Of a stretch of 64,000 nt of DNA, positions 1-64,000 are shown piece by piece. The position numbers and the translations under genes were made by a program. Location: assembly GCF_032163395.1 (NCBI RefSeq), contig NZ_CP119968.1:357501-421500 (forward strand), in the 5' to 3' direction. Under the pieces are notes generated by a model. It saw nothing but the letters and a program-made list of their open reading frames with translations. It had not been told where the DNA came from and did not search any database. Position 1 is the stretch's first letter, and the number at the start of each line of letters is the position of its first letter. Source of the DNA: Gloeocapsopsis dulcis (lineage in GTDB: Bacteria > Cyanobacteriota > Cyanobacteriia > Cyanobacteriales > Chroococcidiopsidaceae).

Positions 1-255
1 GCGGATTTTGGGGAAGAGTCCTGTTTTTAGGTTGTCTTGAAAGGTTTGCTCGTGAATGAGGGCAGCAAGGTTGCTGTTGTAGGGAAGTTGGAGGTAGGGA
101 TCGTTGGCATAGAGCCAGTGAACAGCTTGCTCTAAGGTAAAGCGGGTATAGAAGCAGCTGGCGCGAGGGGCAGTATAGACTAAGCTCTCGGCGTGGGCGG
201 CGTGTTCAAAGAGTTGCGGGTAGTGAGTGTGGAGAAAGTCAAAGTTCGATGCCAT
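1..255 (-). CDS. hsdR: Type I restriction enzyme R subunit, N-terminus only (cut by window edge)
   Basis: The first 85 codons read on the minus strand from an ATG at 255-253 and run off the left edge. The peptide begins MASNFDFLHTHYPQL and contains the segment ASCFYTRFTLEQAVHWLY, which resembles the DUF4145-like N-terminal domain placed before the endonuclease and SNF2-like translocase domains of many HsdR proteins. HsdR is the ATP-driven translocating and cleaving subunit of type I restriction complexes. The visible part has no stop or frameshift. The hsdM and hsdS genes lie upstream on the same strand, separated from it by a helicase and a Uma2 gene. The catalytic domains are outside the window, so identity rests on the N-terminus and the context. 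Confidence 0.8.
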   Translation of the reverse strand, partial: MASNFDFLHTHYPQLFEHAAHAESLVYTAPRASCFYTRFTLEQAVHWLYANDPYLQLPYNSNLAALIHEQTFQDNLKTGLFPKIR

Positions 256-302
256 CTAAGCGTTTACCAAAGAACTCTTGATTTAGTATTCCCATAGTCA
301 AG

Positions 303-872
303 CTATCCTAACGTCACATCTTCATAAAGTCCTTCAAGTTTTCCCTCAAAACTAATACTTTCGAGCCGAAATGATGTTTGTTCCGGTCTATAAGACTGCA
401 ACACCCACAGCCCTTGTTCGTTGCGTCGAAAGCACTCAACTCGCTGCCGTTTGGTACTAATCAAAACGTACTCGCGCAGGCTCTCTATTTCTTGGTAATC
501 AACAAACTTATCACCCCGATCAAAGGCTTCTGTCGAGTCGGACAAGACTTCAACGATCAGAGCAGGAAAGCGCTTATATGTGGAGGTTCCCTGGTCGTTG
601 GGATCGCAAGTAACCATAACATCAGGGTAGTAGAACCGATTGAGTGATTCGATTCGCGCTTTCATATCAGAGATGTAGACGCGGCAACCGGAGCCTCGGA
701 GGTGGGTGCGTAAGTCAGATGCAAGGTTGAGGGCAATGGTGACGTGGGGGTCGCTTGCGCCTGCCATAGCATAGACTTGTCCATCAATGTATTCATGCTT
801 GACGTTACTTACATCCTCCATTTGGAGGTATCGGTCGGGGGTGAGATAGGGCTGTTGCGGGGAGGCAATCAT
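303..872 (-). CDS. Uma2 family (DUF820) PD-(D/E)XK nuclease-like protein
   Basis: The 189-residue protein belongs to the Uma2/DUF820 family, which is greatly expanded in cyanobacteria and has a predicted restriction-endonuclease-like fold. Family landmarks are visible: the N-terminal YLTPDRYLQMED, the HEYIDGQVYAMAGAS segment, the strand FYYPDVMVTCD that carries the acidic residue, and FPALIVEVLSDST followed by the DKFVDYQEI helix. The in vivo role of the family is not established, and many members are solitary. Here it lies 47 bp before hsdR and downstream of the helicase gene on the same strand. It could be part of the restriction locus or an independent passenger; the sequence does not decide. 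Confidence 0.88.
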   Translation of the reverse strand: MIASPQQPYLTPDRYLQMEDVSNVKHEYIDGQVYAMAGASDPHVTIALNLASDLRTHLRGSGCRVYISDMKARIESLNRFYYPDVMVTCDPNDQGTSTYKRFPALIVEVLSDSTEAFDRGDKFVDYQEIESLREYVLISTKRQRVECFRRNEQGLWVLQSYRPEQTSFRLESISFEGKLEGLYEDVTLG

Positions 873-952
873 GGTGAAAATTTCAAGTGCGAATTGATGC
901 CAATCGCTGTATCTTCACTTCTTAAACTAATCTAAGTAGTAGCCGTAGGTGC

Positions 953-2239
953 TTAAGCAGTGCGGTATCGTTTCTGAACGCGACTCTCCACTAAAGTAGG
1001 CTTTTTGCTACGAGTAGGTTTAGATTGTGTTTGAGGCTTTGCCCAGTTACTGCGACGTTGCTTGGAGCGTTTACGATTCGGTTGCTCTGCCTCATCTGCT
1101 AGGGAGCTTGGCTCGTATCCTAGAACCACGTCTTTGGTAAGGGTCTGATTGAGCAATTGTTCGATGCTCTCCAAAAGTGGATATTCATCTTGGCAAACCA
1201 GAGAAACTGCTCGTCCTTCCTTGCCAGCGCGACCTGTACGACCAATGCGATGCACGTAGTCTTCTGGTACATTGGGCAGTTCAAAGTTTACTACATGAGG
1301 GAGCTGATCGATATCTAGTCCCCGTGATGCTACGTCAGTGGCGACTAATACCCGCACCTTGCCCTGCTTAAAATCGTTTAGAGATCTCATGCGGGCTGCT
1401 TGACTTTTGTTGCCATGAATCGCGGCTGTTCTTAGACCATCTTTAGCAAGCTGCTCTGCTAGACGATTAGCACCATGTTTCGTGCGAGTGAACACTAGCA
1501 CTTGTTTCCAGTTGTGGAAACTAATCATGTAAGCAAGTAGTTCTCGCTTGCGATCGCGATCGACAAGATGAACGACCTGCTTCACTTGCTCAGAAGCGGT
1601 ATTGCGGGGGGCAACTTGGATTAGGGTAGGAGACTTGAGCAGGGTGTTAGCAAGCTGCTGAATTGTTTTAGAGAAGGTCGCAGAAAACATCAGCGTTTGC
1701 CGAGATGAGGGCAACTTCGCCAGAATTTTGCGGATGTCATGGATAAAGCCCATATCTAACATCCGATCGCATTCATCCAGCACGAGTATTTCTATTTGGG
1801 AAAGATCGAGGGTCTTTTGCTCCAAGTGGTCGAGTAAACGACCAGGAGTGGCGATTAAAATATCAACTCCCCGACGCAGCGTTTGAATTTGCGGTCCAAT
1901 TGCGATGCCACCATAGATTACTGCCGAGCGCAGGGACAGGTATTTACCATAGGTTCTGACGCTATCGCTGACCTGGGCTGCCAGTTCGCGGGTGGGGGTG
2001 AGGATGAGGGCGCGGGGGGCGCGATGTTCCTTACCAGGATGACCGATGCTGAGGCGTTGCAGTAGAGGCAGGGTAAAACCAGCCGTTTTACCCGTTCCAG
2101 TTTGAGCGCTGGCGAAGACATCTTGCCCCTGCAAAATGGCGGGAATTGCTTGCTGCTGAATGGGGGTTGGCTCGGTGTAGCTCTGATCGGCGACAGCACG
2201 AAGTAAGTCGCTCGAAAGACCGAGGTTGCGAAATGTCAT
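953..2239 (-). CDS. DEAD-box (DECD variant) ATP-dependent RNA helicase, RhlE-like
   Basis: RNA helicases of this family unwind short RNA duplexes in ribosome assembly, mRNA turnover and cold adaptation. From the chosen ATG the protein has 428 residues and begins [16 protein letters not shown], the usual start of this family. An upstream in-frame GTG at 2269 would add ten atypical residues, and AGGAG lies 11 bp before the chosen ATG. Visible motifs are the Q-motif ([11 protein letters not shown]), motif I AQTGTGKT, Ia PTRELAAQ, Ib TPGRLLDHL, motif II, III SAT, and in the second RecA domain [16 protein letters not shown] and HRIGRTGR. Motif II reads DECD instead of DEAD. The tail is basic ([10 protein letters not shown]), likely binding RNA. 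It sits inside the type I R-M gene row but has no known role there. Confidence 0.92.
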
Positions 2240-2514
2240 TGATATAGTTGCTCCTAGTAATGCCCCCACCCCAAATCAAATACCTGGGACCAGTCTAAGA
2301 GCAAGAAATTTGTAGTTCAGTTGGATGGCTCGAACAAGCAAGTCCAATTTGCCAGTAACAGACCGGGATGTACTAGCAGATATTTATCTTAACAGAAGAT
2401 GTCTATAAAGTGTCAGGTGAAGGTTAGCGATCGCCATTCTTATCACAGCGCCGTCCTGCCTTGAGGAATTTATCAAGTTCTGGTATCTTTACTCAGTTTG
2501 TCGGTCTTCTTAGC

Positions 2515-3664
2515 TCAGAGTTCTCCTCGAAAGGCTCTTTGGAGAAGGGAGTTGAAAAGTTTGTTCCCATCCTCGACGGCGTGATTAATCTGGTTATTTG
2601 TACTATGCACTTTGTCGTATATTGCTGAGAACTTTTTTTGTAAATTTAATGGTGGGTACGGTGAAGTGAATTTGAGGAGTGCAGGACGATTGATCTTTGG
2701 AATGTTTGTTCGGGCTGAGTGCTTTTCAGCATATTCTAAAAAAGTATTAGAACGCAGCAAGTAAACTAGATATTGAGGGTTAAGTTTAGCTTTATCTACT
2801 CGAAGAGGGTATATGTCTGCGCTGCAAACACCAATGAATCCTGGAATAACGACTTTGTTCAGGTAGGGTCGAATTTTAGAATAAAGCACGTCAGTTGGCT
2901 CAAATAAATATTTTCCACTTTGCAACCCAATTTCTCTAGGCGTTTGAACTCCATTGATGCGTCCAGTATTAGCTTGGATATTTTCACCACCAATATGGGG
3001 CATATCTATGTATGGAGCCTCCTGGGGATCTACTTGCCCTGAGACAATAGAAAGCATTTCGCTAAGTTCAACCGTCTCCCATCCCCTCGGATTTGTAACA
3101 GGATCGCCGAACATCTCCAAAAAAGCCGATCGCAATAGTTCTTCTGTGAGCCGAATCGCTTGCTGACGTTTCTGACGAACAGCATCAGCTTTGTCGAGAA
3201 TGGCAGCTAATACGGCGCTGTTCTTCTAATCGAGGGAGAGGAACTTTAGTTGCTTCAAGCTTTCCCTTTGTAATATGCTTAAGTCCCACTCCTCCATGTG
3301 ATTGAGCAATGATTCGATCAATTCGGTAGTTAAGTGCATAACGGAAATATCTCTTATCAACCTGATCTTCGTTTACTAATACTCGAAAGATATGTTGATT
3401 TAGAACTGCTTTGCCTTGATTCCAGAAAAAAGCACCAAAGGAAGTTCCAGGTGTACCAGACCATGAAAAGAGCAATTCTCCTAAATCAATTAGAAATTGC
3501 TCTTTCACCTCTCCATTAAAGTAATTAAATCCACAATCTGGATCGTTCAAGTTCTGAATTCGGACGATGGGCAGCCCTGATTTAGACCAATCAGATGGTT
3601 TGAATGCCCGTCCATTTATCAAGGTACAAACAGAACCAATTTCTACTTCAGGAAAGGGACTCAT
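2515..3664 (-). pseudogene. hsdS: Type I restriction specificity subunit HsdS, split by a one-base frameshift
   Basis: HsdS recognises the DNA target of the type I complex through two target-recognition domains joined by helical spacers. Reading starts at the ATG at 3664, which overlaps the stop of the short hsdM-like segment (ATGA). Residues 1-150 form the first domain (MSPFPEVEIGSVCTLINGRA, LLFSWSGTPGTSFGAF), ending in the conserved PRLEEQRRI. There the frame breaks: one extra A (plus-strand T at about 3208) moves AAILDKADAVRQKRQQAI into another frame. The downstream part (LRSAFLEMFGDPVTNPRGW, second domain, ending LLQRAFRGEL) is otherwise complete. The joined length, about 383 codons, is normal for HsdS. 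A sequencing error is possible, but hsdM is damaged too, so real decay is likely. Confidence 0.88.
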
Positions 3665-3756
3665 CCCAATAAACCCTCCAACGCATCTAAATCCGCCCGA
3701 ATTTCATCCTCTAGCGATCGCAATTTCTGCAAAATCACTTTTATGTTTACGTTCAT
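3661..3756 (-). pseudogene. Second copy of the HsdM C-terminal tail
   Basis: Thirty-one codons from an ATG at 3756 to a TGA overlapping the hsdS start encode KVILQKLRSLEDEIRADLDA and end EGLLG. This is the same C-terminal tail that ends the main hsdM copy at 4192 (KVILQKLRDLESEIRADLDE, ending ERLLG). The two DNA copies are clearly diverged, so this is not a recent exact duplication. It begins 3 bp after the DUF2283 stop. The simplest reading is that a two-gene cassette entered at the hsdM 3' end, or that hsdM was replaced by a divergent copy, leaving the old tail in front of hsdS. Confidence 0.7.
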
Positions 3757-3759
3757 CGA

Positions 3760-3972
3760 CTACACAGCAAATGTTTCAAAAGCAACTCTTATCGGTTCTG
3801 ACGAGGTTGGCATAAAGTTGAGTTTTTCAAAACCAATAACCTTGCCGTTTTTATCCTTCATCAAAACCACCTCATTCCCTGTTTCCTCAACTTCATACTC
3901 ATCTTCGGGGATGCCAAACCAGACAACTAGAGTATTGCCAATGCGGTCATGAAAAACTTTTACTTGCGCCAT
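3760..3972 (-). CDS. DUF2283 family small protein
   Basis: This 70-residue protein (MAQVKVFHDRIGNTLVVWFG, then EDEYEVEETGNEVVLMKD and GKVIGFEKLNF) matches the DUF2283 pattern of small beta-rich proteins. Such genes often sit next to a small partner gene and are suspected antitoxin-like components, but the function is unproven. Here the partner position upstream holds a damaged gene whose last codons overlap the DUF2283 start. The pair lies between two copies of the hsdM 3' end. The reading frame is intact. Confidence 0.8.
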   Translation of the reverse strand: MAQVKVFHDRIGNTLVVWFGIPEDEYEVEETGNEVVLMKDKNGKVIGFEKLNFMPTSSEPIRVAFETFAV

Positions 3973-4195
3973 AGCACTGTTCCCTCCTTAATTCCACCTG
4001 TTCTGTACGCTGTAATCAAAAAGCCCTCACCATTTAACTGTTTGTTTCTCGAACATCCGCTTCACGATTCCGCATAATTGGGTGCTTAACTGTTGTAATC
4101 AGTTCCCAATAACTTACGGTTGTACGAACACGAAAGCCAAGGGGTGTTTCGACTTCAAATAAAATCTCCTCATTGGAAGAGATATTGCTTGTCAT
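3960..4195 (-). pseudogene. Toxin-like partner of DUF2283, internally deleted
   Basis: An ATG at 4195 overlaps the hsdM stop (ATGA). It opens 53 codons beginning MTSNISSNEEILFEVETPLG, with VRTTVSYWELITTVKHPIM, and ends at a TAA at 4034. The other frame then continues with LNGEGFLITAYRTGGIKEG up to a TAA at 3960 that overlaps the DUF2283 start. I read this as one gene, normally around 100 residues, that lost its middle section with an out-of-frame junction. Proteins of this type pair with DUF2283 in cyanobacteria and look like small nuclease or DUF4258-like toxins. The family assignment is from memory of the pattern and is moderate. Confidence 0.6.
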
Positions 4196-5663
4196 CCCAA
4201 TAACCTTTCTAGTTCATCCAAATCTGCCCGAATTTCAGACTCTAAATCTCGTAACTTCTGCAAAATCACCTTGGGAGATTCATAAGTCACCTCTGCATAT
4301 TCAGCTTCCTTGTAACGGTTGATTGAAAGGTCATAACCATTAGCGGCAATCTCCGCCTTTGGCACAAAAAATGCCTTCTCCGTGCGGTCTGTATCCTGCT
4401 CAAAGTTCCGCTTCTGCCAGCGCTTCAGCAAATCCGGTATGTCATTTTCTGCCACAGGTTAACGCTTATCATCCAGCGATAAACCATCAGCATCCATATC
4501 ATAAAACCAAACGCTATCAGTTCCCCCTACGCCCGTCCTAGTGAACATCAGCACGGCTGTAGACACCCCAGCATAAGGCTTAAATACCCCCGACGGCATC
4601 GATATCACCCCATCGAGCTTATGCTGCTCAACCAAAATTTCTCGAATTTTCTTATGCGCCGTCGAGGAACCAAACAGTACGCCATCCGGCACAATCACCG
4701 CTGCCCGTCCCCCAATCTTTAACAACCGCAGTAAAAGGGCAACAAACAACAACTCAGTCTTGGTAGTCGAAATAATCTTAGTAAGATCCTTGGCGATCGT
4801 GGACTTCTCTACAGATCCTTTAAACGGTGGATTCGCTAAGACTAAAGTAAAAGACTCAGTGACCCCAGCATGATCTTCCGAAAGAGAATCCCGTGCCTCA
4901 ATCTTCGGGTCTTCAATGCCGTGCAGCATCAAGTTCATACTGCCCGCAGCATCGTGGCATCAAAGTCAAAGCCGTGAAACATCTCGCTATTGAAGTGTTC
5001 CCGATTTCCTGGCGCATTCAAAATAAGATTGCCATCGCTATCAGTGCGATCGCGCAAATACTCCGCCGCTACCAAAAAGCCCGCCGTTCCACACGCCGGA
5101 TCGCAGATAATTTCCCTTGGACCTGGAGCCATCAACTCCACCATCATTTTAATAATGTGGCGCGGTGTGCGAAACTGCCCATTTGTGCCTGCCGTTGTCA
5201 GCTTCGAGAGCATATATTCATACAAGTCGCCCTTTGTATCCCGATCCTCCATCGGAATTTGCTCGATCTGCCCTACTACACTCGCCAGCAAAGCAGGACT
5301 TGCAATCAAAAACACCGCATCCTTCATGTGACGAGCATAGGCACTCTCCAGAGTAGCTTGCCCCAAATTCTTGATGAACGGAAATGCTTGATCTCGGACA
5401 ACGTGCAGCATTTCCTCAGAATCTGTGAGATTTTTAAAACTAGACCAGCGACAACACTGCTGCTCAACAGAGAAAATCGGATCGCTAACGGGTCTATTTA
5501 GCCGTTGGGCTTTGCGCTCCTTAGTTAGTTCTAAGTCATCCAAGCGCTTAATAAATAGTAAATAGGAAATTTGCTCAATTACTGAAAGGGGATTACTAAT
5601 GCCGTTATTCCAAAACGTAGTCCAAAGCCGATCGACCTTAGACTTCATTTCACCTGTGATCAT
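4192..5663 (-). pseudogene. hsdM: Type I DNA methyltransferase subunit HsdM with a frameshift and an internal stop
   Basis: HsdM is the adenine-N6 methyltransferase of type I systems. Three pieces together give about 490 codons, normal for the family. Piece 1 (5663-4935) holds the N-terminal helical domain and the SAM-binding motif CDPACGTAGFLV. After DATMLRA the frame breaks at about 4942 by loss of one base, and reading resumes at MNLMLHGIEDP. Piece 2 has the catalytic NPPF and VPDGVLF. An in-frame TAA at 4461-4459 follows LDDKR, where CAA/CAG (Gln) would be expected. Piece 3 (VAENDIPDLLKRW to LERLLG) is the C-terminal tail. Two independent lesions make a working methyltransferase unlikely. 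If hsdR is active outside the window, unmodified host DNA would be at risk. Confidence 0.9.
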
Positions 5664-5724
5664 TCATTCAACTCCTGGGTGAAGCGCGATCGGGGTGCGC
5701 GATCGCGTATCAGTCATTGAACCT

Positions 5725-5745
5725 CGCATGACTAGAAGTCACGCG
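5725..5745 (-). repeat. Right-end hairpin of the tnpB element, within the likely reRNA 3' end
   Basis: Nine-base arms with a three-base loop and one G-T wobble position overlap the tnpB stop codon. In this family the 3' end of tnpB and the right end form the guide (omega/re) RNA, and the DNA just outside the tip supplies the guide. The RNA boundaries are inferred. Confidence 0.6.
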
Positions 5746-6950
5746 ATTCTTGCTTCACCGACAAGTGCCTGAGAATCCCCAGGTCTTACCTCGTCTCGAC
5801 AAGCGTTTTGAGCCTCCGTCGAACCAGCGGCGGCTTGTAGTATTCTTAACCCTTCGTTGAGTATGTTGATCGCTGCTGTGCAATCTCTTAATTGGTGAGT
5901 ATTGCACTTCAGACAATCCCACTCTCTTACACTCAAATCTTTTACTTGCGGGTTAATAAAACCACAACAGCTACAGGTTTGAGACAAGGGGAAAAAGGGA
6001 GAAACTTTTTGCACAATTCTGTCGTGCCATAAGGCTTTATATTCCAACATGGCGACAAATTTAGACCAACTAGCATCCATAATACTAAGTGCTAATTTGT
6101 GATTTTTTACCATGTTAGCTACTCGTAGATCCTCGATACAGATAATACTGTTTTCTCGGATAAGACGAGTAGAAAGTTTGTGCACAAAGTCATCTCTCAG
6201 GTTGGTTATCCGTTCGTAGACACGAGCCAACTTGGTTTTCGCTTTGACTCGATTGTTGCTACCTTTGACACTAAGAGCTAATTTTTTGTTAGCTTGACGC
6301 AGTTTCCTTAAAGATTGACGATAGTGTTTGGGATTCTCAATACCCTCTGAATCGCTGGTAACAAGATATGATTTTATTCCTAGATCCAGCCCAATATTTT
6401 TATCTGCTTGGGAATGCTTTTCTATCTCCGTCTCGCACAAAATACTAGCAACGTATTTACCCGTTGTTGTTCGAGTCACGGTAACATTAACAATATTACC
6501 TGTTATTTCTTGAGACTTGTGGAACCTTACCCAACCAAGCTTGGGGAGTTTGAGGTAGTTTTCCCGAAGTTGGATATTGCCGTTGGTAAGATTGGTTTTA
6601 TAGGACTGTTTAAACCTATGCTTCTTTTTGAATTTAGGAATTCCAAACCGTCTTTTCTGTTTGGGTTTCTTCAGATCGGTAAAGAAGTTCTTGTAAGCAG
6701 TCTCTAAATTCCTAATCGCATTCTGGAGAGCAAACTTATCGACTTCGGCTAACCACTCTATCTCTTTCTTTAATTGCGTTAATTCTTGGCTGCATCCACT
6801 ATAGTTTAAAGTTTTCTTCTCGGAGTTGTACAGCTCTTTACGTCTTGCCAGAAAGCGATTGTACACAAACCTAGCACAACCAATAGTTTTGTTGATTAAA
6901 ACTTCTTGGTTGTGGTTTGGAATTAGTGTAACTTTAAATGCTTTTTGCAC
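5739..6950 (-). CDS. tnpB: TnpB RNA-guided endonuclease (OrfB, IS605 family)
   Basis: TnpB nucleases, ancestral to Cas12, cut DNA beside a transposon-associated motif using a guide RNA from the element right end, which helps the element persist. The 403-residue protein has the N-terminal helix-turn-helix-like region ([17 protein letters not shown]), the RuvC-I Asp in GLDLGIKSY, the RuvC-II Glu in IICIEDLRV, a zinc ribbon (CSCCG and CLKC) and the RuvC-III Asp in RDCTAAINI. All catalytic residues are therefore kept. The start ATG is followed by [14 protein letters not shown], the usual family opening. It is only distantly related to the second TnpB at 44.4 kb, so the two elements have separate origins. 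Confidence 0.93.
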
Positions 6951-7002
6951 AATAACAGAGGTATTTATTTATACTCAATTATACCATAGCTCCGGTGGCT
7001 AA

Positions 7003-7023
7003 CCCATGTCTAGAAGACACGGG
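7003..7023 (-). repeat. Left-end hairpin of the tnpB element
   Basis: Arms CCCATGTC and GACACGGG, with one wobble position, surround a five-base loop about 50 bp upstream of tnpB. Its loop region CTAGAAG resembles the right-end hairpin loop, as expected for matched ends of one IS605-type element. Confidence 0.6.
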
Positions 7024-7100
7024 TGTGCGCCACTTTTCCATCAACTCTCTTCGCTCCTGTTGAATGTTATTGCCTTTTTATTTATGGCTGACTACGACTG

Positions 7101-7658
7101 TCATTTAATTGCAAATATCTGCAACCCCTTGCTGAAGCTGAAAAAGAGTAATCCTACTACTAAGCCAATAGCTAGTAAAGGGACAAAAATTGCTAAACCT
7201 GATAATGCAAACGCACCGATTGACTCAATTGTGGCGATCGCACTATTACCTACTCCTACAGTTAATGCAGTTGAAGATAACCGTGTAAAGCTTGTTAAAG
7301 CTTGAATAATTCCAGCAGAACCACCGCCTGCAAGAACTGCCATTGTCCATTTCAATAAAGGATCGGTGTTTGGAAATAAAGCCGCAGCAATCCAAGTACC
7401 AAAGGCGATCGCAGTAGGGGTAGCAACCGTATCTAATAAATTATCCACCCAGGGGATGTAATAAGCGGCAATCTCAATTATTGTTGCTATGCCAAAGGCA
7501 TAAAGTGCCGGATACGTTCCCATCCACTCAAAGCCTGATGATAGCGGTAGATGTCCATAAATTGCAGCAACACTCATGACAAGTGGTGGAACAAAGATGC
7601 GAAAACCACAAGCTGCACTCAAAGCAAGACCAATGAATATACTTTCTAAGTTATCCAT
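7101..7658 (-). CDS. DUF4126 family membrane protein
   Basis: The 185-residue protein has about five hydrophobic segments (near residues 5-35, 48-68, 82-95, 105-120 and 145-178) and glycine-rich loops such as AACGFRIFVPPLV and AGGGSAGIIQALTS, the DUF4126 pattern. The family is found in cyanobacteria and other bacteria and has no assigned function; an inner-membrane location is predicted. It is monocistronic, reading toward the IS element, whose left end lies only about 60 bp downstream of its stop. The next gene is divergent. Confidence 0.85.
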   Translation of the reverse strand: MDNLESIFIGLALSAACGFRIFVPPLVMSVAAIYGHLPLSSGFEWMGTYPALYAFGIATIIEIAAYYIPWVDNLLDTVATPTAIAFGTWIAAALFPNTDPLLKWTMAVLAGGGSAGIIQALTSFTRLSSTALTVGVGNSAIATIESIGAFALSGLAIFVPLLAIGLVVGLLFFSFSKGLQIFAIK

Positions 7659-7780
7659 AGTTAGATTAAATATTATTATCCCCTTCTAAATTTATTTTAG
7701 TAAGAAAGTTTTTGATGAGTGATGAGCAATTAGCTGTTGGCTTTTAGCTTAATTGTCCGATAGGTATTATACGGAAATAT

Positions 7781-8977
7781 ATGGCTCAAGTTGTCATTGT
7801 CGGGGCTGGACCTGCAGGCGTAACGCTAGCACTTCTGTTAGTAAAACGCGGTATCCGTGTCAAGTTAATTGAAGCATCGCGAAACTGGCGGCGCGCTTTT
7901 CGGGGTGAGGGGTTAATGCCAAGTGGTTTGGATGCGCTGGAACAAATGGAGTTGTTGCCCATTTTAAAACGCATTCCGCATCAACCGCTAGATGCTTGGG
8001 AGTTTATTATTAATAAGCGATCGCTTTTCCGCGTTGATGAACCAATTGAACCTGGTGGTAAGCCTTGCACGTTAGTTTCTCAGCCAGCTTTTTTAGAAGC
8101 ATTGATCGACACAGCTAGTCATTACCCTCATTTTGAGTTTGTCCAAGGTACTGCGGTACAAGATTTACTGTGGAACCAACGAGTTGTCGGTGTAAAGCTG
8201 AGTGATGGACGCAACTTGGATGCAGATTTAGTTATTGGTACAGACGGGCGTAATTCTATAGTGCGGCAACGCGCTAACTTATCTTTAGAGCAACAATCTC
8301 ACAGCTTTGATATTTTGTGGTTTAAATTAGCCGATAGCCCGCATTTTAAGCCGGAGAATGTCTTTTATTCAATTCTTTGTGATCGCTATGCGTTTGGATT
8401 GTTTCGTAGTTCTGAAGGGAATCTGCATTTAGGCTGGACTCTTCCTAAAAATTTTCCGCAAGATTGGCAGCAAGTTGATAATTGGGCTGAAATATTTGCT
8501 GCTGCATCACCATCATGGCTAGCCGAACATTTTCGCATCTTTGCAGCTACAATTGAGCGACCTGTCTTATTATCCGTCGTTGTTGGGCGATGTCCGCGCT
8601 GGTATCAACCAGGTGTACTTCTGCTAGGTGATGCGGCACATCCGATGTCGCCTATCCGCGCTCAAGGTATTAATATGGCATTGCGGGATGCGATCGCTGC
8701 GGCAAATCATTTAGTTCCTTGTTTGTCTCAAGATGCAACTGCAGACATCGATGCAGTGTTACCACAAATTCAGTCTCAAAGGGAACCTGAGATTATTAAA
8801 GCACAGCAACTGCAAAGCCAAGAAGCAGCGCAAGCTGAACTTTTGGAGAAAAGTGCCCTTCTCCGCTGGGGCGTAAGTTTCTTAGCACCTCTAATTCGCA
8901 CTCCTGTAAAACTGTCTTGGCTGCATCGACAGCGCGAGTTACGCCAAGGGGTAACACCGATTAAACTTACAGTGTAA
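7781..8977 (+). CDS. FAD-dependent monooxygenase (UbiH/PHBH-like)
   Basis: The 398-residue flavoprotein has the N-terminal dinucleotide-binding fold VVIVGAGPAGVTLALLL (residues 3-19) with the ribose-binding LIEAS. The DG motif is VIGTDGRNSIVRQRAN (near residue 150), and the FAD-binding LLGDAAHPMSPIRAQG lies near residue 285. This is the class A monooxygenase/oxidoreductase pattern; such enzymes hydroxylate aromatics, quinones or polyketides, or reduce isoprenoid lipids. The substrate cannot be read from the sequence. It is single, with no biosynthetic neighbours; a CBS-less MgtE lies downstream on the same strand after 327 bp. No membrane segment is seen. Confidence 0.88.
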   Translation: MAQVVIVGAGPAGVTLALLLVKRGIRVKLIEASRNWRRAFRGEGLMPSGLDALEQMELLPILKRIPHQPLDAWEFIINKRSLFRVDEPIEPGGKPCTLVSQPAFLEALIDTASHYPHFEFVQGTAVQDLLWNQRVVGVKLSDGRNLDADLVIGTDGRNSIVRQRANLSLEQQSHSFDILWFKLADSPHFKPENVFYSILCDRYAFGLFRSSEGNLHLGWTLPKNFPQDWQQVDNWAEIFAAASPSWLAEHFRIFAATIERPVLLSVVVGRCPRWYQPGVLLLGDAAHPMSPIRAQGINMALRDAIAAANHLVPCLSQDATADIDAVLPQIQSQREPEIIKAQQLQSQEAAQAELLEKSALLRWGVSFLAPLIRTPVKLSWLHRQRELRQGVTPIKLTV

Positions 8978-9304
8978 AGACCGCACAACAATTATCGAGC
9001 AATTCTAAATTATTTGCAAAAACTCTCTAGTTCTTTGCGCTATATCACAGACACTTCTAAGTAGGTTAACTTTCATTAAATATTAGATGTCGAATAGGCA
9101 TCTTGCTTGCTCACAACCGACTTCATCTGTGACGGTTCGTTCCAAAAAGGAGATGATAACTTAGTTAGGATTGCTATATCCACTCATTTTGCATATGTCT
9201 AACTCTTTCTGCAGGGCAATGTAACACAATCTTATGTACTGCTTATATAGAGATTATGACTTTTGTTGCAATCTAGAGTAGAAGCACAGTCTGGAGGAAA
9301 CACT
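8978..9304 (+). other. Intergenic region before the mgtE-like gene
   Basis: These 327 bp contain no convincing reading frame. I looked for an M-box magnesium riboswitch because the next gene is MgtE-like and did not find its conserved blocks. The only supported site is GGAGG at 9293-9297, seven bases before TTG 9305. Confidence 0.5.
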
Positions 9305-10228
9305 TTGCTGCACGATCAAGATTCATCCACTCAAATTGAAATAGGCGCACTATCAATATCTCCACCCTTACTTGCACTTTTAGAGGAAGACAAAATTCAT
9401 CAAGCAACTGACTTACTCGCTAACCAGGAACCGCCAGAAATTGCCCGCCAAATTGCAGCATTACCATCACAGTTGCAAAGTCAAACATTTTACTTAATAC
9501 CAAGAAGTCAAGCGATCGCGGTTTATCAACTCTTAGATAGTAGCTTACAACAACAACTGCAAGAATTTTTTCAAAACCAAAGCGAAACTAATATTGTCAA
9601 CAACCTTTCGTTAGAAGAAAGAAAACAATTATTTCAGTTTTTATATACACCAAATATTGACGCTGAAGATCCAGAAAATCAAGAAAGTAATTATTTTCCT
9701 AGCAATCCCTTTGCTGTCACTCGTAGAAGAATTGGTTGGTTATTTGTCCTTCTCATTACAAATACAATCACTGCAGCCGTCATTGAGAGTCAAGAAGATG
9801 TTTTGCAGAAAGTCGTCGTCTTAGCTATTTTTATTCCTTTACTTCTGGCTAGTGGCGGTAATGTTAGTATTCAAGCTGCAACCGTAGTTGTGCGCGGACT
9901 ACACTCTGATGTTTCTACACAAAAGCGTTTACTTCCTGTATTAGGGAGAGAGGCGATCGCCGGAATCTTACTTGGGGCAATGCTAGGGATAATTGTGATC
10001 GGAGAGGCTTTACTGTTACAAAACGATTCTACTATAGCACTAATTGTTGGCTTCAGTCTCTTCACTATTTCTATTATTGGCACAATCTCTGGTGCTATTT
10101 TACCATTTCTATTTCAATTTCTCGGTTTCGATCCAGCTTTGATGTCAGCACCGTTAAGCGCCACAATTGTTGATGTTTTGGGAATTTTGATTTATCTTTA
10201 TACTGCACGAATATTTTTGCATATTTAG
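9305..10228 (+). CDS. MgtE-type divalent cation transporter lacking the CBS pair
   Basis: MgtE proteins are Mg2+ channels gated by a cytosolic N domain and two CBS domains. The last 170 residues match the membrane domain: FAVTRRRIGWLFVLL, ASGGNVSIQAATVVVRGL, and the final helix DPALMSAPLSATIVDVLG with the conserved pore Asp. The N-terminal part is only about 140 residues (LLALLEEDKIHQATDLLA resembles the N domain) and no CBS domain is present, so the protein is about 307 residues against about 450 for full MgtE. I chose TTG 9305 because GGAGG lies seven bases upstream; an earlier TTG at 9263 would add 14 residues without a ribosome site. The loss of the magnesium-sensing domain suggests different gating. 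Confidence 0.85.
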   Translation: MLHDQDSSTQIEIGALSISPPLLALLEEDKIHQATDLLANQEPPEIARQIAALPSQLQSQTFYLIPRSQAIAVYQLLDSSLQQQLQEFFQNQSETNIVNNLSLEERKQLFQFLYTPNIDAEDPENQESNYFPSNPFAVTRRRIGWLFVLLITNTITAAVIESQEDVLQKVVVLAIFIPLLLASGGNVSIQAATVVVRGLHSDVSTQKRLLPVLGREAIAGILLGAMLGIIVIGEALLLQNDSTIALIVGFSLFTISIIGTISGAILPFLFQFLGFDPALMSAPLSATIVDVLGILIYLYTARIFLHI

Positions 10229-10247
10229 TAGAATTTAGTCTACTTTT
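10227..10247 (+). terminator. Weak terminator after the mgtE-like gene
   Basis: AGTAGA and TCTACT form a six-base stem overlapping the stop codon, followed by TTTT. The stem is short and AT-rich, so this is only a candidate; the next gene is convergent. Confidence 0.4.
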
Positions 10248-10290
10248 AGCTGAGATAGAGCAGTTTATCTATGTGAGGTGCTAAAACAAT

Positions 10291-10857
10291 TTAAACCGCG
10301 ACATTTGTAAGATTTTCGATTAATATCTTACTTCCAATTGCAATTAAAATTCCTCCACCAATAATCTCAATTTTGTTTTGAAAAAAGTTACCAAATTTAT
10401 TACCAATAAAAACACCAAAAAATGTTAGCCAAAAAGTGACAAATCCAATAGCAGTAATGATAGTAAAAATGGAACTATCTATTAGGGCAAATCCCAAACC
10501 AACGGCTAAAGCATCAATACTTGTACCAATAGCTAAGGCTAATAAGGTAGAGTTACATAAGGGATTAAACTCTTTTTCTTCATCTTCTTGATATGATTCA
10601 TAAATCATTTTTCCGCCAAGTAAACAAAGAATACTAAAAGCTACCCAGTGGCTGATTGCTACTAGAATAGTCCTCAAACTGAGTCCTGCTATCCACCCAA
10701 GCAGTGGCATAATAGCTTGAAAGCCTCCAAAAAATACTGCAATTTTCAAGGCTTTACGCACTTTGACATATTTGATTTTTAAACCACTAGCAACTGCAAC
10801 TGCGAAGGCATCTGCTGCTAATCCCAATGCTAAAATCAGAGTAGCTGTTGGTTGCAT
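10291..10857 (-). CDS. mntP: Manganese efflux pump MntP
   Basis: The 188-residue membrane protein has six predicted helices and the two repeated signature motifs of MntP (formerly YebN): LAADAFAVAVASGLK near residue 15 and GTSIDALAVGLGF near residue 115, whose Asp residues bind the ion. Between the repeats is a charged cytosolic loop (YQEDEEKEFNP). MntP exports Mn2+ and protects from manganese excess, relevant in cyanobacteria with their high Mn demand for photosystem II. A yybP-ykoY manganese riboswitch controls many mntP genes; I could not find its conserved sequence in the 137 bp upstream. The gene is alone, convergent with the mgtE-like gene. Confidence 0.93.
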   Translation of the reverse strand: MQPTATLILALGLAADAFAVAVASGLKIKYVKVRKALKIAVFFGGFQAIMPLLGWIAGLSLRTILVAISHWVAFSILCLLGGKMIYESYQEDEEKEFNPLCNSTLLALAIGTSIDALAVGLGFALIDSSIFTIITAIGFVTFWLTFFGVFIGNKFGNFFQNKIEIIGGGILIAIGSKILIENLTNVAV

Positions 10858-10994
10858 TGATCTTTATAGAGTTAGTTCATTCCTTTATTGTTTTACCTGA
10901 TTTTTCAACAAAATTCTATGGTTTTCTCTCATATTCAATTCATGGTTAGTTCATAGTTTTTTCATAATCAAAAAACCTACATAAATAAGATTGA

Positions 10995-11153
10995 TTATTT
11001 AAGTTTACTTATTAAATATATAAGCAAAGACCATGTATTTATGCTCTGCACTAATGCTGTTGAGACTAACTGATCTAAACGTAGCGCACAAGCTGCCCCA
11101 ATTCCTGTGGATGCACCTATGACAACAACTGCACCTTTCGTTGCATAACTCAT
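10995..11153 (-). pseudogene. Truncated short-chain dehydrogenase at the end of the dev operon
   Basis: An ATG one base after the devA stop opens 52 codons starting MSYATKGAVVVIGASTGIGA and continuing ACALRLDQL. This is the Rossmann nucleotide-binding start of an SDR protein (normal motif TGASxGIG; here IGASTGIG). After about 30 residues the similarity stops and an unrelated tail leads to TAA at 10995. Full SDR proteins have about 250 residues, so at least 200 are missing. The spacing suggests it was once translationally coupled to devA. A lipid-modifying partner for the exported compound is possible but unproven. Confidence 0.75.
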
Positions 11154-11154
11154 T

Positions 11155-11880
11155 TTAAACTACTGCTGCAAGTTTGGTATTTTGAGCTAATTGTCCGTCT
11201 TCCATATGCACAATGCGGTCGGCAACATCTAAAATACGATTATCGTGAGTCACTAGCAAAATTGTTGTTTCCTGTTCTTTTGCTAATTGTTGCATTAACT
11301 CAACAACATCCCGTCCTGATTTACTATCTAAAGCTGCAGTAGGTTCATCAGCTAAAACTAATTGAGGATGACTTACCAAAGCCCTTGCGAATGCGCAAAG
11401 CGCACACTTCGTGAACGCAACTCGTTGTTTTTGTCCTCCCGATAAATTTTCAGGATAGTAATTCCTTCGGTTTCCTAAACCGACAGCTTCTAGCATGGCT
11501 GCAGATTTATCTCGTACTTTCTGATCAGAAATATTGTCATGCAACTCAAGAGACATCTGCACATTTTGCTGTGCTGTGAGAAACTTTAATAAATTATGCG
11601 CTTGAAAAATATATCCAATATTACGTCGCACTTGTACTAATTGATTTTTGCTAGCACCACACAATTCTTGATTCAAAACTTGTAAACTACCTGCTTGAGC
11701 CGATCTTAACCCACCAATCAGGCTAAGTAACGTCGTTTTTCCTGAACCTGATGGTCCTGTCATGATGACAATTTCACCAGAAAATATTTCTAAATTGACA
11801 TCAAATAGCACTTGTTTACGTAACTGTCCTTGCCCAAAATAGTGATTGAGGTTTTGGATACTAATTACAGGTGGCTGCAT
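11155..11880 (-). CDS. devA: DevA-family ABC transporter ATPase with an eight-residue insertion
   Basis: DevA energises the DevBCA exporter, which in heterocyst formers exports glycolipids and in unicellular cyanobacteria exports other, mostly unknown, compounds. The 241-residue protein has Walker A GPSGSGKTT, a Q-loop (YIFQAHNLL), the signature LSGGQKQR, Walker B LVLADEPTAALD and the switch His in VTHDNR. Directly after the signature it reads VAFTKCALCAFARALV where the family has VA(I/F)ARALV. The extra eight residues come from a 24-bp palindromic repeat in frame. The insertion lengthens the helix after the signature motif; activity may be kept or lost. It is in an operon with devC (21 bp upstream) and devB. 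Confidence 0.9.
   Translation of the reverse strand: MQPPVISIQNLNHYFGQGQLRKQVLFDVNLEIFSGEIVIMTGPSGSGKTTLLSLIGGLRSAQAGSLQVLNQELCGASKNQLVQVRRNIGYIFQAHNLLKFLTAQQNVQMSLELHDNISDQKVRDKSAAMLEAVGLGNRRNYYPENLSGGQKQRVAFTKCALCAFARALVSHPQLVLADEPTAALDSKSGRDVVELMQQLAKEQETTILLVTHDNRILDVADRIVHMEDGQLAQNTKLAAVV
11392..11415. repeat. 24-bp short palindromic repeat inserted in frame in devA
   Basis: The segment contains TGCGC-AAA-GCGCA and resembles the very small dispersed repeats known in cyanobacterial genomes. It adds exactly eight codons between the ABC signature and Walker B. No second copy was found by eye in the window. Confidence 0.65.
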
Positions 11881-11901
11881 ATTTTTTTTAAAAAGTAGTT
11901 T

Positions 11902-13056
11902 CTAGAAAATATCTGCTGGATCGGCGGCGCGAAGTTTGCGCATCGCAATCAGTCCAGAAGTAAGACACATAACGATAGTTAAGCAAAATACAGAAGTTGC
12001 TCGTACAAGTGTCATAAATAACGGTAAGTTTGTTGCACCTCTTGTTAAGCTATAGAGTCCTACAGAAATCATGTAACTAGGAATAAAGCCAAGAATTGCG
12101 AGAATGACTGCTTCTTGAAAAACAATACCAAGCAAATAACTATCTTTGTATCCTATTGCTTTGAGCGTTGCATACTCAGCTAAGTGATCCGAAACATCGC
12201 TGTAGAGAATTTGATAAACAATCACAACACCAACGACAAATCCAATTGCAGTTCCCAAACTAAAAATAAAGCCGATTGGCGTATTATTAGCCCAATAGGT
12301 TTTTTCAGTTTCGACAAACTCTTCATGGGTCAGAACTTTAACATCATTAGGCAATCCAGCCTTTAAAACAGCAGCAACTTGTTGCGGATCGCTACCAGGC
12401 TGCAATGCAACTAAACCTACACTCACTTCTGCGGCTGTACGTTCGGGAAATATCCGCAAGAAATTCAAGTCACTTGTAATCAAGTTTCCATCCGCTGCAA
12501 AGGAAGCACCAACATTAAATAAACCATCAATTTCAATCTTGCGATCTCTAAATTCTGTAGATACCGATTGGTGCTGTTTTAGTTGCGCGATCGTTTGATC
12601 GTATTCTCCTCTAGAACCACTATCAAACAAAAAAGTATCAGGAAGCTTAATTTTATCTAGATTCTGCTCAACTCCTGGTAAGCTAAAAACTGCTCTATCT
12701 GGATTAAAAGCCAAAACTAATACAGCACTTTTTAGGCGCGTTTGTGGAACTTTCCAATTAGCAGTTCCAGTATACAAAGGTACAGCCGATTCAACACCAG
12801 CAAAATTCATTGTTTGATACAACCGACTGCGTGGAAAAGTAGATAGATTGACAATATTTTGTGCTTGCGGACTCACTAAAACCAAATCTGCCCGCATACT
12901 ACGGTGCATTCGCGTATTACTATCATAAAGTGCATCCTGAAAACCCAATTGTAAAAACATCAACATATCAGCAAAAGCAATTCCCGCCATTGCAATCAAA
13001 AGCCGCGTTCTTTCACGACTCACTTGTAGCCAAGCCAACGGAGTTTTACGTTTCAT
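11902..13056 (-). CDS. devC: DevC-family ABC transporter permease
   Basis: The 384-residue permease has an N-terminal membrane helix (LLIAMAGIAFADMLMFLQLGF), a large periplasmic domain of about 210 residues, and three C-terminal helices (near 265-285, 312-335 and 350-370), the MacB/FtsX-like layout of DevC. The start MKRKTPLAWLQVSRERTRL is typical. It would form the inner-membrane channel with DevA and connect to the fusion protein DevB and a TolC-like outer-membrane factor, not in this window. DevB is upstream, separated by about 156 bp that includes a palindromic repeat. Confidence 0.93.
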   Translation of the reverse strand: MKRKTPLAWLQVSRERTRLLIAMAGIAFADMLMFLQLGFQDALYDSNTRMHRSMRADLVLVSPQAQNIVNLSTFPRSRLYQTMNFAGVESAVPLYTGTANWKVPQTRLKSAVLVLAFNPDRAVFSLPGVEQNLDKIKLPDTFLFDSGSRGEYDQTIAQLKQHQSVSTEFRDRKIEIDGLFNVGASFAADGNLITSDLNFLRIFPERTAAEVSVGLVALQPGSDPQQVAAVLKAGLPNDVKVLTHEEFVETEKTYWANNTPIGFIFSLGTAIGFVVGVVIVYQILYSDVSDHLAEYATLKAIGYKDSYLLGIVFQEAVILAILGFIPSYMISVGLYSLTRGATNLPLFMTLVRATSVFCLTIVMCLTSGLIAMRKLRAADPADIF

Positions 13057-13143
13057 TTGTTACACCCCAGTTATTAACTATTCATAATCCAGAATCATCA
13101 CAGATTACCTTTCCCTAACTCTTCTCTGTGTTCTCTGTGTCAC

Positions 13144-13189
13144 GGACACTTGTTTCAAGTCGAGGCTTTGCCCGCCCAACGCAGTGTCC
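13144..13189. repeat. 46-bp palindromic dispersed-repeat-like element between devB and devC
   Basis: GGACACT at the left and AGTGTCC at the right form the outer arms, with CTTGTTTCAAG and the GC-rich block CGAGGCTTTGCCCGCCC between them. This resembles small repeats scattered in filamentous and unicellular cyanobacteria. It may fold in the devBC mRNA and affect expression of the distal genes. Confidence 0.55.
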
Positions 13190-13212
13190 TCATCTGTGGT
13201 TCGCGTCTTAAC

Positions 13213-14403
13213 TCAAAGTTCAATAACAGTTTTCACCTGCATATTAGTCAAGCCAGAAACTTGCTGACTAGCTTCAGGATCGAGACGAATTTTAACTTCA
13301 ACAACTCTCGAATCAATATTTGCTGTTGGGTCAGTATCCAGAACATCTTTTTTACCAATTGCTAGACCAATTTCATCAACTTCTCCCTGCAATTTTTCCG
13401 TAAAAGCGCTACTAGTAATTGTTACGTTTTGACCTGGACGAACTTTTTGAATATCACTTTCATAAACCTCTGCAACAACATACATTTGATCAGTTTGTCC
13501 AATATCAACTACTCCGTCATTACCAATAACTTCACCTGACCAAGCGTGAATTTTCATAATCTGTCCATCGCGAGGCGATCGCACATAGGCTAAATCTAAA
13601 TTTGCTTGTGCTTGCTTGACTGCGACAATCGCACTATCAACCTCTGCTTGTGCTGCTGCAACATCTACAGGACGAACTTCTGCAATTTGATCTAATGTTG
13701 CTTTTGCTTCACCAACTTGTTCTTGTCTACTTCTGGTAATGCGATTTAAATTTGCTTGTGCCTCGTTCAGTTGCTGCTGCACAGTTTGTAGCGTTAACTG
13801 CTTACTGTCACGTTCGGATGTAGAAATTGCTCCTTCTTGATATAATTTCTGATACCGTAGATATTCAAGTTGAGCATTACGAACTTCAGCGTCTAATCGA
13901 GCAATTGTTGCTTGTTGTGCTTTCGTTTCTTCCTGTTTTTCAACTTCAATTCTTGAAATTGTTGCTTGTTGTGCATTAATTTCCCCAGATTTTGCACCTG
14001 CTTTAACTTGTGCTAAGCGAGTTTGGGCAACTTTAACTTGTTGCTGGGCTTGTTCTAACGCTGTTAGGAGGCGATCGCGACTATCTAAAATTGCTACTAT
14101 TTGTCCTTTGCTGACTTGATCTCCTTGTTTTACCAACAATTCATCAACACGGCTGCCTTCGGAGGAAACCGGTGCAGATAGTTGAATCACTTCTTGGTAT
14201 GGTTCTAAACGCCCTAATGCCGTCACAACTCTTACTTGCGGTACGCTAACCGTAGGAGGAGGTGCAGGACTTTGCCTAACCTGGAAACGTGAAACAGCGT
14301 AGATAATCCCGCCTGTAGCTACCGCACCGATAACCGCTAGAATAGTAACCCGCCGAAATACTGGTTTGATGATTTGCTTATCGCTTACACTCGACTGGAA
14401 CAT
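13213..14403 (-). CDS. devB: DevB/HlyD-family membrane fusion protein
   Basis: The 396-residue protein has one N-terminal membrane helix (VTILAVIGAVATGGIIYAV, residues 18-36), a split lipoyl-like domain (ALGRLEPYQEVIQLSAPV and YVRSPRDGQIMKIHAWSG), and a long coiled coil (about residues 110-260) rich in Q, A and E. The C-terminal beta-barrel part includes VRPGQNVTITSSAF. It is the periplasmic adaptor of the DevBCA exporter. It is the first gene of the operon and faces a divergent PadR-family regulator, a layout that suggests local control. Confidence 0.93.
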   Translation of the reverse strand: MFQSSVSDKQIIKPVFRRVTILAVIGAVATGGIIYAVSRFQVRQSPAPPPTVSVPQVRVVTALGRLEPYQEVIQLSAPVSSEGSRVDELLVKQGDQVSKGQIVAILDSRDRLLTALEQAQQQVKVAQTRLAQVKAGAKSGEINAQQATISRIEVEKQEETKAQQATIARLDAEVRNAQLEYLRYQKLYQEGAISTSERDSKQLTLQTVQQQLNEAQANLNRITRSRQEQVGEAKATLDQIAEVRPVDVAAAQAEVDSAIVAVKQAQANLDLAYVRSPRDGQIMKIHAWSGEVIGNDGVVDIGQTDQMYVVAEVYESDIQKVRPGQNVTITSSAFTEKLQGEVDEIGLAIGKKDVLDTDPTANIDSRVVEVKIRLDPEASQQVSGLTNMQVKTVIEL

Positions 14404-14468
14404 GGCTACAAATACACTCCATGCTTAGCTTAATGAGGTTGACAATGGCGATCGCGCTTTGTGTGACA

Positions 14469-14515
14469 TAGCTTCGGCTGGAAGCTACATTACTGTACAA
14501 TTTAGATCTAATTGT
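14469..14515. promoter_or_regulatory. Candidate operators between devB and padR
   Basis: Two dyad-symmetric sites lie in the 146 bp between the divergent genes: a perfect TAGCTTC-GGCTG-GAAGCTA (14469-14487) and a near-palindrome ACAATT-T-AGATCT-AATTGT (14497-14515). PadR proteins bind palindromes near their own promoters, so the second site is a candidate operator. No binding evidence exists. Confidence 0.45.
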
Positions 14516-14549
14516 TATATATCTTTTAGAAATATGCAAGACACTAGAT

Positions 14550-15113
14550 ATGGCACGCGAGAATAAAAGCAAGTATGCAATTATGGGAATCTTGACTTGG
14601 GGTTCCATGTCCGGCTACGACATTAAAAAAGAAATTGAACAAAGCGTTAACTACTTTTGGCACGAAAGTTACGGTCAAATTTACCCAATCCTCAAGCGTC
14701 TAGTTGCGGAAGGCTTGGCGACAAAATCTGTAGAAGAACAAGCAGGAAAGCCAGATCGCTACGTTTACACACTGACAGAAAGGGGGAAAGAAGAACTGCG
14801 TCAGTGGTTAACTCAACCCGCAGATAACCCTGTAGAAAGAATCGAGATATTGTTGAAGCTGATTTTTGGGCGACACGTCTCTGTAGCTGATAACATTCAG
14901 CATGTCAAGCAATTTCAAGAATTTCAGCAGCAACTATTGCAAGAGTACCGTTCCATCGAGCAAAAGTTACAACATCAGTATTGCAATGAACCCGATTACC
15001 CTTACTGCATGGCGACGCTACGATACGGATTCCACACAAGTCAAGCACTACTGAATTGGTGTGATGAGACACTGGCGATGCTACACAAAATCGCAGAATC
15101 AACCCAAAATTAG
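14550..15113 (+). CDS. PadR-family transcriptional regulator
   Basis: The 187-residue protein has the PadR winged helix at residues 7-85 (AIMGILTWGSMSGYDIKKEI, YGQIYPILKRLVAEGLA, DRYVYTLTERGKEEL) and a C-terminal helical dimerisation domain of the AphA-like type (Vir_act_alpha_C). Such regulators usually repress neighbouring exporter genes and release DNA when a ligand binds. It is divergent from devBCA and separated by only 146 bp, so it likely controls that operon and itself. The ligand is unknown. Confidence 0.9.
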   Translation: MARENKSKYAIMGILTWGSMSGYDIKKEIEQSVNYFWHESYGQIYPILKRLVAEGLATKSVEEQAGKPDRYVYTLTERGKEELRQWLTQPADNPVERIEILLKLIFGRHVSVADNIQHVKQFQEFQQQLLQEYRSIEQKLQHQYCNEPDYPYCMATLRYGFHTSQALLNWCDETLAMLHKIAESTQN

Positions 15114-15218
15114 ATATTTGTCAATTGCGATGTCTTACTGCTACTTGCGCATTTACCAATCTTTTACAGAAGCTCCAGCTTCCCCACACCAAAACATTTG
15201 ATACGATACCTGTACAAA

Positions 15219-15254
15219 CCCCTGACCTCCGATCCCTGATCCCCGATCCCTATT
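15219..15254. repeat. Short tandem heptamer repeat before pyrB
   Basis: Degenerate seven-base units of the type CCCTGAT/CCCCGAT repeat about five times and end just before the pyrB start. These STRR-type repeats are common between cyanobacterial genes. A related array lies before cdaA. Confidence 0.65.
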
Positions 15255-15258
15255 TCTC

Positions 15259-16248
15259 ATGGCTACCATCACTTGGAATCGTCACCATGTTCTTTCTCTC
15301 GCAGATTTCACGCCGGAGGAATACGATACAGTCTTACAAACCGCAGCAAGCTTTCGTGAGGTATTATCGCGGCGGACAAAGAAAGTACCAACATTGCAAG
15401 GACAAGTTGTCGCCAACTTATTTTTTGAACCATCAACACGGACTCGCAGTAGCTTTGAACTTGCAGCAAAACGATTGTCTGCAGATACGCTCAATTTTGC
15501 AGCTTCTACGTCATCGTTAACTAAAGGCGAGACGATTTTAGATACCGCAAAAACGTATTTGGCGATGGGAACCGATATGATGGTAATTCGCCATCGCGAA
15601 GCTGGAGTCCCCCAAGCGATCGCTTCGGAAATGGATCGGCTAGGAGTCAGAGTCGGAGTATTAAATGCGGGTGACGGTCAACACGAACACCCATCCCAAG
15701 CATTACTTGATTTGTTTACAATATGTACGCTTATTGATAGCGATCGTCCCCGATTGGAACTTTTAAAAGACAAAAAAATAGCAATTGTCGGTGATATTTT
15801 ACATTCACGAGTTGCCAGATCGAATATTTGGAGTCTGACAGCAAGCGGTGCCGAAGTTCACTTAGCCGCACCACCCACACTATTACCCCAGTTATTTGCA
15901 GATTTCACTACCAACGCTCCTGGTAAGTTGTTTTTACATTGGAAAGTAGAACCTGCACTACAAAATGCTGATTTTGTCATGACACTGCGGTTGCAAAAAG
16001 AACGCATGACACAGCATCTCCTCCCGAGTTTGCGCGAATACCATCAGCGATTTGGAATTACACGCGATCGCCTGCGAATTTGTCAACCTAATGTTAAAGT
16101 ACTGCATCCAGGTCCTGTAAATCGCGGTGTGGAAATTAGTTCTGATTTAATGGACGATCCGCAATTTAGCTTGATTCAGACACAGGTAACGAGTGGTGTT
16201 GCTGTGCGAATGGCACTTTTGTATCTAATGGGAAATAGCAAAGCTTAA
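15259..16248 (+). CDS. pyrB: Aspartate carbamoyltransferase catalytic subunit
   Basis: PyrB joins carbamoyl phosphate and aspartate, the first committed step of pyrimidine synthesis, in the cytosol. The 329-residue protein has the carbamoyl phosphate loop [19 protein letters not shown] (near residue 55), the SSLTKGET loop, [11 protein letters not shown] and [11 protein letters not shown], all diagnostic. The ATG follows a heptamer repeat. No pyrI or other pyr gene is adjacent, as is usual in cyanobacteria. The stop overlaps by four bases the convergent stop of a hybrid histidine kinase, so antisense interference is possible. Confidence 0.96.
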
Positions 16249-18179
16249 AATAGCGTGTGTAATTGTGTCGTGCTGCTTATCTGTTTATTGGGGTGCAAAA
16301 TTCCATCGATTGTTTGCAGTAATTCTTGCGTCGTAAATGGTTTAGATAAAAAACTTTTTACCCCAGCCGCCGCGATCGTATTCATTTTATCTTTAGACGC
16401 TAATCCACTTACTGCAATCACTTTCACCATCGGATTCATTTTTTGTAGCGTGCGGATTGTTGTCGGACCATCCATCGCTGGCATCAGCATATCTGTAATC
16501 ACTACACTAACTTCATCGCGATATTCTGCATATAAAGCGACTGCTTCAATACCATTACTCGCAGTAACAGCGCGATAATTATAAGTTTCCAGCGAGGTTT
16601 TGGTTGTTTCTCGGATCGGTGCTTCATCATCAACTACCAAGATTAATTCACCATGACCTTGAGGAAGTTCCAAATTCTCTACTTCAACCATTTCTACTGC
16701 TTCTACTGCTGGTAGATAGATCTGAAATCGAGTTCCTTTACCAATTTCACTTGCCACATTCACAAAACCACCGTGGCTTTTCACAATACCAATGACTGTA
16801 GAAAGACCAAGCCCTGTACCTTTGCCAATTTCTTTGGTTGTAAAAAATGGCTCAAAAATGCGATCCATGACTTCTGGTGGAATTCCACACCCTGTATCAG
16901 CAATAGTAAGTACAACATAAGAACCTACCTTAGCATCAAGATTTTTGCGTACGTAGCTTTGATCGACTTCCAAATTTTCTGCTGAAATTGTCAAAGTGCC
17001 ACCTTCTAGCATCGCATCACGCGCATTGACACAAAGGTTCATCAAGACTTGATGTAGTTGTGTCGCATCACCAGAAATCGTCCAGAGAGATTGTGGAACA
17101 TCAATGCAGATTTCAATTGACTTGGGAAAAGTTTCCTTCGTAATCTGCTTAATTTCCGAGATGATGTGTCGTAGTTGTAAAACGCTGCGTTTACCCTCAA
17201 GACCTTTGGCAAAAGATAGCACTTGTTTGACGAGTGCTGCACCGCGTTTGGCATTCGCGATTAATATCGGCAATAACCGTTGACTGCGTTCGTCATGGAC
17301 TTGTGTTTCCAGAAGTTGAGCAGTCATTAAAATTGGTGCGAGGATATTGTTGAGATCGTGTGCAATGCCACTTGCCAGCGTACCAAGGCTTTCCATGCGT
17401 TGGGCGCGCAAAAATTGAGCTTCTAGTTGTTTTTTTTCAGTGATATCAGTATTAACAACTAGAATTGATTTAGGTTGCCCTTGTTCATTGCGGACGAGTG
17501 TCCAACGGCTTTCAACAATGACTTCTGCACCAGATTGAGTGATTTGAGCTAGCTGTCCGCGCCATTCTCCTTGCGAAACGACAATTTTCTGCGCGGCGGT
17601 CAGTTGTGGCGGCACATCTACATACAGTAGTTCGCTTGCTTTTGTCCCTAACGCGTCTGCTGCTGTCCAGCCGTATAACCTTTCTGCACCTTTGTTCCAA
17701 AATAAAATTGTGCTGTCTAAAGCTTGGACGCAAATTGCATCCGTGGCGACATCGAGTAACGCGGCTTGTTCGCGGATTTTTTGTTCGGTGCGTTTTCGTT
17801 CTAACGCGTAGCGAATCGAACGTTCTAAAGCATAAGCTGTAATTTGACTTTTTTCGAGATAATCTGCTGCACCTGCTTTCATTGCTTCGACATCAATTTC
17901 ATGATCTCCTTGCCCAGTCAGTAAGATCATCGGTGCATTACATCCCCGTAACATGGCTTCGCGTAGCAGTTCCAAGCCATTGCGATCGCCTAAACGGTAA
18001 TCGAGGAGATACACATCATGCCGATTTTGGGCGATCGCTGTTAGTGCTGCGTCATAACTTGCTACCCACTCTAGCTCAAAGCTATTGCCTTGATCCAAAA
18101 ACCAATCGCGTGTGAGGACATAATCATCTTCGTCATCATCAACTAGGAGCACCCTGATTGTGTTATAATCCATGTCCAT
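16245..18179 (-). CDS. Hybrid histidine kinase, REC-PAS-HisKA-HATPase-REC
   Basis: The 644-residue soluble protein has an N-terminal receiver ([20 protein letters not shown], phospho-acceptor Asp in [10 protein letters not shown]), a PAS domain (about 140-250), a kinase core with the acceptor His in [10 protein letters not shown] and ATP-binding motifs [17 protein letters not shown] and [11 protein letters not shown], and a C-terminal receiver ([13 protein letters not shown], Asp in [13 protein letters not shown]). The GIAHDLNN type is common in NtrB-like kinases. It is the last gene of the RsbQ-led operon, and its start overlaps the preceding regulator gene by 17 bp. It has no DNA-binding output, so signals must pass to another partner. 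Confidence 0.93.
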
Positions 18180-18636
18180 CTCCCACGCCTTCTATAGGCA
18201 ATTCCACGATTTCAAACCAATACTTACCTATAGTTCGCATCACCTCAACTAACGAAGCAAACGTTACTGGTTTCGTAATAAATGAGTTTGCACCAAGATC
18301 GTAGCTACGATAAATATCTTCTTCGGCTTTTGATGTGGTCAAGACAACCACGGGAATTTGACGTAAATTCGGGTCAGCTTTGATTTCTTTTAATGCCTCA
18401 CGACCGTCTTTTCTTGGCATATTCAAGTCAAGTAAAATCAACCCTGGACGTGGCGCAATGATAGCTGCAGTGTATTTGCCGCGTTGGTACAAATAATCCA
18501 TTAGCTCTTCGCCATCGGGAACAAAGTGCAGATCGTTTGCCAAACGACTTTCTGCAAATGCCTCGCGTGCAAGCATACAGTCATCTTCGTCATCGTCAGC
18601 CATTAAAATTGTGACGGTTGTGCGGCGCCTCCTCAC
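18163..18636 (-). CDS. Single-domain CheY-like response regulator (Rcp1 type)
   Basis: This 157-residue receiver has the acidic pocket MADDDEDD, the phospho-acceptor Asp in LILLDLNMPRKDG, the switch Thr in VVLTTS and the Lys in FITKPV. The extended loops and C-terminal helix match regulators of phytochrome-type kinases such as Rcp1. No output domain is present, so it is a phosphate shuttle or a binding partner. It lies between the predicted photoreceptor kinase (6 bp upstream) and the REC-PAS-kinase (17 bp overlap). Confidence 0.93.
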   Translation of the reverse strand: MRRRRTTVTILMADDDEDDCMLAREAFAESRLANDLHFVPDGEELMDYLYQRGKYTAAIIAPRPGLILLDLNMPRKDGREALKEIKADPNLRQIPVVVLTTSKAEEDIYRSYDLGANSFITKPVTFASLVEVMRTIGKYWFEIVELPIEGVGDGHGL

Positions 18637-18642
18637 TGATAT

Positions 18643-20748
18643 TCAATCTCCTCTATTATGTTTAATTGGCAGCTTGACAATAAATTTTGCTCCTGCCATA
18701 GGCTTGCTCGTTGCTGTAATGCTACCACCGTGACGTTCGGCGATTTTACGGCAGATTGCTAAACCCATACCTGTTCCTTCGTATTCGCTACGATTATGTA
18801 ACCGCTGGAAAACATTAAAGATGCGATCGAGATATTTTTCTTCAAAACCGATACCGTTATCTTCTATAATAATTTCACAAAGCTTGGTATCTAGCCATTC
18901 TTCACTATTTTGACTTTGCCAATCTTCAAATTCTTTGCTGTAAATCTTAACAATCGGTACTTGATCTGGCTGGTGAAACTTTAACGCATTACCGATTAAA
19001 TTTTGTAACAACTGCCGCATTTGGATTGCATCAGCATCAATTGTTGGTAATTCACCCAGCATGACGTGCCCATTAGTTTGCTGAATGAGTATTTCCAAAT
19101 CAGATAAAACTTCTTGTGCCACTTGGGTGAGATTAACAGGTGAAAACGGCTGTGCCCTTGTTGCAATTCGAGAAAGTGTTAGTAAGTCATCGATTAAGAC
19201 TTGCATCCGCTGGGCAGCGTTTTGCATGCGTTCTAAATAATCACGTCCTTGTTCATTGAGGACGTCACCATAGGTAGCCTTCAATCGATTACCAAAAGCT
19301 TGAATCTTACGTAATGGTTCTTGCAAGTCATGGGAGGCAACAGAAGCAAACTGCTGTAATTCTGCATTGGCGCGAGTCAGTTCTTGACGTTGCCGAGTTT
19401 CGTCTTCTAGTAGTTGTGCTTGCGCTAAAGCAATGCCAATTTGATCGCTGAGTTGTTGCAGTAGTTCAACTTCAAAGGTACTCCACTGTCGAGGAGCATT
19501 GCACTGATGCGCGATGAGTAAACCCCAAAGTTTTTCTTTGATAAAAATTGGAACAACTAAGTTGGCGACGACTTGAAATTGTTTCAAGAAGTCGATGTAG
19601 CAGTGTTTTATATCAGAATTATAAATGTCCGCAACGCAACCAATATGCCCTCGAATATATTTATCGAGGTATTTCTGTTGAAAGCAAGGATCGTAGAGGT
19701 TGCGTCCAACAATCGCGGCACATCCTGGAACAACTTCTTCTTTAACAACTTTACCCGAACCACTAGAGAACAGTTGAAATAGCACTACCCGATCGCACTG
19801 CAAAAGTTTTTGAACTTCAGTTACAGTCGTTTGTAGAATTTCCTCGATATGCAGCGAACGACGAATTTTAAAGGTGATATCCGCAAATAACTGCGATCGC
19901 AACGTTTGCCGTTGTAATTCTGCTTCAGAATGCTTGCGATCGGTAATGTCCATATCAATTCCGGTCATGCGGATCGCCGTGCCTGTCTCGTCGTAGTAAA
20001 CTTGACCTTTAGCTGCAATCCAATGAATACTACCATCTGCCCAAATTACGCGGAATTCAACCTCGTAATCGGTTTGCTGCGCGATCGCCGCAGCGATGAT
20101 TTGTTTTAAGGCTTGGCGATCTTCGGGATGAACGCTTTCTAAGAAACTTTCGTAGGTTTCAATTACCCCATTATCCGCGATGCCAATGTTAGCTGCTGCT
20201 GTACCAGAGTATCTAATTTTGTGATTGAGCAAATCCCAATCCCAAGTTCCCATATGCGCCGCATCTAAAGCTAAACGCAGTCTCTCTTCACTCACTCGGG
20301 CGCGTTCTGTCTGCTGGCGTAATTTTTCTGTTGCCCGACTTGCTTGTAATAGACGATACACCCGTTGGCGGAGTACTGCCCAGTGAATAGGTTTTGTGAT
20401 ATAGTCCGTAGCACCTGCTGCAAAAGCACGATCAACCGACTCTTGATCCTCTAGAGCAGTAATCATCAAAATTGGCGTGCGATCGCCACCAGGAAGCATT
20501 TTTAGCTGTCTGCTACAAGTAAACCCATCCATCTTTGGCATTAAGGCATCGAGTAGCACGATGTCTGGTTGCATCTGAGTATAAGCAAATAATGCTTGTT
20601 CGCCATCACTTGTCTCGACAATGCGGTAGCCGACTTGTTCCATTGCTAGCCGGAGTTGCAGCCGCGTAAATTTCTCATCATCAACAATGAGGACAAGAGG
20701 AGGATCTTGTTCGGGATCAGTAATGTTCATACTTGGCTCAGCTGACAT
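18643..20748 (-). CDS. REC-PAS-GAF-histidine kinase with a DXCF cyanobacteriochrome-type GAF domain
   Basis: The 701-residue protein has a receiver (residues 17-130, acceptor Asp67), a PAS domain (150-270), a GAF domain (285-445), HisKA (His473 in [13 protein letters not shown]) and an HATPase (575-695, [12 protein letters not shown]). The GAF domain contains DPCF at residues 353-356 and a second cysteine, Cys383, in [11 protein letters not shown]. In DXCF cyanobacteriochromes such as TePixJ, the DXCF cysteine and the canonical bilin-attaching cysteine are 28 residues apart; here Cys355 and Cys383 are also 28 apart. The following VVANLVVPI and [10 protein letters not shown] fit the family. 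I infer covalent bilin binding and blue-light absorption in one state. The residue after the canonical cysteine is Tyr instead of the more frequent His. Its start overlaps the BarA-like gene by 22 bp. Confidence 0.92.
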
Positions 20749-23700
20749 TCGGCTTGCAGAGCGACTTTAACTCTAGTAAACTCGGCTACAATTTGCTTCA
20801 CCTTGGATGATATCTCGCTCCTATTGCCGTCAGTACTCATTGTTTCTAATTCTTTACTCAGTTGAGAAAGCGTCATTGCGCCAAGCGTAGCACTGCTTGA
20901 TTTGAGTGTATGTGCAGCTTTACGCAGTGCGATTGCTTCTTGGCTATCCACGGCATCAGCCATTTCTTGTAAAAGCTGTACCGAATCATCTATGTAACAA
21001 TCTATTAACTCAGGCACAATCTTCTCCGCATTTTTTCCTACCATTTTCTTCAACGATGCTAGTTTTTGGAAATCAATAGCTGTTGAATATTGGTTATCAA
21101 AAGTGGGTGACCGAGAGGCAAGAGGTTGTTGAATTCCTAGTAGTGCTTGCGTGATTTCTTCTACCTGGATAGGCTTACTAATGTATTCATTCATACCAAC
21201 TTTGAGACATTCTTCCTTGTCTTCCTGCATGGCATTAGCAGTCATCGCAATAATTTTAGGACGTACGTCCTTGGCAAACTCTTGAATAATCTGACGAGTT
21301 GCTGTCAAACCATCCATTTTGGGCATTTGCAGATCCATCAACACAACGTCATAATTTTGACGATATAAAGCAGCTAAAACTTCTAATCCATTGCTGGCAA
21401 GATCTATTTGATAACCTAATCCTTGCAAAATATGTAAAGCGATTTTTTGGTTTACGATATTGTCTTCTGCCAGCAAAATTCGCAACGGTAAGTTTGATGC
21501 AAATGTAGAGTCATTATCAACTAAATTACTGTTAGTATCATCTAATGAATTATCCCAAAGCTGACTTAAGATAGTGTAAAGGTGCGATGTTTTAATTGGT
21601 TTAGTTAGGTTGACAAAATTTAATTGAGATTGTGCAGGTGCGTCTTGGTTGCTAATTGTTGTTAATAATATTAAAGGTAACTGAGAATGCTGGCGAATTG
21701 CTGCGATTAAATCATTGCTGTGGTGTATTTGTGAATCTATAATCGCAACATCAAATAATGTACCTTGTTGAATTTGTGTAAGTGCTACTGTGGGTTCTAA
21801 ACTACAAGGAACTATCCCCCAAGATTGTGCTTGCCAAACTAAAGATTGTTGAATTGTGGGATGATCTTCCACAATTAACATCCGCTTTCCGGCAAAATGT
21901 AACAAGTTTTCTGGGGGGGAAACACTAGTATCAGTTGTTGTTGCGATCGTAAAATAAAAAGTAGAGCCTTGATCTGCACGGGTTTCAACCCAAATTCGAC
22001 CCCCCATCATCTCACATAGCTGCTTAGCGATCGCTAAGCCTAAGCCAGTTCCGCCGAATTCGCGCGTTATTGAAGCGTCGCCTTGACTAAAAGCTTGAAA
22101 TAAACGTTCTACAGTCTCAGATGAAATACCAATTCCTGTATCTTTGACTGCAAATTGAATTTCATATTCATTCTGGCGCTCTAAGCGGGCTGTAACCGAA
22201 ACGAACACTTCTCCTTGTAGTGTAAATTTAACTGAGTTGCTCAGTAGATTTACGATGACTTGTCGCAAGCGGGTGACATCGCCAACAATATTATTGGGAG
22301 TATCTGGATGAATAATATAACCTAATTCAATATTTTTCTCTGCCGCTTTAAAAGCTAAAATATCTACAGCTTCTTCAATACAAGTTCTTAAATTGAAAGC
22401 ACGCCGTTCTAGTTCTAGCTTACCTGACTCAATTTTTGATAAGTCTAAAACGTCGTTGATTAACATCAACAAAACATCACTACTTGTACGAATTGTTTCT
22501 AGAAATTCTTTTTGTTGCTGTACTAAAGGGGTACTCAACAGTAAATTCGTCATCCCGACAATCGCATTCATCGGCGTCCGAATTTCATGACTCATATTCG
22601 CGAGAAACTGACTTTTAACACGAGTTGCAGCTTCAGCGTCTGTTTTTGCCTTTTCTAATTCCTGATTCGCTTGTGACAACTCTTGAGTGCGTCGCACAAG
22701 CATTTTTTGACTATGATGTTGCTCAGTAATATCATCTAATATCCACAATCTACCAGGTACATTGTGTACCCGTGTTGCGGTACTCGAAATACTCAAAACT
22801 TTAGGTGTTTCACCCTGAAAAATCCAATGCCAATGACGAATTTCTGCTTGTGGCTGAGCAAAAAAATGTGCTGCTTGTGCAGTAATTTCGCTTTGATTGT
22901 CAGCACTGGTACGTAGTTTTGCCATTGCTTGTGCCAAAATTGGTGGTTCTACTGCACCAGGTTGTAGCCCCAATTGCGCTGCAGCCGCCTGATTAATCCA
23001 ACCTTGTTCTCCACTTTCATCAACAAAGACAACTCCCTGATGAATAGTTTCTAGCATTGCACTAAAGCGTGATCGCAGTTTATCCAGGCGGAGAGTTGTA
23101 TCAGTAAATTGTAGTAACGTGCGTAACTCGCTCAGGAGCAACTCGACAAATTGCCGCATTTGTGGAGTAATGGAGGTGTAGCGATACCAAATCAGTAAAA
23201 TTGCCCCCTTTGTACTATTTGATGTAGCAAGTGGTAACACCGCAACTGACTTAGCGCCTTGCGCGAGTAAAATATGAGAAGCATCAGGTGTTGTCGGGTA
23301 GTTGCTGTAGTAAAGACAGCGGTTTTGCGCTAATGCATCGTTAAATAATGCAGGAGTCGTGAGCGAAGCAGGAAGCACTTTTGCAGGTAGACTCGCGATT
23401 GTTTCGGCGGTAACATCATCAATCTGACGTAGGGCGATCGCTGCATCGGCACGAGTTATCTTTTGTAAAAGTGTTAATGCTTGGTTGATTAGCGTATTTG
23501 GGGTTGTACTTGTATCAGTATTAGCTAGTGTGATTAAAACTGATTGTGCTGCTAAACGCCACTCAATATCTCGGAGGAAGTTATTTGAGGGAATGCTGCT
23601 GATAACGACACCACACAATCCAATAGTGAGTAAAAGGTGTGTGGGATAAGATACACCAATCAGGAAGATAACTGCACTAATGAGTAGTGCTTGCTCAATT

Positions 23701-23867
23701 TGCAGAGGTAAACCTACGCATACAGTTAACAAAATTAACGCTAACAACAAAGATGTCCATCCTTGCCACACACCTAAGCAAACAAGAATGAGGATGCCAG
23801 CAAATAATATTGGTCTAAATGTCGGTAGCCAATCAGGATGATTTAGGTTTAGATCTGGGCGAGACAT
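20727..23867 (-). CDS. Membrane hybrid histidine kinase (BarA-like), GAF-PAS-HK-REC-REC-HPt
   Basis: The 1046-residue protein has an N-terminal block of four or five membrane helices (residues 15-95), a GAF-like domain (115-265), a PAS-like domain (270-385), a coiled coil, HisKA (about 420, [19 protein letters not shown]) and an HATPase ([20 protein letters not shown]). Two receivers follow: the first is degenerate ([12 protein letters not shown], Asp in [10 protein letters not shown]) and the second canonical ([23 protein letters not shown]). A C-terminal HPt domain has its His in [17 protein letters not shown]. This is a complete internal phosphorelay whose HPt can pass phosphate to other receivers in the operon. 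It overlaps rsbQ by 19 bp, so the two are likely translated together. Confidence 0.94.
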
Positions 23868-24652
23868 GAGGCGATCGCGCGGGTAACGGTTTCTGGTGCG
23901 CTGATGTGGGGTAAATGTCCTGTCGTTGAGATATTTGTCAGTGTGCTGTTGGCGATCTTTTTTACCATGTACTGACCAACTTCTAGGGGTACAGCAATAT
24001 CATTATTTGATTGTAAGATATCTACAGGCGTCTTGAGTCGGGGTAACTCTTCGCGGTGATCGGACTGAAAAATTACTCGCACCACAGCTTGAGCGATATC
24101 AGGGCGAATTGCGGATAAGGTGTTTGCATACTCGATCGCGAGTTCTGGTTTATCAGGATTCCCCATTGCCAGTGGCGCAAATCCACTTGCCCAAGCATAG
24201 TAGTTCGCCGCCATCGCCGCATAAAGTGCATCTAAATCAGCTTGCTCGAAACCGCCAATATAATTGACATCATTGAGGTAGCGTGGCGATGCACTGATAA
24301 AAACTAATTTACGGAAGTATTGCGGCTCAACCAGGGCAGCTAATAAGCTCACCATACCACTAACTGAGTGACCGATTAAAACACTGTCTTTCAGTTTCAA
24401 CTCAGCACATAAATCGAGTAAATCTTCAGCATAACTATACAAACTACTGTAGCGGTGCGGACTATACGCGGCGAAGTCTGATTTTCCCGCACCGACATGA
24501 TCGAAAAGAATAATGCGATAGCTATCTCTAAAGGCTGCGACTTGATTCCGCCAGGCAGTTTGATCGGTGCCAAAACCGTGCGCAAAAATTAATGTCTGAC
24601 TACCGCTACCCAGAACATTGACATTATTCCGCTGTAGGATGCTTGTTACCAT
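23849..24652 (-). CDS. rsbQ: RsbQ/KAI2-type alpha/beta hydrolase
   Basis: RsbQ proteins are small alpha/beta hydrolases that perceive a small hydrophobic ligand and work with a PAS-containing partner; plant KAI2 and D14 hormone receptors share the fold. The 267-residue protein has the oxyanion loop [12 protein letters not shown], the nucleophile Ser96 in GHSVSG, Asp218 in QSNNDIAVP and His246 in [11 protein letters not shown]. These positions nearly match the B. subtilis RsbQ triad (Ser96, Asp219, His247). It is first in a five-gene operon of sensor kinases instead of the classic rsbP phosphatase partner. I infer that it supplies a ligand signal to the overlapping membrane kinase; the ligand is unknown. 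Confidence 0.92.
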
Positions 24653-25168
24653 AAGACAGCGATCGCAATCACTTTCTATTATCCGCTGGTACTGCCGTAC
24701 TTAGATGTTAATTTAAGTGTAGCCTCCTAAAGAAGTGTCTAATTTGAGCATACAGTTAGCGATCAAAAGTTTGGTCTTCAGTATTAATACAGAATTAGCA
24801 CATACAGTTGAGGATAGCTAAAGCAAAATTCTAGTGAAAATACTCTGTTTCACCAACTTAGTTTGTCTTAAGCTCACAGAAAGAAAAGGTTGAGGAATTA
24901 ATTATGTTGGTAATAGAGCCGCTTTGTTGCAGATATATGTAAAAATCGCTTCGCCCTTTAAACTAAGGCTATCTTTAATTTGCCCTCAAGCTAGAATCTT
25001 AACTATTATATAAACCGTTGAAAAACGGAAGTGTCAAGCCGCTGCCGCTTGTTTAGAAGCAGTCTTTCATAGCTGCTGAGCGAACCTAGCCTAGCTCTGC
25101 CATAGCTAAAAGCACCTTTGAGTATTTATATACAAATCTACAAACATCAAGGGTCAGATATGTAGCTT
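24653..25168. promoter_or_regulatory. Divergent intergenic region between the rsbQ operon and the large sensor kinase
   Basis: These 516 bp hold no convincing gene. They must contain the promoters of the rsbQ operon (leftward) and the 1346-residue kinase (rightward), but I cannot place -35/-10 boxes with confidence. One stretch near 24920 (GCCGCTTTGTTGCAGATAT) vaguely resembles an insertion-sequence end, with no partner found. Confidence 0.4.
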
Positions 25169-28100
25169 ATGCGAACAAGTGAACAAATAAAGAATGAGAT
25201 TGAGGAAAAGTTTGGTTTCTTTCCTCCCTTCTTTAGCCCAGCGGTACAGACTCCACTAGTGTTGGAAAACCTTTGGCAGCAGACAGTAAATGCCTATGTC
25301 GATAATCCTCTGCCAATCTTATTTAAGGAAAAGCTCTCCGCTTACCTGTCGCGTTACTGTCCCGTTCCCTACAGCATGATCTGCCACAGCTGTTCCCTAC
25401 ACGATTTGGGAATGAAAGCATGGGAGGTGTTAGAGCTACTTGAATCGCCCCCACCAACACAAGCGGATGTTGATGAATACCTAAGTATTCTCAGTCAAGT
25501 ACCTGGTGGACTGAGTGACTTGCCATCAAACTTGGTAATCCAAGAGAGCCTACTCTATTGTTCTATATTTATTGCCCTCGAAAAAGAGAAAGCTGAATAC
25601 TGCCGGACTGAGCTATGTCAATTTCTAGGTGCTACGAATTTTCAGCACTTAGTCATGCTTATCGGTTATCTCAAGACTTGTCATGTGTGGATGGAGTCCC
25701 ATCCTGAAGTGGAATATGAAACTGACAAGCGAGTTATTAATAATCTGAGTGTCTTAATTGAGGATGAGCCTAGTTTAGCTGACTTCTTTGATAACTACGT
25801 CGAGAGGGTTAGACGCGAACGCCAAGGTTCTCGGCTAGCTACGAGCAGCTTAGCATTACTCGAAAGCGAAGAGCGTTTCAGGTTGTTAACTAAGAGTATT
25901 ACAGACTACGCAATTTTCATGCTAGATCCCAACGGACAGATTGTCAGTTGGAACGCTGGAGCAGAACGTATTAAAGGTTATCAGGCAAATGAGATTATCG
26001 GTCAACATTTCTCCTGCTTTTATACCAGTGAGGATATTCAACACGGTAAGCCCAAGCGAAATTTACAGATTGCGGCAACCGAAGGTAGTTTTGAAGAAGA
26101 AGCCTGGCGGTTACGTAAGGACGGATCGCGATTTTGGGCGAATGTCATATTGACTACACTAAAAGACGAGGCGGGAAATCTCAAAGGTTTCGCGAAAGTG
26201 GCGCGGGACATGACCGAGCGCAAGCGGGCAGAAGAGGCGCTCAAAAAGGCTAATGATGCCCTAGAAATCAGAGTGGAAGGGCGTACGACTGAATTAAAAA
26301 ATGCTATTTCGCAATTGCAAAGCGAGATTATTGAGCGCCAGCGGATGGAAAAGACGCTCCAGGAAAGCCAAACTCGCCTAAAACTCATCAATAGCATATC
26401 GACCGCTGGAATTGCGTTAAATATGTCGGTTGAGAAAACTATTGAACGCACCTTAAAACAGCTCAGTGAATATTTCAAGACCTTTCGAGTTGTTTACTCA
26501 ATCATTGATAAACAAGGCAACTTGACTGTAATTGATTCCATAGAACCTCAAGGAATGCCACTACTAAAGGGGCTAGTGTTAGATTTGACTTTGACACCGG
26601 AATATGCGATCGCTCTGTGCATGAAAGAAGCAGTTATTGTTGAGGAGGTTGCCCAAGACATGCGGTTAGCGCCTCTAGCTGCAGCAATATTAGCTAAGGG
26701 TACCCAAGCACTACTTAATGTGCCGTTTCAGCATCCAGACAATTTGGTAGGTCTGCTGTGTTTTGAGTCATCAGAACCTCGGAAATGGAGTGAGCATGAG
26801 AGCGCAACACTAATAGAAATTGCTCAATACCTATCCATCCTGACTAAGAACGCCCAGGCACAAAAAGAACGTCAGCAAGCAGAAGAAGCCCTACAAGGAT
26901 CTCACCAACAATGTGAAATAACAGTTATTAATCGTACTACCGAACTTGCGAAAGCAAATGAAGAATTAATAAGTGAAATCAACGAACGCAAGCAGGTAGA
27001 GTCAGAACTACAAGCATCACATAAAGACTTAGCGGATATCAAGTTTGCCCTGGATCAATCTTCAATTGTGGCGATTACCGATCCCAAGGGAACAATTAAC
27101 TACGTTAACGATAGGTTCTGTGAAATTTCCAAATATGCTAGGGAAGAACTACTGGGACAGAACCACCGGATCATTAATTCTGGTTACCACCCACAGGCAT
27201 TCTTTAGACAAATGTGGGCGACCATTAGTAATGGGCAAGTCTGGCAAGGCGAGATCAAAAACCGAGCCAAGGACGGCACTTTTTACTGGGTGGATACAAC
27301 CATTGTGCCCTTCTTGAACGCGGAGGGAGAACCTTATCAGTATGTGGCAATTCGCAGTGATATCACTGAGCGTAAGCAAACAGAGGAGACACTGCGGCAG
27401 CAAACGGATCGGGAGCGGCTTGTAGAACTGATGACCCAACGCCTCCGCCAGTCTCTTAACCTTCAAGAGATTCTTAATACCACGGTAGCAGAAGTTCGAC
27501 AGTTTCTTGCCTGCGACCGAGTGTTTATCCATCGCTTTGAGTCTGACTCAAGCGGAATTGTTGTTGTAGAATCTGTAGCTCCCGATTGGACATCTATTCT
27601 AGACACGAAAATCCAAGGCTCCTATTTGGTAGAAGCTACTGGCGAGGGATATCAGGGTTACATCCAAGCTGTGGCAGATATCTACGCAGGAGGTTTAAAC
27701 CAGCGTTATGTCAATTTTCTGGCTCAGTTTCAGGCTCGGTCTATTTTGGTAGTTCCGATTTTGCAGGAGGAAAAGTTGTGGGGACTACTAATTGCCCATC
27801 ACTGCTCAGAGCCACGGCAATGGCAGCCGCTTGAGATTGAGTTGCTCAAGCACTTGGCAACCCAAGCCGCGATCGCCATCCAACAATCGGAACTTTATCA
27901 ACAGGTGCGGCAGCTCAATACTACCCTAGAGTGCCAAGTACAAGAGCGGACAACACAATTGCAGCAGTCTTTGGAGTTTGAAGCAACGCTGAAACGGATC
28001 ACTGACAAAGTGCGTGACAGTCTCGACGAAAGTCAACTGCTACACATTGCGATGCAGGAATTAGTCCTCGCCCTAGACTTAATCTGCTGTGATACGTCTT

Positions 28101-29209
28101 TGTACAACCTGGCAAACAACACTTCGACTGTTCGTTACGCGCATACAGCCTCTAGCGCAGAAGAGACCGTTGTCAGTGTCTCTTCTGTAGGACACACCGT
28201 GCAAATGACAGACTTTCCTGAAGGTTACCGTCAGCTACGGCAGGGTCAGTATTTTCAATTCTGTGACATAACTCCTGATGTTGTCCGGAGTCAGGTGGCA
28301 GTTCTAGCTTGTCCGATTGTTGATGACCAGGATATTTTAGGCGACCTGTGGCTATTCAACCATAAGCAAGATCCCTTTGATGAACTAGAGATTCGCTTAG
28401 TACAGCAGGTGGCGAATCAATGTGCAATCTCCATTCGTCAAGCCCGACTATACCAAGCGGCTACTGCACAAGTTGAGGAACTAGAAAAACTAAATCAGCT
28501 CAAAGACGACTTCCTAAGTACCGTTTCCCACGAATTGCGGACTCCGATCGCCAACATGAAGATGGCGCTCTCTATGCTAAAACTTTCTCCTACACCTGAA
28601 AAAAGCCAGCGTTATCTGGAGATTTTGCAAACCGAGTGCGCCCGTGAAAATGAGTTGATCAACGAACTACTAGATTTACAACGACTGGAAGCAGGATCTT
28701 ATTCCATCTTGCTTAACGAGGCTATAAACCTACAAGAAATTTTGCCTACTATAATTGAGCCGTTTCGCGTCCGCACTGGACAACGCGAGCAAACTTTACA
28801 AATTAATCTTCCCCATGAGTTGCCCTCTTTGATCTCAGAGCGTGCCAGTTTGGAAAGGATCTTAGCAGAACTCTTGAATAATGCTTGCAAATACACTCCT
28901 GCTGGTGGTGAAATTGTCATGGGCGTTTGCCAAAAGTCTGCTGAAGCAGCAACTATATTTACCATCAGTAATCCTGCAGAGATTCCTCAAGACCAATTGT
29001 CACGTATCTTTGAGAAATTTTATCGCGTGCCCAAGGGCGATCGCTGGAAACAGGGCGGTACTGGGTTAGGGCTAGCTCTAGTACAGAAGTTAGTTGAGCA
29101 TCTACAGGGTACTATCACAGTTGAAAGTGCTAATGGCTGGACTACTTTTACCGTCGTGTTACCTAATCAGCCTAGTTGTCAAATTCAGGTGTTTTCTGTG
29201 CCAATTTGA
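25169..29209 (+). CDS. 1346-residue multi-domain sensor histidine kinase with a cysteine-rich N-terminal domain
   Basis: The domain order is: residues 1-210, an AhpD/carboxymuconolactone-decarboxylase-like region containing [20 protein letters not shown] (Cys64, Cys72, Cys75, His78); PAS (230-350); coiled coil; GAF (405-560); coiled coil; PAS (615-740, [16 protein letters not shown]); GAF (755-905); GAF (935-1090); HisKA (about 1110, [15 protein letters not shown]) and HATPase (1210-1335, [16 protein letters not shown]). No membrane segment is seen. The second GAF is phytochrome-like but has Arg where the bilin cysteine would be and lacks DXCF, so it should not bind bilin. The N-terminal CxxC suggests redox or peroxide input. 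There is no receiver next to it. It is transcribed away from the rsbQ operon, and a terminator for the opposite strand lies just beyond its stop. Confidence 0.9.
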
Positions 29210-29272
29210 AACTAGTTTTACTACAAAAGAATTTCTAAACTTAAAGTTTGACTCGCTTTAATTACGAATTAC

Positions 29273-29310
29273 AAATAAAAAACGGTAGAGTTTTACTTGT
29301 CTCTACCGTT
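29273..29310 (-). terminator. Rho-independent terminator after the clpC 3' copy
   Basis: A perfect ten-base stem (AACGGTAGAG/CTCTACCGTT) with a ten-base loop is followed on the minus strand by TTTTATTTG. It lies 23 bp past the stop of the clpC fragment and is probably the original clpC terminator. It can also slow transcription from the kinase side. Confidence 0.8.
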
Positions 29311-29332
29311 TAATCTTTGTAAAATTGATGAC

Positions 29333-29606
29333 TTACTGCTTGACAGCTTGAGGTAACAATTCCCGTCGCTGTTCAGCCAGTACTTTGACGTTACCAGTGT
29401 CATCAACATCAACGACAGCTGTATCACCATCTTTGATGCGTCCTGATAAGATCTCTTCAGCCAAACTGTCTTCAAGTAAGCGCATAATCGCCCGACGTAA
29501 TGGTCTGGCACCGTAGCTAGGATTGTAGCCTTCTTCGACGAGACGATCTTTGAAACGTTCGGTAACTTCTAGCGTGATTCCCTTCTCAGTTAAGCGATTA
29601 AACACT
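29333..29606 (-). repeat. Direct repeat of the clpC 3' end, copy 1
   Basis: About 273 bp match 36628-36901 with about five internal mismatches by eye (roughly 98% identity), in the same orientation. Similarity begins at the stop codon (TAA here, TAG in clpC) and ends sharply after TTAAACACT. The distance between the copies is 7295 bp. Confidence 0.93.
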
Positions 29607-29617
29607 ATAAAACCCAA
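29333..29617 (-). pseudogene. ClpC C-terminal fragment (duplicate of the clpC 3' end)
   Basis: The last 90 codons of clpC are repeated here: [20 protein letters not shown] through [17 protein letters not shown] to LLPQAVKQ, differing from full-length ClpC by very few residues (final VKQ against VEQ). This covers only the small C-terminal part of the second ATPase domain. The open frame reaches back to a TTG at 29617 with a few unrelated residues and no good ribosome site. It lies 20 bp after the P-type ATPase stop and could be read through from it, but I regard it as a recombination scar. Confidence 0.9.
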
Positions 29618-29637
29618 AAATTGTTAAATTACTGCAA

Positions 29638-32634
29638 TCAGCGAGCACTTGCAGACAATTGGTATGCTTTTTCCACGTTTTTAGATTTCAACCGTAAAAA
29701 TAAACGTTGTAGCTCACCAAACCACAGTACTACAGATGTCCCAGTAACAACCATAAACCAGTCTGTAAAAGACAAAGGTACTGTTCTAAATACGCTACCA
29801 CCAAACTGAATAATTAATATCTGTCCGAAAAAGATGGCAACAGCAATTGCAATAAATCCTCGGTTTTTAAACAAACCTTTAAAAGCAGAATGATTTAATC
29901 CCAAGCATCGAGCATTGAATAAATTCCAAAACTGTAACATGACAAAAACGGCAAAGAAGATAGAAAGATCGTAGGAACTAATTACTCCATCCTGACGGAT
30001 TTGTCGTAAGAAAACTATCAGAAAAACTAAAAAAGCTAACCCAGTACTAAAAATATTTCTAGCCATTTCTCCGCTGACAATAAAAGCTTCTGGGTGACGA
30101 GGATTTCTATACATTACGTTCCAGTGGGGGGGTTCTGTTGCTAGAGCTAAAGCAGCGAATGTATCCATGATCAAATTCACCCAAAGCATTTGGGTAACAG
30201 TAAGCGGCAGCGCTACTCCAATAAATGGCCCTAGTAAAGCAATTCCCAAAGCTACAACATTTATTGTTAACTGAAACAAAATAAATCTTTGAATATTTTC
30301 ATACAGCGATCGCCCCCAAACAACTGCATTTACAATACTGCGGAAGGAATCATCAAGCAGAATAATGTCACTAGCTTCTTTCGCGATCGCAGTACCACTT
30401 CCCATCGCTAAACCTACTTGTGCTTGCTTCAAAGCAGCTGCATCATTTGTACCATCACCAGTAACGCCAACAACCTCACCATTTTCCTGTAACAGCTTCA
30501 CTAGCCGCAGCTTATCAAGTGGACGTGCTCTAGAAAGTACTTTTAATTCTCTAACTGCATGGCTTGCTTCTTCATCACTCATTTGAGCAAATTGTTGACC
30601 TGTGAGGTGATAATATCTGCTATCACTGTCATCTTCTACTTGCCACAGCCCAATTTGACGCGCAATCTCTTTAGCTGTTTCCGAGTTATCACCAGTAACT
30701 ACTTTGACTTTTATTCCTGAATTCAAGCAAGTTTTGATAGCATCAGATACTTCCAATCGCAAGGGATCTAGAATCGCAGTAAACCCTAGCCAAATCATAT
30801 TGTGAGCGATCGCATCTAAGTTCGTATCAGCTGTAGATTGAGAAACACCACGGTAAGCAAACCCTAGTGTCCGCATCCCTCTCACTTGATACTCTTGTAA
30901 TGCACTAATAATTGCCGCTTGATTTTTAAGTGGTTTTAACCCCTGCGCTGTCAGAATATGGGAACAACGTTCTAAAATGACTTCTGGTGCGCCTTTAATA
31001 TAAAGTAAATCTTCTTCACTTACCGATGAAGTTCCTAATGTTCCCATGTATTTATTATGGGTAGAAAAAGGCATTCGGCATTTGAGTTGAAAGTTAGCTC
31101 GGTAAGAGAGGTAATCAATTTCCTGACTATCTAGCCATAATAATAAAGCTCCCTCTGTAGCATTGCCAATGGGGCGCGCAGCCTGTAGTGGCTTTTTTTC
31201 TAGATCGGCAGTACTGTTAGCAGCGATCGCTTCTGCTATTAATGCTTGAGCATCTTTAAGCGCTGATTTCAATTGAGAATTTAAACTGGGAAACTTAACT
31301 TCATATACCCGCATTTGATTTTGAGTCAGAGTCCCAGTCTTGTCAGAACAAATTACTGTAGCTGCACCAATAGTTTCACAAGCGTGCATCCGTCGCACTA
31401 AGTTATTAGCAGCAGCCATTTTCTTCATACTGTAGGCAAGACTAAGGGTAACACTCATTGCTAACCCTTCTGGAACAGCGACGACAATAATTGTTACAGC
31501 TACCATGAAATAATGCAGTAATGCTGTAGCTACATTCGCAGGCAACCAGCTATTCAAACTGTTAGGAATTAGCCCTAAAGGATAACCAAGGCTTACTCCT
31601 ACAAGGAAAATACCTAGTCCTATACCAGCAGTTTTCAGCCAGCTAATTAAATCGTCGTTTTCTAACCACTCTGGTGCTGTAAATTTTTTACCAGTTAGTT
31701 CTAAGCCATCATAAACCACAGGTAGCCAAACTCGTATGAGTGCAACTAGCACACTAGTTATTAATAGCCCAAACAGATACCACTGTTGAGACGTTAAGCT
31801 TAATTCTCCACTAGTAAAGCCGAGAATTAGTAAAGATACAAAAGTTAAACTAGCGAAAGAAAGACCAACTACACCAATCAATTGACTCAGTTTTTCTAGT
31901 TGACGATTGAGCGGTGTTTCTTCTCCAGTTTCGATAGTAGCGATCACGGTTGCTAACTTACCAATTTCTGTGTTATCTCCAACAGCAGTAACTGCAAAAA
32001 ATCCGTTTCCTTGCTCAACTATCGTACTACGATATAATTTATAAGCAGGATATGTTCCCTCTTCTACAATACCTTGAGCTTCTGCGATCGCCTGAGTAAA
32101 TTTTTTAACGGGTTCTGCTTCTCCGGTAATTTTTGATTGGTCAATTTCCAGCGAAACTTCTGCTAATACCAATCCATCTGCTGGAACTTCTTCCCCTTGT
32201 TCTACGTAAACAACGTCACCAACAACTAAATCTTTACGGGGAACGGTAGTAAAGTTGCCGTCTCTAATAACTTTAATTGAAACTTGGTCGTAAACTTGAT
32301 TAAGAACGTCAAACTCCTGGTTAGCCTTGTATTCGTTAACAAATGCTAGGGTTGTAGCTAACAAAATTGCAACTACAATTCCCAAGCCTTCAGCATACTC
32401 ACCCTCAAAGATTCCAACAGTAATAGCGATCGCCGCTGCAATCATCAAAATCCGAATTACTGGATCTGCAAATTTTTCTAAAAACAGTTTCCACCACGGT
32501 TCCCGTGCCGGAGGAGTAAGAACGTTAACACCATACTTTTGGCGGTTAATCTTAACTTGTTCAGAAGTGAGTCCTTCAAATGGAAGGGAGTAATCGCTGG
32601 CTTTGTTGTGATTGATGGCTTTACGACTAATCAT
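29638..32634 (-). CDS. P-type calcium-transporting ATPase (type II)
   Basis: The 998-residue pump has the layout of PMCA/SERCA-type ATPases: a cation ATPase N-terminus (SLPFEGLTSEQVKINRQKYG), the actuator motif TGEAEPV, M4 with VAVPEGLAMSVTLSLAYSM (PEGLA where most have PEGLP), the phosphorylation site ICSDKTGTLTQNQM, KGAPE, and the hinge TGDGTNDAAALKQAQVG. Six C-terminal helices follow, with the ion ligands NLIMDTFAALALATEPP. It likely exports Ca2+ from the cytosol. It is the last intact gene of a row with a metzincin and four Ca2+-binding TerD-family proteins, which supports a calcium-linked stress role. The metzincin gene is 3 bp upstream. Confidence 0.94.
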   Translation of the reverse strand: MISRKAINHNKASDYSLPFEGLTSEQVKINRQKYGVNVLTPPAREPWWKLFLEKFADPVIRILMIAAAIAITVGIFEGEYAEGLGIVVAILLATTLAFVNEYKANQEFDVLNQVYDQVSIKVIRDGNFTTVPRKDLVVGDVVYVEQGEEVPADGLVLAEVSLEIDQSKITGEAEPVKKFTQAIAEAQGIVEEGTYPAYKLYRSTIVEQGNGFFAVTAVGDNTEIGKLATVIATIETGEETPLNRQLEKLSQLIGVVGLSFASLTFVSLLILGFTSGELSLTSQQWYLFGLLITSVLVALIRVWLPVVYDGLELTGKKFTAPEWLENDDLISWLKTAGIGLGIFLVGVSLGYPLGLIPNSLNSWLPANVATALLHYFMVAVTIIVVAVPEGLAMSVTLSLAYSMKKMAAANNLVRRMHACETIGAATVICSDKTGTLTQNQMRVYEVKFPSLNSQLKSALKDAQALIAEAIAANSTADLEKKPLQAARPIGNATEGALLLWLDSQEIDYLSYRANFQLKCRMPFSTHNKYMGTLGTSSVSEEDLLYIKGAPEVILERCSHILTAQGLKPLKNQAAIISALQEYQVRGMRTLGFAYRGVSQSTADTNLDAIAHNMIWLGFTAILDPLRLEVSDAIKTCLNSGIKVKVVTGDNSETAKEIARQIGLWQVEDDSDSRYYHLTGQQFAQMSDEEASHAVRELKVLSRARPLDKLRLVKLLQENGEVVGVTGDGTNDAAALKQAQVGLAMGSGTAIAKEASDIILLDDSFRSIVNAVVWGRSLYENIQRFILFQLTINVVALGIALLGPFIGVALPLTVTQMLWVNLIMDTFAALALATEPPHWNVMYRNPRHPEAFIVSGEMARNIFSTGLAFLVFLIVFLRQIRQDGVISSYDLSIFFAVFVMLQFWNLFNARCLGLNHSAFKGLFKNRGFIAIAVAIFFGQILIIQFGGSVFRTVPLSFTDWFMVVTGTSVVLWFGELQRLFLRLKSKNVEKAYQLSASAR

Positions 32635-32637
32635 AAT

Positions 32638-33336
32638 TTATTTTGATATAACTATATCTTTGCGAATGGCATTGTTCATCAAGATAATTTGCTCTGCATG
32701 AAAAGATGGAGGCATTAAGCTATGAATTCTGTGATCTAGACCATCATGCATAATGTCTGTGGGTAAGTAAGAGTGATCCAGTCCTAACGTGTGACCAATC
32801 TCATGAGCGATCGTATTAGCAATGAGATTAGATAATTGATTAACACTCAAATTAGCTAGATAAGAAGCGTTGAATATTTGATCTATGCGAACAGCAGCAT
32901 GATTTGTAACTTTGCCATAACTAAAACTAGCAAGTCCTAAATAATCAACAGGCTGGTCATCAACAAATACATAAACATGAGTAAAGTTTTGTCCCCATCG
33001 CTTTTGATCTGGTTGCTCTGAAGTTAAAAATACATTAACGCTTCTAAAGGCACTGAATATTTTAGCAAGTGCATCTGCCAAAACTTCTAAGATTGCTGTA
33101 TCTTCAGAATCAATACTTATCGCCGAGATATCGATCCAAATACCATGAAGCGTCTCTTCGTCTTTTTTAGCTATTAACCATCCACAGAAGGGACAGACTC
33201 GCCAGTTTGGTTGGATACAGGAATGACAAGCCTGACAACGAGGTTTTAGTGGTCTTTCGAGGTTAATTCGTTCCCAAATTGGAGTTTTCAACTGACGATG
33301 ATGCTTAGTTAGATCTAGGCGATCATAGAGTGACAT
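32638..33336 (-). CDS. Zinc-ribbon metzincin protease of the Ter cassette
   Basis: The 232-residue protein has an N-terminal double-CxxC zinc ribbon (CQACHSCIQPNWRVCPFCG, residues 34-52) and a C-terminal metalloprotease domain with HEIGHTLGLDHSYLPTDIM. That is the metzincin signature HExxHxxGxxH followed by a Met-turn. No signal peptide is present, so it is probably cytosolic. It sits between the Ca2+ ATPase and the TerD-family genes, all on one strand with gaps of 3 and 14 bp. I infer a stress-responsive protease of the Ter system; its substrate is unknown. Confidence 0.88.
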   Translation of the reverse strand: MSLYDRLDLTKHHRQLKTPIWERINLERPLKPRCQACHSCIQPNWRVCPFCGWLIAKKDEETLHGIWIDISAISIDSEDTAILEVLADALAKIFSAFRSVNVFLTSEQPDQKRWGQNFTHVYVFVDDQPVDYLGLASFSYGKVTNHAAVRIDQIFNASYLANLSVNQLSNLIANTIAHEIGHTLGLDHSYLPTDIMHDGLDHRIHSLMPPSFHAEQIILMNNAIRKDIVISK

Positions 33337-33350
33337 TTTACAAAGAAATC

Positions 33351-33962
33351 TTATTTAGAGCCAGCTGTCCAGCGGAAACCAAAACGATAATATCTATCTG
33401 CCTCCTGATGTCCTTTGAAGTACCTTTCTTCCTTCAAAATGCTCACCTGAGAACCGAGATTACTTACTATAGCCGCAGCGCAAAAAGGTCGATTAACATC
33501 CGGATTATTAAGTTCTAAATAAATGTCTTCACCATTACTCACCTTAAAAAACATTTGACCGCCCACAGAGCTAAAATCTGTTGCTCCCTGATATATTAAA
33601 GCAAAAAACATGATTCGTTTAATTGTTTCTGGTCTGTAAACAAACATATTTTCCCCGTCTGATGCTGCACCAGTACGATCATCTTTATCGAGAAAAATAT
33701 AGGGAGGGGAGTTTTTTGCACCAAAGTTTTCTCCTAATGGTTGGATAACCCCTTTATCACCATTAACAGTTTCGTACATACAGCCCAAATCTAGATCAGG
33801 AGCATTGTTTGCGCCTACCAGTTTGGCAAAGAATCCAGTATTTCTATTATTTGCTTGTTGATTCCAATTTAGATTGACATGAACTGTTATTTGTTTAGAT
33901 TGACCTGCTTTACTAAGATCAATCTTATGTGAATCACCACTTTTTTGAAGCGTAATAGCCAT
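33351..33962 (-). CDS. TerD-superfamily protein, TerA-like
   Basis: The 203-residue protein has the TerD beta-sandwich pattern: VNLNWNQQ, then APDLDLGCMYETVNGDKGVI where the family has the Ca2+-binding DxDLD loop, DKDDRTGAASDGEN, and a C-terminal strand RFGFRWTAGSK. The longer inserts and the ending resemble TerA rather than TerD. The ATG at 33962 is preferred over a TTG two codons earlier because AGGAAG lies eight bases upstream. It follows the next TerD gene closely and belongs to the same operon. Confidence 0.85.
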   Translation of the reverse strand: MAITLQKSGDSHKIDLSKAGQSKQITVHVNLNWNQQANNRNTGFFAKLVGANNAPDLDLGCMYETVNGDKGVIQPLGENFGAKNSPPYIFLDKDDRTGAASDGENMFVYRPETIKRIMFFALIYQGATDFSSVGGQMFFKVSNGEDIYLELNNPDVNRPFCAAAIVSNLGSQVSILKEERYFKGHQEADRYYRFGFRWTAGSK

Positions 33963-33987
33963 AATCAAAGCTTCCTAAAATATTTGT

Positions 33988-34590
33988 TTAACAGTAGGAC
34001 TTGATTAATTCCCCTAAACTATTAACAGTAGTACCATTACCAATCGCTGCCATTTTCCACTCATTATTGTGTCGATACACTTCAGCTAAAATCATTTCTG
34101 TCATGCCCATATATTCCTTACCTGAAAGATTATATCGAGCAAGTTCTTTGTTATTAGATAAGTTGACTAGACGAACAAAAGCGTTTTCTACTTGACCGAA
34201 ATCCTGCTTACGGGCAATACATTGGTAAATATTGATAACGAATACTAGCTTGGAAATTTGAGTAGGAATACGAGGTAAATCAACAATAATTACCTCGTCA
34301 TCACCATCGCCTGCACCTGTCAAATTATCTCCTTGATGCACAATCGCTTCTGACGAATGGCGAAGATTGCCAAAGTAAACAACGTTCTTGTTATCTGTTA
34401 GCTTACCATTTGCATTTAGGCAAATAACAGATGCATCGAGGTCATAATCATGACCACCACCAAAATTACTAAAAAATCCACCACCTGATCGCTTGGCTAC
34501 ATCCCAACCTAATCCACACATCAATTTGGTTAGATCTGGAGCTTCTTTGGAGAGGGATATACGCTGTCCTTTTTGCAAAGTAATTGTCAT
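33988..34590 (-). CDS. TerD-family calcium-binding stress protein
   Basis: This 200-residue TerD protein begins MTITLQKGQRISLSKEAPDL and has MCGLGWDV, a glycine-rich insert (SGGGFFSNFGGG), the Ca2+-binding YDLDASVICLN, and GDNLTGAGDGDDEVIIVDL. TerD proteins bind calcium and confer resistance to tellurite, phage and other stresses in Ter systems; their exact mechanism is unclear. It is 10 bp downstream of another TerD gene. The glycine-rich insert sets it apart from its two neighbours. Confidence 0.93.
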   Translation of the reverse strand: MTITLQKGQRISLSKEAPDLTKLMCGLGWDVAKRSGGGFFSNFGGGHDYDLDASVICLNANGKLTDNKNVVYFGNLRHSSEAIVHQGDNLTGAGDGDDEVIIVDLPRIPTQISKLVFVINIYQCIARKQDFGQVENAFVRLVNLSNNKELARYNLSGKEYMGMTEMILAEVYRHNNEWKMAAIGNGTTVNSLGELIKSYC

Positions 34591-34600
34591 ATAAAATCCC

Positions 34601-35176
34601 TTAGCTATAACGATCTAGTAGTGCTTTCAATCCACCTTGATACCCAGAACCGACAGCATTTAAACGCCACTCTCCATCCTTGCGGTATAGTTCAGCCATG
34701 ATTAATGCAGTTTCAACTGAGTAATCCTCAACAAGGTCGTACCGAATCACTTCCTGGTTAGTCTGAGCGTTGACGATACGAACAAAAGCATTTTGAACTT
34801 GACCAAAGTTTTGACCCCGCTCCCTAGCCTCATGAATAGTCACAGTAATGGCAATCTTTTGTACCTCAGCAGGAACTTTTTGCAGATTAATCTTGATGAC
34901 TTCATCATCACCGTCACCTGCACCTGTAAGATTATCTCCTGTGTGCTGAACTGATTTAGCTGGATCTGGACTGGTGAGGTTATTGTAGAAAATGAAGTGG
35001 TTGTCAGAAATTATTTTTTCGTTATTGCCTAGAATGAAGGCTGACGCATCTAAATCAAAGTCGTAGCCAGTATCCATTGCTTTGACATCCCATCCCAAAC
35101 CAATAAATACTTCAGTGAGTCCTGGTGCGACTTTTTCAAGTGATACTCGTTGTCCTTTTGTTAAAGTGACCGTCAT
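34601..35176 (-). CDS. TerD-family calcium-binding stress protein
   Basis: The 191-residue protein has MTVTLTKGQRVSLEKVAPGL, FIGLGWDVKAMDTGYDFDLD, HTGDNLTGAGDGDDEVIKI and FVRIVNAQTNQEVIRYDL, the full TerD pattern with both acidic Ca2+ loops. It is very similar along its whole length to the 35301 copy, so the pair arose by gene duplication. It probably acts with its paralogues in a membrane- or DNA-associated stress complex as proposed for Ter systems. A 124-bp gap separates it from that paralogue. Confidence 0.94.
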   Translation of the reverse strand: MTVTLTKGQRVSLEKVAPGLTEVFIGLGWDVKAMDTGYDFDLDASAFILGNNEKIISDNHFIFYNNLTSPDPAKSVQHTGDNLTGAGDGDDEVIKINLQKVPAEVQKIAITVTIHEARERGQNFGQVQNAFVRIVNAQTNQEVIRYDLVEDYSVETALIMAELYRKDGEWRLNAVGSGYQGGLKALLDRYS

Positions 35177-35300
35177 TGCTTAGTATGCTCCTAAGTTAGT
35201 TATTTGTTGTACTGAATATGTATGTAAAAAAGAGCAGGATAGCAAAAACAACAAAGCTTGTTATGCAATGTAATTACTGCATCCTGTCTCGATAAATTCT

Positions 35301-35876
35301 CTATTTGTAGCGTTCTAAAAGTGCTTGTAAGCCGCCTTGGTATCCTGACCCGACAGCATTGAGCCGCCACTCACCATCTTTAAAGTACAACTCAGCCATT
35401 ATTAATGCTGTTTCTGTAGAGTAGTCTTCCATCAAGTCGTAACGGAGAACCTCTTGATCAGTTTGAGAATCAACAACTCGTACAAATGCACTTTGTACTT
35501 GACCAAAGTTCTGATGACGTGCCTCAGCTTCATGGATAGTTACTGCAACTACAATCGTTTGAACATCAGAAGGTACTTTTTTGAGGTTGATCTTGATAAC
35601 TTCATCATCTCCTTCTCCTGCACCCGTCAGGTTATCTCCACCATGTTTAACTGATTGCTCTGGGTCAGGACTTGTCAAGTTGTTATAAAATATCAAGTGT
35701 GCATCTGAAATTAGCTTTCCACTAGCACCTAACAGAAAAACTGATGTGTCTAAATCAAAGTCACTTCCTGTATCTGTTGCTTTGACATCCCAACCTAAAC
35801 CTACGAATACATCAGATAAGCCAGGAGCGACTTTTTCAAGTGAGATGCGCTGTCCTTTTGTTAGTGTAATTGTCAT
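35301..35876 (-). CDS. TerD-family calcium-binding stress protein, first gene of the Ter operon
   Basis: The 191-residue TerD protein has MTITLTKGQRISLEKVAPGL, DVKATDTGSDFDLDTSVFLL and GGDNLTGAGEGDDEVIKI. It is a close paralogue of the 34601 gene. As the first gene of the leftward Ter row it follows 674 bp of AT-rich leader that must hold the main promoter. The 124-bp gap after it contains no clear terminator, so the downstream genes may be co-transcribed. Confidence 0.94.
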   Translation of the reverse strand: MTITLTKGQRISLEKVAPGLSDVFVGLGWDVKATDTGSDFDLDTSVFLLGASGKLISDAHLIFYNNLTSPDPEQSVKHGGDNLTGAGEGDDEVIKINLKKVPSDVQTIVVAVTIHEAEARHQNFGQVQSAFVRVVDSQTDQEVLRYDLMEDYSTETALIMAELYFKDGEWRLNAVGSGYQGGLQALLERYK

Positions 35877-36550
35877 TAAACAGTTTTCTTCCTGAATAGA
35901 AACATTGGAGCATATACAAATTAGATAAAAGACTCGTAGCAGAATATCAATAACTATTGCTAAATAACCTACTGCTACTGAATCAGGTAGGAAAATTTAG
36001 TGTATATTAATACTGGCTTCTATAGCCTTTGACTTAAACAGTCAATTTTGCTGCTTGCCTAAATTATCTGTTCTTAGTATCCTTATGTTTCTTAAAAAGA
36101 GCATCGCAGAAATTACGGAATAAAATCTATTGATTTCTTGCTAAAGAATCTCAGTAAATCAGTAATCTTACACAAGCCATTCATATTTTTAAATTTTAAG
36201 ATAAAGTGTTGATTCTTTAATGAAAAGCAATTACAAAATAGCCTCTAACTTAGATTTAAAAGATTTTATTTTGATTAATCGTATTTCTTCACTGTAACTA
36301 GAGCAACTCTCCCTTTTTTATGCATTTTCCTTATGCAGAGAGAAGCTTTTAGATGATTACTAAAATTAGAAAGTTTTAAAGTAAACATTTAGCTTAATAT
36401 ATAATAAATTTATTACAAAATTTATCTAATTAGTTATGAAATAGACAAAAATTATTCGTTGCTATTCAGTAATTCTTCTACTCTGTTTTCCACATTCATT
36501 ATTGCCAGTTATTAACTGAATCTTATTTGTTTTTTAATACATAAATAAAA
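35877..36550. promoter_or_regulatory. AT-rich region upstream of the Ter operon
   Basis: About 670 bp without a gene and with clearly higher A+T content than the flanks. It must contain the Ter operon promoter and the junction of the proposed insertion with the clpC end. I see no reliable promoter boxes, no integrase and no inverted repeats of note. Confidence 0.5.
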
Positions 36551-36590
36551 AAATAAAAAAGGAGATGATATAAATCATCTCCTTTTTTTA
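36551..36590 (-). terminator. Strong Rho-independent terminator after clpC
   Basis: GGAGATGAT/ATCATCTCC forms a nine-base stem with a four-base loop, flanked by A-rich and T-rich runs on both sides, so it can act in both directions. It is unrelated in sequence to the terminator after the other clpC 3' copy. Confidence 0.9.
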
Positions 36591-36627
36591 ATAAACGGAC
36601 ATATAGCTATGTCCTGCTGAGTCTAAC

Positions 36628-36901
36628 CTACTGCTCGACAGCTTGAGGTAACAATTCCCGTCGCTGTTCAGCTAGTACTTTGACGTTACCAGTGTCATCA
36701 ACATCAACGACAGCGGTATCACCATCTTTGATGCGTCCTGATAAGATCTCTTCAGCCAAACTGTCTTCGAGTAAGCGCATAATCGCCCGACGTAATGGTC
36801 TGGCACCGTAGCTAGGATTGTAGCCTTCTTCGACGAGACGATCTTTGAAACGTTCGGTAACCTCTAGCGTGATTCCCTTCTCAGTTAAGCGATTAAACAC
36901 T
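36628..36901 (-). repeat. Direct repeat of the clpC 3' end, copy 2 (inside clpC)
   Basis: This is the 3' end of the intact clpC that matches 29333-29606. Similarity to copy 1 stops after codon FNRLTEKG going upstream and at the stop codon going downstream. Confidence 0.93.
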
Positions 36902-39105
36902 TCCTTAAGCAGGATATCGGAGATTTGTTTCACTTCGTCCTTAGTTAATTGACGGAAGACAATAATTTCATCCAAACGGTTTAAGAACTCTGGACGGAAG
37001 CGTTGCTTGAGTTCTTCATTGACCAACGAACGAATACGATTGTATTGGGCTTCGGCTCGATTTTCAGCAACTTCAAAGCCTAAACCGCCACCACCTTTTT
37101 CTATCACCTGAGAACCGATGTTAGAAGTCAGGATTAACAGTGTATTCTTAAAGTCCACTGTACGACCTTTAGCATCTGTCAATCGACCGTCTTCCAAAAT
37201 CTGCAACAGCATATTGAAGACATCAGGGTGAGCTTTTTCGATTTCATCGAATAGCACCACTGTGTAAGGTCTCCGACGTACTGCTTCGGTTAATTGACCA
37301 CCTTCGTTGTAGCCAACGTATCCTGGAGGCGAACCGATGAGCTTACTAACGGTGTGCCGTTCCATGTATTCCGACATATCCAAGCGAATCATCGCTTCTT
37401 CGGAACCAAAGAAGTAGGCTGCTAATGCTTTAGTTAACTCAGTCTTACCAACACCAGTAGGTCCAGAGAAGACGAAGCTAGCAATTGGACGATTGGGGTT
37501 CTTTAAGCCGACTCTAGCACGGCGAATTGCTTTAGAAACTGCCTTGACTGCCTCTTCTTGACCGATGAGTCGCTGATGCAAGGTATCTTCCATGTGCAGC
37601 AGTTTCTCAGATTCGGTTTCGGTGAGTTTGTTGACTGGTACGCCCGTCCAAGAAGCAACAATGTGGGCAATGTCTTCTTCAGTCACTACTGGAGAATCAT
37701 TCTCGCCCTCGCGGGTGCTCGTGGTTTTATTTTGTGCGATCGCCCGAATTTCGGCTTTGATTTCCATTTCGCGATCGCGGAGTTCTCCGGCGCGGTCGAA
37801 GTCTTGTCCTCGAACTGCATCGTCTTTTTCTTTCAAGACTTGACGCAATTCTTTATCAAGCTCTTTTGCTGCGGGAGGAAGTTGTGAGTTAATTAAGCGT
37901 ACTCTTGAACCAGCTTCGTCAATCAAGTCGATTGCTTTGTCTGGTAAGTAGCGATCGCTGATGTAACGATCGGAAAGTTTAGCTGCTGCGACGAGTGATT
38001 CATCCGAAATTTTCAACTTATGGTGTTGCTCATAACGTTCGCGTAGACCGTACAGAATTTCTATTGTTTCGTCTACAGACGGTTCGCCCACCATTACGGG
38101 TTGGAATCTTCGTTCTAGTGCTGCATCGCGCTCGATATGCTTGCGGTACTCATCCAGCGTTGTGGCACCAATACACTGCAACTCACCTCTTGCCAAAGCA
38201 GGTTTAAGGATATTTGCTGCGTCAATCGCACCTTCAGCTGCACCAGCACCAATGAGAGTATGCACCTCGTCAATCACTAAAATCACATTCCCTGCAGAAC
38301 GGATTTCATCCATGATTTTCTTCAGGCGCTCTTCAAATTCACCTCGATACTTGGTACCTGCAACTAACAAGCCGATATCAAGTGTCACAACGCGCTTTTC
38401 TTCGAGGATATCTGGAATATCTTTATTAGCAATTCGCGACGCCAAACCTTCAGCGATCGCGGTTTTACCTACACCAGGTTCTCCAATTAATACTGGATTA
38501 TTTTTGGTACGACGACCCAAAATTTGAATAACTCGCTCAATTTCTTTGGCGCGACCAACGACAGGATCGAGCTTGCCTTCGGAAGCCATTTGAGTCAGGT
38601 TCGAGCCAAATTCATCCAATGTTGGAGTTTTAGTGCGACCGGATTGCGCAGATCCTGCTGAGACTTCAGCAGTTTCTCCTAACATCCGAATCACTTGAGT
38701 TCTTACTTTGGATAAATCAACTCCTAAGTTTTCTAGTACTCTTGCTGCAACGCCTTCTCCTTCGCGGATCAAGCCAAGTAACAAGTGCTCTGTACCAATA
38801 TAATTATGTCCTAGCTGGCGTGCCTCTTCTAGGGAAAGTTCCAGAACTCGCTTTGCCCGTGGGGTAAACGGAATTTCCACTGCCACAAAGCCGGAGCCTC
38901 GACCAATAATTTTTTCGACTTCTATCCGAGCGTCTTTAAGGTTGACGCCCATAGATTTCAGCACTTTAGCCGCTACGCCTGTTCCTTCTCCTATCAGACC
39001 CAGGAGGATCTGCTCTGTACCTACGAAGTTGTGACCCAGGCGGCGAGCCTCTTCCTGGGCCAGCATGATCACTTTAATAGCTTTTTCTGTGAAGCGTTCA
39101 AACAT
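36628..39105 (-). CDS. clpC: ATP-dependent Clp protease ATP-binding subunit ClpC
   Basis: ClpC unfolds substrates and feeds them to the ClpP/ClpR protease in the cytosol; it is essential in cyanobacteria and related to the plastid import-motor chaperone Hsp93. The 825-residue protein has two N-terminal repeats ([35 protein letters not shown]), the first ATPase ([30 protein letters not shown]), an M-domain with a UVR-like motif, the second ATPase ([30 protein letters not shown]) and the C-terminal small domain. A GGAAG site lies just before the ATG. It is monocistronic with its own terminator. Its 3' end is duplicated 7.3 kb away. Confidence 0.97.
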
Positions 39106-39433
39106 GGCGTTCTTCCATACCTGAGTCGTGCCGGTACGCTGATTTTAGCATAGGCTTTATGTCCGGCTGTCAACTTAATGATATAAACTACAGCACAGTT
39201 TTCCCTCTTTTTTAAGAGTGTCTGCACTTTTTGTTACTTTTGCTTTCGTCAGTTTCGCAGAAAACGCCCAGCAAATGTTTTATCTAAGAGCAAAATATCT
39301 TAGCTGCGAGCTTAGAACTTGACCATAGAAAGAAGTTTGTTTTTTATTGGTTGCTTTAATTTAGTGCTCTAGTGGCTGAATTTTTATTTCAGTTTTAGCG
39401 TTTAAGCTCCAAGAATAAATTTTTAGCAAAAAT
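39106..39433. promoter_or_regulatory. Region between clpC and rimI
   Basis: These 328 bp upstream of clpC contain no gene. They should hold the clpC promoter (leftward) and the rimI 3' end. I see no CIRCE element and no clear CtsR-type direct repeat. Confidence 0.45.
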
Positions 39434-40018
39434 TCACTTTTTTGTCAAGGGTGAATCTGCGGAATATGGAGACAAAACAATTTTTAACTTCCAGCCTGAA
39501 CGGACAAGGCGCGTTTGAATCTGACGTTCCCACTCTGATAAAACTTGCAGAAATTCTGATTGTCCCAGACCATTATGCCAAAGAATCAGTGCATCTTCAC
39601 CAGTGTCTTTGTAATATCGTTTGCGCCGTCCAGCAGTTTTGAAGCCGAACTTTTGGTACAGTGCAATGGCAGGATCGTTAGAAACCCTGACTTCTAGAGT
39701 AGCGTGTTCTAAGCTGCGGTTTTCTGCCACTGACAATAGACCGTAGAGTAGCGCTTGTCCTAAACCTTGACCTTGATATTGGGGATGAACTGCCACCATA
39801 GTAATGTGAGCTTCCTCTAGAATTGCCCAAAGACAGCCCACGCCTAATAGGGAGTTAGGTGCAAGCGGAGTAACCAAACCAATTAAGTCACTATTGGGAC
39901 TATCCAACTCTCGTTGGTATGCTTCTAGAGTCCAAAGACCATCGAAGCAGGCTTGATCCAATTCCAACAATGCACTGAGATGCTCTGGTGTGAGATATTT
40001 AAGTTCTAATAAAGTCAC
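39434..40018 (-). CDS. rimI: Ribosomal protein S18-alanine N-acetyltransferase RimI
   Basis: The 194-residue protein has the GNAT fold with the acetyl-CoA loop VAVHPQYQGQGLGQALLYGL (near residue 75) and the C-terminal motif NDPAIALYQKFGFKTAGRRKRYY, diagnostic of RimI. The extra 45-residue C-terminal tail is variable. It acetylates N-termini in the cytosol. It is divergent from lysA with 64 bp between starts, and a neighbour of clpC. Confidence 0.9.
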   Translation of the reverse strand: MTLLELKYLTPEHLSALLELDQACFDGLWTLEAYQRELDSPNSDLIGLVTPLAPNSLLGVGCLWAILEEAHITMVAVHPQYQGQGLGQALLYGLLSVAENRSLEHATLEVRVSNDPAIALYQKFGFKTAGRRKRYYKDTGEDALILWHNGLGQSEFLQVLSEWERQIQTRLVRSGWKLKIVLSPYSADSPLTKK

Positions 40019-40082
40019 AGCAATTTGTACACTGGGAGACGAACCCTATTTACGCCTGTCAAAAGGAAAACATTTAATAATT

Positions 40083-41522
40083 ATGGTATCGACTCATCCT
40101 GCGGGGGTGCAAAATTCTGGTCGCCAGTATTTACCGAAGGCAACTGACACTACATCCCCAAACCAAGAACTTTTACCGCTTACAGCGCGAATTAACAGCA
40201 GCGATCGCCTAGAAATTGGCGGGTGTGATGTGACAACGCTGGTACAGCAATTTGGTTCGCCGCTTTATATTTTGGATGAGGATACTTTGCGCAGCGCTTG
40301 TCGCCAGTATCGCGAAGCCTTGCAAAAGTATTATCCAGGAGAGTCCCAAGTTCTGTATGCTTCCAAAGCCTGGAGTTGTCTAGCGATCTGCGCGATCGCC
40401 GCTCAAGAAGGTTTGGGAGTTGATGTCGTCTCAGGAGGTGAACTTTATACCGCTTTACAAGCAGGAGTTAGCCCTCACAAACTTTATTTCCACGGCAACA
40501 ATAAATCTTTAGAAGAATTAAAATTAGCGATTAATTCAGGCTGCACGGTTGTCGTCGATAATTGGTATGAGTTACAGACTTTAGGAGATAATTGGTCATC
40601 GGTAATTGGTGATAGTGAAAGTGGCAATGACCCATTATCCATTCCCCATTCCCCAATTCGCATAATGTTGCGACTAACGCCTGGAATTGAATGTCACACT
40701 CATGAATATATTCGTACAGGACATTTAGATAGCAAATTTGGTTTTGATCCCAATCAACTAGATGAAGTGTTTGCGTTTGTTAGCCAGCATTCTGCGTTGA
40801 ATTGTGTAGGCTTACACGCGCATATTGGTTCCCAGATTTTTGAGCAGCAACCACATCAAGATTTAGCTGGAGTCATGGTGCAGTGGTTAAAGAAAGCTAG
40901 CAGTTATGGCTTACAGATTCAAGAATTAAATGTCGGTGGTGGTTTGGGAATTCGCTATACCGAAGCTGACGATCCCCCTAGTATTGAGGCGTGGGTGAAG
41001 GGGGTGTGTACAGCCATGCAAGAGGCTTGTGCTGCACAACAAATAGCATTACCAAAGTTGCTTTGCGAACCAGGGCGATCGCTCATTGGTTCAGCTTGCG
41101 TTACTGCATATACAGTAGGTTCGTCAAAAACTATTCCTGGAATGCGTACCTACGTTGCTGTAGATGGTGGTATGTCAGATAATCCGCGTCCCATTACTTA
41201 CCAATCAGTTTATCGAGCAGTTGTGGCAAATAAAATGTGTGCACCAGTGGCACAAACAGTCACAATAGCTGGAAAACACTGCGAATCTGGCGATATTCTG
41301 ATTAAAGAGGCAACCTTACCACCGTCTGAACCAGGAGACATTCTCGTAGTTCTGGCAACCGGAGCATACAACTACAGTATGGCATCGAATTACAATCGCT
41401 TGGCTCGACCAGCAGCAGTTGTCGTTAAGGGCGGGGAAGCTAACTTAATTCTCCGGCGTGAAACTTATCAAGATTTAATGCGACAAGACTGTCTACCTGC
41501 AAGATTATCAAGTGAGGCATAA
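40083..41522 (+). CDS. lysA: Diaminopimelate decarboxylase
   Basis: LysA makes lysine from meso-diaminopimelate with PLP. The protein has the PLP lysine in VLYASKAWSCLA, LHAHIGSQIF, NVGGGLGIRY, LCEPGRSLIG and the C-terminal AYNYSMASNYN. I chose ATG 40083 (479 residues): AAGGAAAAC lies upstream and the protein then begins MVSTHPAGVQNSGR. An earlier frame opening at 39990 would overlap rimI and has no ribosome site. Residues about 171-193 (NWSSVIGDSESGNDPLSIPH) look like a tandem-repeat insertion. cdaA follows after 111 bp. Confidence 0.95.
   Translation: MVSTHPAGVQNSGRQYLPKATDTTSPNQELLPLTARINSSDRLEIGGCDVTTLVQQFGSPLYILDEDTLRSACRQYREALQKYYPGESQVLYASKAWSCLAICAIAAQEGLGVDVVSGGELYTALQAGVSPHKLYFHGNNKSLEELKLAINSGCTVVVDNWYELQTLGDNWSSVIGDSESGNDPLSIPHSPIRIMLRLTPGIECHTHEYIRTGHLDSKFGFDPNQLDEVFAFVSQHSALNCVGLHAHIGSQIFEQQPHQDLAGVMVQWLKKASSYGLQIQELNVGGGLGIRYTEADDPPSIEAWVKGVCTAMQEACAAQQIALPKLLCEPGRSLIGSACVTAYTVGSSKTIPGMRTYVAVDGGMSDNPRPITYQSVYRAVVANKMCAPVAQTVTIAGKHCESGDILIKEATLPPSEPGDILVVLATGAYNYSMASNYNRLARPAAVVVKGGEANLILRRETYQDLMRQDCLPARLSSEA
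40596..40660. repeat. Tandem heptamer-like repeat inside lysA
   Basis: Units of the type CCATTCC repeat around 40631-40655 and variants of ATTGGTA at 40591-40611. The encoded residues fall in a surface loop before the conserved IRIMLRLTPGIE, so the repeat seems tolerated in frame. Confidence 0.5.
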
Positions 41523-41596
41523 AATCTTAGGGCATTTTTAAGATGAAATCGAGGAAGATAGAATAACCCCTTCTACTATTCCTCCTGTTCTTTCTT

Positions 41597-41632
41597 GCCT
41601 AACTCCTTAACCCCTAACCCCTGAACCCCGAT
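41597..41632. repeat. Short tandem heptamer repeat before cdaA
   Basis: Degenerate seven-base units (CCTTAAC, CCCTAAC, CCCTGAA, CCCCGAT) run up to the cdaA start codon, similar to the array before pyrB. Both abut an ATG, so they may affect translation. Confidence 0.65.
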
Positions 41633-41633
41633 C

Positions 41634-42563
41634 ATGAGAGATTTGTGGAAGCAATGGCTGATCGACCTTGGCTGGACGCAGTCAGTGTTGCTTCACATAA
41701 TTGATTTGGGGCTGGTGCTGGGGTTGACTTACATGGTGCTAGTGATTATTGGCGAACGGCGTACGCTGTGGATGGTGCGGGGATTTATTTTACTCATGCT
41801 GGCATCTGTAGTGAGTGGCAGATTGGAGTTGCGGCTGCTCAATTTTGTGTTGGAGAAGTTAGTCATTGGTTGTGCGGTAGCGATCGCCGTTGCTTACCAA
41901 TCAGACTTGCGCCGATTTTTAGAACAACTAGGGCGGGGTGAATTGGGACATTTATGGCAGCCATCGCGCCGGATTATTGCTAAGCCAGATAGTGTCATTG
42001 ATGAAATTGTTGAGGCAGTCAAAGAACTTTCACAAAATAGAATTGGCGCACTAATTGTTTTAGAAACTAATGGTCCGATTGATGAAGCAGACTTTAATGC
42101 GTCAGGCGTACAGCTAAATGCGGAGGTATCTAAGGAACTTATCCAAACAATCTTTCACCCAAAAACTCCTCTTCATGATGGTGCTGCGTTAATTCGGGGG
42201 TCTCGCCTGGTTGCTGCTGCGGTCATTTTACCACTGACAAAACGCACTGCTTCCCGCCAGCTTGGTACCCGCCATCGTGCCGCAATGGGAATCACTGAGC
42301 GTGTTCCAGATAATTCTATTTGTGTCATTGTTTCTGAAGAAACAGGTTCGATTTCTTTTGCTGAAAAGGGAATACTCAACAGACCACTCACCAGCAGTAA
42401 ACTGAAAGAATTATTAGAAGCTAAGTTTTCCCCGCCTGTAGAGCGTGAAACTGTTGCCCCTAGCGTGCTAAGTTGGGTTCGCCAGATCCGTCACCAGGGC
42501 AGGGCACTAGTATCGCGTTTACTGGGTGTATCATCGTCAGCTTCTCATCGAAACAAAAAATGA
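41634..42563 (+). CDS. cdaA: Membrane diadenylate cyclase CdaA
   Basis: CdaA makes cyclic di-AMP from two ATP, a second messenger for osmotic and potassium control and, in cyanobacteria, night survival. The 309-residue protein has three N-terminal membrane helices (about residues 20-40, 46-62 and 75-88) and the DAC domain with both catalytic motifs: HDGAALIRG (residues 181-189) and [10 protein letters not shown] (211-220). Its stop overlaps the uppS start (ATGA), so the two are translationally coupled. A cdaR gene is not adjacent. The pairing with cell-wall lipid synthesis fits c-di-AMP links to the envelope. Confidence 0.95.
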
Positions 42564-43309
42564 CTGCAAAGCCAATTGTGTTACAAGATTTGCCCCCCGA
42601 TTTAAAACAAGAACGCCTACCCAAGCATGTGGCGGTCATTATGGATGGAAATGGTCGCTGGGCTAAGCATCGGGGGCTACCCCGAATTATGGGTCACAAA
42701 CAAGGCGTAGATGTGCTGAAAGATTTATTGCGCTGTTGTCGAGATTGGGGAGTAGCAGCCCTAACAGCATATGCTTTTTCTACAGAAAATTGGGGCAGAC
42801 CGTTAGAAGAAGTTGATTTTTTAATGACGTTGTTTGAGCGGGTGTTGCGTAAAGAATTGCGCGAGATGATGGAGGAAGATGTCCGCATTCAGTTTGTAGG
42901 GAACTTGAGCGCGCTGCCGCGATCGCTGCAAGCAGAAATTGCGCGGGCTGTTGACCAAACTCAACACAATCATGGAATTCAGTTTACTGTGGCAACAAAT
43001 TATGGCGGACGGCAAGAGATTTTGGATGCTTGTCGGGCGATCGCGCATCAGGTACAGCAAGGATTACTACAGCCAGATGAAATTGATGAAGCTTTGTTTG
43101 AACGCCATTTATACACTGCTGGGATTTGCGATCCCGATTTATTAATCCGCACCAGTGGAGAAATGCGCATTAGTAACTTTCTGCTGTGGCAAATGGCTTA
43201 TGCCGAAATTTACATTACTGAAACGCTCTGGCCTGATTTTGACCGTGCTGAGTTTCACAGGGCATTATGCTCTTACCAACAGCGCGAAAGACGATTTGGC
43301 AAAGTGTAA
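42560..43309 (+). CDS. uppS: Isoprenyl (undecaprenyl) diphosphate synthase
   Basis: UppS makes the C55 lipid carrier for peptidoglycan and polysaccharides from farnesyl diphosphate. The 249-residue protein has [19 protein letters not shown] with the catalytic Asp, [18 protein letters not shown] and [18 protein letters not shown], the full cis-prenyltransferase signature. The ATG at 42560 overlaps the cdaA stop by four bases. An upstream frame opening at 42473 lies inside cdaA and is ignored. Confidence 0.96.
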
Positions 43310-43362
43310 GAAGGGGTGAGTGAAAGACAAAATTCAAAACTCAAAACTCAAAACTTTTCTAA

Positions 43363-43635
43363 TCATGGTCCAGAAAAAACAGCTTGCTCGACATCTTCAC
43401 GACTCAAAGAGTATTTGAACGAGCGGAGGATGTCTTGTGATGTTGTGCCAACTTTTGTGTAACGCACTGTCAGTTGATCGACATCGAGAAATAGCTCTGC
43501 TTCCCAATCAAGACGTTGTAAGTACCAACAGTGAAGTTGCTCGCTGTCTTGTTGGCAACCTTGATTCCTTAACCATTCTTCAATATTCGGCAGGGCATGG
43601 TTATATAAGGGAGTATCAGCTGAAGGAAGAGACAT
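43363..43635 (-). CDS. DUF3143 family protein
   Basis: The 90-residue protein (MSLPSADTPLYNHALPNIEE, then ELFLDVDQLTVRY and RSFKYSLSREDVEQAVF) fits the DUF3143 family, found almost only in cyanobacteria and plastid lineages. Its function is unknown. It lies 11 bp downstream of a DnaJ-domain gene, a pairing that I believe is common, and suggests a joint role in protein folding or photosystem assembly, which is inference. Confidence 0.85.
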   Translation of the reverse strand: MSLPSADTPLYNHALPNIEEWLRNQGCQQDSEQLHCWYLQRLDWEAELFLDVDQLTVRYTKVGTTSQDILRSFKYSLSREDVEQAVFSGP

Positions 43636-43646
43636 AGAATTAGATT

Positions 43647-44168
43647 TTAGATTGATAGGTTGGGAAGTTTAATGCTCTGTTGCACTACAGTTGGTGGTTT
43701 TAAGCTAGTTGTTGACTGGATGTCTCCACGAGTGAGCGCAACTGTAATTGCTAGTACGATACAGCAGACAAAAGTTAACAGTAACAGAAATAAAGCGAAA
43801 ATTTCTCCAGATGACAAAGGACGATCTGTAGGTTCGAGGTATGCTGAGCGCGATCGCCAAGCATGAGTAGATGCAGGGCGGTTAAGATCTACAGGAACTT
43901 GAATCACAGCAACTCGTGAGTAGCCAATTTTTAAGTCGTATTGCGATCGCCGCTCTGGACTACTGAGCGTAGCATAGGCTTCATTAATTTGCTGAAACTT
44001 AGCTGTTGCATTTGCTTTTGGTAAATCTGTGGTATCGGGATGGTAACGTTTACTGAGTTCCCGATAGGCGCGGCGAATTTCTATCGGGGATGCTGAAGGG
44101 TGAATTCCCAGCAACGCATAGTAGCTGTTTTGATGGATAGATGTGCGATCGCGCTCCTGTTGTGACAT
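43647..44168 (-). CDS. J-domain protein with a C-terminal membrane helix
   Basis: Residues 16-80 form a J-domain (YYALLGIHPSASPIEIRRAY, with HPD in RYHPDTTDLP), which recruits and activates DnaK. A membrane helix (IFALFLLLLTFVCCIVLAITV, about residues 123-145) follows a linker of about 45 residues. No zinc-finger or substrate domain is present, so it is a membrane-anchored type III J-protein, likely placing DnaK at the thylakoid or plasma membrane. It is co-directional with DUF3143. A tnpB element lies about 70 bp upstream. Confidence 0.92.
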   Translation of the reverse strand: MSQQERDRTSIHQNSYYALLGIHPSASPIEIRRAYRELSKRYHPDTTDLPKANATAKFQQINEAYATLSSPERRSQYDLKIGYSRVAVIQVPVDLNRPASTHAWRSRSAYLEPTDRPLSSGEIFALFLLLLTFVCCIVLAITVALTRGDIQSTTSLKPPTVVQQSIKLPNLSI

Positions 44169-44245
44169 TGCTTGATCTTGACTTAGAGCAGTTTAATTCA
44201 GCATTCACAATACTTTTGTCTATTTTAACTTCAACGGCAACAAGT

Positions 44246-44276
44246 CCCACTCCATAGCCGCAGACTTGGAGCTGGG
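44246..44276 (+). repeat. Left-end hairpin of the second tnpB element
   Basis: CCCA-CTCCA pairs with TGGAG-C-TGGG across a 12-base loop, with one bulged C, as expected for a Y1-transposase end. Confidence 0.6.
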
Positions 44277-44350
44277 ATGAATTGCCGACCGGAGCTTTAC
44301 TTTATCACGAAAAAGATTTATGGTAGAAAAAGTGAAGTTGACTGGTCGAT

Positions 44351-45511
44351 ATGCTCAAGGTTGTCAAAATCAGGATATATCCGACACAAGAGCAAGAGAT
44401 ATCTCTTGGCAAGAGCTTTGGTTGCGCTCGTTGGCTATGGAATAGGTTTCTAGCCCAAAACAATGAGGTTTATAAGGAAACAGGTAAGGGTTTATCCAGA
44501 TTTGATTACCAGAAGCAATTACCACAACTCAAGAAAGAGCTTGAGTGGTTGAGTGAAGTTTATTCACAATGCCTTCAAGTCGTTTGTCTGAATCTCAGCC
44601 GCGCTTTTATCAACTTCTTTGAAGGTAGGGCAAGGTATCCAAGATTCAAGTCCAAGCATGGTAGGCAGTCAATCACTTATCCTCAGAACGTCAAAGTTGA
44701 AGGAAACTATCTCAAAGTCCCAAAAGTAGGCAATATTTTCGGCAAAATTCATAGAGAGGTTGTAGGCAAACTCAAGAGTGTTACCTTGTCTAAAAATCCG
44801 GATGGAAAGTATGACGCTTCTTTGTTGTTAGAAGATGGCGTGAGTGCTGTTACTCGCAAGAGTGATGGTCAAGCAATCGGACTTGACTTAGGTTTGACTG
44901 ATTTTGTTGTTACTTCGGATAGTACCAAAATCAAACAACCTAGATGGATGAGGAAAAGAGAAAGAAATCTCAAACGCAAGCAACAAAATCTAGCCCGTAA
45001 AGTCAAAGGCTCTAAAAGTAGAGACAAAGCTAGGAGATTAGTTGCTAAAACTCATTCGCGCATTGCTCGTTGTCGCGAAGACTTTCTACACAAGCTATCC
45101 CGCAAGATAGTAAACAAAAACCAAGTGATTGTTGTAGAAGACTTGCACGTAAAAGGAATGGTACAAAACCCAAACTTATCTAAGGCAATTAGTCAGGTAG
45201 GTTGGGGGATGTTTTGTACCATGCTCAAATACAAGGCTGAGGCAGCAGGTAAAATTTATCTAGAAGTAAGTAGATTTTTCCCTTCTAGTAAAACTTGCCA
45301 TGTCTGTCTAAACGTTGTTGGTAGTTTACCGTTGGATATTCGCTCTTGGACTTGTAGTTCTTGTGCTACAAGTCATGACAGAGATATCAATGCTGCTATC
45401 AATATCAGAAACGAAGGCTTGCGGATTTTGGCTTCGGGAACCGGAGCTACAGCGGAGGGAGTCTCTGTAAGTCCTAAACGGGGGCGTAAAAAGTCCACGG
45501 TCGAGGCTTGA
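44351..45511 (+). CDS. tnpB: TnpB RNA-guided endonuclease (IS605 family)
   Basis: The 386-residue TnpB has the opening MLKVVKIRIYPTQEQEISLG, RuvC-I IGLDLGLTDFVVTSD, RuvC-II VIVVEDLHVKGM, a zinc ribbon (CHVC and CSSC) and RuvC-III HDRDINAAINI. All catalytic acids are kept. The basic C-terminus (SPKRGRKKSTVEA) is typical. Compared with the first TnpB it has different spacing and sequence throughout, so it belongs to another branch. It probably works with an RNA from the 3' end of the gene and the right-end hairpin. Confidence 0.93.
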   Translation: MLKVVKIRIYPTQEQEISLGKSFGCARWLWNRFLAQNNEVYKETGKGLSRFDYQKQLPQLKKELEWLSEVYSQCLQVVCLNLSRAFINFFEGRARYPRFKSKHGRQSITYPQNVKVEGNYLKVPKVGNIFGKIHREVVGKLKSVTLSKNPDGKYDASLLLEDGVSAVTRKSDGQAIGLDLGLTDFVVTSDSTKIKQPRWMRKRERNLKRKQQNLARKVKGSKSRDKARRLVAKTHSRIARCREDFLHKLSRKIVNKNQVIVVEDLHVKGMVQNPNLSKAISQVGWGMFCTMLKYKAEAAGKIYLEVSRFFPSSKTCHVCLNVVGSLPLDIRSWTCSSCATSHDRDINAAINIRNEGLRILASGTGATAEGVSVSPKRGRKKSTVEA

Positions 45512-45528
45512 GCCAATGAACTCCGAAG

Positions 45529-45561
45529 CCCACGCTATACTGCAAAGCAGTTAGCGATGGG
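45529..45561 (+). repeat. Right-end hairpin of the second tnpB element
   Basis: CCCA/TGGG, CGCTA/TAGCG and ACTG/CAGT pair around a short loop. In this family the structure marks the reRNA 3' end, with guide sequence from the flanking DNA. Confidence 0.65.
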
Positions 45562-45718
45562 TAGTTCACAACTAGATTTACCGCTGCGCGGAGTTATGAA
45601 GAATGAATTTTGAATTAAAGATAATAACTTTGTATGGAGTTGACTCAAATCTCAAAACTTTGAGTGTCGAGGTTGTGTTTGGTTGGTTGTTAGAGTGAGG
45701 CGGCATTAAATACCTTTT

Positions 45719-47032
45719 CTACAGAAATGGTTTGGATATATGTGTATGTTTACAAACACCACAAATTGCAGCGAGCAATATCCAAGCTAAAGTATTAAGG
45801 CGTAAATCAAAAATTGTCACGTCTACAGTATTGAATACTACACAAGCAAAAAATGCGACGAGATAACTAAAAAAAATTAATTTATCTTGAGCAATTTGTA
45901 TTTCATCTGAATTAATAGATTGCCAATTACGTAATAGTTGAATACTGCGAAACAAAATCCAACCAACCCAGAGACTTAAGAACACAATACCTAATATTCC
46001 TGTTTCTGCTGCGAACATAAGGAAAAAGTTATGCGGGTGTCCTAGCCAAACATGCATGTGATTCTCATATAAGGGTGTGAAATTACGTAATCCCCAGCCG
46101 GTTAAAGGACGTTGTTGAGTTAAAGACAGAGCAAACTGCCATTGAGTAGTGCGTAAAAAAGGAATTGGTCGATTGGGGTAGAGTTGGTCTGTTAATCTTA
46201 CCCAGAAGAACTGAGGCACAACTGTTCGCAATAAATTATTCAACGGTGAGGGAGCAAAAGCAGCTAAAAAAATAGCACCAATGATCGCACTAACTCCCAT
46301 CACTAACCACCGCCAGCCTTGGTAAACTGCGAAGGCAAAAATTGCGCAGCAAGCGATCGCCCAAGCATTACGCGAATTTGTCAAGATTAAAGCAGCAAAG
46401 TTACCCACAACTGCCATCAATAAGAGCTTATTGTTATTGATCTGTTTTACTTTTGCTGTGAGACCCTCCAGCCATAAACCTAGTGCCAAAATAAAAGTAA
46501 TGACTAAATAACCCGCAAGAATATTGGCGTACATGAAAACAGAAGCCATGCGCCCAGGGGGATTACCTTGAGCCACTAGTGTCCAACCAAGAACACCTGA
46601 CAACGATGCTGGAGTTGTCCAATTTAATAACAATTGCCCAAAGCCAAGCACGATCGCTGGGATAGATGTTATCACCAGGATTTTAGCTAATTGCCGCAAC
46701 TGAGCAGGTGTTTGAATAAGAGTACTAAAGGCAGCAAATAAGATAAAAAAGGGTAAGAAATTGAATAAACCTAAAGTCGCCGCCACACGGTCATAAGCAA
46801 AAATAGCTGTGAGAACTAACCAAGTAGCTAAAATGGCTAAGCCCCAGTACAACGGCGAGTTGACAATGTTGCGATACTTGTGCCGCCAGGTATCAACCAA
46901 TGCTAAAAATATTCCTAAAGCTCCTAAAATAGGAACTAAGGGAAAAGCAAGTAACCCCAGTTGAGCAAGGCTCCAGGCAGTTTGCAGACGGGCAGTAGAG
47001 TGCTGCTGCAATAATACTCGTTTCTTGCCCAT
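45719..47032 (-). CDS. IctB/O-antigen-ligase-like polytopic membrane protein
   Basis: The protein has about ten membrane helices and a Wzy_C-type core: TNSRNAWAIACCAIFAF, RTTQWQFALSLTQQRPLTGW, and a conserved external loop LYENHMHVWLGHPHNFFL with the catalytic-type His. Cyanobacterial members are named IctB, once proposed to move bicarbonate, but the fold is that of O-antigen ligases and polymerases that use lipid-linked sugars. I chose ATG 47032 (MGKKRVLLQQ, 437 residues) with GGAG upstream; a TTG at 47065 would overlap the yaaW-like gene. Coupling to that gene is likely, since only 17 bp separate them. Confidence 0.88.
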   Translation of the reverse strand: MGKKRVLLQQHSTARLQTAWSLAQLGLLAFPLVPILGALGIFLALVDTWRHKYRNIVNSPLYWGLAILATWLVLTAIFAYDRVAATLGLFNFLPFFILFAAFSTLIQTPAQLRQLAKILVITSIPAIVLGFGQLLLNWTTPASLSGVLGWTLVAQGNPPGRMASVFMYANILAGYLVITFILALGLWLEGLTAKVKQINNNKLLLMAVVGNFAALILTNSRNAWAIACCAIFAFAVYQGWRWLVMGVSAIIGAIFLAAFAPSPLNNLLRTVVPQFFWVRLTDQLYPNRPIPFLRTTQWQFALSLTQQRPLTGWGLRNFTPLYENHMHVWLGHPHNFFLMFAAETGILGIVFLSLWVGWILFRSIQLLRNWQSINSDEIQIAQDKLIFFSYLVAFFACVVFNTVDVTIFDLRLNTLAWILLAAICGVCKHTHISKPFL

Positions 47033-47049
47033 CTCCTCGTTTTCTCCAA

Positions 47050-47892
47050 TTACGCAAGCTGCCAATACTCGGTGCGAGTTAAGCGAATTTGCGCCAGGGC
47101 AAAGATTGTTGGAATAATACGATCGTAGTTAGTAGCGATCGCCCGCCATCCTAAATCAGCAAAGAACCACGTCCATAATGCAGGTCCCATCCAGGCAAAG
47201 ATACCACGAACTGCGCCGTAACGTGCTGCACTCGTTGCCATACCTTGTCGTGCTGTTTGCAATGCTAGATGGCTTTGAAATTGAGTTGCTGCTGCGGCAC
47301 CACCTTTAACAAGTGCTTGTTTGGCAACTTGGTAGCTAGCAAAATGGAGAGCAAACTGTCGGGCAATTTGTTGTAATAGGATAGGCTTCAACACCGAACT
47401 GACAGCTAAAGCACTACCACCTTTAACTAGCAAGGCTACTGGATTTTGCTGAACTATTGAGGGGACTTTTTCTGTCAATTTTAATTTAGTGAGCGATCGC
47501 TGTACTCGCAGTGTTATGCTTTGTTGCTCTTGGGTGGGGAGTTGTTTCCAGGCGCGTCCCAATAAATTTAAGAATACTTCTGCCTCTAAGTCAGTGGTAG
47601 CTAAATTATTAGAGTACGGAATTTTCAGATAACGACAGACTCGAATTAATGTTTGTCGATAAGTTACTTGTTCTGTACGCCTTTGTAACACTGTCACGCC
47701 ATCTGCGGCTAAATAGCGAAATCGCTGCTCAATGGCGTCTAGCCAGGAAGAGCGATCGCGGCTTTGCACTTCTATTGGCTCAGGAGTGTGTAAATAATCA
47801 AGCGGATTAAATTTACGGCAAAATAAAATATCTGTGAGTTGTTGCAACTCGTCTTCAGTGGCTAATTCTAGCGCCGCTCTCAGCTCGTCCAA
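47050..47892 (-). CDS. YaaW family protein
   Basis: The protein opens MDELRAALELATEDELQQLT and has RRKFNPLDY-like FCRKFNPLDYLH, YRQTLIRVCRYLKIPYS and a glycine/alanine-rich hydrophobic part (VALLVKGGSALAVSSVLKP, IFAWMGPALWTWFFADLGWR). This is the YaaW (UPF0174) pattern; the function is unknown. I chose the TTG at 47892 because GGAGGA lies seven bases upstream and homologues start MDEL; an earlier TTG at 47907 is inside that ribosome site. Two C-terminal hydrophobic segments suggest membrane association. Confidence 0.82.
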   Translation of the reverse strand: MDELRAALELATEDELQQLTDILFCRKFNPLDYLHTPEPIEVQSRDRSSWLDAIEQRFRYLAADGVTVLQRRTEQVTYRQTLIRVCRYLKIPYSNNLATTDLEAEVFLNLLGRAWKQLPTQEQQSITLRVQRSLTKLKLTEKVPSIVQQNPVALLVKGGSALAVSSVLKPILLQQIARQFALHFASYQVAKQALVKGGAAAATQFQSHLALQTARQGMATSAARYGAVRGIFAWMGPALWTWFFADLGWRAIATNYDRIIPTIFALAQIRLTRTEYWQLA

Positions 47893-48585
47893 CGTCGCTT
47901 CCTCCAAGTCCCTAGTCTACCTTATTCTACTCTCTACTTTTCTAGGTTAATACTTACAGCAGGTTGGATCGAGTTAATTTATTGATTTGACAGAAATTTC
48001 TTTAGTTTCTGCCCTCATGTCGAGCGATCGCTACATTAGTTTAGCTACCTAGTGAATTCTTACTGTTTTATCCAAATTTTTGTTTAATTGAAGGTATTCT
48101 TTAATACAACATAAATATTAATTTAGAAATTTGCTTTAATAGAGGTTTAAGCTGTCTTTTTGCAACATCAAGGTAATTCAGCAGGGAGTAGTTTTTACTA
48201 CATCTTTACTTTTTATTTTGTTAGCTGGCTTACATTACTCACTTTTTTTATGAAAGGAAAGTTGAAGATCTCATCAATTGAAATATTTTGTTTTGTATAG
48301 ATTTATGCTGAACCGATACCCTTTAAAATAACTTAGTTTATATATTAAGGTAGTGGTGCATTACGCTTTCAACAAGCAGTATCGGTTTTATCAATCTGAT
48401 TTCACCATTTCTATAAAATAAAAGTTGGTTTGCAAACAAGATAAGCAGTTGATAAGTAGTGTCATACAAGAATGCTATTACTCTAAGCCTCACTGCTAGC
48501 CTCTAAGAGGAGTGTCAGTTACGAAAGGGTGTTGAGAATCTGTAACCTGCACACAGCGTCAAGTAAACTGGGGTGAAGTTGAAAA
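47893..48585. promoter_or_regulatory. Long divergent intergenic region before comFB
   Basis: This 693-bp AT-rich region has no convincing gene. Two small hairpins are visible: CAGAAA/TTTCTG near 47990 and GTAGT/ACTAC near 48195. GGGGTGAAG at 48571-48579 is the comFB ribosome site. Confidence 0.5.
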
Positions 48586-48939
48586 ATGTTTAAAACAGTA
48601 GTTAATTTAACCCAGCAAGCCGTCATAACAGAAATTGAAAACGTTTTAGATACGTATCCGTGCCATCCTTATCAAAGAGCTTTTGCTATTCCAGACCTTA
48701 GACAAGAATTAATTGCCTATGTTCTCAATCGAATTCCCTGTATTTATAGTGTAGTTGATAGCGAACAAAAAGCAATATCATTCAACTATCAGTTACCAAG
48801 TTCCCAACAGCAGCTGCAACTCGAAAACTTAATTCATCAAGGTATCTACTCTATCTTGCAAGAAAGATCCGACTGGGTCAATCGCCACCTTCCAGAAGCA
48901 ATGCAATGTAGTCTTGAACCGTCTCACTGGTTTGGTTAA
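48586..48939 (+). CDS. comFB: ComFB family protein
   Basis: The 117-residue protein (MFKTVVNLTQQAVITEIENV, AFAIPDLRQELIAYVLNRIP) matches cyanobacterial ComFB (late competence development ComFB family). Recent work on cyanobacterial ComFB proteins links them to binding cyclic dinucleotides and to natural competence and pili; I recall this as family knowledge. It is single, with a GGGGTGAAG ribosome site. The window also has a c-di-AMP synthase (cdaA), although the two are 6 kb apart. Confidence 0.85.
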   Translation: MFKTVVNLTQQAVITEIENVLDTYPCHPYQRAFAIPDLRQELIAYVLNRIPCIYSVVDSEQKAISFNYQLPSSQQQLQLENLIHQGIYSILQERSDWVNRHLPEAMQCSLEPSHWFG

Positions 48940-48945
48940 GTTAAT

Positions 48946-49272
48946 TTATTTCAAAGGGTCATGTCCCCAATTTTTTAACGAGTATCTCCAACGAGAGTCT
49001 TCTATGTCACTGGATGGTTTTTGTGCAGTGTGACGGTGAACGTAACTAATGACTTTCTTCATATGAGATAAGTCATCGTCTGTATATTCGCTTTTCTTCT
49101 TTTGCAAAAGTTCGATTATCCGTTTACCTGATTTATGACCTATTGATTCATCGTCTCCATCTTTCTGTCCTACTGATTGAGATTCTTCTGTATCAAGCCA
49201 CGAACCAAGTTCTTTTGGTGTCATATTGACGACATCATAAAACTGATCAATAGTCGTATCATCATTACTCAT
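48946..49272 (-). CDS. DUF3140 family protein
   Basis: The 108-residue protein has VVNMTPKELGSWLDTEESQS, GHKSGKRIIELLQKKKSEYT, MKKVISYVHRHTAQKP and the conserved end RWRYSLKNWGHDPLK, matching DUF3140. The function is unknown; it is small, charged and probably cytosolic. It lies 8 bp after an HVA1-type gene, a pairing found in diverse bacteria and often linked to stress or DNA-repair islands. Its stop lies 6 bp from the convergent comFB stop. Confidence 0.87.
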   Translation of the reverse strand: MSNDDTTIDQFYDVVNMTPKELGSWLDTEESQSVGQKDGDDESIGHKSGKRIIELLQKKKSEYTDDDLSHMKKVISYVHRHTAQKPSSDIEDSRWRYSLKNWGHDPLK

Positions 49273-49280
49273 CTGAAATA

Positions 49281-49496
49281 CTACTCCTCAATTTTTTCTA
49301 AAGCATCTGGTTTATGTGCTGCTTCTTTTCCTGATTTGTCGCTTTCTACGAGATACTCAGGGTTATCTTTTGAAGCCGCAACGTGATGTCCTTTAATATC
49401 GGTTGGGGAGGTGAGTTTTTTCTTGACTTCGCCTGTAGTTTTACCTTGTGAAGTTTTCCACTCTACTTTGTCACCTTTTTTGAATTCGTCAGTCAA
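49281..49496 (-). CDS. HVA1 (DUF2945) family TUDOR-like protein
   Basis: The 71-residue protein (FKKGDKVEWKTSQGKTTGEV, GHHVAASKDNPEYLVESDKS) fits the HVA1/DUF2945 family, which has a small TUDOR-like barrel and is sometimes named hypervirulence-associated. In bacteria it is a small basic protein with unknown partners. It begins the two-gene unit with DUF3140. Confidence 0.88.
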   Translation of the reverse strand: MTDEFKKGDKVEWKTSQGKTTGEVKKKLTSPTDIKGHHVAASKDNPEYLVESDKSGKEAAHKPDALEKIEE

Positions 49497-49715
49497 AGCA
49501 ATGATCCTATTTATAAACTTTCCATAGTTTTAAATTATGTTAAGATAAATAAGACTAGCCATCAGCCTAATGATAGAGAAATAAAACTTTCATCGGTTGT
49601 TAATCATAGTCTTTATCGATTTACATACCTTTCTCATAAAGTTTGTTTCACTAAATTATTTGTTGATAATAATCTAATTTTTTATTTCTTCCCTACACTC
49701 ACAACTTGAGCAACG

Positions 49716-52700
49716 TTAAGGTGAAACGGTATTCTCACCATATCCTCCGCCACCAGGAGTTTCAATCATAAATACATCTCCTGGTTGCATTTCAACGGTT
49801 GCAGTACTTCCTAACTCCTCGATAGTTCCATCGCTATGTTCAACCGTATTTTTTCCTACTGCACCATTTTCTCCACCGGATAAACCAAACGGAGGAATAA
49901 TGCGACGCCCTGAAAGGATTGCTGCTGTCATTGGTTCGCGAAACTGAATACGACGGATCACACCGTTACCACCTCGATGATGTCCTTTCCCACCACTATG
50001 AGGACGAATACTAAAGCTTTCAAGTAATACAGGGAACCGCCACTCTAAGACTTCAGGATCGGTGAGACGAGAATTTGTCATATGTGTGTGTACAGCATCA
50101 GTACCATCAAATTCTTTTCCTGCACCCGAACCACCACAAATGGTTTCGTAATATTGATAGCGATCGCTTCCGAAGGTAAAGTTGTTCATGGTTCCTTGAG
50201 ATGCTGCCATGACACCTAAAGCACCGTATAATGCATCAGTGATTGCTTGGGAAGTTTCAACATTTCCAGCGACGACAGCAGCTGGATAGCGCGGATTAAG
50301 TAAACAACCTTCAGGAATAATAATTTCTAAAGGTTTCAGACACCCAGCATTCAACGGAATATCATCATCTACCAAAGTGCGGAAAACGTACAAAACTGCG
50401 GCTTTACATATAGCAGATGGAGCATTAAAATTACTTTTAATTTGTGGTGAAGTTCCGCTAAAATCAATGCGAGCGCTGCGAGTTGATTTATTAATAGAAA
50501 CAGCAACTTGAATTACACTACCATTATCTAAATCACAAGTAAACTTACCATCTTGTAAAATATTAATCACACGACGTACAGACTCTTCGGCATTATCCTG
50601 TACAAACTTCATATAAGCTTGCACAGTATCTAGATAATGTTCTACCATTTTGTGGAGTTCTTGAACGCCGCGTTCGTTCGCTGCAATTTGTGCTTTTAGA
50701 TCAGCAATATTTTGGGTAGAATTTCGTACTGGATAACGCCCATTTTGTAAAAAATCTAAAAGTTCTTTTTCTCTAAAATTACCATCAGCAATTAGCTGAA
50801 AATTATCCAGTAAAACTCCTTCTTCTTCTACTGTGACACTATTTGGAGGCATAGAACCAGGAGTCATTCCGCCAATATCTGCATGGTGTCCGCGTGAGGC
50901 AACGTAGAAAAGTGGTGAGTGGAGAGTGAGTGATAAGTGGGCTGGAAATACGGGAGTAATAACAGTGATATCGGGAAGGTGAGTTCCACCGTTATAGGGA
51001 TTATTCGATGCAAAAACATCTCCTGGTTTGAGAGTAGTTCCGCGATCTGCGATCAGTGCTTGAACACTTTCACTCATCGAACCCAAGTGAACTGGAATAT
51101 GGGGTGCATTAGCGACTAACTGTCCGTCACCGTCAAAAATAGCACAGGAAAAATCAAGCCTTTCTTTAATATTGACCGAAGAACTTGTATTTTGTAGCGT
51201 TACTCCCATTTGCTCAGCGATCGCCCGAAACAAATTGTTGAAGATTTCCAGCATTACCGGATCGGGGGAAGAAGTAGCTAGTGATGTATTTCCAGTTTGG
51301 AAGTGCTGTGTGCGCTGTAGAATTAAGTGGTTGCGATCGCTAACTGTTGCAGTCCATCCTGGTTCAATAACATTCGTCCCTGTTGCTTCCACAATTAGCG
51401 CAGGACCTGAAATTGAGTCTTCTGGTTGCAACTCCTCACGTTGATACACAGGCGTTGCGTGCCAAGCATCCATTGTATACATCTGTACAGTTGCCAGCGC
51501 TACCTTCTCATCACTCCTACGTAAAACGATTTCCTCCACAGGAACATCATTTTTACCCACCACCTCAACCGAAACCACCTCCACAATCAATCTTTTTTCC
51601 GGCGCAATAAATCCATAGCGCTGACGATGCAAACCCTCAAACTCCCGTCGCATCACCTCCACATCACCAAAACTCACTATCAAAGCTGCATCTGTCCCCT
51701 CGTACCTCAAATGCACCTTGCACAAAACCTCAATACCCTGTGTGTCTCTGTGGTTCAATTCCTCCTTTCCCTCAGCCTCCAACGCAGCTAACACCCCCAA
51801 TAAATCCAACTCCTCACTTAAAACCTCCTCCACAGCCCGTTCGCGAATCACCCGCACATCAGCCAAGCCCATGCCATAAGCAGATAACACCCCTGCATAA
51901 GGATGAATAAACACTTGCTCCATCCCCAACGCATCCGCAATCAAACAAGCGTGTTGCCCACCTGCACCGCCAAAACAGCACAAAGTATATTCGGAAACAT
52001 CATAACCGCGTTGTAGAGAGATTTTTTTAATCGCGTTTGCCATTTTTTCAACAGCGATCGCCAAAAAACCAGCTGCTACCTGTTCCGGCGTGCGATTGTC
52101 TCCAATCTCCCTGACTAATTCTGCAAACTTCCGTCGCACCACTTCTGCATCCAAAGGCAGATTGCCATTCACACCAAAGACTTTTGGAAAGAAGTTCGGC
52201 TGTAACTTCCCCATCATCACATTGCAGTCAGTGACCGTTAATGGACCACCTTTGGCGTAAGCCGCAGGTCCTGGATGAGCACCCGCCGATTCTGGACCAA
52301 CACGATATCGCGCTCCATCAAACTGCAAAATTGAACCACCACCAGCCGCTACAGTATAAATTGCCATCATCGGAGTACGCAAACGCACTCCAGCCACTTC
52401 AGTTTCAAAGGTACGTTCATACTCGCCGTTGTAATGGGCAACATCAGTAGAAGTTCCACCCATGTCAAAGCTAATAATTTTGTTAAATCCAGCTATCAGG
52501 CTCGTTTGTACTGCCCCAACAATCCCACCAGCAGGTCCTGAGAGAATACTGTCTTTTCCCTGAAAGGTTTGAGCATCAGTAAGACCACCGTTTGATTGCA
52601 TAAACATGAGCGAGGGAGTAGAGTAGGCATCTTGCCCGCTGTAGGCTGATAGCTGACTTGATACCTGGTCTACATACCTGCGTAGTATTGGAGACAAGTA

Positions 52701-53345
52701 AGCATCAACAACTGTCGTGTCACCTCGACTAATTAATTTCATCAACGGGCTAACTTCGTGCGATACTGATACTTGAGTGTAGCCAATGGTCCTCGCTAGA
52801 GTGGCAATTTCCTTCTCATGTGCTGGATAGCGATAACCGTGCATCAAAACAATGGCACACGCACGAATACCATCTTGATAAGCAGCTTGTAATTTATCAG
52901 CAATAGTGTCGAGATTTAGCTTAATAAGTTCTTCGCCTTGAGCGGTGTAGCGTTCTTCTACTTCAATCACTCGCTCGTAGAGCATTTCTGGTAGCATAAT
53001 TTGCCGAGCAAAAATATCAGGGCGGTTTTGATAGCCAATACGGAGTGCATCGCCAAATCCCTTTGTAATCACTAAAACTGTGCGATCGCCTTTACATTCA
53101 AGCAGTGCATTTGTGGCGACTGTTGTGCCCATCTTCACCGTAGCGATTTGATCTGCTGGTATGGGTGCATTGGGTGCAATGCCTAAAATTTCTCGAATAC
53201 CTTGTATGGGAGCATCAGTGTAGCGATCGGGGTTTTCTGATAAAAGCTTGTGAATGACTAATTTACCAGCAGGATTTTTTGCCACAATATCGGTAAATGT
53301 ACCTCCCCGATCAATCCAAAATTCCCAACGAGCATTCATAGTCAA
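49716..53345 (-). CDS. 5-oxoprolinase, fused HyuA-HyuB type
   Basis: This 1209-residue enzyme joins a hydantoinase A-like half ([52 protein letters not shown]) and a hydantoinase B-like half ([69 protein letters not shown]). It uses ATP to open 5-oxoproline to glutamate in glutathione turnover. Many bacteria use separate subunits; the fused form resembles the eukaryotic and cyanobacterial type. All parts are present without frameshift. It stands alone, divergent from a ribonuclease D-like gene. Confidence 0.95.
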
Positions 53346-53538
53346 TTCCTCAATGCAACTTTGATTTATTTCCTAAATTATTTTTTAAGCAATCAAGAAC
53401 TAAGGGAAGCGAGAAGTGAATTAAGCATAATAGACTTAACTGAAGTATAATCGATGCACAGAAAAAAATACTAAAGCTATATTCTTCACTTTTTAACAGA
53501 ATTTTATAGATGTAATTAGTTTTGTCTGAAATAATATA

Positions 53539-54468
53539 ATGTTCTACTTAGAAAATACAAATGAAGCTAGCATTTTAATTGCGCAATATAGCCAGGAAAA
53601 AGTTTTGTGGGTTGACACAGAAATTGCAGATTTTAATACTCGCAACCCTCGTCTATCTTTAATTCAATTTTTAAGCGAACCAAATGATATAACAGGACAA
53701 AAAGTCATTATTTTAGATGTTCTCGATCAGCCTGAAGTTGCAGAAGAGTTTATCTGCAAAGTTATGTTTAATTCTACAATCGAGAAAGTATTTCATCAAG
53801 CTAGTTATGACTTAAAGTTTCTCGGTAAAAACAAAGCTAAAAACATTACTTGCACTTTGGAAATGGCAAAAAAAATTCCATATTATCTTCTACCATTACC
53901 TAACTTATCTTTGAAAACTTTAGTAGAAGCTTTGTGCCATACAAAAGTTGATAAATCTGCACAGGCAAGTGATTGGGGACAGCGACCTTTAAGTGATGTA
54001 CAACTCAATTATGCCAAGATGGACCCAGTATATTTGGCAATGATACATCAACGTCTATTACAATTACAACTTATTGAGAATCCCGATCCTGCGACAGAGG
54101 ATCTAGAAGCTTTAGCTGCACGATATCTAAAATTGAAACAACAGCTACAGTTATTATCTTCTGAATATGAGCACATTGAAACACGTTTAAAAGCAGCTAT
54201 GCAAACTCAGAAGGTTTTAGAAACTGATAATTTAAAACTTTCACAGTCACAGCGCAAAACAATAAAAGCAGAGTTTGCTGAATTAGCAACAGTTATCCAA
54301 GAGCATGGAATAGAGTTTAATTTTCCAATTACTTTAACCCAAAAACTCCAAAAGGAATTAGGAGATATAATTTCTGAACTTTCGCTCCAGGTAGAAACAA
54401 CAAATAGTTGGCGATTAACGGCACAGCAATCTGAAACTATAAATCAGCAAAATGAGTTGGATTTTTAA
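53539..54468 (+). CDS. Ribonuclease D-like 3'-5' exonuclease with a C-terminal coiled coil
   Basis: Residues 1-185 form a DEDDy exonuclease domain: motif I VDTEIAD (Asp26, Glu28), motif II HQASYDLKFLG, motif III LNYAKMDPVYL with the Tyr and Asp. The C-terminal 120 residues lack the HRDC domain of classic RNase D and are instead helical and coiled-coil-like (YLKLKQQLQLLSSEYEHIET). It likely trims structured RNA 3' ends or DNA; the substrate is not known. It is alone, convergent with the lipase gene. Confidence 0.88.
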   Translation: MFYLENTNEASILIAQYSQEKVLWVDTEIADFNTRNPRLSLIQFLSEPNDITGQKVIILDVLDQPEVAEEFICKVMFNSTIEKVFHQASYDLKFLGKNKAKNITCTLEMAKKIPYYLLPLPNLSLKTLVEALCHTKVDKSAQASDWGQRPLSDVQLNYAKMDPVYLAMIHQRLLQLQLIENPDPATEDLEALAARYLKLKQQLQLLSSEYEHIETRLKAAMQTQKVLETDNLKLSQSQRKTIKAEFAELATVIQEHGIEFNFPITLTQKLQKELGDIISELSLQVETTNSWRLTAQQSETINQQNELDF

Positions 54469-54598
54469 AGCTACCTTTATTAGAAAACAAGGACAAGTTT
54501 AAGTTGTAGAGGTTTCAAAAGTATTCAAGATAATTGACTATAGAGCATAATTTCTTTAAAGTTTTCTCTATATTGTTCAACTTTGGTAATAAAATTTA

Positions 54599-54631
54599 TT
54601 CCTCCTCGTTATTGCAATAACCAAGGAGGAA
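54599..54631 (-). terminator. Hairpin at the lipase/exonuclease convergence
   Basis: TTCCTCCT/AGGAGGAA and GTTATTG/CAATAAC pair around a small loop, with T-rich sequence beyond it on the minus strand. It overlaps the last lipase codons, so it may be a terminator for the leftward cluster. Confidence 0.6.
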
Positions 54632-55583
54632 GTATTCCTTTGTTGAGCCTTTCTACATAGCGAATTGCTCTATATTCGTGTAAAGATGCTTCCACAATTA
54701 TATTTATGAGTTGTTTGAGTAAACTTTGACTATTTAAGCCAAGTAGTTTTTGACTTCGTAATTGTGGTGCGATTGTTTTAAGATACTGAATTGATCGCCA
54801 ACGCAAAGTATTGAAAGAATTATCTGTCTTGCAAATTTCATAATTACTTTTAATGAAATATTCATAACCAAAATGAGTGTATCCAGCAAGGATGGTTGAA
54901 AGTTGTGGTATTTGCTTATCCAGCATTTGCTTTAACAAAGGAAGTCGGTTGACAGTGACAGCCAAAATTTGAGGTAAATAAGGAATTAAATCTCCAGAAT
55001 TACAAAATCGATATAATGGAGTATCAAACAATATGATTTTTCCTGTGCATACAGGTGGAGAGCCAAATGTATAAGTTTCCAAAACATGAGGGGCAATAGG
55101 CTTAAATCCTGGTTGATTGAGTTGGTTGGCAATTAATATTGCGGCTGCTCCTCCTAAGCTATGCCCAGTAACAGTAATATCTTTCTTATCATTATCTTCT
55201 CTCAATAAGATTTCTTGTAGCTGAACCCAAATCTGCTCTACATAGTACTCAAAACCTGAATGAATACCTTGTGCATTGGGTACAATCAGAAGGTTATAGA
55301 AATAGTCTTCAATCTTTTGTGAACCGCGAATAACAATAATAATTTCGGTTTGTGTGGATAGCACAAAACCACAACAATCACTTTCATCAACCAAACCAGA
55401 GCTACTATCAAGGTTGAGAAATTCAATTTTTTGGTACTTTTGAACAAATGGCAGACACTCAGAGGCTAATACTTCACGCACAACTGTGGTACTTTGATTG
55501 AGAGCGACATAAGCAAGTTGTGCAAGGCAAGCCATTTCAAGCGTACGTTTGCGGCTGCAACTAACAGATACTTTGGTAAGCAT
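54609..55583 (-). CDS. Class 3 lipase-like alpha/beta hydrolase
   Basis: The protein has the lipase_3 core: IIIVIRGSQKIEDYFYNLL, the nucleophile in VTGHSLGGAAAILIANQL, YTFGSPPV, and later FCNSGDLIPYLPQ with the Asp; a C-terminal His region (YTHFGYEYFI) follows. I chose ATG 55583 (MLTKVSVSCSRKRTLEMACL, 324 residues); the upstream 29 codons overlap the HAD remnant and are hydrophobic. It might act on membrane lipids near the dynamin and M48 genes of the same row. No signal peptide is clear. Confidence 0.82.
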   Translation of the reverse strand: MLTKVSVSCSRKRTLEMACLAQLAYVALNQSTTVVREVLASECLPFVQKYQKIEFLNLDSSSGLVDESDCCGFVLSTQTEIIIVIRGSQKIEDYFYNLLIVPNAQGIHSGFEYYVEQIWVQLQEILLREDNDKKDITVTGHSLGGAAAILIANQLNQPGFKPIAPHVLETYTFGSPPVCTGKIILFDTPLYRFCNSGDLIPYLPQILAVTVNRLPLLKQMLDKQIPQLSTILAGYTHFGYEYFIKSNYEICKTDNSFNTLRWRSIQYLKTIAPQLRSQKLLGLNSQSLLKQLINIIVEASLHEYRAIRYVERLNKGILPPWLLQ

Positions 55584-55611
55584 ATACAAAATGATTGCAA
55601 TAAGATGTAAA

Positions 55612-55878
55612 TTAGTTTCGAGTTGCTGGATCAGGATAGCCGCAAGCGATATCTGACCATTGAAAATCAATTGATGCTGTTACAGCACATGATTGATCTG
55701 TTAAGCGATCGCCCATCAAAATTTGAGGTGTTTCAGGAAGAATGTTATAGTGCAGTTGTAAAGCTTTAATCATTCCTGCTTGTGGTTTGCGAAATGTACT
55801 AATTAGGTGCGGGTAAAGCAATGACAGTAAAACAGGCGGGCTATCAAGACTCTCTAAAGTTCCTTCAGCTGCTGCAAT
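55612..55878 (-). pseudogene. C-terminal remnant of a HAD-family phosphatase
   Basis: The segment reads GTLESLDSPPVLLSLLYPHL, then RKPQAGMIKALQLHYNILPE, MGDRLTDQSCAVTASIDFQW, ending PDPATRN. KPQAGM and MGDRLTDQ are the end of a HAD fold (histidinol-phosphatase/heptose-phosphatase-like). The N-terminal DxD half is absent. It is in the same frame and starts directly after the TAA of the M48 gene, with no proper start codon until an internal TTG at 55821. I take it as a decayed gene left by deletion. Confidence 0.7.
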
Positions 55879-56745
55879 TTAAGAAATAGGAACTTCTCTA
55901 AGCCTCTGCTGTCGCCAGTCCCGTTTTTGTAATACTCGGTGATATGCGCCAGTTTCTACCCACTTAAACAGCTCAGATGCTCGCATAACTGTCCAAGGAT
56001 GTTCTTGCCACATTGTACTCATCACTTTAGCAACTTTGTCTAAAGTTTGATAGTCATATCCTTCAAATTCTTTGGCTTGCGTAATAAAGCTTTCTACACC
56101 AACTGTATTGAAAAATTTATGCGGTAAACCTGCCATTTTAATTAAAGCATTAGCAGCACAGTTAACATCTTGACAAGCAAGTAATCCAGCTCTATCTGCT
56201 GTAAATTCAGACATTCTTCTCCAGTTTAATAAAGCTAACTGTAAACCAGTTGCTACCAGTCCGCCAAGGCCAAATGTTGCCTCTCCAATTATGTGACTTA
56301 AACCAGGCATAACAGATGCCATTTGATAGTAGAGAACATGCTTACTTTTAATATGTCCTATCTCATGACCAATAACAAACATAAGTTCTTCTGGTGATAG
56401 TAAGTCAATACAACCAGAATTGAGTACAATTATTGGTTTTTCCACCCCAGCGGTAAAAGCATTAATAGAATAGCCCCATTGAATATATAATTCAGGAACT
56501 TCTGCAAGACAAAGAACATCGCAGACTTTCTTTAAGATGTCGTAAATATCTGAAAAATTTTGCGAGTTTACCTTTAAGTTACTTCCCGTATACTGAATTT
56601 TGAGAATTTTTTCAATTCCATAATAGTTTAGCTTTTTTACTAAAAATTCTAAGCCAGGAGTTTGTTCCAATGTGTTGCGAGCAGATTTATCGAAAGGATG
56701 TTCATATTCTTGGTAACTCAGTCCAGAAATTTTATTGACATTCAT
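55879..56745 (-). CDS. M48 family zinc metallopeptidase
   Basis: The 288-residue protein has the zinc site VIGHEIGHIKSKHVLYYQMA (about residue 140) and the third ligand in SEFTADRAGLLACQD, the M48 signature. Hydrophobic segments (SVMPGLSHIIGEATFGLGGL and nearby) could insert in the membrane, but no signal peptide is present. It resembles small HtpX-like proteases that remove damaged membrane proteins. It lies 120 bp downstream of the dynamin gene and before the HAD remnant on the same strand. Confidence 0.92.
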   Translation of the reverse strand: MNVNKISGLSYQEYEHPFDKSARNTLEQTPGLEFLVKKLNYYGIEKILKIQYTGSNLKVNSQNFSDIYDILKKVCDVLCLAEVPELYIQWGYSINAFTAGVEKPIIVLNSGCIDLLSPEELMFVIGHEIGHIKSKHVLYYQMASVMPGLSHIIGEATFGLGGLVATGLQLALLNWRRMSEFTADRAGLLACQDVNCAANALIKMAGLPHKFFNTVGVESFITQAKEFEGYDYQTLDKVAKVMSTMWQEHPWTVMRASELFKWVETGAYHRVLQKRDWRQQRLREVPIS

Positions 56746-56865
56746 AATTTCCTCCTTGTTAAATTTAAACTATCGACAAATTTTATTTCACTTTTTTTAG
56801 AGAAACGCAACCTTAGTTTCTCCTTACAAAGATTGCGACTCTTTATTACAAAATTGTTCTGAGTT

Positions 56866-58937
56866 TTAAGATTTAGCTCCTAGCAAGTTATCATAAGAAA
56901 ACTCAAGTTTATTCCATTGAGTGAAAACATCACTATCTAAAACGTTCAGACGTTTGACTTCAGCATCTCGGTCAATTTCTTGAAATTCCATTTGACTCAG
57001 TAGGTTCTCTAACTCAGCTTTACGACCCTGAATATCATCATTCATTCGCTGAACAACTTCTTTTTCATACACATCAAAAGTTTCTTTTACAGCTTCATGA
57101 ACTGTCCAAGCTTGCTTTTGCGCTAAATCAGGTAAATGTTTCACCATTTCTTCTTTAGTCTTTTTAACAAGTGCTTTTCGGGCTTGAGTTAGTTGAATTC
57201 CACCCATAGCAGCACCTGATAACAGAAGACCTATTGGTCCTAATAAAACACCAAAACCTGCAAACAAAGCCGCATTAATTGCAATAATACCAGCAATATT
57301 TATAGCTACATTCTTCCAGTTGAAGGCACCGGCTCCTGCCATAACTGCTCCTACATAATCACCCATTAAAAAGGCTGTAGCTCCTTTAGCAAAATTCATC
57401 CATCCTGGAGATTTATCTACAGTTGTAGACTGCTCCAAAAGAGGTTTTCCTACTAACTTCTCTGTAATCTTGTCTGTGACTTTGCTATAGGAAGCACCAT
57501 ATTGAGCGCACTAACTGCTAATTGTTTAAATGCTTCGTTCATGTCTTGTTCAGCACCTCGGCTCCAAGCTGCAATCTTGTCATTGATGTATTTTTCAAAA
57601 CCTTGCTTGATTGCTTCTTCAAACTCTTGCCGCTTGTTTTGCTTTACAAAATCTAGAACTTTCAAATCAGGTTGATATGGCTTAAAATCCTCTTCAAAAG
57701 TTGTATCTAGGTTTAGAATATAATCGTGAAAAGAATCAGCAATTAGATTAGCATAATAGTCTCGCAATCGACGAATTTCGTCTTTAAATGCATCGCGGAT
57801 CTGAGTTAGGCTATTAAACTCTGGTTGAACAGATTTAATTTTCTGTTTTAAGTCTTCAATATCCTGATTCAGTAGAGGTAAACGACGCTCAATAGCTTCA
57901 TGAATATGTACATAAGTTTGCCGTGCTAACGTCCTTGCTTGCCGCAGTTCGGCAACGATTCGCTCTTTAGTTAGGAAAGTGTTCAGTGCTTCCATAAACT
58001 CAGAAAAGCCTGTTCCTTCTAAAGAAAGCTGCTTCAATTGCCGCCGCAAAGCTTCTAAGGAAGAAAGTTCAAAAACTCGCTTATCATACAAATTTTGTCC
58101 TTCAACTTGACAATATTCAAATAAATTAGACTTGAATACTTGATGTAATTTTTCTTCAGCTTCTCTTAGTTCTTGGATATCATCGGGGTCAACTAAACTT
58201 TCACGTACTCGATCCCATTGATTAACTAAAAAGAAAACTGTTAGCCCTCTGTCTTTGATATAATTTTCTAGATAGCGACGTTCTCCGAGAGTGCAGGGCT
58301 GTGTAGCACTGAGAACAAAAAGAATTACATGACAATTTTGGATGTAACTCAATGTCAAATTATTACGTGATTCTGTATCGTTTAGTCCTGGACTATCAAT
58401 GATTTCTACACCTTTTTCTAGAATATCTAAAGGATACTCAACTACTGCATAATCTACGTTGGGAAAAGCTTGTCTTCCTTCTTCTTCTAACTTCTTGGCT
58501 TCAGCTGGAGGAATTGTGTAGCACCGTTTAAAAGTGTCAAAATCAAATTTTTCAGTTGTTCCATCATTAAAATAAACGGTGACTGCTTTCTGTTGTCCAT
58601 AGCGCAAAATGGTGAGTACTGCTGTACAAGGATTAACATCTGCAGGTAAGACTTTCTCACCAATAAGGGCATTAAGAAACGTACTTTTACCTCGCTTCAT
58701 GTCACCTAAAACTAATAAGCGAAAAACTCCATCACGTAAATTATTACTAGCTATATTTAAGTCAGAAATATCACGCTCCAATCCTAATTTGCCGGAGGCT
58801 TCTTCTCCTATTATTTCAGCTTGATTAAGAGTATCTGCCATAGTATTGAGGTTTCCAGAGAATTCCTGACGTAGCTTTTTTGCTTTTTCTAAATCATTTA
58901 GTAGTACTTCTGGTTCAGTTCGAGTTTGAGCAAGCAT
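56866..58937 (-). pseudogene. Bacterial dynamin-like protein, split by a frameshift
   Basis: Dynamin-like proteins (BDLP) are large GTPases that remodel or fuse membranes. The first frame (58937-57453) has the G1 motif GDMKRGKSTFLNALIG, G2 Thr in NPCTAVLTILRYG, G3 in IIDSPGLNDTE and G4 in FLVNQWDRV, then the helical trunk. It ends after AVSALNMVLPIAKSQ. Shifting by one base at about 57502 restores YGASYSKVTDKITEKLVGKP, joined to the second frame (57438-56866) with the hydrophobic paddle (IAGIIAINAALFAGFGVLLG) and the last trunk helices. Together they give about 690 codons, like Nostoc BDLP (693). It is either a recent one-base deletion or a sequencing error; the rest of the gene is intact. 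Confidence 0.88.
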
Positions 58938-59212
58938 AACTACTCCCTTTTAATTGAGATTAAGTTAAAAAATAAGAGAACTATAGTTACAAGATAGAAT
59001 TTGAAGTAAGTCACTGTTCTCTTAATCAAAAGAATAATAGATGTGTAAGTAGATTACACTTACTTTTTCTGCCAAGTTAATTGCTATAATTAAACAAAGC
59101 GATCGCACAATTAGGAAAATACTGTTACCGAAAAATACATAAATTTTAGTTTGAGTATATTCAAACTAAAAAAATCCGCTATAACGGGCTTAGCATTATT
59201 TATATGATAAGA

Positions 59213-59425
59213 TTATTTCAGTAGTGTCCAGATTGCTGCTAGAGCTAGCAAACAACTGGAAAAAAATACTAAACACACTTGCTTCTCTTCACTATCACTT
59301 GGTTGATAAATTAGACAGTAAGCAACTACTACAATAGCTACCAAAGTTAAAGGTGAACAATATATTATAAGTACTAAAAAAGCTACAAAGATTTCCCGGA
59401 TACTTTTGCTTATTAAATATCGCAT
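59213..59425 (-). CDS. Small hypothetical membrane protein
   Basis: A 70-codon frame encodes two hydrophobic helices (IFVAFLVLIIYCSPLTLVAI, FFSSCLLALAAIWTLL) separated by a charged loop (SDSEEKQ). I do not recognise the family. It lies alone in an AT-rich area between the dynamin and RDD genes. It is plausible but could be chance. Confidence 0.45.
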   Translation of the reverse strand: MRYLISKSIREIFVAFLVLIIYCSPLTLVAIVVVAYCLIYQPSDSEEKQVCLVFFSSCLLALAAIWTLLK

Positions 59426-59592
59426 GATTGTGAAGACGTAAAAGACTTAATATTTACTAGTCGTTAGGGAAGTTTGTGCACGTTGTTCAGACTTTATTTG
59501 ATTAGCCTTACTAAAAGTACTGAAAACTACGCAGATTGATATAATTGTTTGCTAGTTATTTAAAATTGCGACCTTGAAAACTAGATTTTTTG

Positions 59593-60009
59593 CTATTTTC
59601 TTTCCTTAACTATAAGACAACCAGCCATGATGTCATGAAGGGCTTGTTTTTTCTTGGTAAAGTTTACCATTAGGTAGCCAATACCAAAAGTTAATGCTGA
59701 AATATAGTTACTAAAATATCTTCCTGTAGCCCTACTAAAAGAAATTCTTTTTCCCTGTAAATCGGTAACATAAATACCTAGCATCATTTTTCCTATTGTT
59801 GCTTGTTTAGCTGAACTTTCCATCAGTGAGTAATAAAGCCAGCCAAATAAAATTCCTAAAATGAGTAACAAGTTTAGATGGGTTATCACCTCTTGTATAT
59901 TGTCTGAAAATAACAAAATAAATTCAGTTGCGATCGAGTAAATAATCTGTATAATAATGGTGTCAATAAGTCTGGCGGTAACTCTATACCAAAAATTTGC
60001 GTAATCCAT
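59593..60009 (-). CDS. RDD family membrane protein
   Basis: The 138-residue protein has the RDD pattern: RVTARLIDTIIIQIIY, KQATIGKMMLGIYVTDLQGK, FSRATGRYFSNYISALTFGI and a final QALHDIMAGCLIVKERK. Three membrane helices are expected. RDD proteins are small membrane proteins; some act in ion exchange, but most have no known function. It is followed by a secreted-protein gene on the same strand. Confidence 0.85.
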   Translation of the reverse strand: MDYANFWYRVTARLIDTIIIQIIYSIATEFILLFSDNIQEVITHLNLLLILGILFGWLYYSLMESSAKQATIGKMMLGIYVTDLQGKRISFSRATGRYFSNYISALTFGIGYLMVNFTKKKQALHDIMAGCLIVKERK

Positions 60010-60108
60010 ATTAATTTCCTATTTTTAATAGTAAAAAAAGTGCCATTTACTTAATATGTCTTAATAGGTGTACCTAATAATTATTAGTACTTGAGTTCAA
60101 ATCAAACC

Positions 60109-60468
60109 TTAATATTTATTGAAAAATGTGAAGTCAGAAATCTGGCAAAGGTTAACTCGGTATTTTTCTGCAGTATCACCATCGCTGAACACAGCTTTAA
60201 TATCATAGATACATGAATTTCCACGCCCATCAAAGTATATTAAGTCAGAGTTACTGCTAGATAAAATGTAACCAGACGGAACTAAATCTTTTTCCCAGCT
60301 ATCACTAAGCGAGTCAGAAACATATAAATCCACAATCGCATAACTTGTCTTATTGTGAACTCTAAAGTCCCGTTGATCTGCTAAAGCTTTTGAGACGTTT
60401 AGCGTGAATACTGCTGGTAGTAATAAGCTCGTTACAGTTACAACTTTACGTAATGTATTTTGTAGCAT
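60109..60468 (-). CDS. Secreted hypothetical protein
   Basis: A signal peptide is clear (LLLPAVFTLNVSKALA, cleavage near residue 31). The mature part (FRVHNKTSYAIVDLYVSDSL, YDIKAVFSDGDTAEKYRVNL, CQISDFTFF) is a beta-rich domain found in many bacterial secreted proteins that lack an assigned function. Two cysteines could form a disulfide. It is monocistronic or co-transcribed with RDD. Confidence 0.75.
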   Translation of the reverse strand: MLQNTLRKVVTVTSLLLPAVFTLNVSKALADQRDFRVHNKTSYAIVDLYVSDSLSDSWEKDLVPSGYILSSSNSDLIYFDGRGNSCIYDIKAVFSDGDTAEKYRVNLCQISDFTFFNKY

Positions 60469-60825
60469 AATTCTCTCTCATCGATTTGGATTAAATATAG
60501 AGCAATCTAGTTAAAGTTGTAGTACTTGTACGTTAACTTATTGATCTATTAACTAATAGAATAAACTGTGAAGCAAATGGTGTGTTGAACATTTATGTAA
60601 AGTTGATTTCCAAACTTTGTAAAATTAGTGGTTATCAATTTTAGTACTTTTACAAAAAGATGATTGCACGATCAAAAATACAATTATGTCTATTTATATT
60701 TAGACGATCATAAAAAAAGAAATTTTAATTTATAAAACCTCTTCTATAAAATTATTACTCTTGTACTTAATTTTTTAAAAACACTTATTAACTTAATTGT
60801 TTTTTACTACTTATTAAGCGTGTTC
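60469..60825. other. AT-rich intergenic stretch
   Basis: These 357 bp hold no convincing gene, repeat or hairpin. They contain the promoter of the secreted-protein gene at 60109-60468 and the 3' flank of the next leftward gene. Confidence 0.45.
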
Positions 60826-61482
60826 TCATCTTGTACAAACAATCTCAGATACAAAGGAACGAGCTAAGTCTACTGTTTGCCCAGAAATTTGAACATCGAG
60901 TCTATTGATGTCTTGACTAAAAACCCCAATAATTTGCGTACCATTAGCCATCGCATATGGATATCCTCCAAGATTTAAATTAGGAGGAATTATTAAGGGA
61001 AAATTCACTAAGTTAAAAGCTGTGGCTAGCGAAGTTGCATTATCGACTAATTGTCCTGAAAATTGATTGCCATTTAATTGATAGTTCCAGTATTGTACTA
61101 GTAGTGATCCTGTACTTGTGCTAGCAACTGCAGCTGACCACATAGAAATTGCACCTACTGAAGTTCCGATACTTGGGTCTACAAACCCAATTTGAAGGTT
61201 AAATGGATTGCTTTCAGTAGAACTTCCATCACTTTGCTGAGCACTAACAACACACTGTACAGGGGTTTGGATAGTCTGTTGTTGAAAAGAAGTGCCATAA
61301 ACATCAGGATACTGAATTGTTGTAGTAGCAACACCAGAATAAACAATTTCGTTAGTTTGCGCTGCCGCTGGATTAGTGTCAAAAACAGCTAAACTTATGA
61401 TAGTAGTACTAGCAAAGACAATTGGAATTAAACGACCAACTGAATTAACTCGCGTAGCTAGACTTGTGCTACTTAATTTCAT
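60826..61482 (-). CDS. Secreted hypothetical protein
   Basis: The 218-residue protein has an N-terminal signal (LIPIVFASTTIISLAVFDTN then PAAAQ) and a mature region rich in Ser, Thr, Gln and Asn (TTTIQYPDVYGTSFQQQTIQ, ISMWSAAVASTSTGSLLVQY). Two cysteines are present (VQCVV, EIVCTR). I do not recognise the family. It lies between a secreted-protein gene and a two-partner secretion transporter on the same strand, so an envelope role is likely. Confidence 0.75.
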   Translation of the reverse strand: MKLSSTSLATRVNSVGRLIPIVFASTTIISLAVFDTNPAAAQTNEIVYSGVATTTIQYPDVYGTSFQQQTIQTPVQCVVSAQQSDGSSTESNPFNLQIGFVDPSIGTSVGAISMWSAAVASTSTGSLLVQYWNYQLNGNQFSGQLVDNATSLATAFNLVNFPLIIPPNLNLGGYPYAMANGTQIIGVFSQDINRLDVQISGQTVDLARSFVSEIVCTR

Positions 61483-61657
61483 ACTCTTACCTGGAACTCA
61501 ATAAGAAAGTAAACTGTAAGTGAGAGACACTCAGTAGTGTTTGCTCAAATTCCTTTTGATTTATAGATTAGATTTCCAGATAAATTAATTCACTCGCTTT
61601 TTATGTCAATTTGATTGCCGAAAACTACATTTAGCACATCACATAAAACTGCCTGTT

Positions 61658-63391
61658 TTAAAATGGTTGGTAGCGTAGTGAAAAATAAAGACCTTGATCT
61701 TGTAGTGAGTTACCTCGGTCATCAATGGAGATTAAGGGAACACCGTAGTCAAGGCGGAGTGCTAGATTTGGACTCACTAACCAACGCAAACCTAAGCCCA
61801 AACCAGCAAGCGTCGTCGGATCGGGATCGGGAAAGCGATTATTCCAAGCTGTACCAAGGTCAATGAATGGTGCGATTTGCAGTATGTTCGGATCGGATGT
61901 CAGCGGAAAGCGGACTTCTACTGAACCTAAAATGGCATTATCTGCAACTATCTCATTTTGACGATAGCCGCGTACAGTATCTACTCCACCAAGACCAAAT
62001 CTTTCTAGCGACAATAAAGAATCTGGTGTCAGCTGTACATCAAGTCGAGATAGTAAAAGAATTCTAGGTGATAGTTGTTGTACCCATTGAAACTGACCTA
62101 ACCAGCTAAAGAATCTGCCATCAGTGCCAGTATTGTTAATTGTTGCATCAAATGCATCGATGCCAAAGCTAAATTGCGATCGCGCAGCTAAGACTCGTGT
62201 TGTACCACGATCTACCCAATCTTGCGCAAAGCGCACTACGCTAACTCGTGATTCTCCATTGTCAGGTCCTTCCGTAAAAGAAAACGTTTCATCGAGTAAA
62301 AACGTACGACTGCGACGCAGATCAAATACTAATGATAATCCAAATTCGTTGGTAGGGGTTTGTGATATTGGTTGACGAAATGACACGGAAAAGGTGCGGG
62401 TATCACTTTTAATATCAAAATCGCGAAAAGGGTCTTCAATAATACGGCTATTACTGTTACCGTAACGTAAACCAAGTGTACTATTGCTGGCATTTACGGG
62501 AATTGTATAGTTAATGTCATAGATATCGAGTCCTTCAGTAATCCCATATTCTGCACTCAAGCGATCGCCAAATCCTAATAAATTATTGTGTGTTGCAAAC
62601 ACACTTCCTTGCAGCGAACCAATGCTAGGAGACTGACGATTATCTGTTGTCAAGCCAGCAGTAAAGGGAGGGGCTTCTTGCAGACTGACTTGTAAAATAT
62701 TGCGTCCAGCAGTACTACCTGCAGTTAATTCTGCATTGACTTGACGAATTAACGGATCAATTTGCAATAGTTGTAATGCACGTTCTAGGCGTTGTTGATT
62801 GACGGGTGGTTTAGTTGCAATTTCTAAACGCGATCGCACATATTCTGATCGCAACCTTTGTAACCCACTGATATCGATACGTTCAAGTTCGCCTTCAACA
62901 ACTTGGATTGTGACAACGCCCCTCGTAATATCTTGATTTACAGGCAAAAATGCCCCAGAAGTGACATAGCCATTATTGATATAGAGTTGAGTGATATCGG
63001 TACGTAGTTGAATTAAATCTTCAAAAGTGACTTCACGATTTGCGAAAGCTTCAGTTAATGCAGTGATTTCGTCTTGTAAAACCGTGCTTCCTAATACTTC
63101 TATTTTGTTGACAAGAAAGCGATCGCCTGTTGGAGTAGGAATTTCCGGTGATGGAGTTGGGGGAACTTCTAGTCTAGGTGCGGGTGATGGAAGTTGTGGT
63201 GGTGGAGTTTGCGGGAATTGTGGCGGTTGAGGAAGGGTGCGTTCGAGGATTTCTGGTGTATCGGGTGGCAGCGTGACTCCTGATGGTGGAGATTGTGCTA
63301 AGACACTTTTGGTAATGAGAATAGGGATAATGTTTAGGGCGATCGCTATTCCTTTCTCAGTTTGGAGTGTACTAAGAAACTTAATATTCAT
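61658..63391 (-). CDS. TpsB/ShlB-type outer-membrane two-partner secretion transporter
   Basis: The 577-residue protein has a signal region, a proline-rich linker (residues about 35-88, with several Pro-Pro/Gln/Ser repeats), two POTRA domains (FLVNKIEVLGSTVLQDEITA, VVTIQVVEGELERIDISGLQ) and a C-terminal 16-stranded barrel. The barrel has the family motif RGYRQNEIVADNAILGSVEV and ends in YFSLRYQPF with the expected terminal Phe. It secretes a partner TpsA protein. The TpsA-like end lies directly upstream, which makes them a pair. Confidence 0.93.
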   Translation of the reverse strand: MNIKFLSTLQTEKGIAIALNIIPILITKSVLAQSPPSGVTLPPDTPEILERTLPQPPQFPQTPPPQLPSPAPRLEVPPTPSPEIPTPTGDRFLVNKIEVLGSTVLQDEITALTEAFANREVTFEDLIQLRTDITQLYINNGYVTSGAFLPVNQDITRGVVTIQVVEGELERIDISGLQRLRSEYVRSRLEIATKPPVNQQRLERALQLLQIDPLIRQVNAELTAGSTAGRNILQVSLQEAPPFTAGLTTDNRQSPSIGSLQGSVFATHNNLLGFGDRLSAEYGITEGLDIYDINYTIPVNASNSTLGLRYGNSNSRIIEDPFRDFDIKSDTRTFSVSFRQPISQTPTNEFGLSLVFDLRRSRTFLLDETFSFTEGPDNGESRVSVVRFAQDWVDRGTTRVLAARSQFSFGIDAFDATINNTGTDGRFFSWLGQFQWVQQLSPRILLLSRLDVQLTPDSLLSLERFGLGGVDTVRGYRQNEIVADNAILGSVEVRFPLTSDPNILQIAPFIDLGTAWNNRFPDPDPTTLAGLGLGLRWLVSPNLALRLDYGVPLISIDDRGNSLQDQGLYFSLRYQPF

Positions 63392-63510
63392 TTATTAAAT
63401 TTTATCAGTAATTTTGCTGAATTATTATTATTTTTAGCTCTAATTTATACACTAAAATACCATATAAAAGATGTTCATTCTTATACTTTTTAATAAAAAG
63501 CTAAGAATTA

Positions 63511-64000
63511 CTAAGAACACTCACGACTCAGAATCAGTTGCCCGTTACTCAAGCGGTATGCGCCTTGCGGTTCGACAATGCGATCGCCTAATTGCCACGT
63601 ACGGGAAGAGCTTGTATCTGGTATCGAACGTACACTTCCAGTAGAATATGTAAAAGCTGCTTGCTCTCCTGGACGACTCGGTAAACCACCAGTGCCTGTA
63701 ATTAGGAAATTACCTGCTTGGTTACGACTACGTGCTATACAACTATTTGCTACCAAAGTTTCAGTGTTGATGATGTTTGCAGGTAATTCTGTGAGGCTAT
63801 TTTGAATAAAGCTGACATCAGGGATATTGACAACACCAGCTACTGCACCAGTAGCGTTAATATCAACGCGGTTATTGCCATCTAGAGTACTAGGGTCACT
63901 ATTAACTGCAGCAGGTTGAAAGTTTTCACCAAAAAATACGGAGGTATTGAGAGCAATATTACCACCGCGACCATCTTGGGCAAAAGCAAGGATATCGCTG
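63511..64000 (-). CDS. TpsA-type filamentous secreted protein, C-terminal end only
   Basis: One open frame from the right edge to the stop at 63511 gives about 163 residues: DILAFAQDGRGGNIALNTSV, FFGENFQPAAVNSD, LDGNNRVDINATGAVAGVVN, VSFIQNSLTELPANIINTET, LVANSCIARSRNQAGNFLIT, GTGGLPSRPGEQ and the end GQLILSRECS. Repeated NG/NN-rich beta-helix strands and the final Cys-containing tail match the C-termini of cyanobacterial filamentous-haemagglutinin-like TpsA proteins. Two tail cysteines are typical. The N-terminal secretion domain is outside the window. It is 119 bp upstream of the TpsB gene on the same strand. Confidence 0.85.
   Translation of the reverse strand, partial: SDILAFAQDGRGGNIALNTSVFFGENFQPAAVNSDPSTLDGNNRVDINATGAVAGVVNIPDVSFIQNSLTELPANIINTETLVANSCIARSRNQAGNFLITGTGGLPSRPGEQAAFTYSTGSVRSIPDTSSSRTWQLGDRIVEPQGAYRLSNGQLILSRECS

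Follow-up and report, generated by a model that had tools for sequence, protein, structure and literature searches.

An RsbQ/KAI2-family hydrolase beside a predicted membrane sensor: a putative second class of RsbQ partner in cyanobacteria

Introduction

How RsbQ-type hydrolases hand over their signal in bacteria, and which compound they sense, are to our knowledge unsolved; for plant KAI2, too, the native ligand is not known. The window analyzed here, a 64-kb stretch of the genome of Gloeocapsopsis dulcis, contains a bacterial relative of the receptor for karrikins in plants that adjoins a membrane sensor unlike the known partner of the family, and that heads a conserved set of genes including a probable light sensor. 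Which protein does this hydrolase work with, and how much of the arrangement is new? RsbQ with a PAS partner (RsbP-PAS) and swappable outputs has already been published, as the main text of that report describes (Nadezhdin et al. 2011, PMC3183031).

Results

Five same-strand genes encode a hydrolase and four signaling proteins. The ORF listing of the window places five ORFs within 16245-24652, all on the minus strand. The first encodes an RsbQ/KAI2-family alpha/beta hydrolase of 267 residues (23849..24652; ORF, Pfam, homology and residue check). It is overlapped by 19 bp by the gene for a membrane hybrid histidine kinase of 1046 residues (20727..23867), in which TM-GAF-PAS segments, assigned with the help of a structure model, precede the Pfam order HisKA-HATPase-REC-REC-HPt. 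Pfam and ORF evidence define the remaining three as a REC-PAS-GAF-HisKA-HATPase protein of 701 residues (18643..20748), a lone receiver of the shuttle type with 157 residues and a GTG start (18163..18636), and a REC-PAS-HisKA-HATPase-REC protein of 644 residues (16245..18179). The best NCBIfam model for the last is CckA, below the equivalog cut-off (361.8 against 1000). By their ORF coordinates, the genes overlap by 19, 22 and 17 bp in three places and are 6 bp apart in one, exactly as the preliminary description had it; its statement that no DNA-binding output is encoded also holds, as Pfam finds no DNA-binding domain in the five proteins, while its count of five receivers is corrected to six (2+1+1+2). 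The kinases, the receivers and the HPt all have their phospho-acceptor His and Asp motifs, and the encoded proteins could form a four-protein phosphorelay. A promoter and terminator scan of 23700-25300 returned three promoter-like sites against a mean of 3.5 in shuffles, hence no excess.

The hydrolase is homologous over its full length to the RsbQ/KAI2 family. In a search of solved structures the best matches were moss KAI2-like proteins (6e-79), with Bacillus subtilis RsbQ (1wom) at 1.6e-67. The proposed Ser96, Asp218, His246 triad is intact, and each residue is at least 95% conserved in aligned relatives.

The sensor kinase begins with a predicted helical membrane part of four helices (residues 18-115, 23523..23816; hydropathy and an AlphaFold2 model, mean pLDDT 78). 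A GAF-like domain follows (residues 118-245, 23133..23516), assigned from the AlphaFold2 model and from Foldseek, which matched it to the GAF domain 3trc with a TM-score by target length of 0.71; its Pfam GAF_2 match falls below cut-off. The PAS domain (residues 262-385, 22713..23084; Pfam, profiles and model) ends in a DIT motif. Behind it lie HisKA-HATPase-REC-REC (residues 418-909, 21141..22616) and the HPt domain (residues 953-1031, 20775..21011), both from Pfam and the residue check.

The second kinase had been named as a candidate light receptor, and its GAF domain fits this. The segment searched (19423..19860) aligns with cyanobacteriochrome-type GAFs of known structure and has the canonical bilin-binding Cys, here in an HCY motif, and the second chromophore-type Cys, that of the DXCF group, is present as DPCF. 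Among 16 operon GAF rows, the canonical Cys occurs in 14, two being without it, and the DXCF Cys in only 10; in the same alignment, 15 of the 17 partners of a second cyanobacterial RsbQ group (clade 2) yielded a GAF row. The REC-PAS-GAF kinase is a probable light sensor.

The hydrolase and the N-terminal part of the sensor travel together. As query we used the latter, that is, the predicted TM helices, GAF and PAS, referred to below as the module. In 388 genomes of the order of the window (E-value limits of 1e-30 and 1e-60; scoring confined to the top 4 and 6 candidates per genome), the module lay directly downstream of an RsbQ match in 44 of 47 module matches. Of the 49 RsbQ matches with 60% identity or more, 44 have it downstream; of the 30 with less than 60%, none does. 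Among the exceptions are five RsbQ matches of 62-67% without the module and one module-cyclase gene without an adjoining RsbQ. Only 5 of 386 genomes of the phylum have the module. Six output architectures stand behind it, the outputs including kinase-HPt, kinase-REC, kinase, GGDEF-EAL and cyclase. RsbQ and module distances covary (r=0.84 for 40 paired loci, with 0 of 2000 permutations as high), a pattern that shared species history also yields. Two labels need care: L208 is an HK locus in the module tree only because its contig stops there, and L194 carries the module in the census, but the ORF walk missed it. The census and the first neighborhood comparison are not independent samples, since several contigs, matched by their length, occur under two labels (L027/L087, L028/L180, L029/L178, L039/L183).

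The remaining genes are kept less widely. All five occur in the order of the window in 9 of the 44 loci with the hydrolase-sensor pair; within the census the full order is confined to the family group of the window itself, and one further case, L044, comes from the other neighborhood comparison. Because the same order recurs in other genomes, the cluster is more than chance. The preliminary description had offered to give up its reading if the order were not kept elsewhere; a conserved operon was found. Co-transcription could nonetheless serve parallel pathways: RsbQ with its kinase, the cyanobacteriochrome kinase with the lone receiver, and REC-PAS-kinase-REC. Kinase-receiver pairs such as Cph1-Rcp1 do occur alone, and in 18 of the 44 loci, those whose output is HK, GGDEF-EAL or PAS-cyclase, the pair stands without the remaining genes (at least L208 ends at a contig end). 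The distribution of the last gene argues the other way. Where the output ends in HPt or REC, a REC-PAS-HK-REC gene follows the pair in 21 of 23 loci (HPt type, 19 of 21; HK-REC, 2 of 2); none of the 18 loci with HK alone, GGDEF-EAL or cyclase as output has one there. We consider parallel pathways possible, albeit rather unlikely.

Our preferred reading, held with moderate confidence, is that the hydrolase and the TM-GAF-PAS region of the neighboring kinase constitute a two-protein input module, which in this window feeds one phosphorelay with light input. The ligand of the hydrolase, bound or turned over, would be small and probably hydrophobic; in its ligand state the enzyme would contact the GAF-PAS part of the partner, the PAS being the likelier dock. 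This contact may alter the helical linker and, through it, whichever output is fused behind, in the window a BarA-like kinase-REC-REC-HPt. Phosphoryl groups would probably pass between its HPt and the receivers encoded downstream, in the cyanobacteriochrome kinase, the lone receiver and the REC-PAS-kinase-REC, so that one phosphorelay would integrate chemical and light input. A GAF/TM part as the essential dock was also considered, and is weakened by two partners, one without TM and one without a GAF profile match. No TM is seen in L049, the partner from Polyangium, whose start position is our own ORF call. The GGDEF partner of a Sphingosinicella plasmid RsbQ matches neither the GAF nor the RsbP-PAS profile and scores 31 bits with the module profile. 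Its 25.9 bits with the PAS-only profile modestly exceed the 20.9 of the best of 118 other PAS domains, so that membership in the PAS class of the module is only suggested. A plasmid search with the module itself gave no match.

Contact between the two proteins need not be assumed. RsbQ could be a plain enzyme, producing or breaking down a diffusible ligand that the membrane GAF or PAS senses, with no contact between the two proteins. Binding of small ligands is common among GAF and PAS domains, the triad is intact, and the pocket positions are conserved. Tight pairing through output swaps and co-divergence fit a physical partner better, without excluding an enzyme. Moreover, both published RsbQ-RsbP models, as given in the main text, have direct contact (PMC3183031); this is a precedent by analogy, having been shown there for RsbP-PAS, a domain absent here. 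On these grounds the plain enzyme appears unlikely to us.

The partner is set apart by its PAS domain. The window has the gene arrangement of the RsbQ-RsbP-PAS module, an RsbQ gene directly upstream of a sensor gene. RsbP-PAS (PCG, conserved F helix, no DIT) was not found by profile and motif check in the window sensor or in 46 modules, which include one near-duplicate genome (L027/L087). The modules score at most 5.2 bits with the RsbP-PAS profile and generic PAS domains up to 25.9, compared to 115-166 for its 37 members; these member scores are not leave-one-out, and a profile trained on non-cyanobacterial members only gave 14 of 14 at 91-110 bits. The profile leaves out 8 of 45 RsbP-type partners, L211, L215 and L222 because the motif pattern missed them, though the motif is visible, and L053, L062, L064, L069 and L079 because the frame chosen in these GC-rich loci looks wrong. 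The PCG motif occurs in 0 of 46 modules, and a DIT-like ending in 43 of 46 versus 0 of 37 RsbP-PAS, the pattern being looser for the modules. That the sensor PAS is merely a diverged RsbP-PAS, with N-terminal domains added to the published module, is improbable: the order of the genes, their short overlap, the PAS fold and the exchange of outputs are alike, as far as the main text describes them (PMC3183031), whereas the module scores lie below those of generic PAS, the motifs differ, and the module PAS is not the most N-terminal domain. Clade 2, in turn, does have RsbP-PAS partners. Absence from the modules, along with presence beside another cyanobacterial RsbQ group, indicates at the level of sequence that the window pair represents a second RsbQ partner class. 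The locus had been suggested to be an undescribed integrating system. This is only partly right: the predicted membrane TM-GAF-PAS partner sets the locus apart, but RsbQ plus a sensor with swappable outputs was described in the main text of the earlier report (PMC3183031).

The module-paired RsbQs (clade 1) lie toward plant KAI2. In an unrooted tree, clade 1 sits on the side where KAI2 attaches. The RsbQ trees have no outgroup and a bacterial sample gathered with the window RsbQ as query; like the module tree, they are quick trees without bootstrap. The first omits L203 and L027, and the second omits five long-branch rows (L215, L075, L057, L187, L192). Moss KAI2 shares 46-52% identity with clade-1 RsbQs, the best match reaching 52% and 276 bits; the top-scoring of the other bacteria in the set has 42% and 217 bits. 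Clade 1 is not established as the single closest relative of KAI2, as the plasmid RsbQs of Sphingosinicella (50%, 226 bits) and Novosphingobium (47%, 256 bits), scored with another search program, are about as similar; the second tree groups KAI2 with these two on long branches, a join that may be false. It is conceivable, though doubtful, that the RsbQ family comprises two deep branches with two partner domains, RsbP-PAS and a separate PAS class (after TM and GAF in cyanobacteria), that plant KAI2 arose from the second, and that the cyanobacterial pairs keep an ancestral KAI2-type pocket and sense a KAI2-ligand-like, perhaps apocarotenoid, compound via the membrane kinase. Given their position in the sampled tree and the common pocket residues, clade-1 RsbQs may hint at the compound to which the plant receptor originally responded.

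Discussion

A second partner class, in which one hydrolase type serves outputs of the kinase, phosphorelay, c-di-GMP and cyclase kinds, would offer naturally varied pairs with which to map the docking surface and look for the ligand. Four known systems bear comparison. Plant KAI2/D14 receptors belong to the hydrolase family of the window RsbQ, and of 16 group-specific positions 8 match Arabidopsis KAI2, versus 2 that match the RsbP-PAS-side RsbQ. The plant receptors differ in having no PAS sensor; their partners are F-box and SMXL proteins. BarA/ArcB-type hybrid kinases share the HisKA-HATPase-REC(-REC)-HPt layout with the window sensor. The NCBIfam BarA equivalog matches it with 449.5 against a cut-off of 890, from residue 400 onward, which leaves the sensor part of the kinase uncovered. 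Cyanobacteriochrome kinases such as RcaE have the canonical Cys and the DXCF motif in common with the window GAF, whereas the window kinase has an N-terminal REC and an operon with RsbQ. The fourth is the RsbQ/RsbP-PAS module. There too, in the main text, an RsbQ-family gene immediately precedes the gene of a sensor whose outputs are swappable and include kinase and diguanylate cyclase (PMC3183031); the words cyanobacteri-, GAF and transmembrane are absent from that text, figures aside. Compared to that module, the window partner begins with predicted TM helices and GAF, its PAS is of another kind and ends in DIT, and the outputs of window-type pairs include HPt phosphorelay kinases and a class III cyclase.

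A cluster joining an RsbQ-type hydrolase to a proposed phosphorelay

The ORF listing of the window places five genes on the minus strand at 16245-24652, in agreement with the preliminary description, and the catalytic triad of the hydrolase is intact, as had been claimed. By Pfam, the first protein is an alpha/beta hydrolase (RsbQ/KAI2 family), the second a HisKA-HATPase-REC-REC-HPt protein preceded by weak GAF and PAS matches, the third REC-PAS-GAF-HisKA-HATPase, the fourth a REC, and the fifth REC-PAS-HisKA-HATPase-REC. The phospho-acceptor motifs of these proteins are intact; we count six receivers, where five had been proposed. The end of the cluster converges, with a 4-bp overlap, on an ORF taken from its sequence as pyrB. 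A divergent 1346-aa PAS/GAF sensor kinase lies at 25169-29209; Pfam finds no family in its first 230 residues at E up to 0.1, and this part contains, by eye, a Cys-bearing stretch reminiscent of AhpD-like proteins. Judged by eye as well, the stretch 11902-15113 near the cluster has genes likely to encode a DevC/DevB-type exporter, together with one for a PadR-like regulator.

The GAF domain of the third protein aligns with the solved GAF domains of 6oap (1.5e-37) and RcaE (4e-37), which we take to be cyanobacteriochromes, and its HCY cysteine sits at their chromophore-type Cys. Among the 16 operon GAF rows (two of which, L027 and L087, are one genome), 14 have the canonical Cys and 10 the DXCF Cys; the GAF of the window has both. 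Blue-light sensing is a plausible expectation for GAF domains of the DXCF type, and from its sequence it is a reasonable guess for that of the window.

The hydrolase is paired with a sensor module

A module of about 390 residues, the N-terminal TM-GAF-PAS part of the membrane sensor, recurs at the start of the gene after RsbQ, both in the 60 loci supplied by a genome-collection scan and in further genome searches. Across 388 genomes of the order, in which the best four module and best six RsbQ candidates per genome were scored, we obtained 47 module matches, from 45 genomes, and 79 RsbQ matches, from 68. An RsbQ match was directly upstream on the same strand for 44 of these 47 modules, the gap ranging from -10 to 456 by match ends. 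Within the same scored candidates, the module was present for 44/49 RsbQ matches of at least 60% identity and for none of the 30 below 60%. As for the three unpaired modules, that of genome G401 is seemingly one piece of a gene whose halves lie at two contig ends, and that of G479 is truncated, its contig being 6.9 kb long and its genome 66% complete; in a named record of equal length (L084) a broken RsbQ is present approximately 2.3 kb upstream. Genome G537 (locus L163) holds a real orphan, a module-PAS-cyclase gene at 6183-8444 with no RsbQ neighbour. Five RsbQs (L167-L171, 62-67% identity) are solitary, with no sensor, and fall on the side of clade 1, the module-paired group that includes the RsbQ of the window. 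Next to them lie, among other genes, one for an M1 peptidase (L170) and one for a DUF4351 protein (L168).

The distances of RsbQ and module co-vary (r=0.84, 40 paired loci), a value as high being found in 0 of 2000 permutations; shared species history contributes to this correlation. In a sample of the phylum the module is found in 5/386 genomes, the window's own counted, and the system is therefore sparse. The pairing is not described in the titles or abstract openings of the open-access papers that full-text searches list for RsbQ with cyanobacteria, GAF domains, cyanobacterial histidine kinases or diguanylate cyclases.

The module is distinct from RsbP-PAS

In the AlphaFold2 model of the module, built from 23 sequences (mean pLDDT 78, pTM 0.55), four N-terminal helices (18-35, 39-52, 57-73 and 75-115) precede a GAF-like domain. 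A long helix at 235-274 leads from there to a PAS-like domain at 278-379, behind which comes an exit helix. The best Foldseek matches by E-value are multi-domain sensors at low TM-scores (WalK, DhaR, bacteriophytochromes); single domains give better fits, with a TM-score (by target length) of 0.71 both for the GAF domain 3trc and for 3p01, a protein from Nostoc whose title is response regulator. A profile search of the PDB with the module returned weak PAS/GAF sensor matches only (DcuS, 1e-4). A version without the predicted membrane part occurs in Polyangium (Myxococcota; L049). Polyangium loci L048 and L049 carry a clade-1-side RsbQ (57-58% identity) and an HPt-type partner, possibly by transfer between phyla.

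The published partner domain of RsbQ, RsbP-PAS, is described in PMC3183031 as the most N-terminal domain of its protein; its F helix is conserved, its hPhG motif contains a Cys, and it lacks the DIT motif. The module is not such a domain: 46 modules score at most 5.2 bits against a 37-domain RsbP-PAS profile, which gives 115-166 bits on its own members and at most 25.9 bits on 118 other PAS domains from these loci. The PCG motif is found in 0/46 modules versus 33/37 RsbP-PAS members, and a DIT-like ending in 43/46 modules (by a looser pattern) versus 0/37. With a profile trained on non-cyanobacterial RsbP-PAS alone, the modules reach at most 3.3 bits, and all 14 tested partners of clade 2, the second cyanobacterial RsbQ group, score 91-110 bits. 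Both kinds of partner thus exist in cyanobacteria, and genome G197 has one RsbQ of each kind.

We examined 27 loci with an RsbQ of 40-48% identity (L091-L104, L210-L222). An RsbP-PAS sensor is directly downstream in 17 of them, 14 by profile and three by visible motif; no RsbP-PAS gene is directly behind RsbQ in the other 10 (L095, L096, L099-L104, L220, L221), the 398-aa neighbour in L103/L104 being outside the profiling. Partners in L091-L094, L212-L214, L218 and L219 unite RsbP-PAS, a cyanobacteriochrome-like GAF, and GGDEF or kinase in one protein. The canonical Cys is kept in 9/15 clade-2 GAF rows, where the GAF shares its chain with RsbP-PAS and with GGDEF or a kinase; as Cys-bearing GAFs occur in both groups, RsbQ and possible light input meet in both clades.

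Outputs are exchangeable and a putative relay gene follows some of them

Pfam analysis of examples, with a census of 44 loci holding the hydrolase-sensor pair, gave as outputs on the module HK-REC-REC-HPt (window), HK-REC, HK, PAS-GAF-HK (a single locus, L036), GGDEF-EAL and PAS-class III cyclase. On the module tree these six labels need six changes versus a minimum of five (the HK label of L208 is doubtful, as its contig ends there), hence each type arose about once. Outputs were swapped between lineages, though not rampantly. The gene behind the GGDEF-EAL version in L197 (8738-10930) encodes 730 aa, among them a protein kinase domain; a 714-730-aa ORF, matched by size and place rather than homology, follows in the remaining GGDEF-EAL census loci.

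Conservation of gene order, the check proposed in the preliminary description, is borne out: the complete five-gene order recurs in 9/44 census loci, all within the window's family group, and in Symplocastrum locus L044, outside the census. The REC-PAS-HK-REC gene follows the pair in 19/21 HPt-type loci (in L176 it is seemingly split into two ORFs, and L178 has a different gene) and in 2/2 HK-REC loci. It follows in none of the 18 where the output is HK alone, GGDEF-EAL or a cyclase. These tallies leave aside one locus that escaped the ORF walk and two that are truncated inside the module. This dependence on output type is the best evidence that the last gene would belong to the phosphorelay.

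Relation to KAI2 and proposed mechanism

The solved structures nearest to the hydrolase of the window are moss KAI2-like proteins (6e-79), Arabidopsis KAI2 (~2e-71) and, at 1.6e-67, RsbQ of B. subtilis. A tree of RsbQ sequences splits clade 1, Polyangium and plant KAI2 from clade 2 and other bacteria with SH-aLRT 100 (midpoint root, no outgroup), rooting and sampling being insufficient to place KAI2. Sixteen positions separate the two bacterial groups under thresholds of our own choosing. Arabidopsis KAI2 agrees with clade 1 at eight of them, including Ala220 and Val221 close to the catalytic Asp, and with the other group at two. Phe158 is likewise common to clade 1 and KAI2. Residues taken to form the pocket are among those shared. 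The plasmid RsbQs of Sphingosinicella (L223, 50%) and Novosphingobium (L224, 47%) are about as near KAI2 by identity. The diguanylate cyclase after the former (L223, 6073-7050) has no RsbP-PAS or GAF by our profiles. Against the module profile its N-terminal region gives a weak match of 31 bits, and against the PAS part alone one of 25.9 bits; the partner of this sphingomonad plasmid RsbQ may thus resemble the PAS of the module. Transfer of bacterial RsbQ to streptophytes is cited in two reviews (PMC10504578, PMC9828678).

We propose that RsbQ, depending on its ligand, contacts the module and so drives the linker and any fused output; in the window, this signal would feed an HPt relay shared with a probable light-sensing kinase. 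The contact, the ligand and the phosphotransfer are what we infer. An AlphaFold2 prediction reported in a 2025 paper has RsbQ bound between the RsbP PAS domains and linkers (PMC12143880), which suggests how partners of both classes could be driven through their linkers by one general mechanism.
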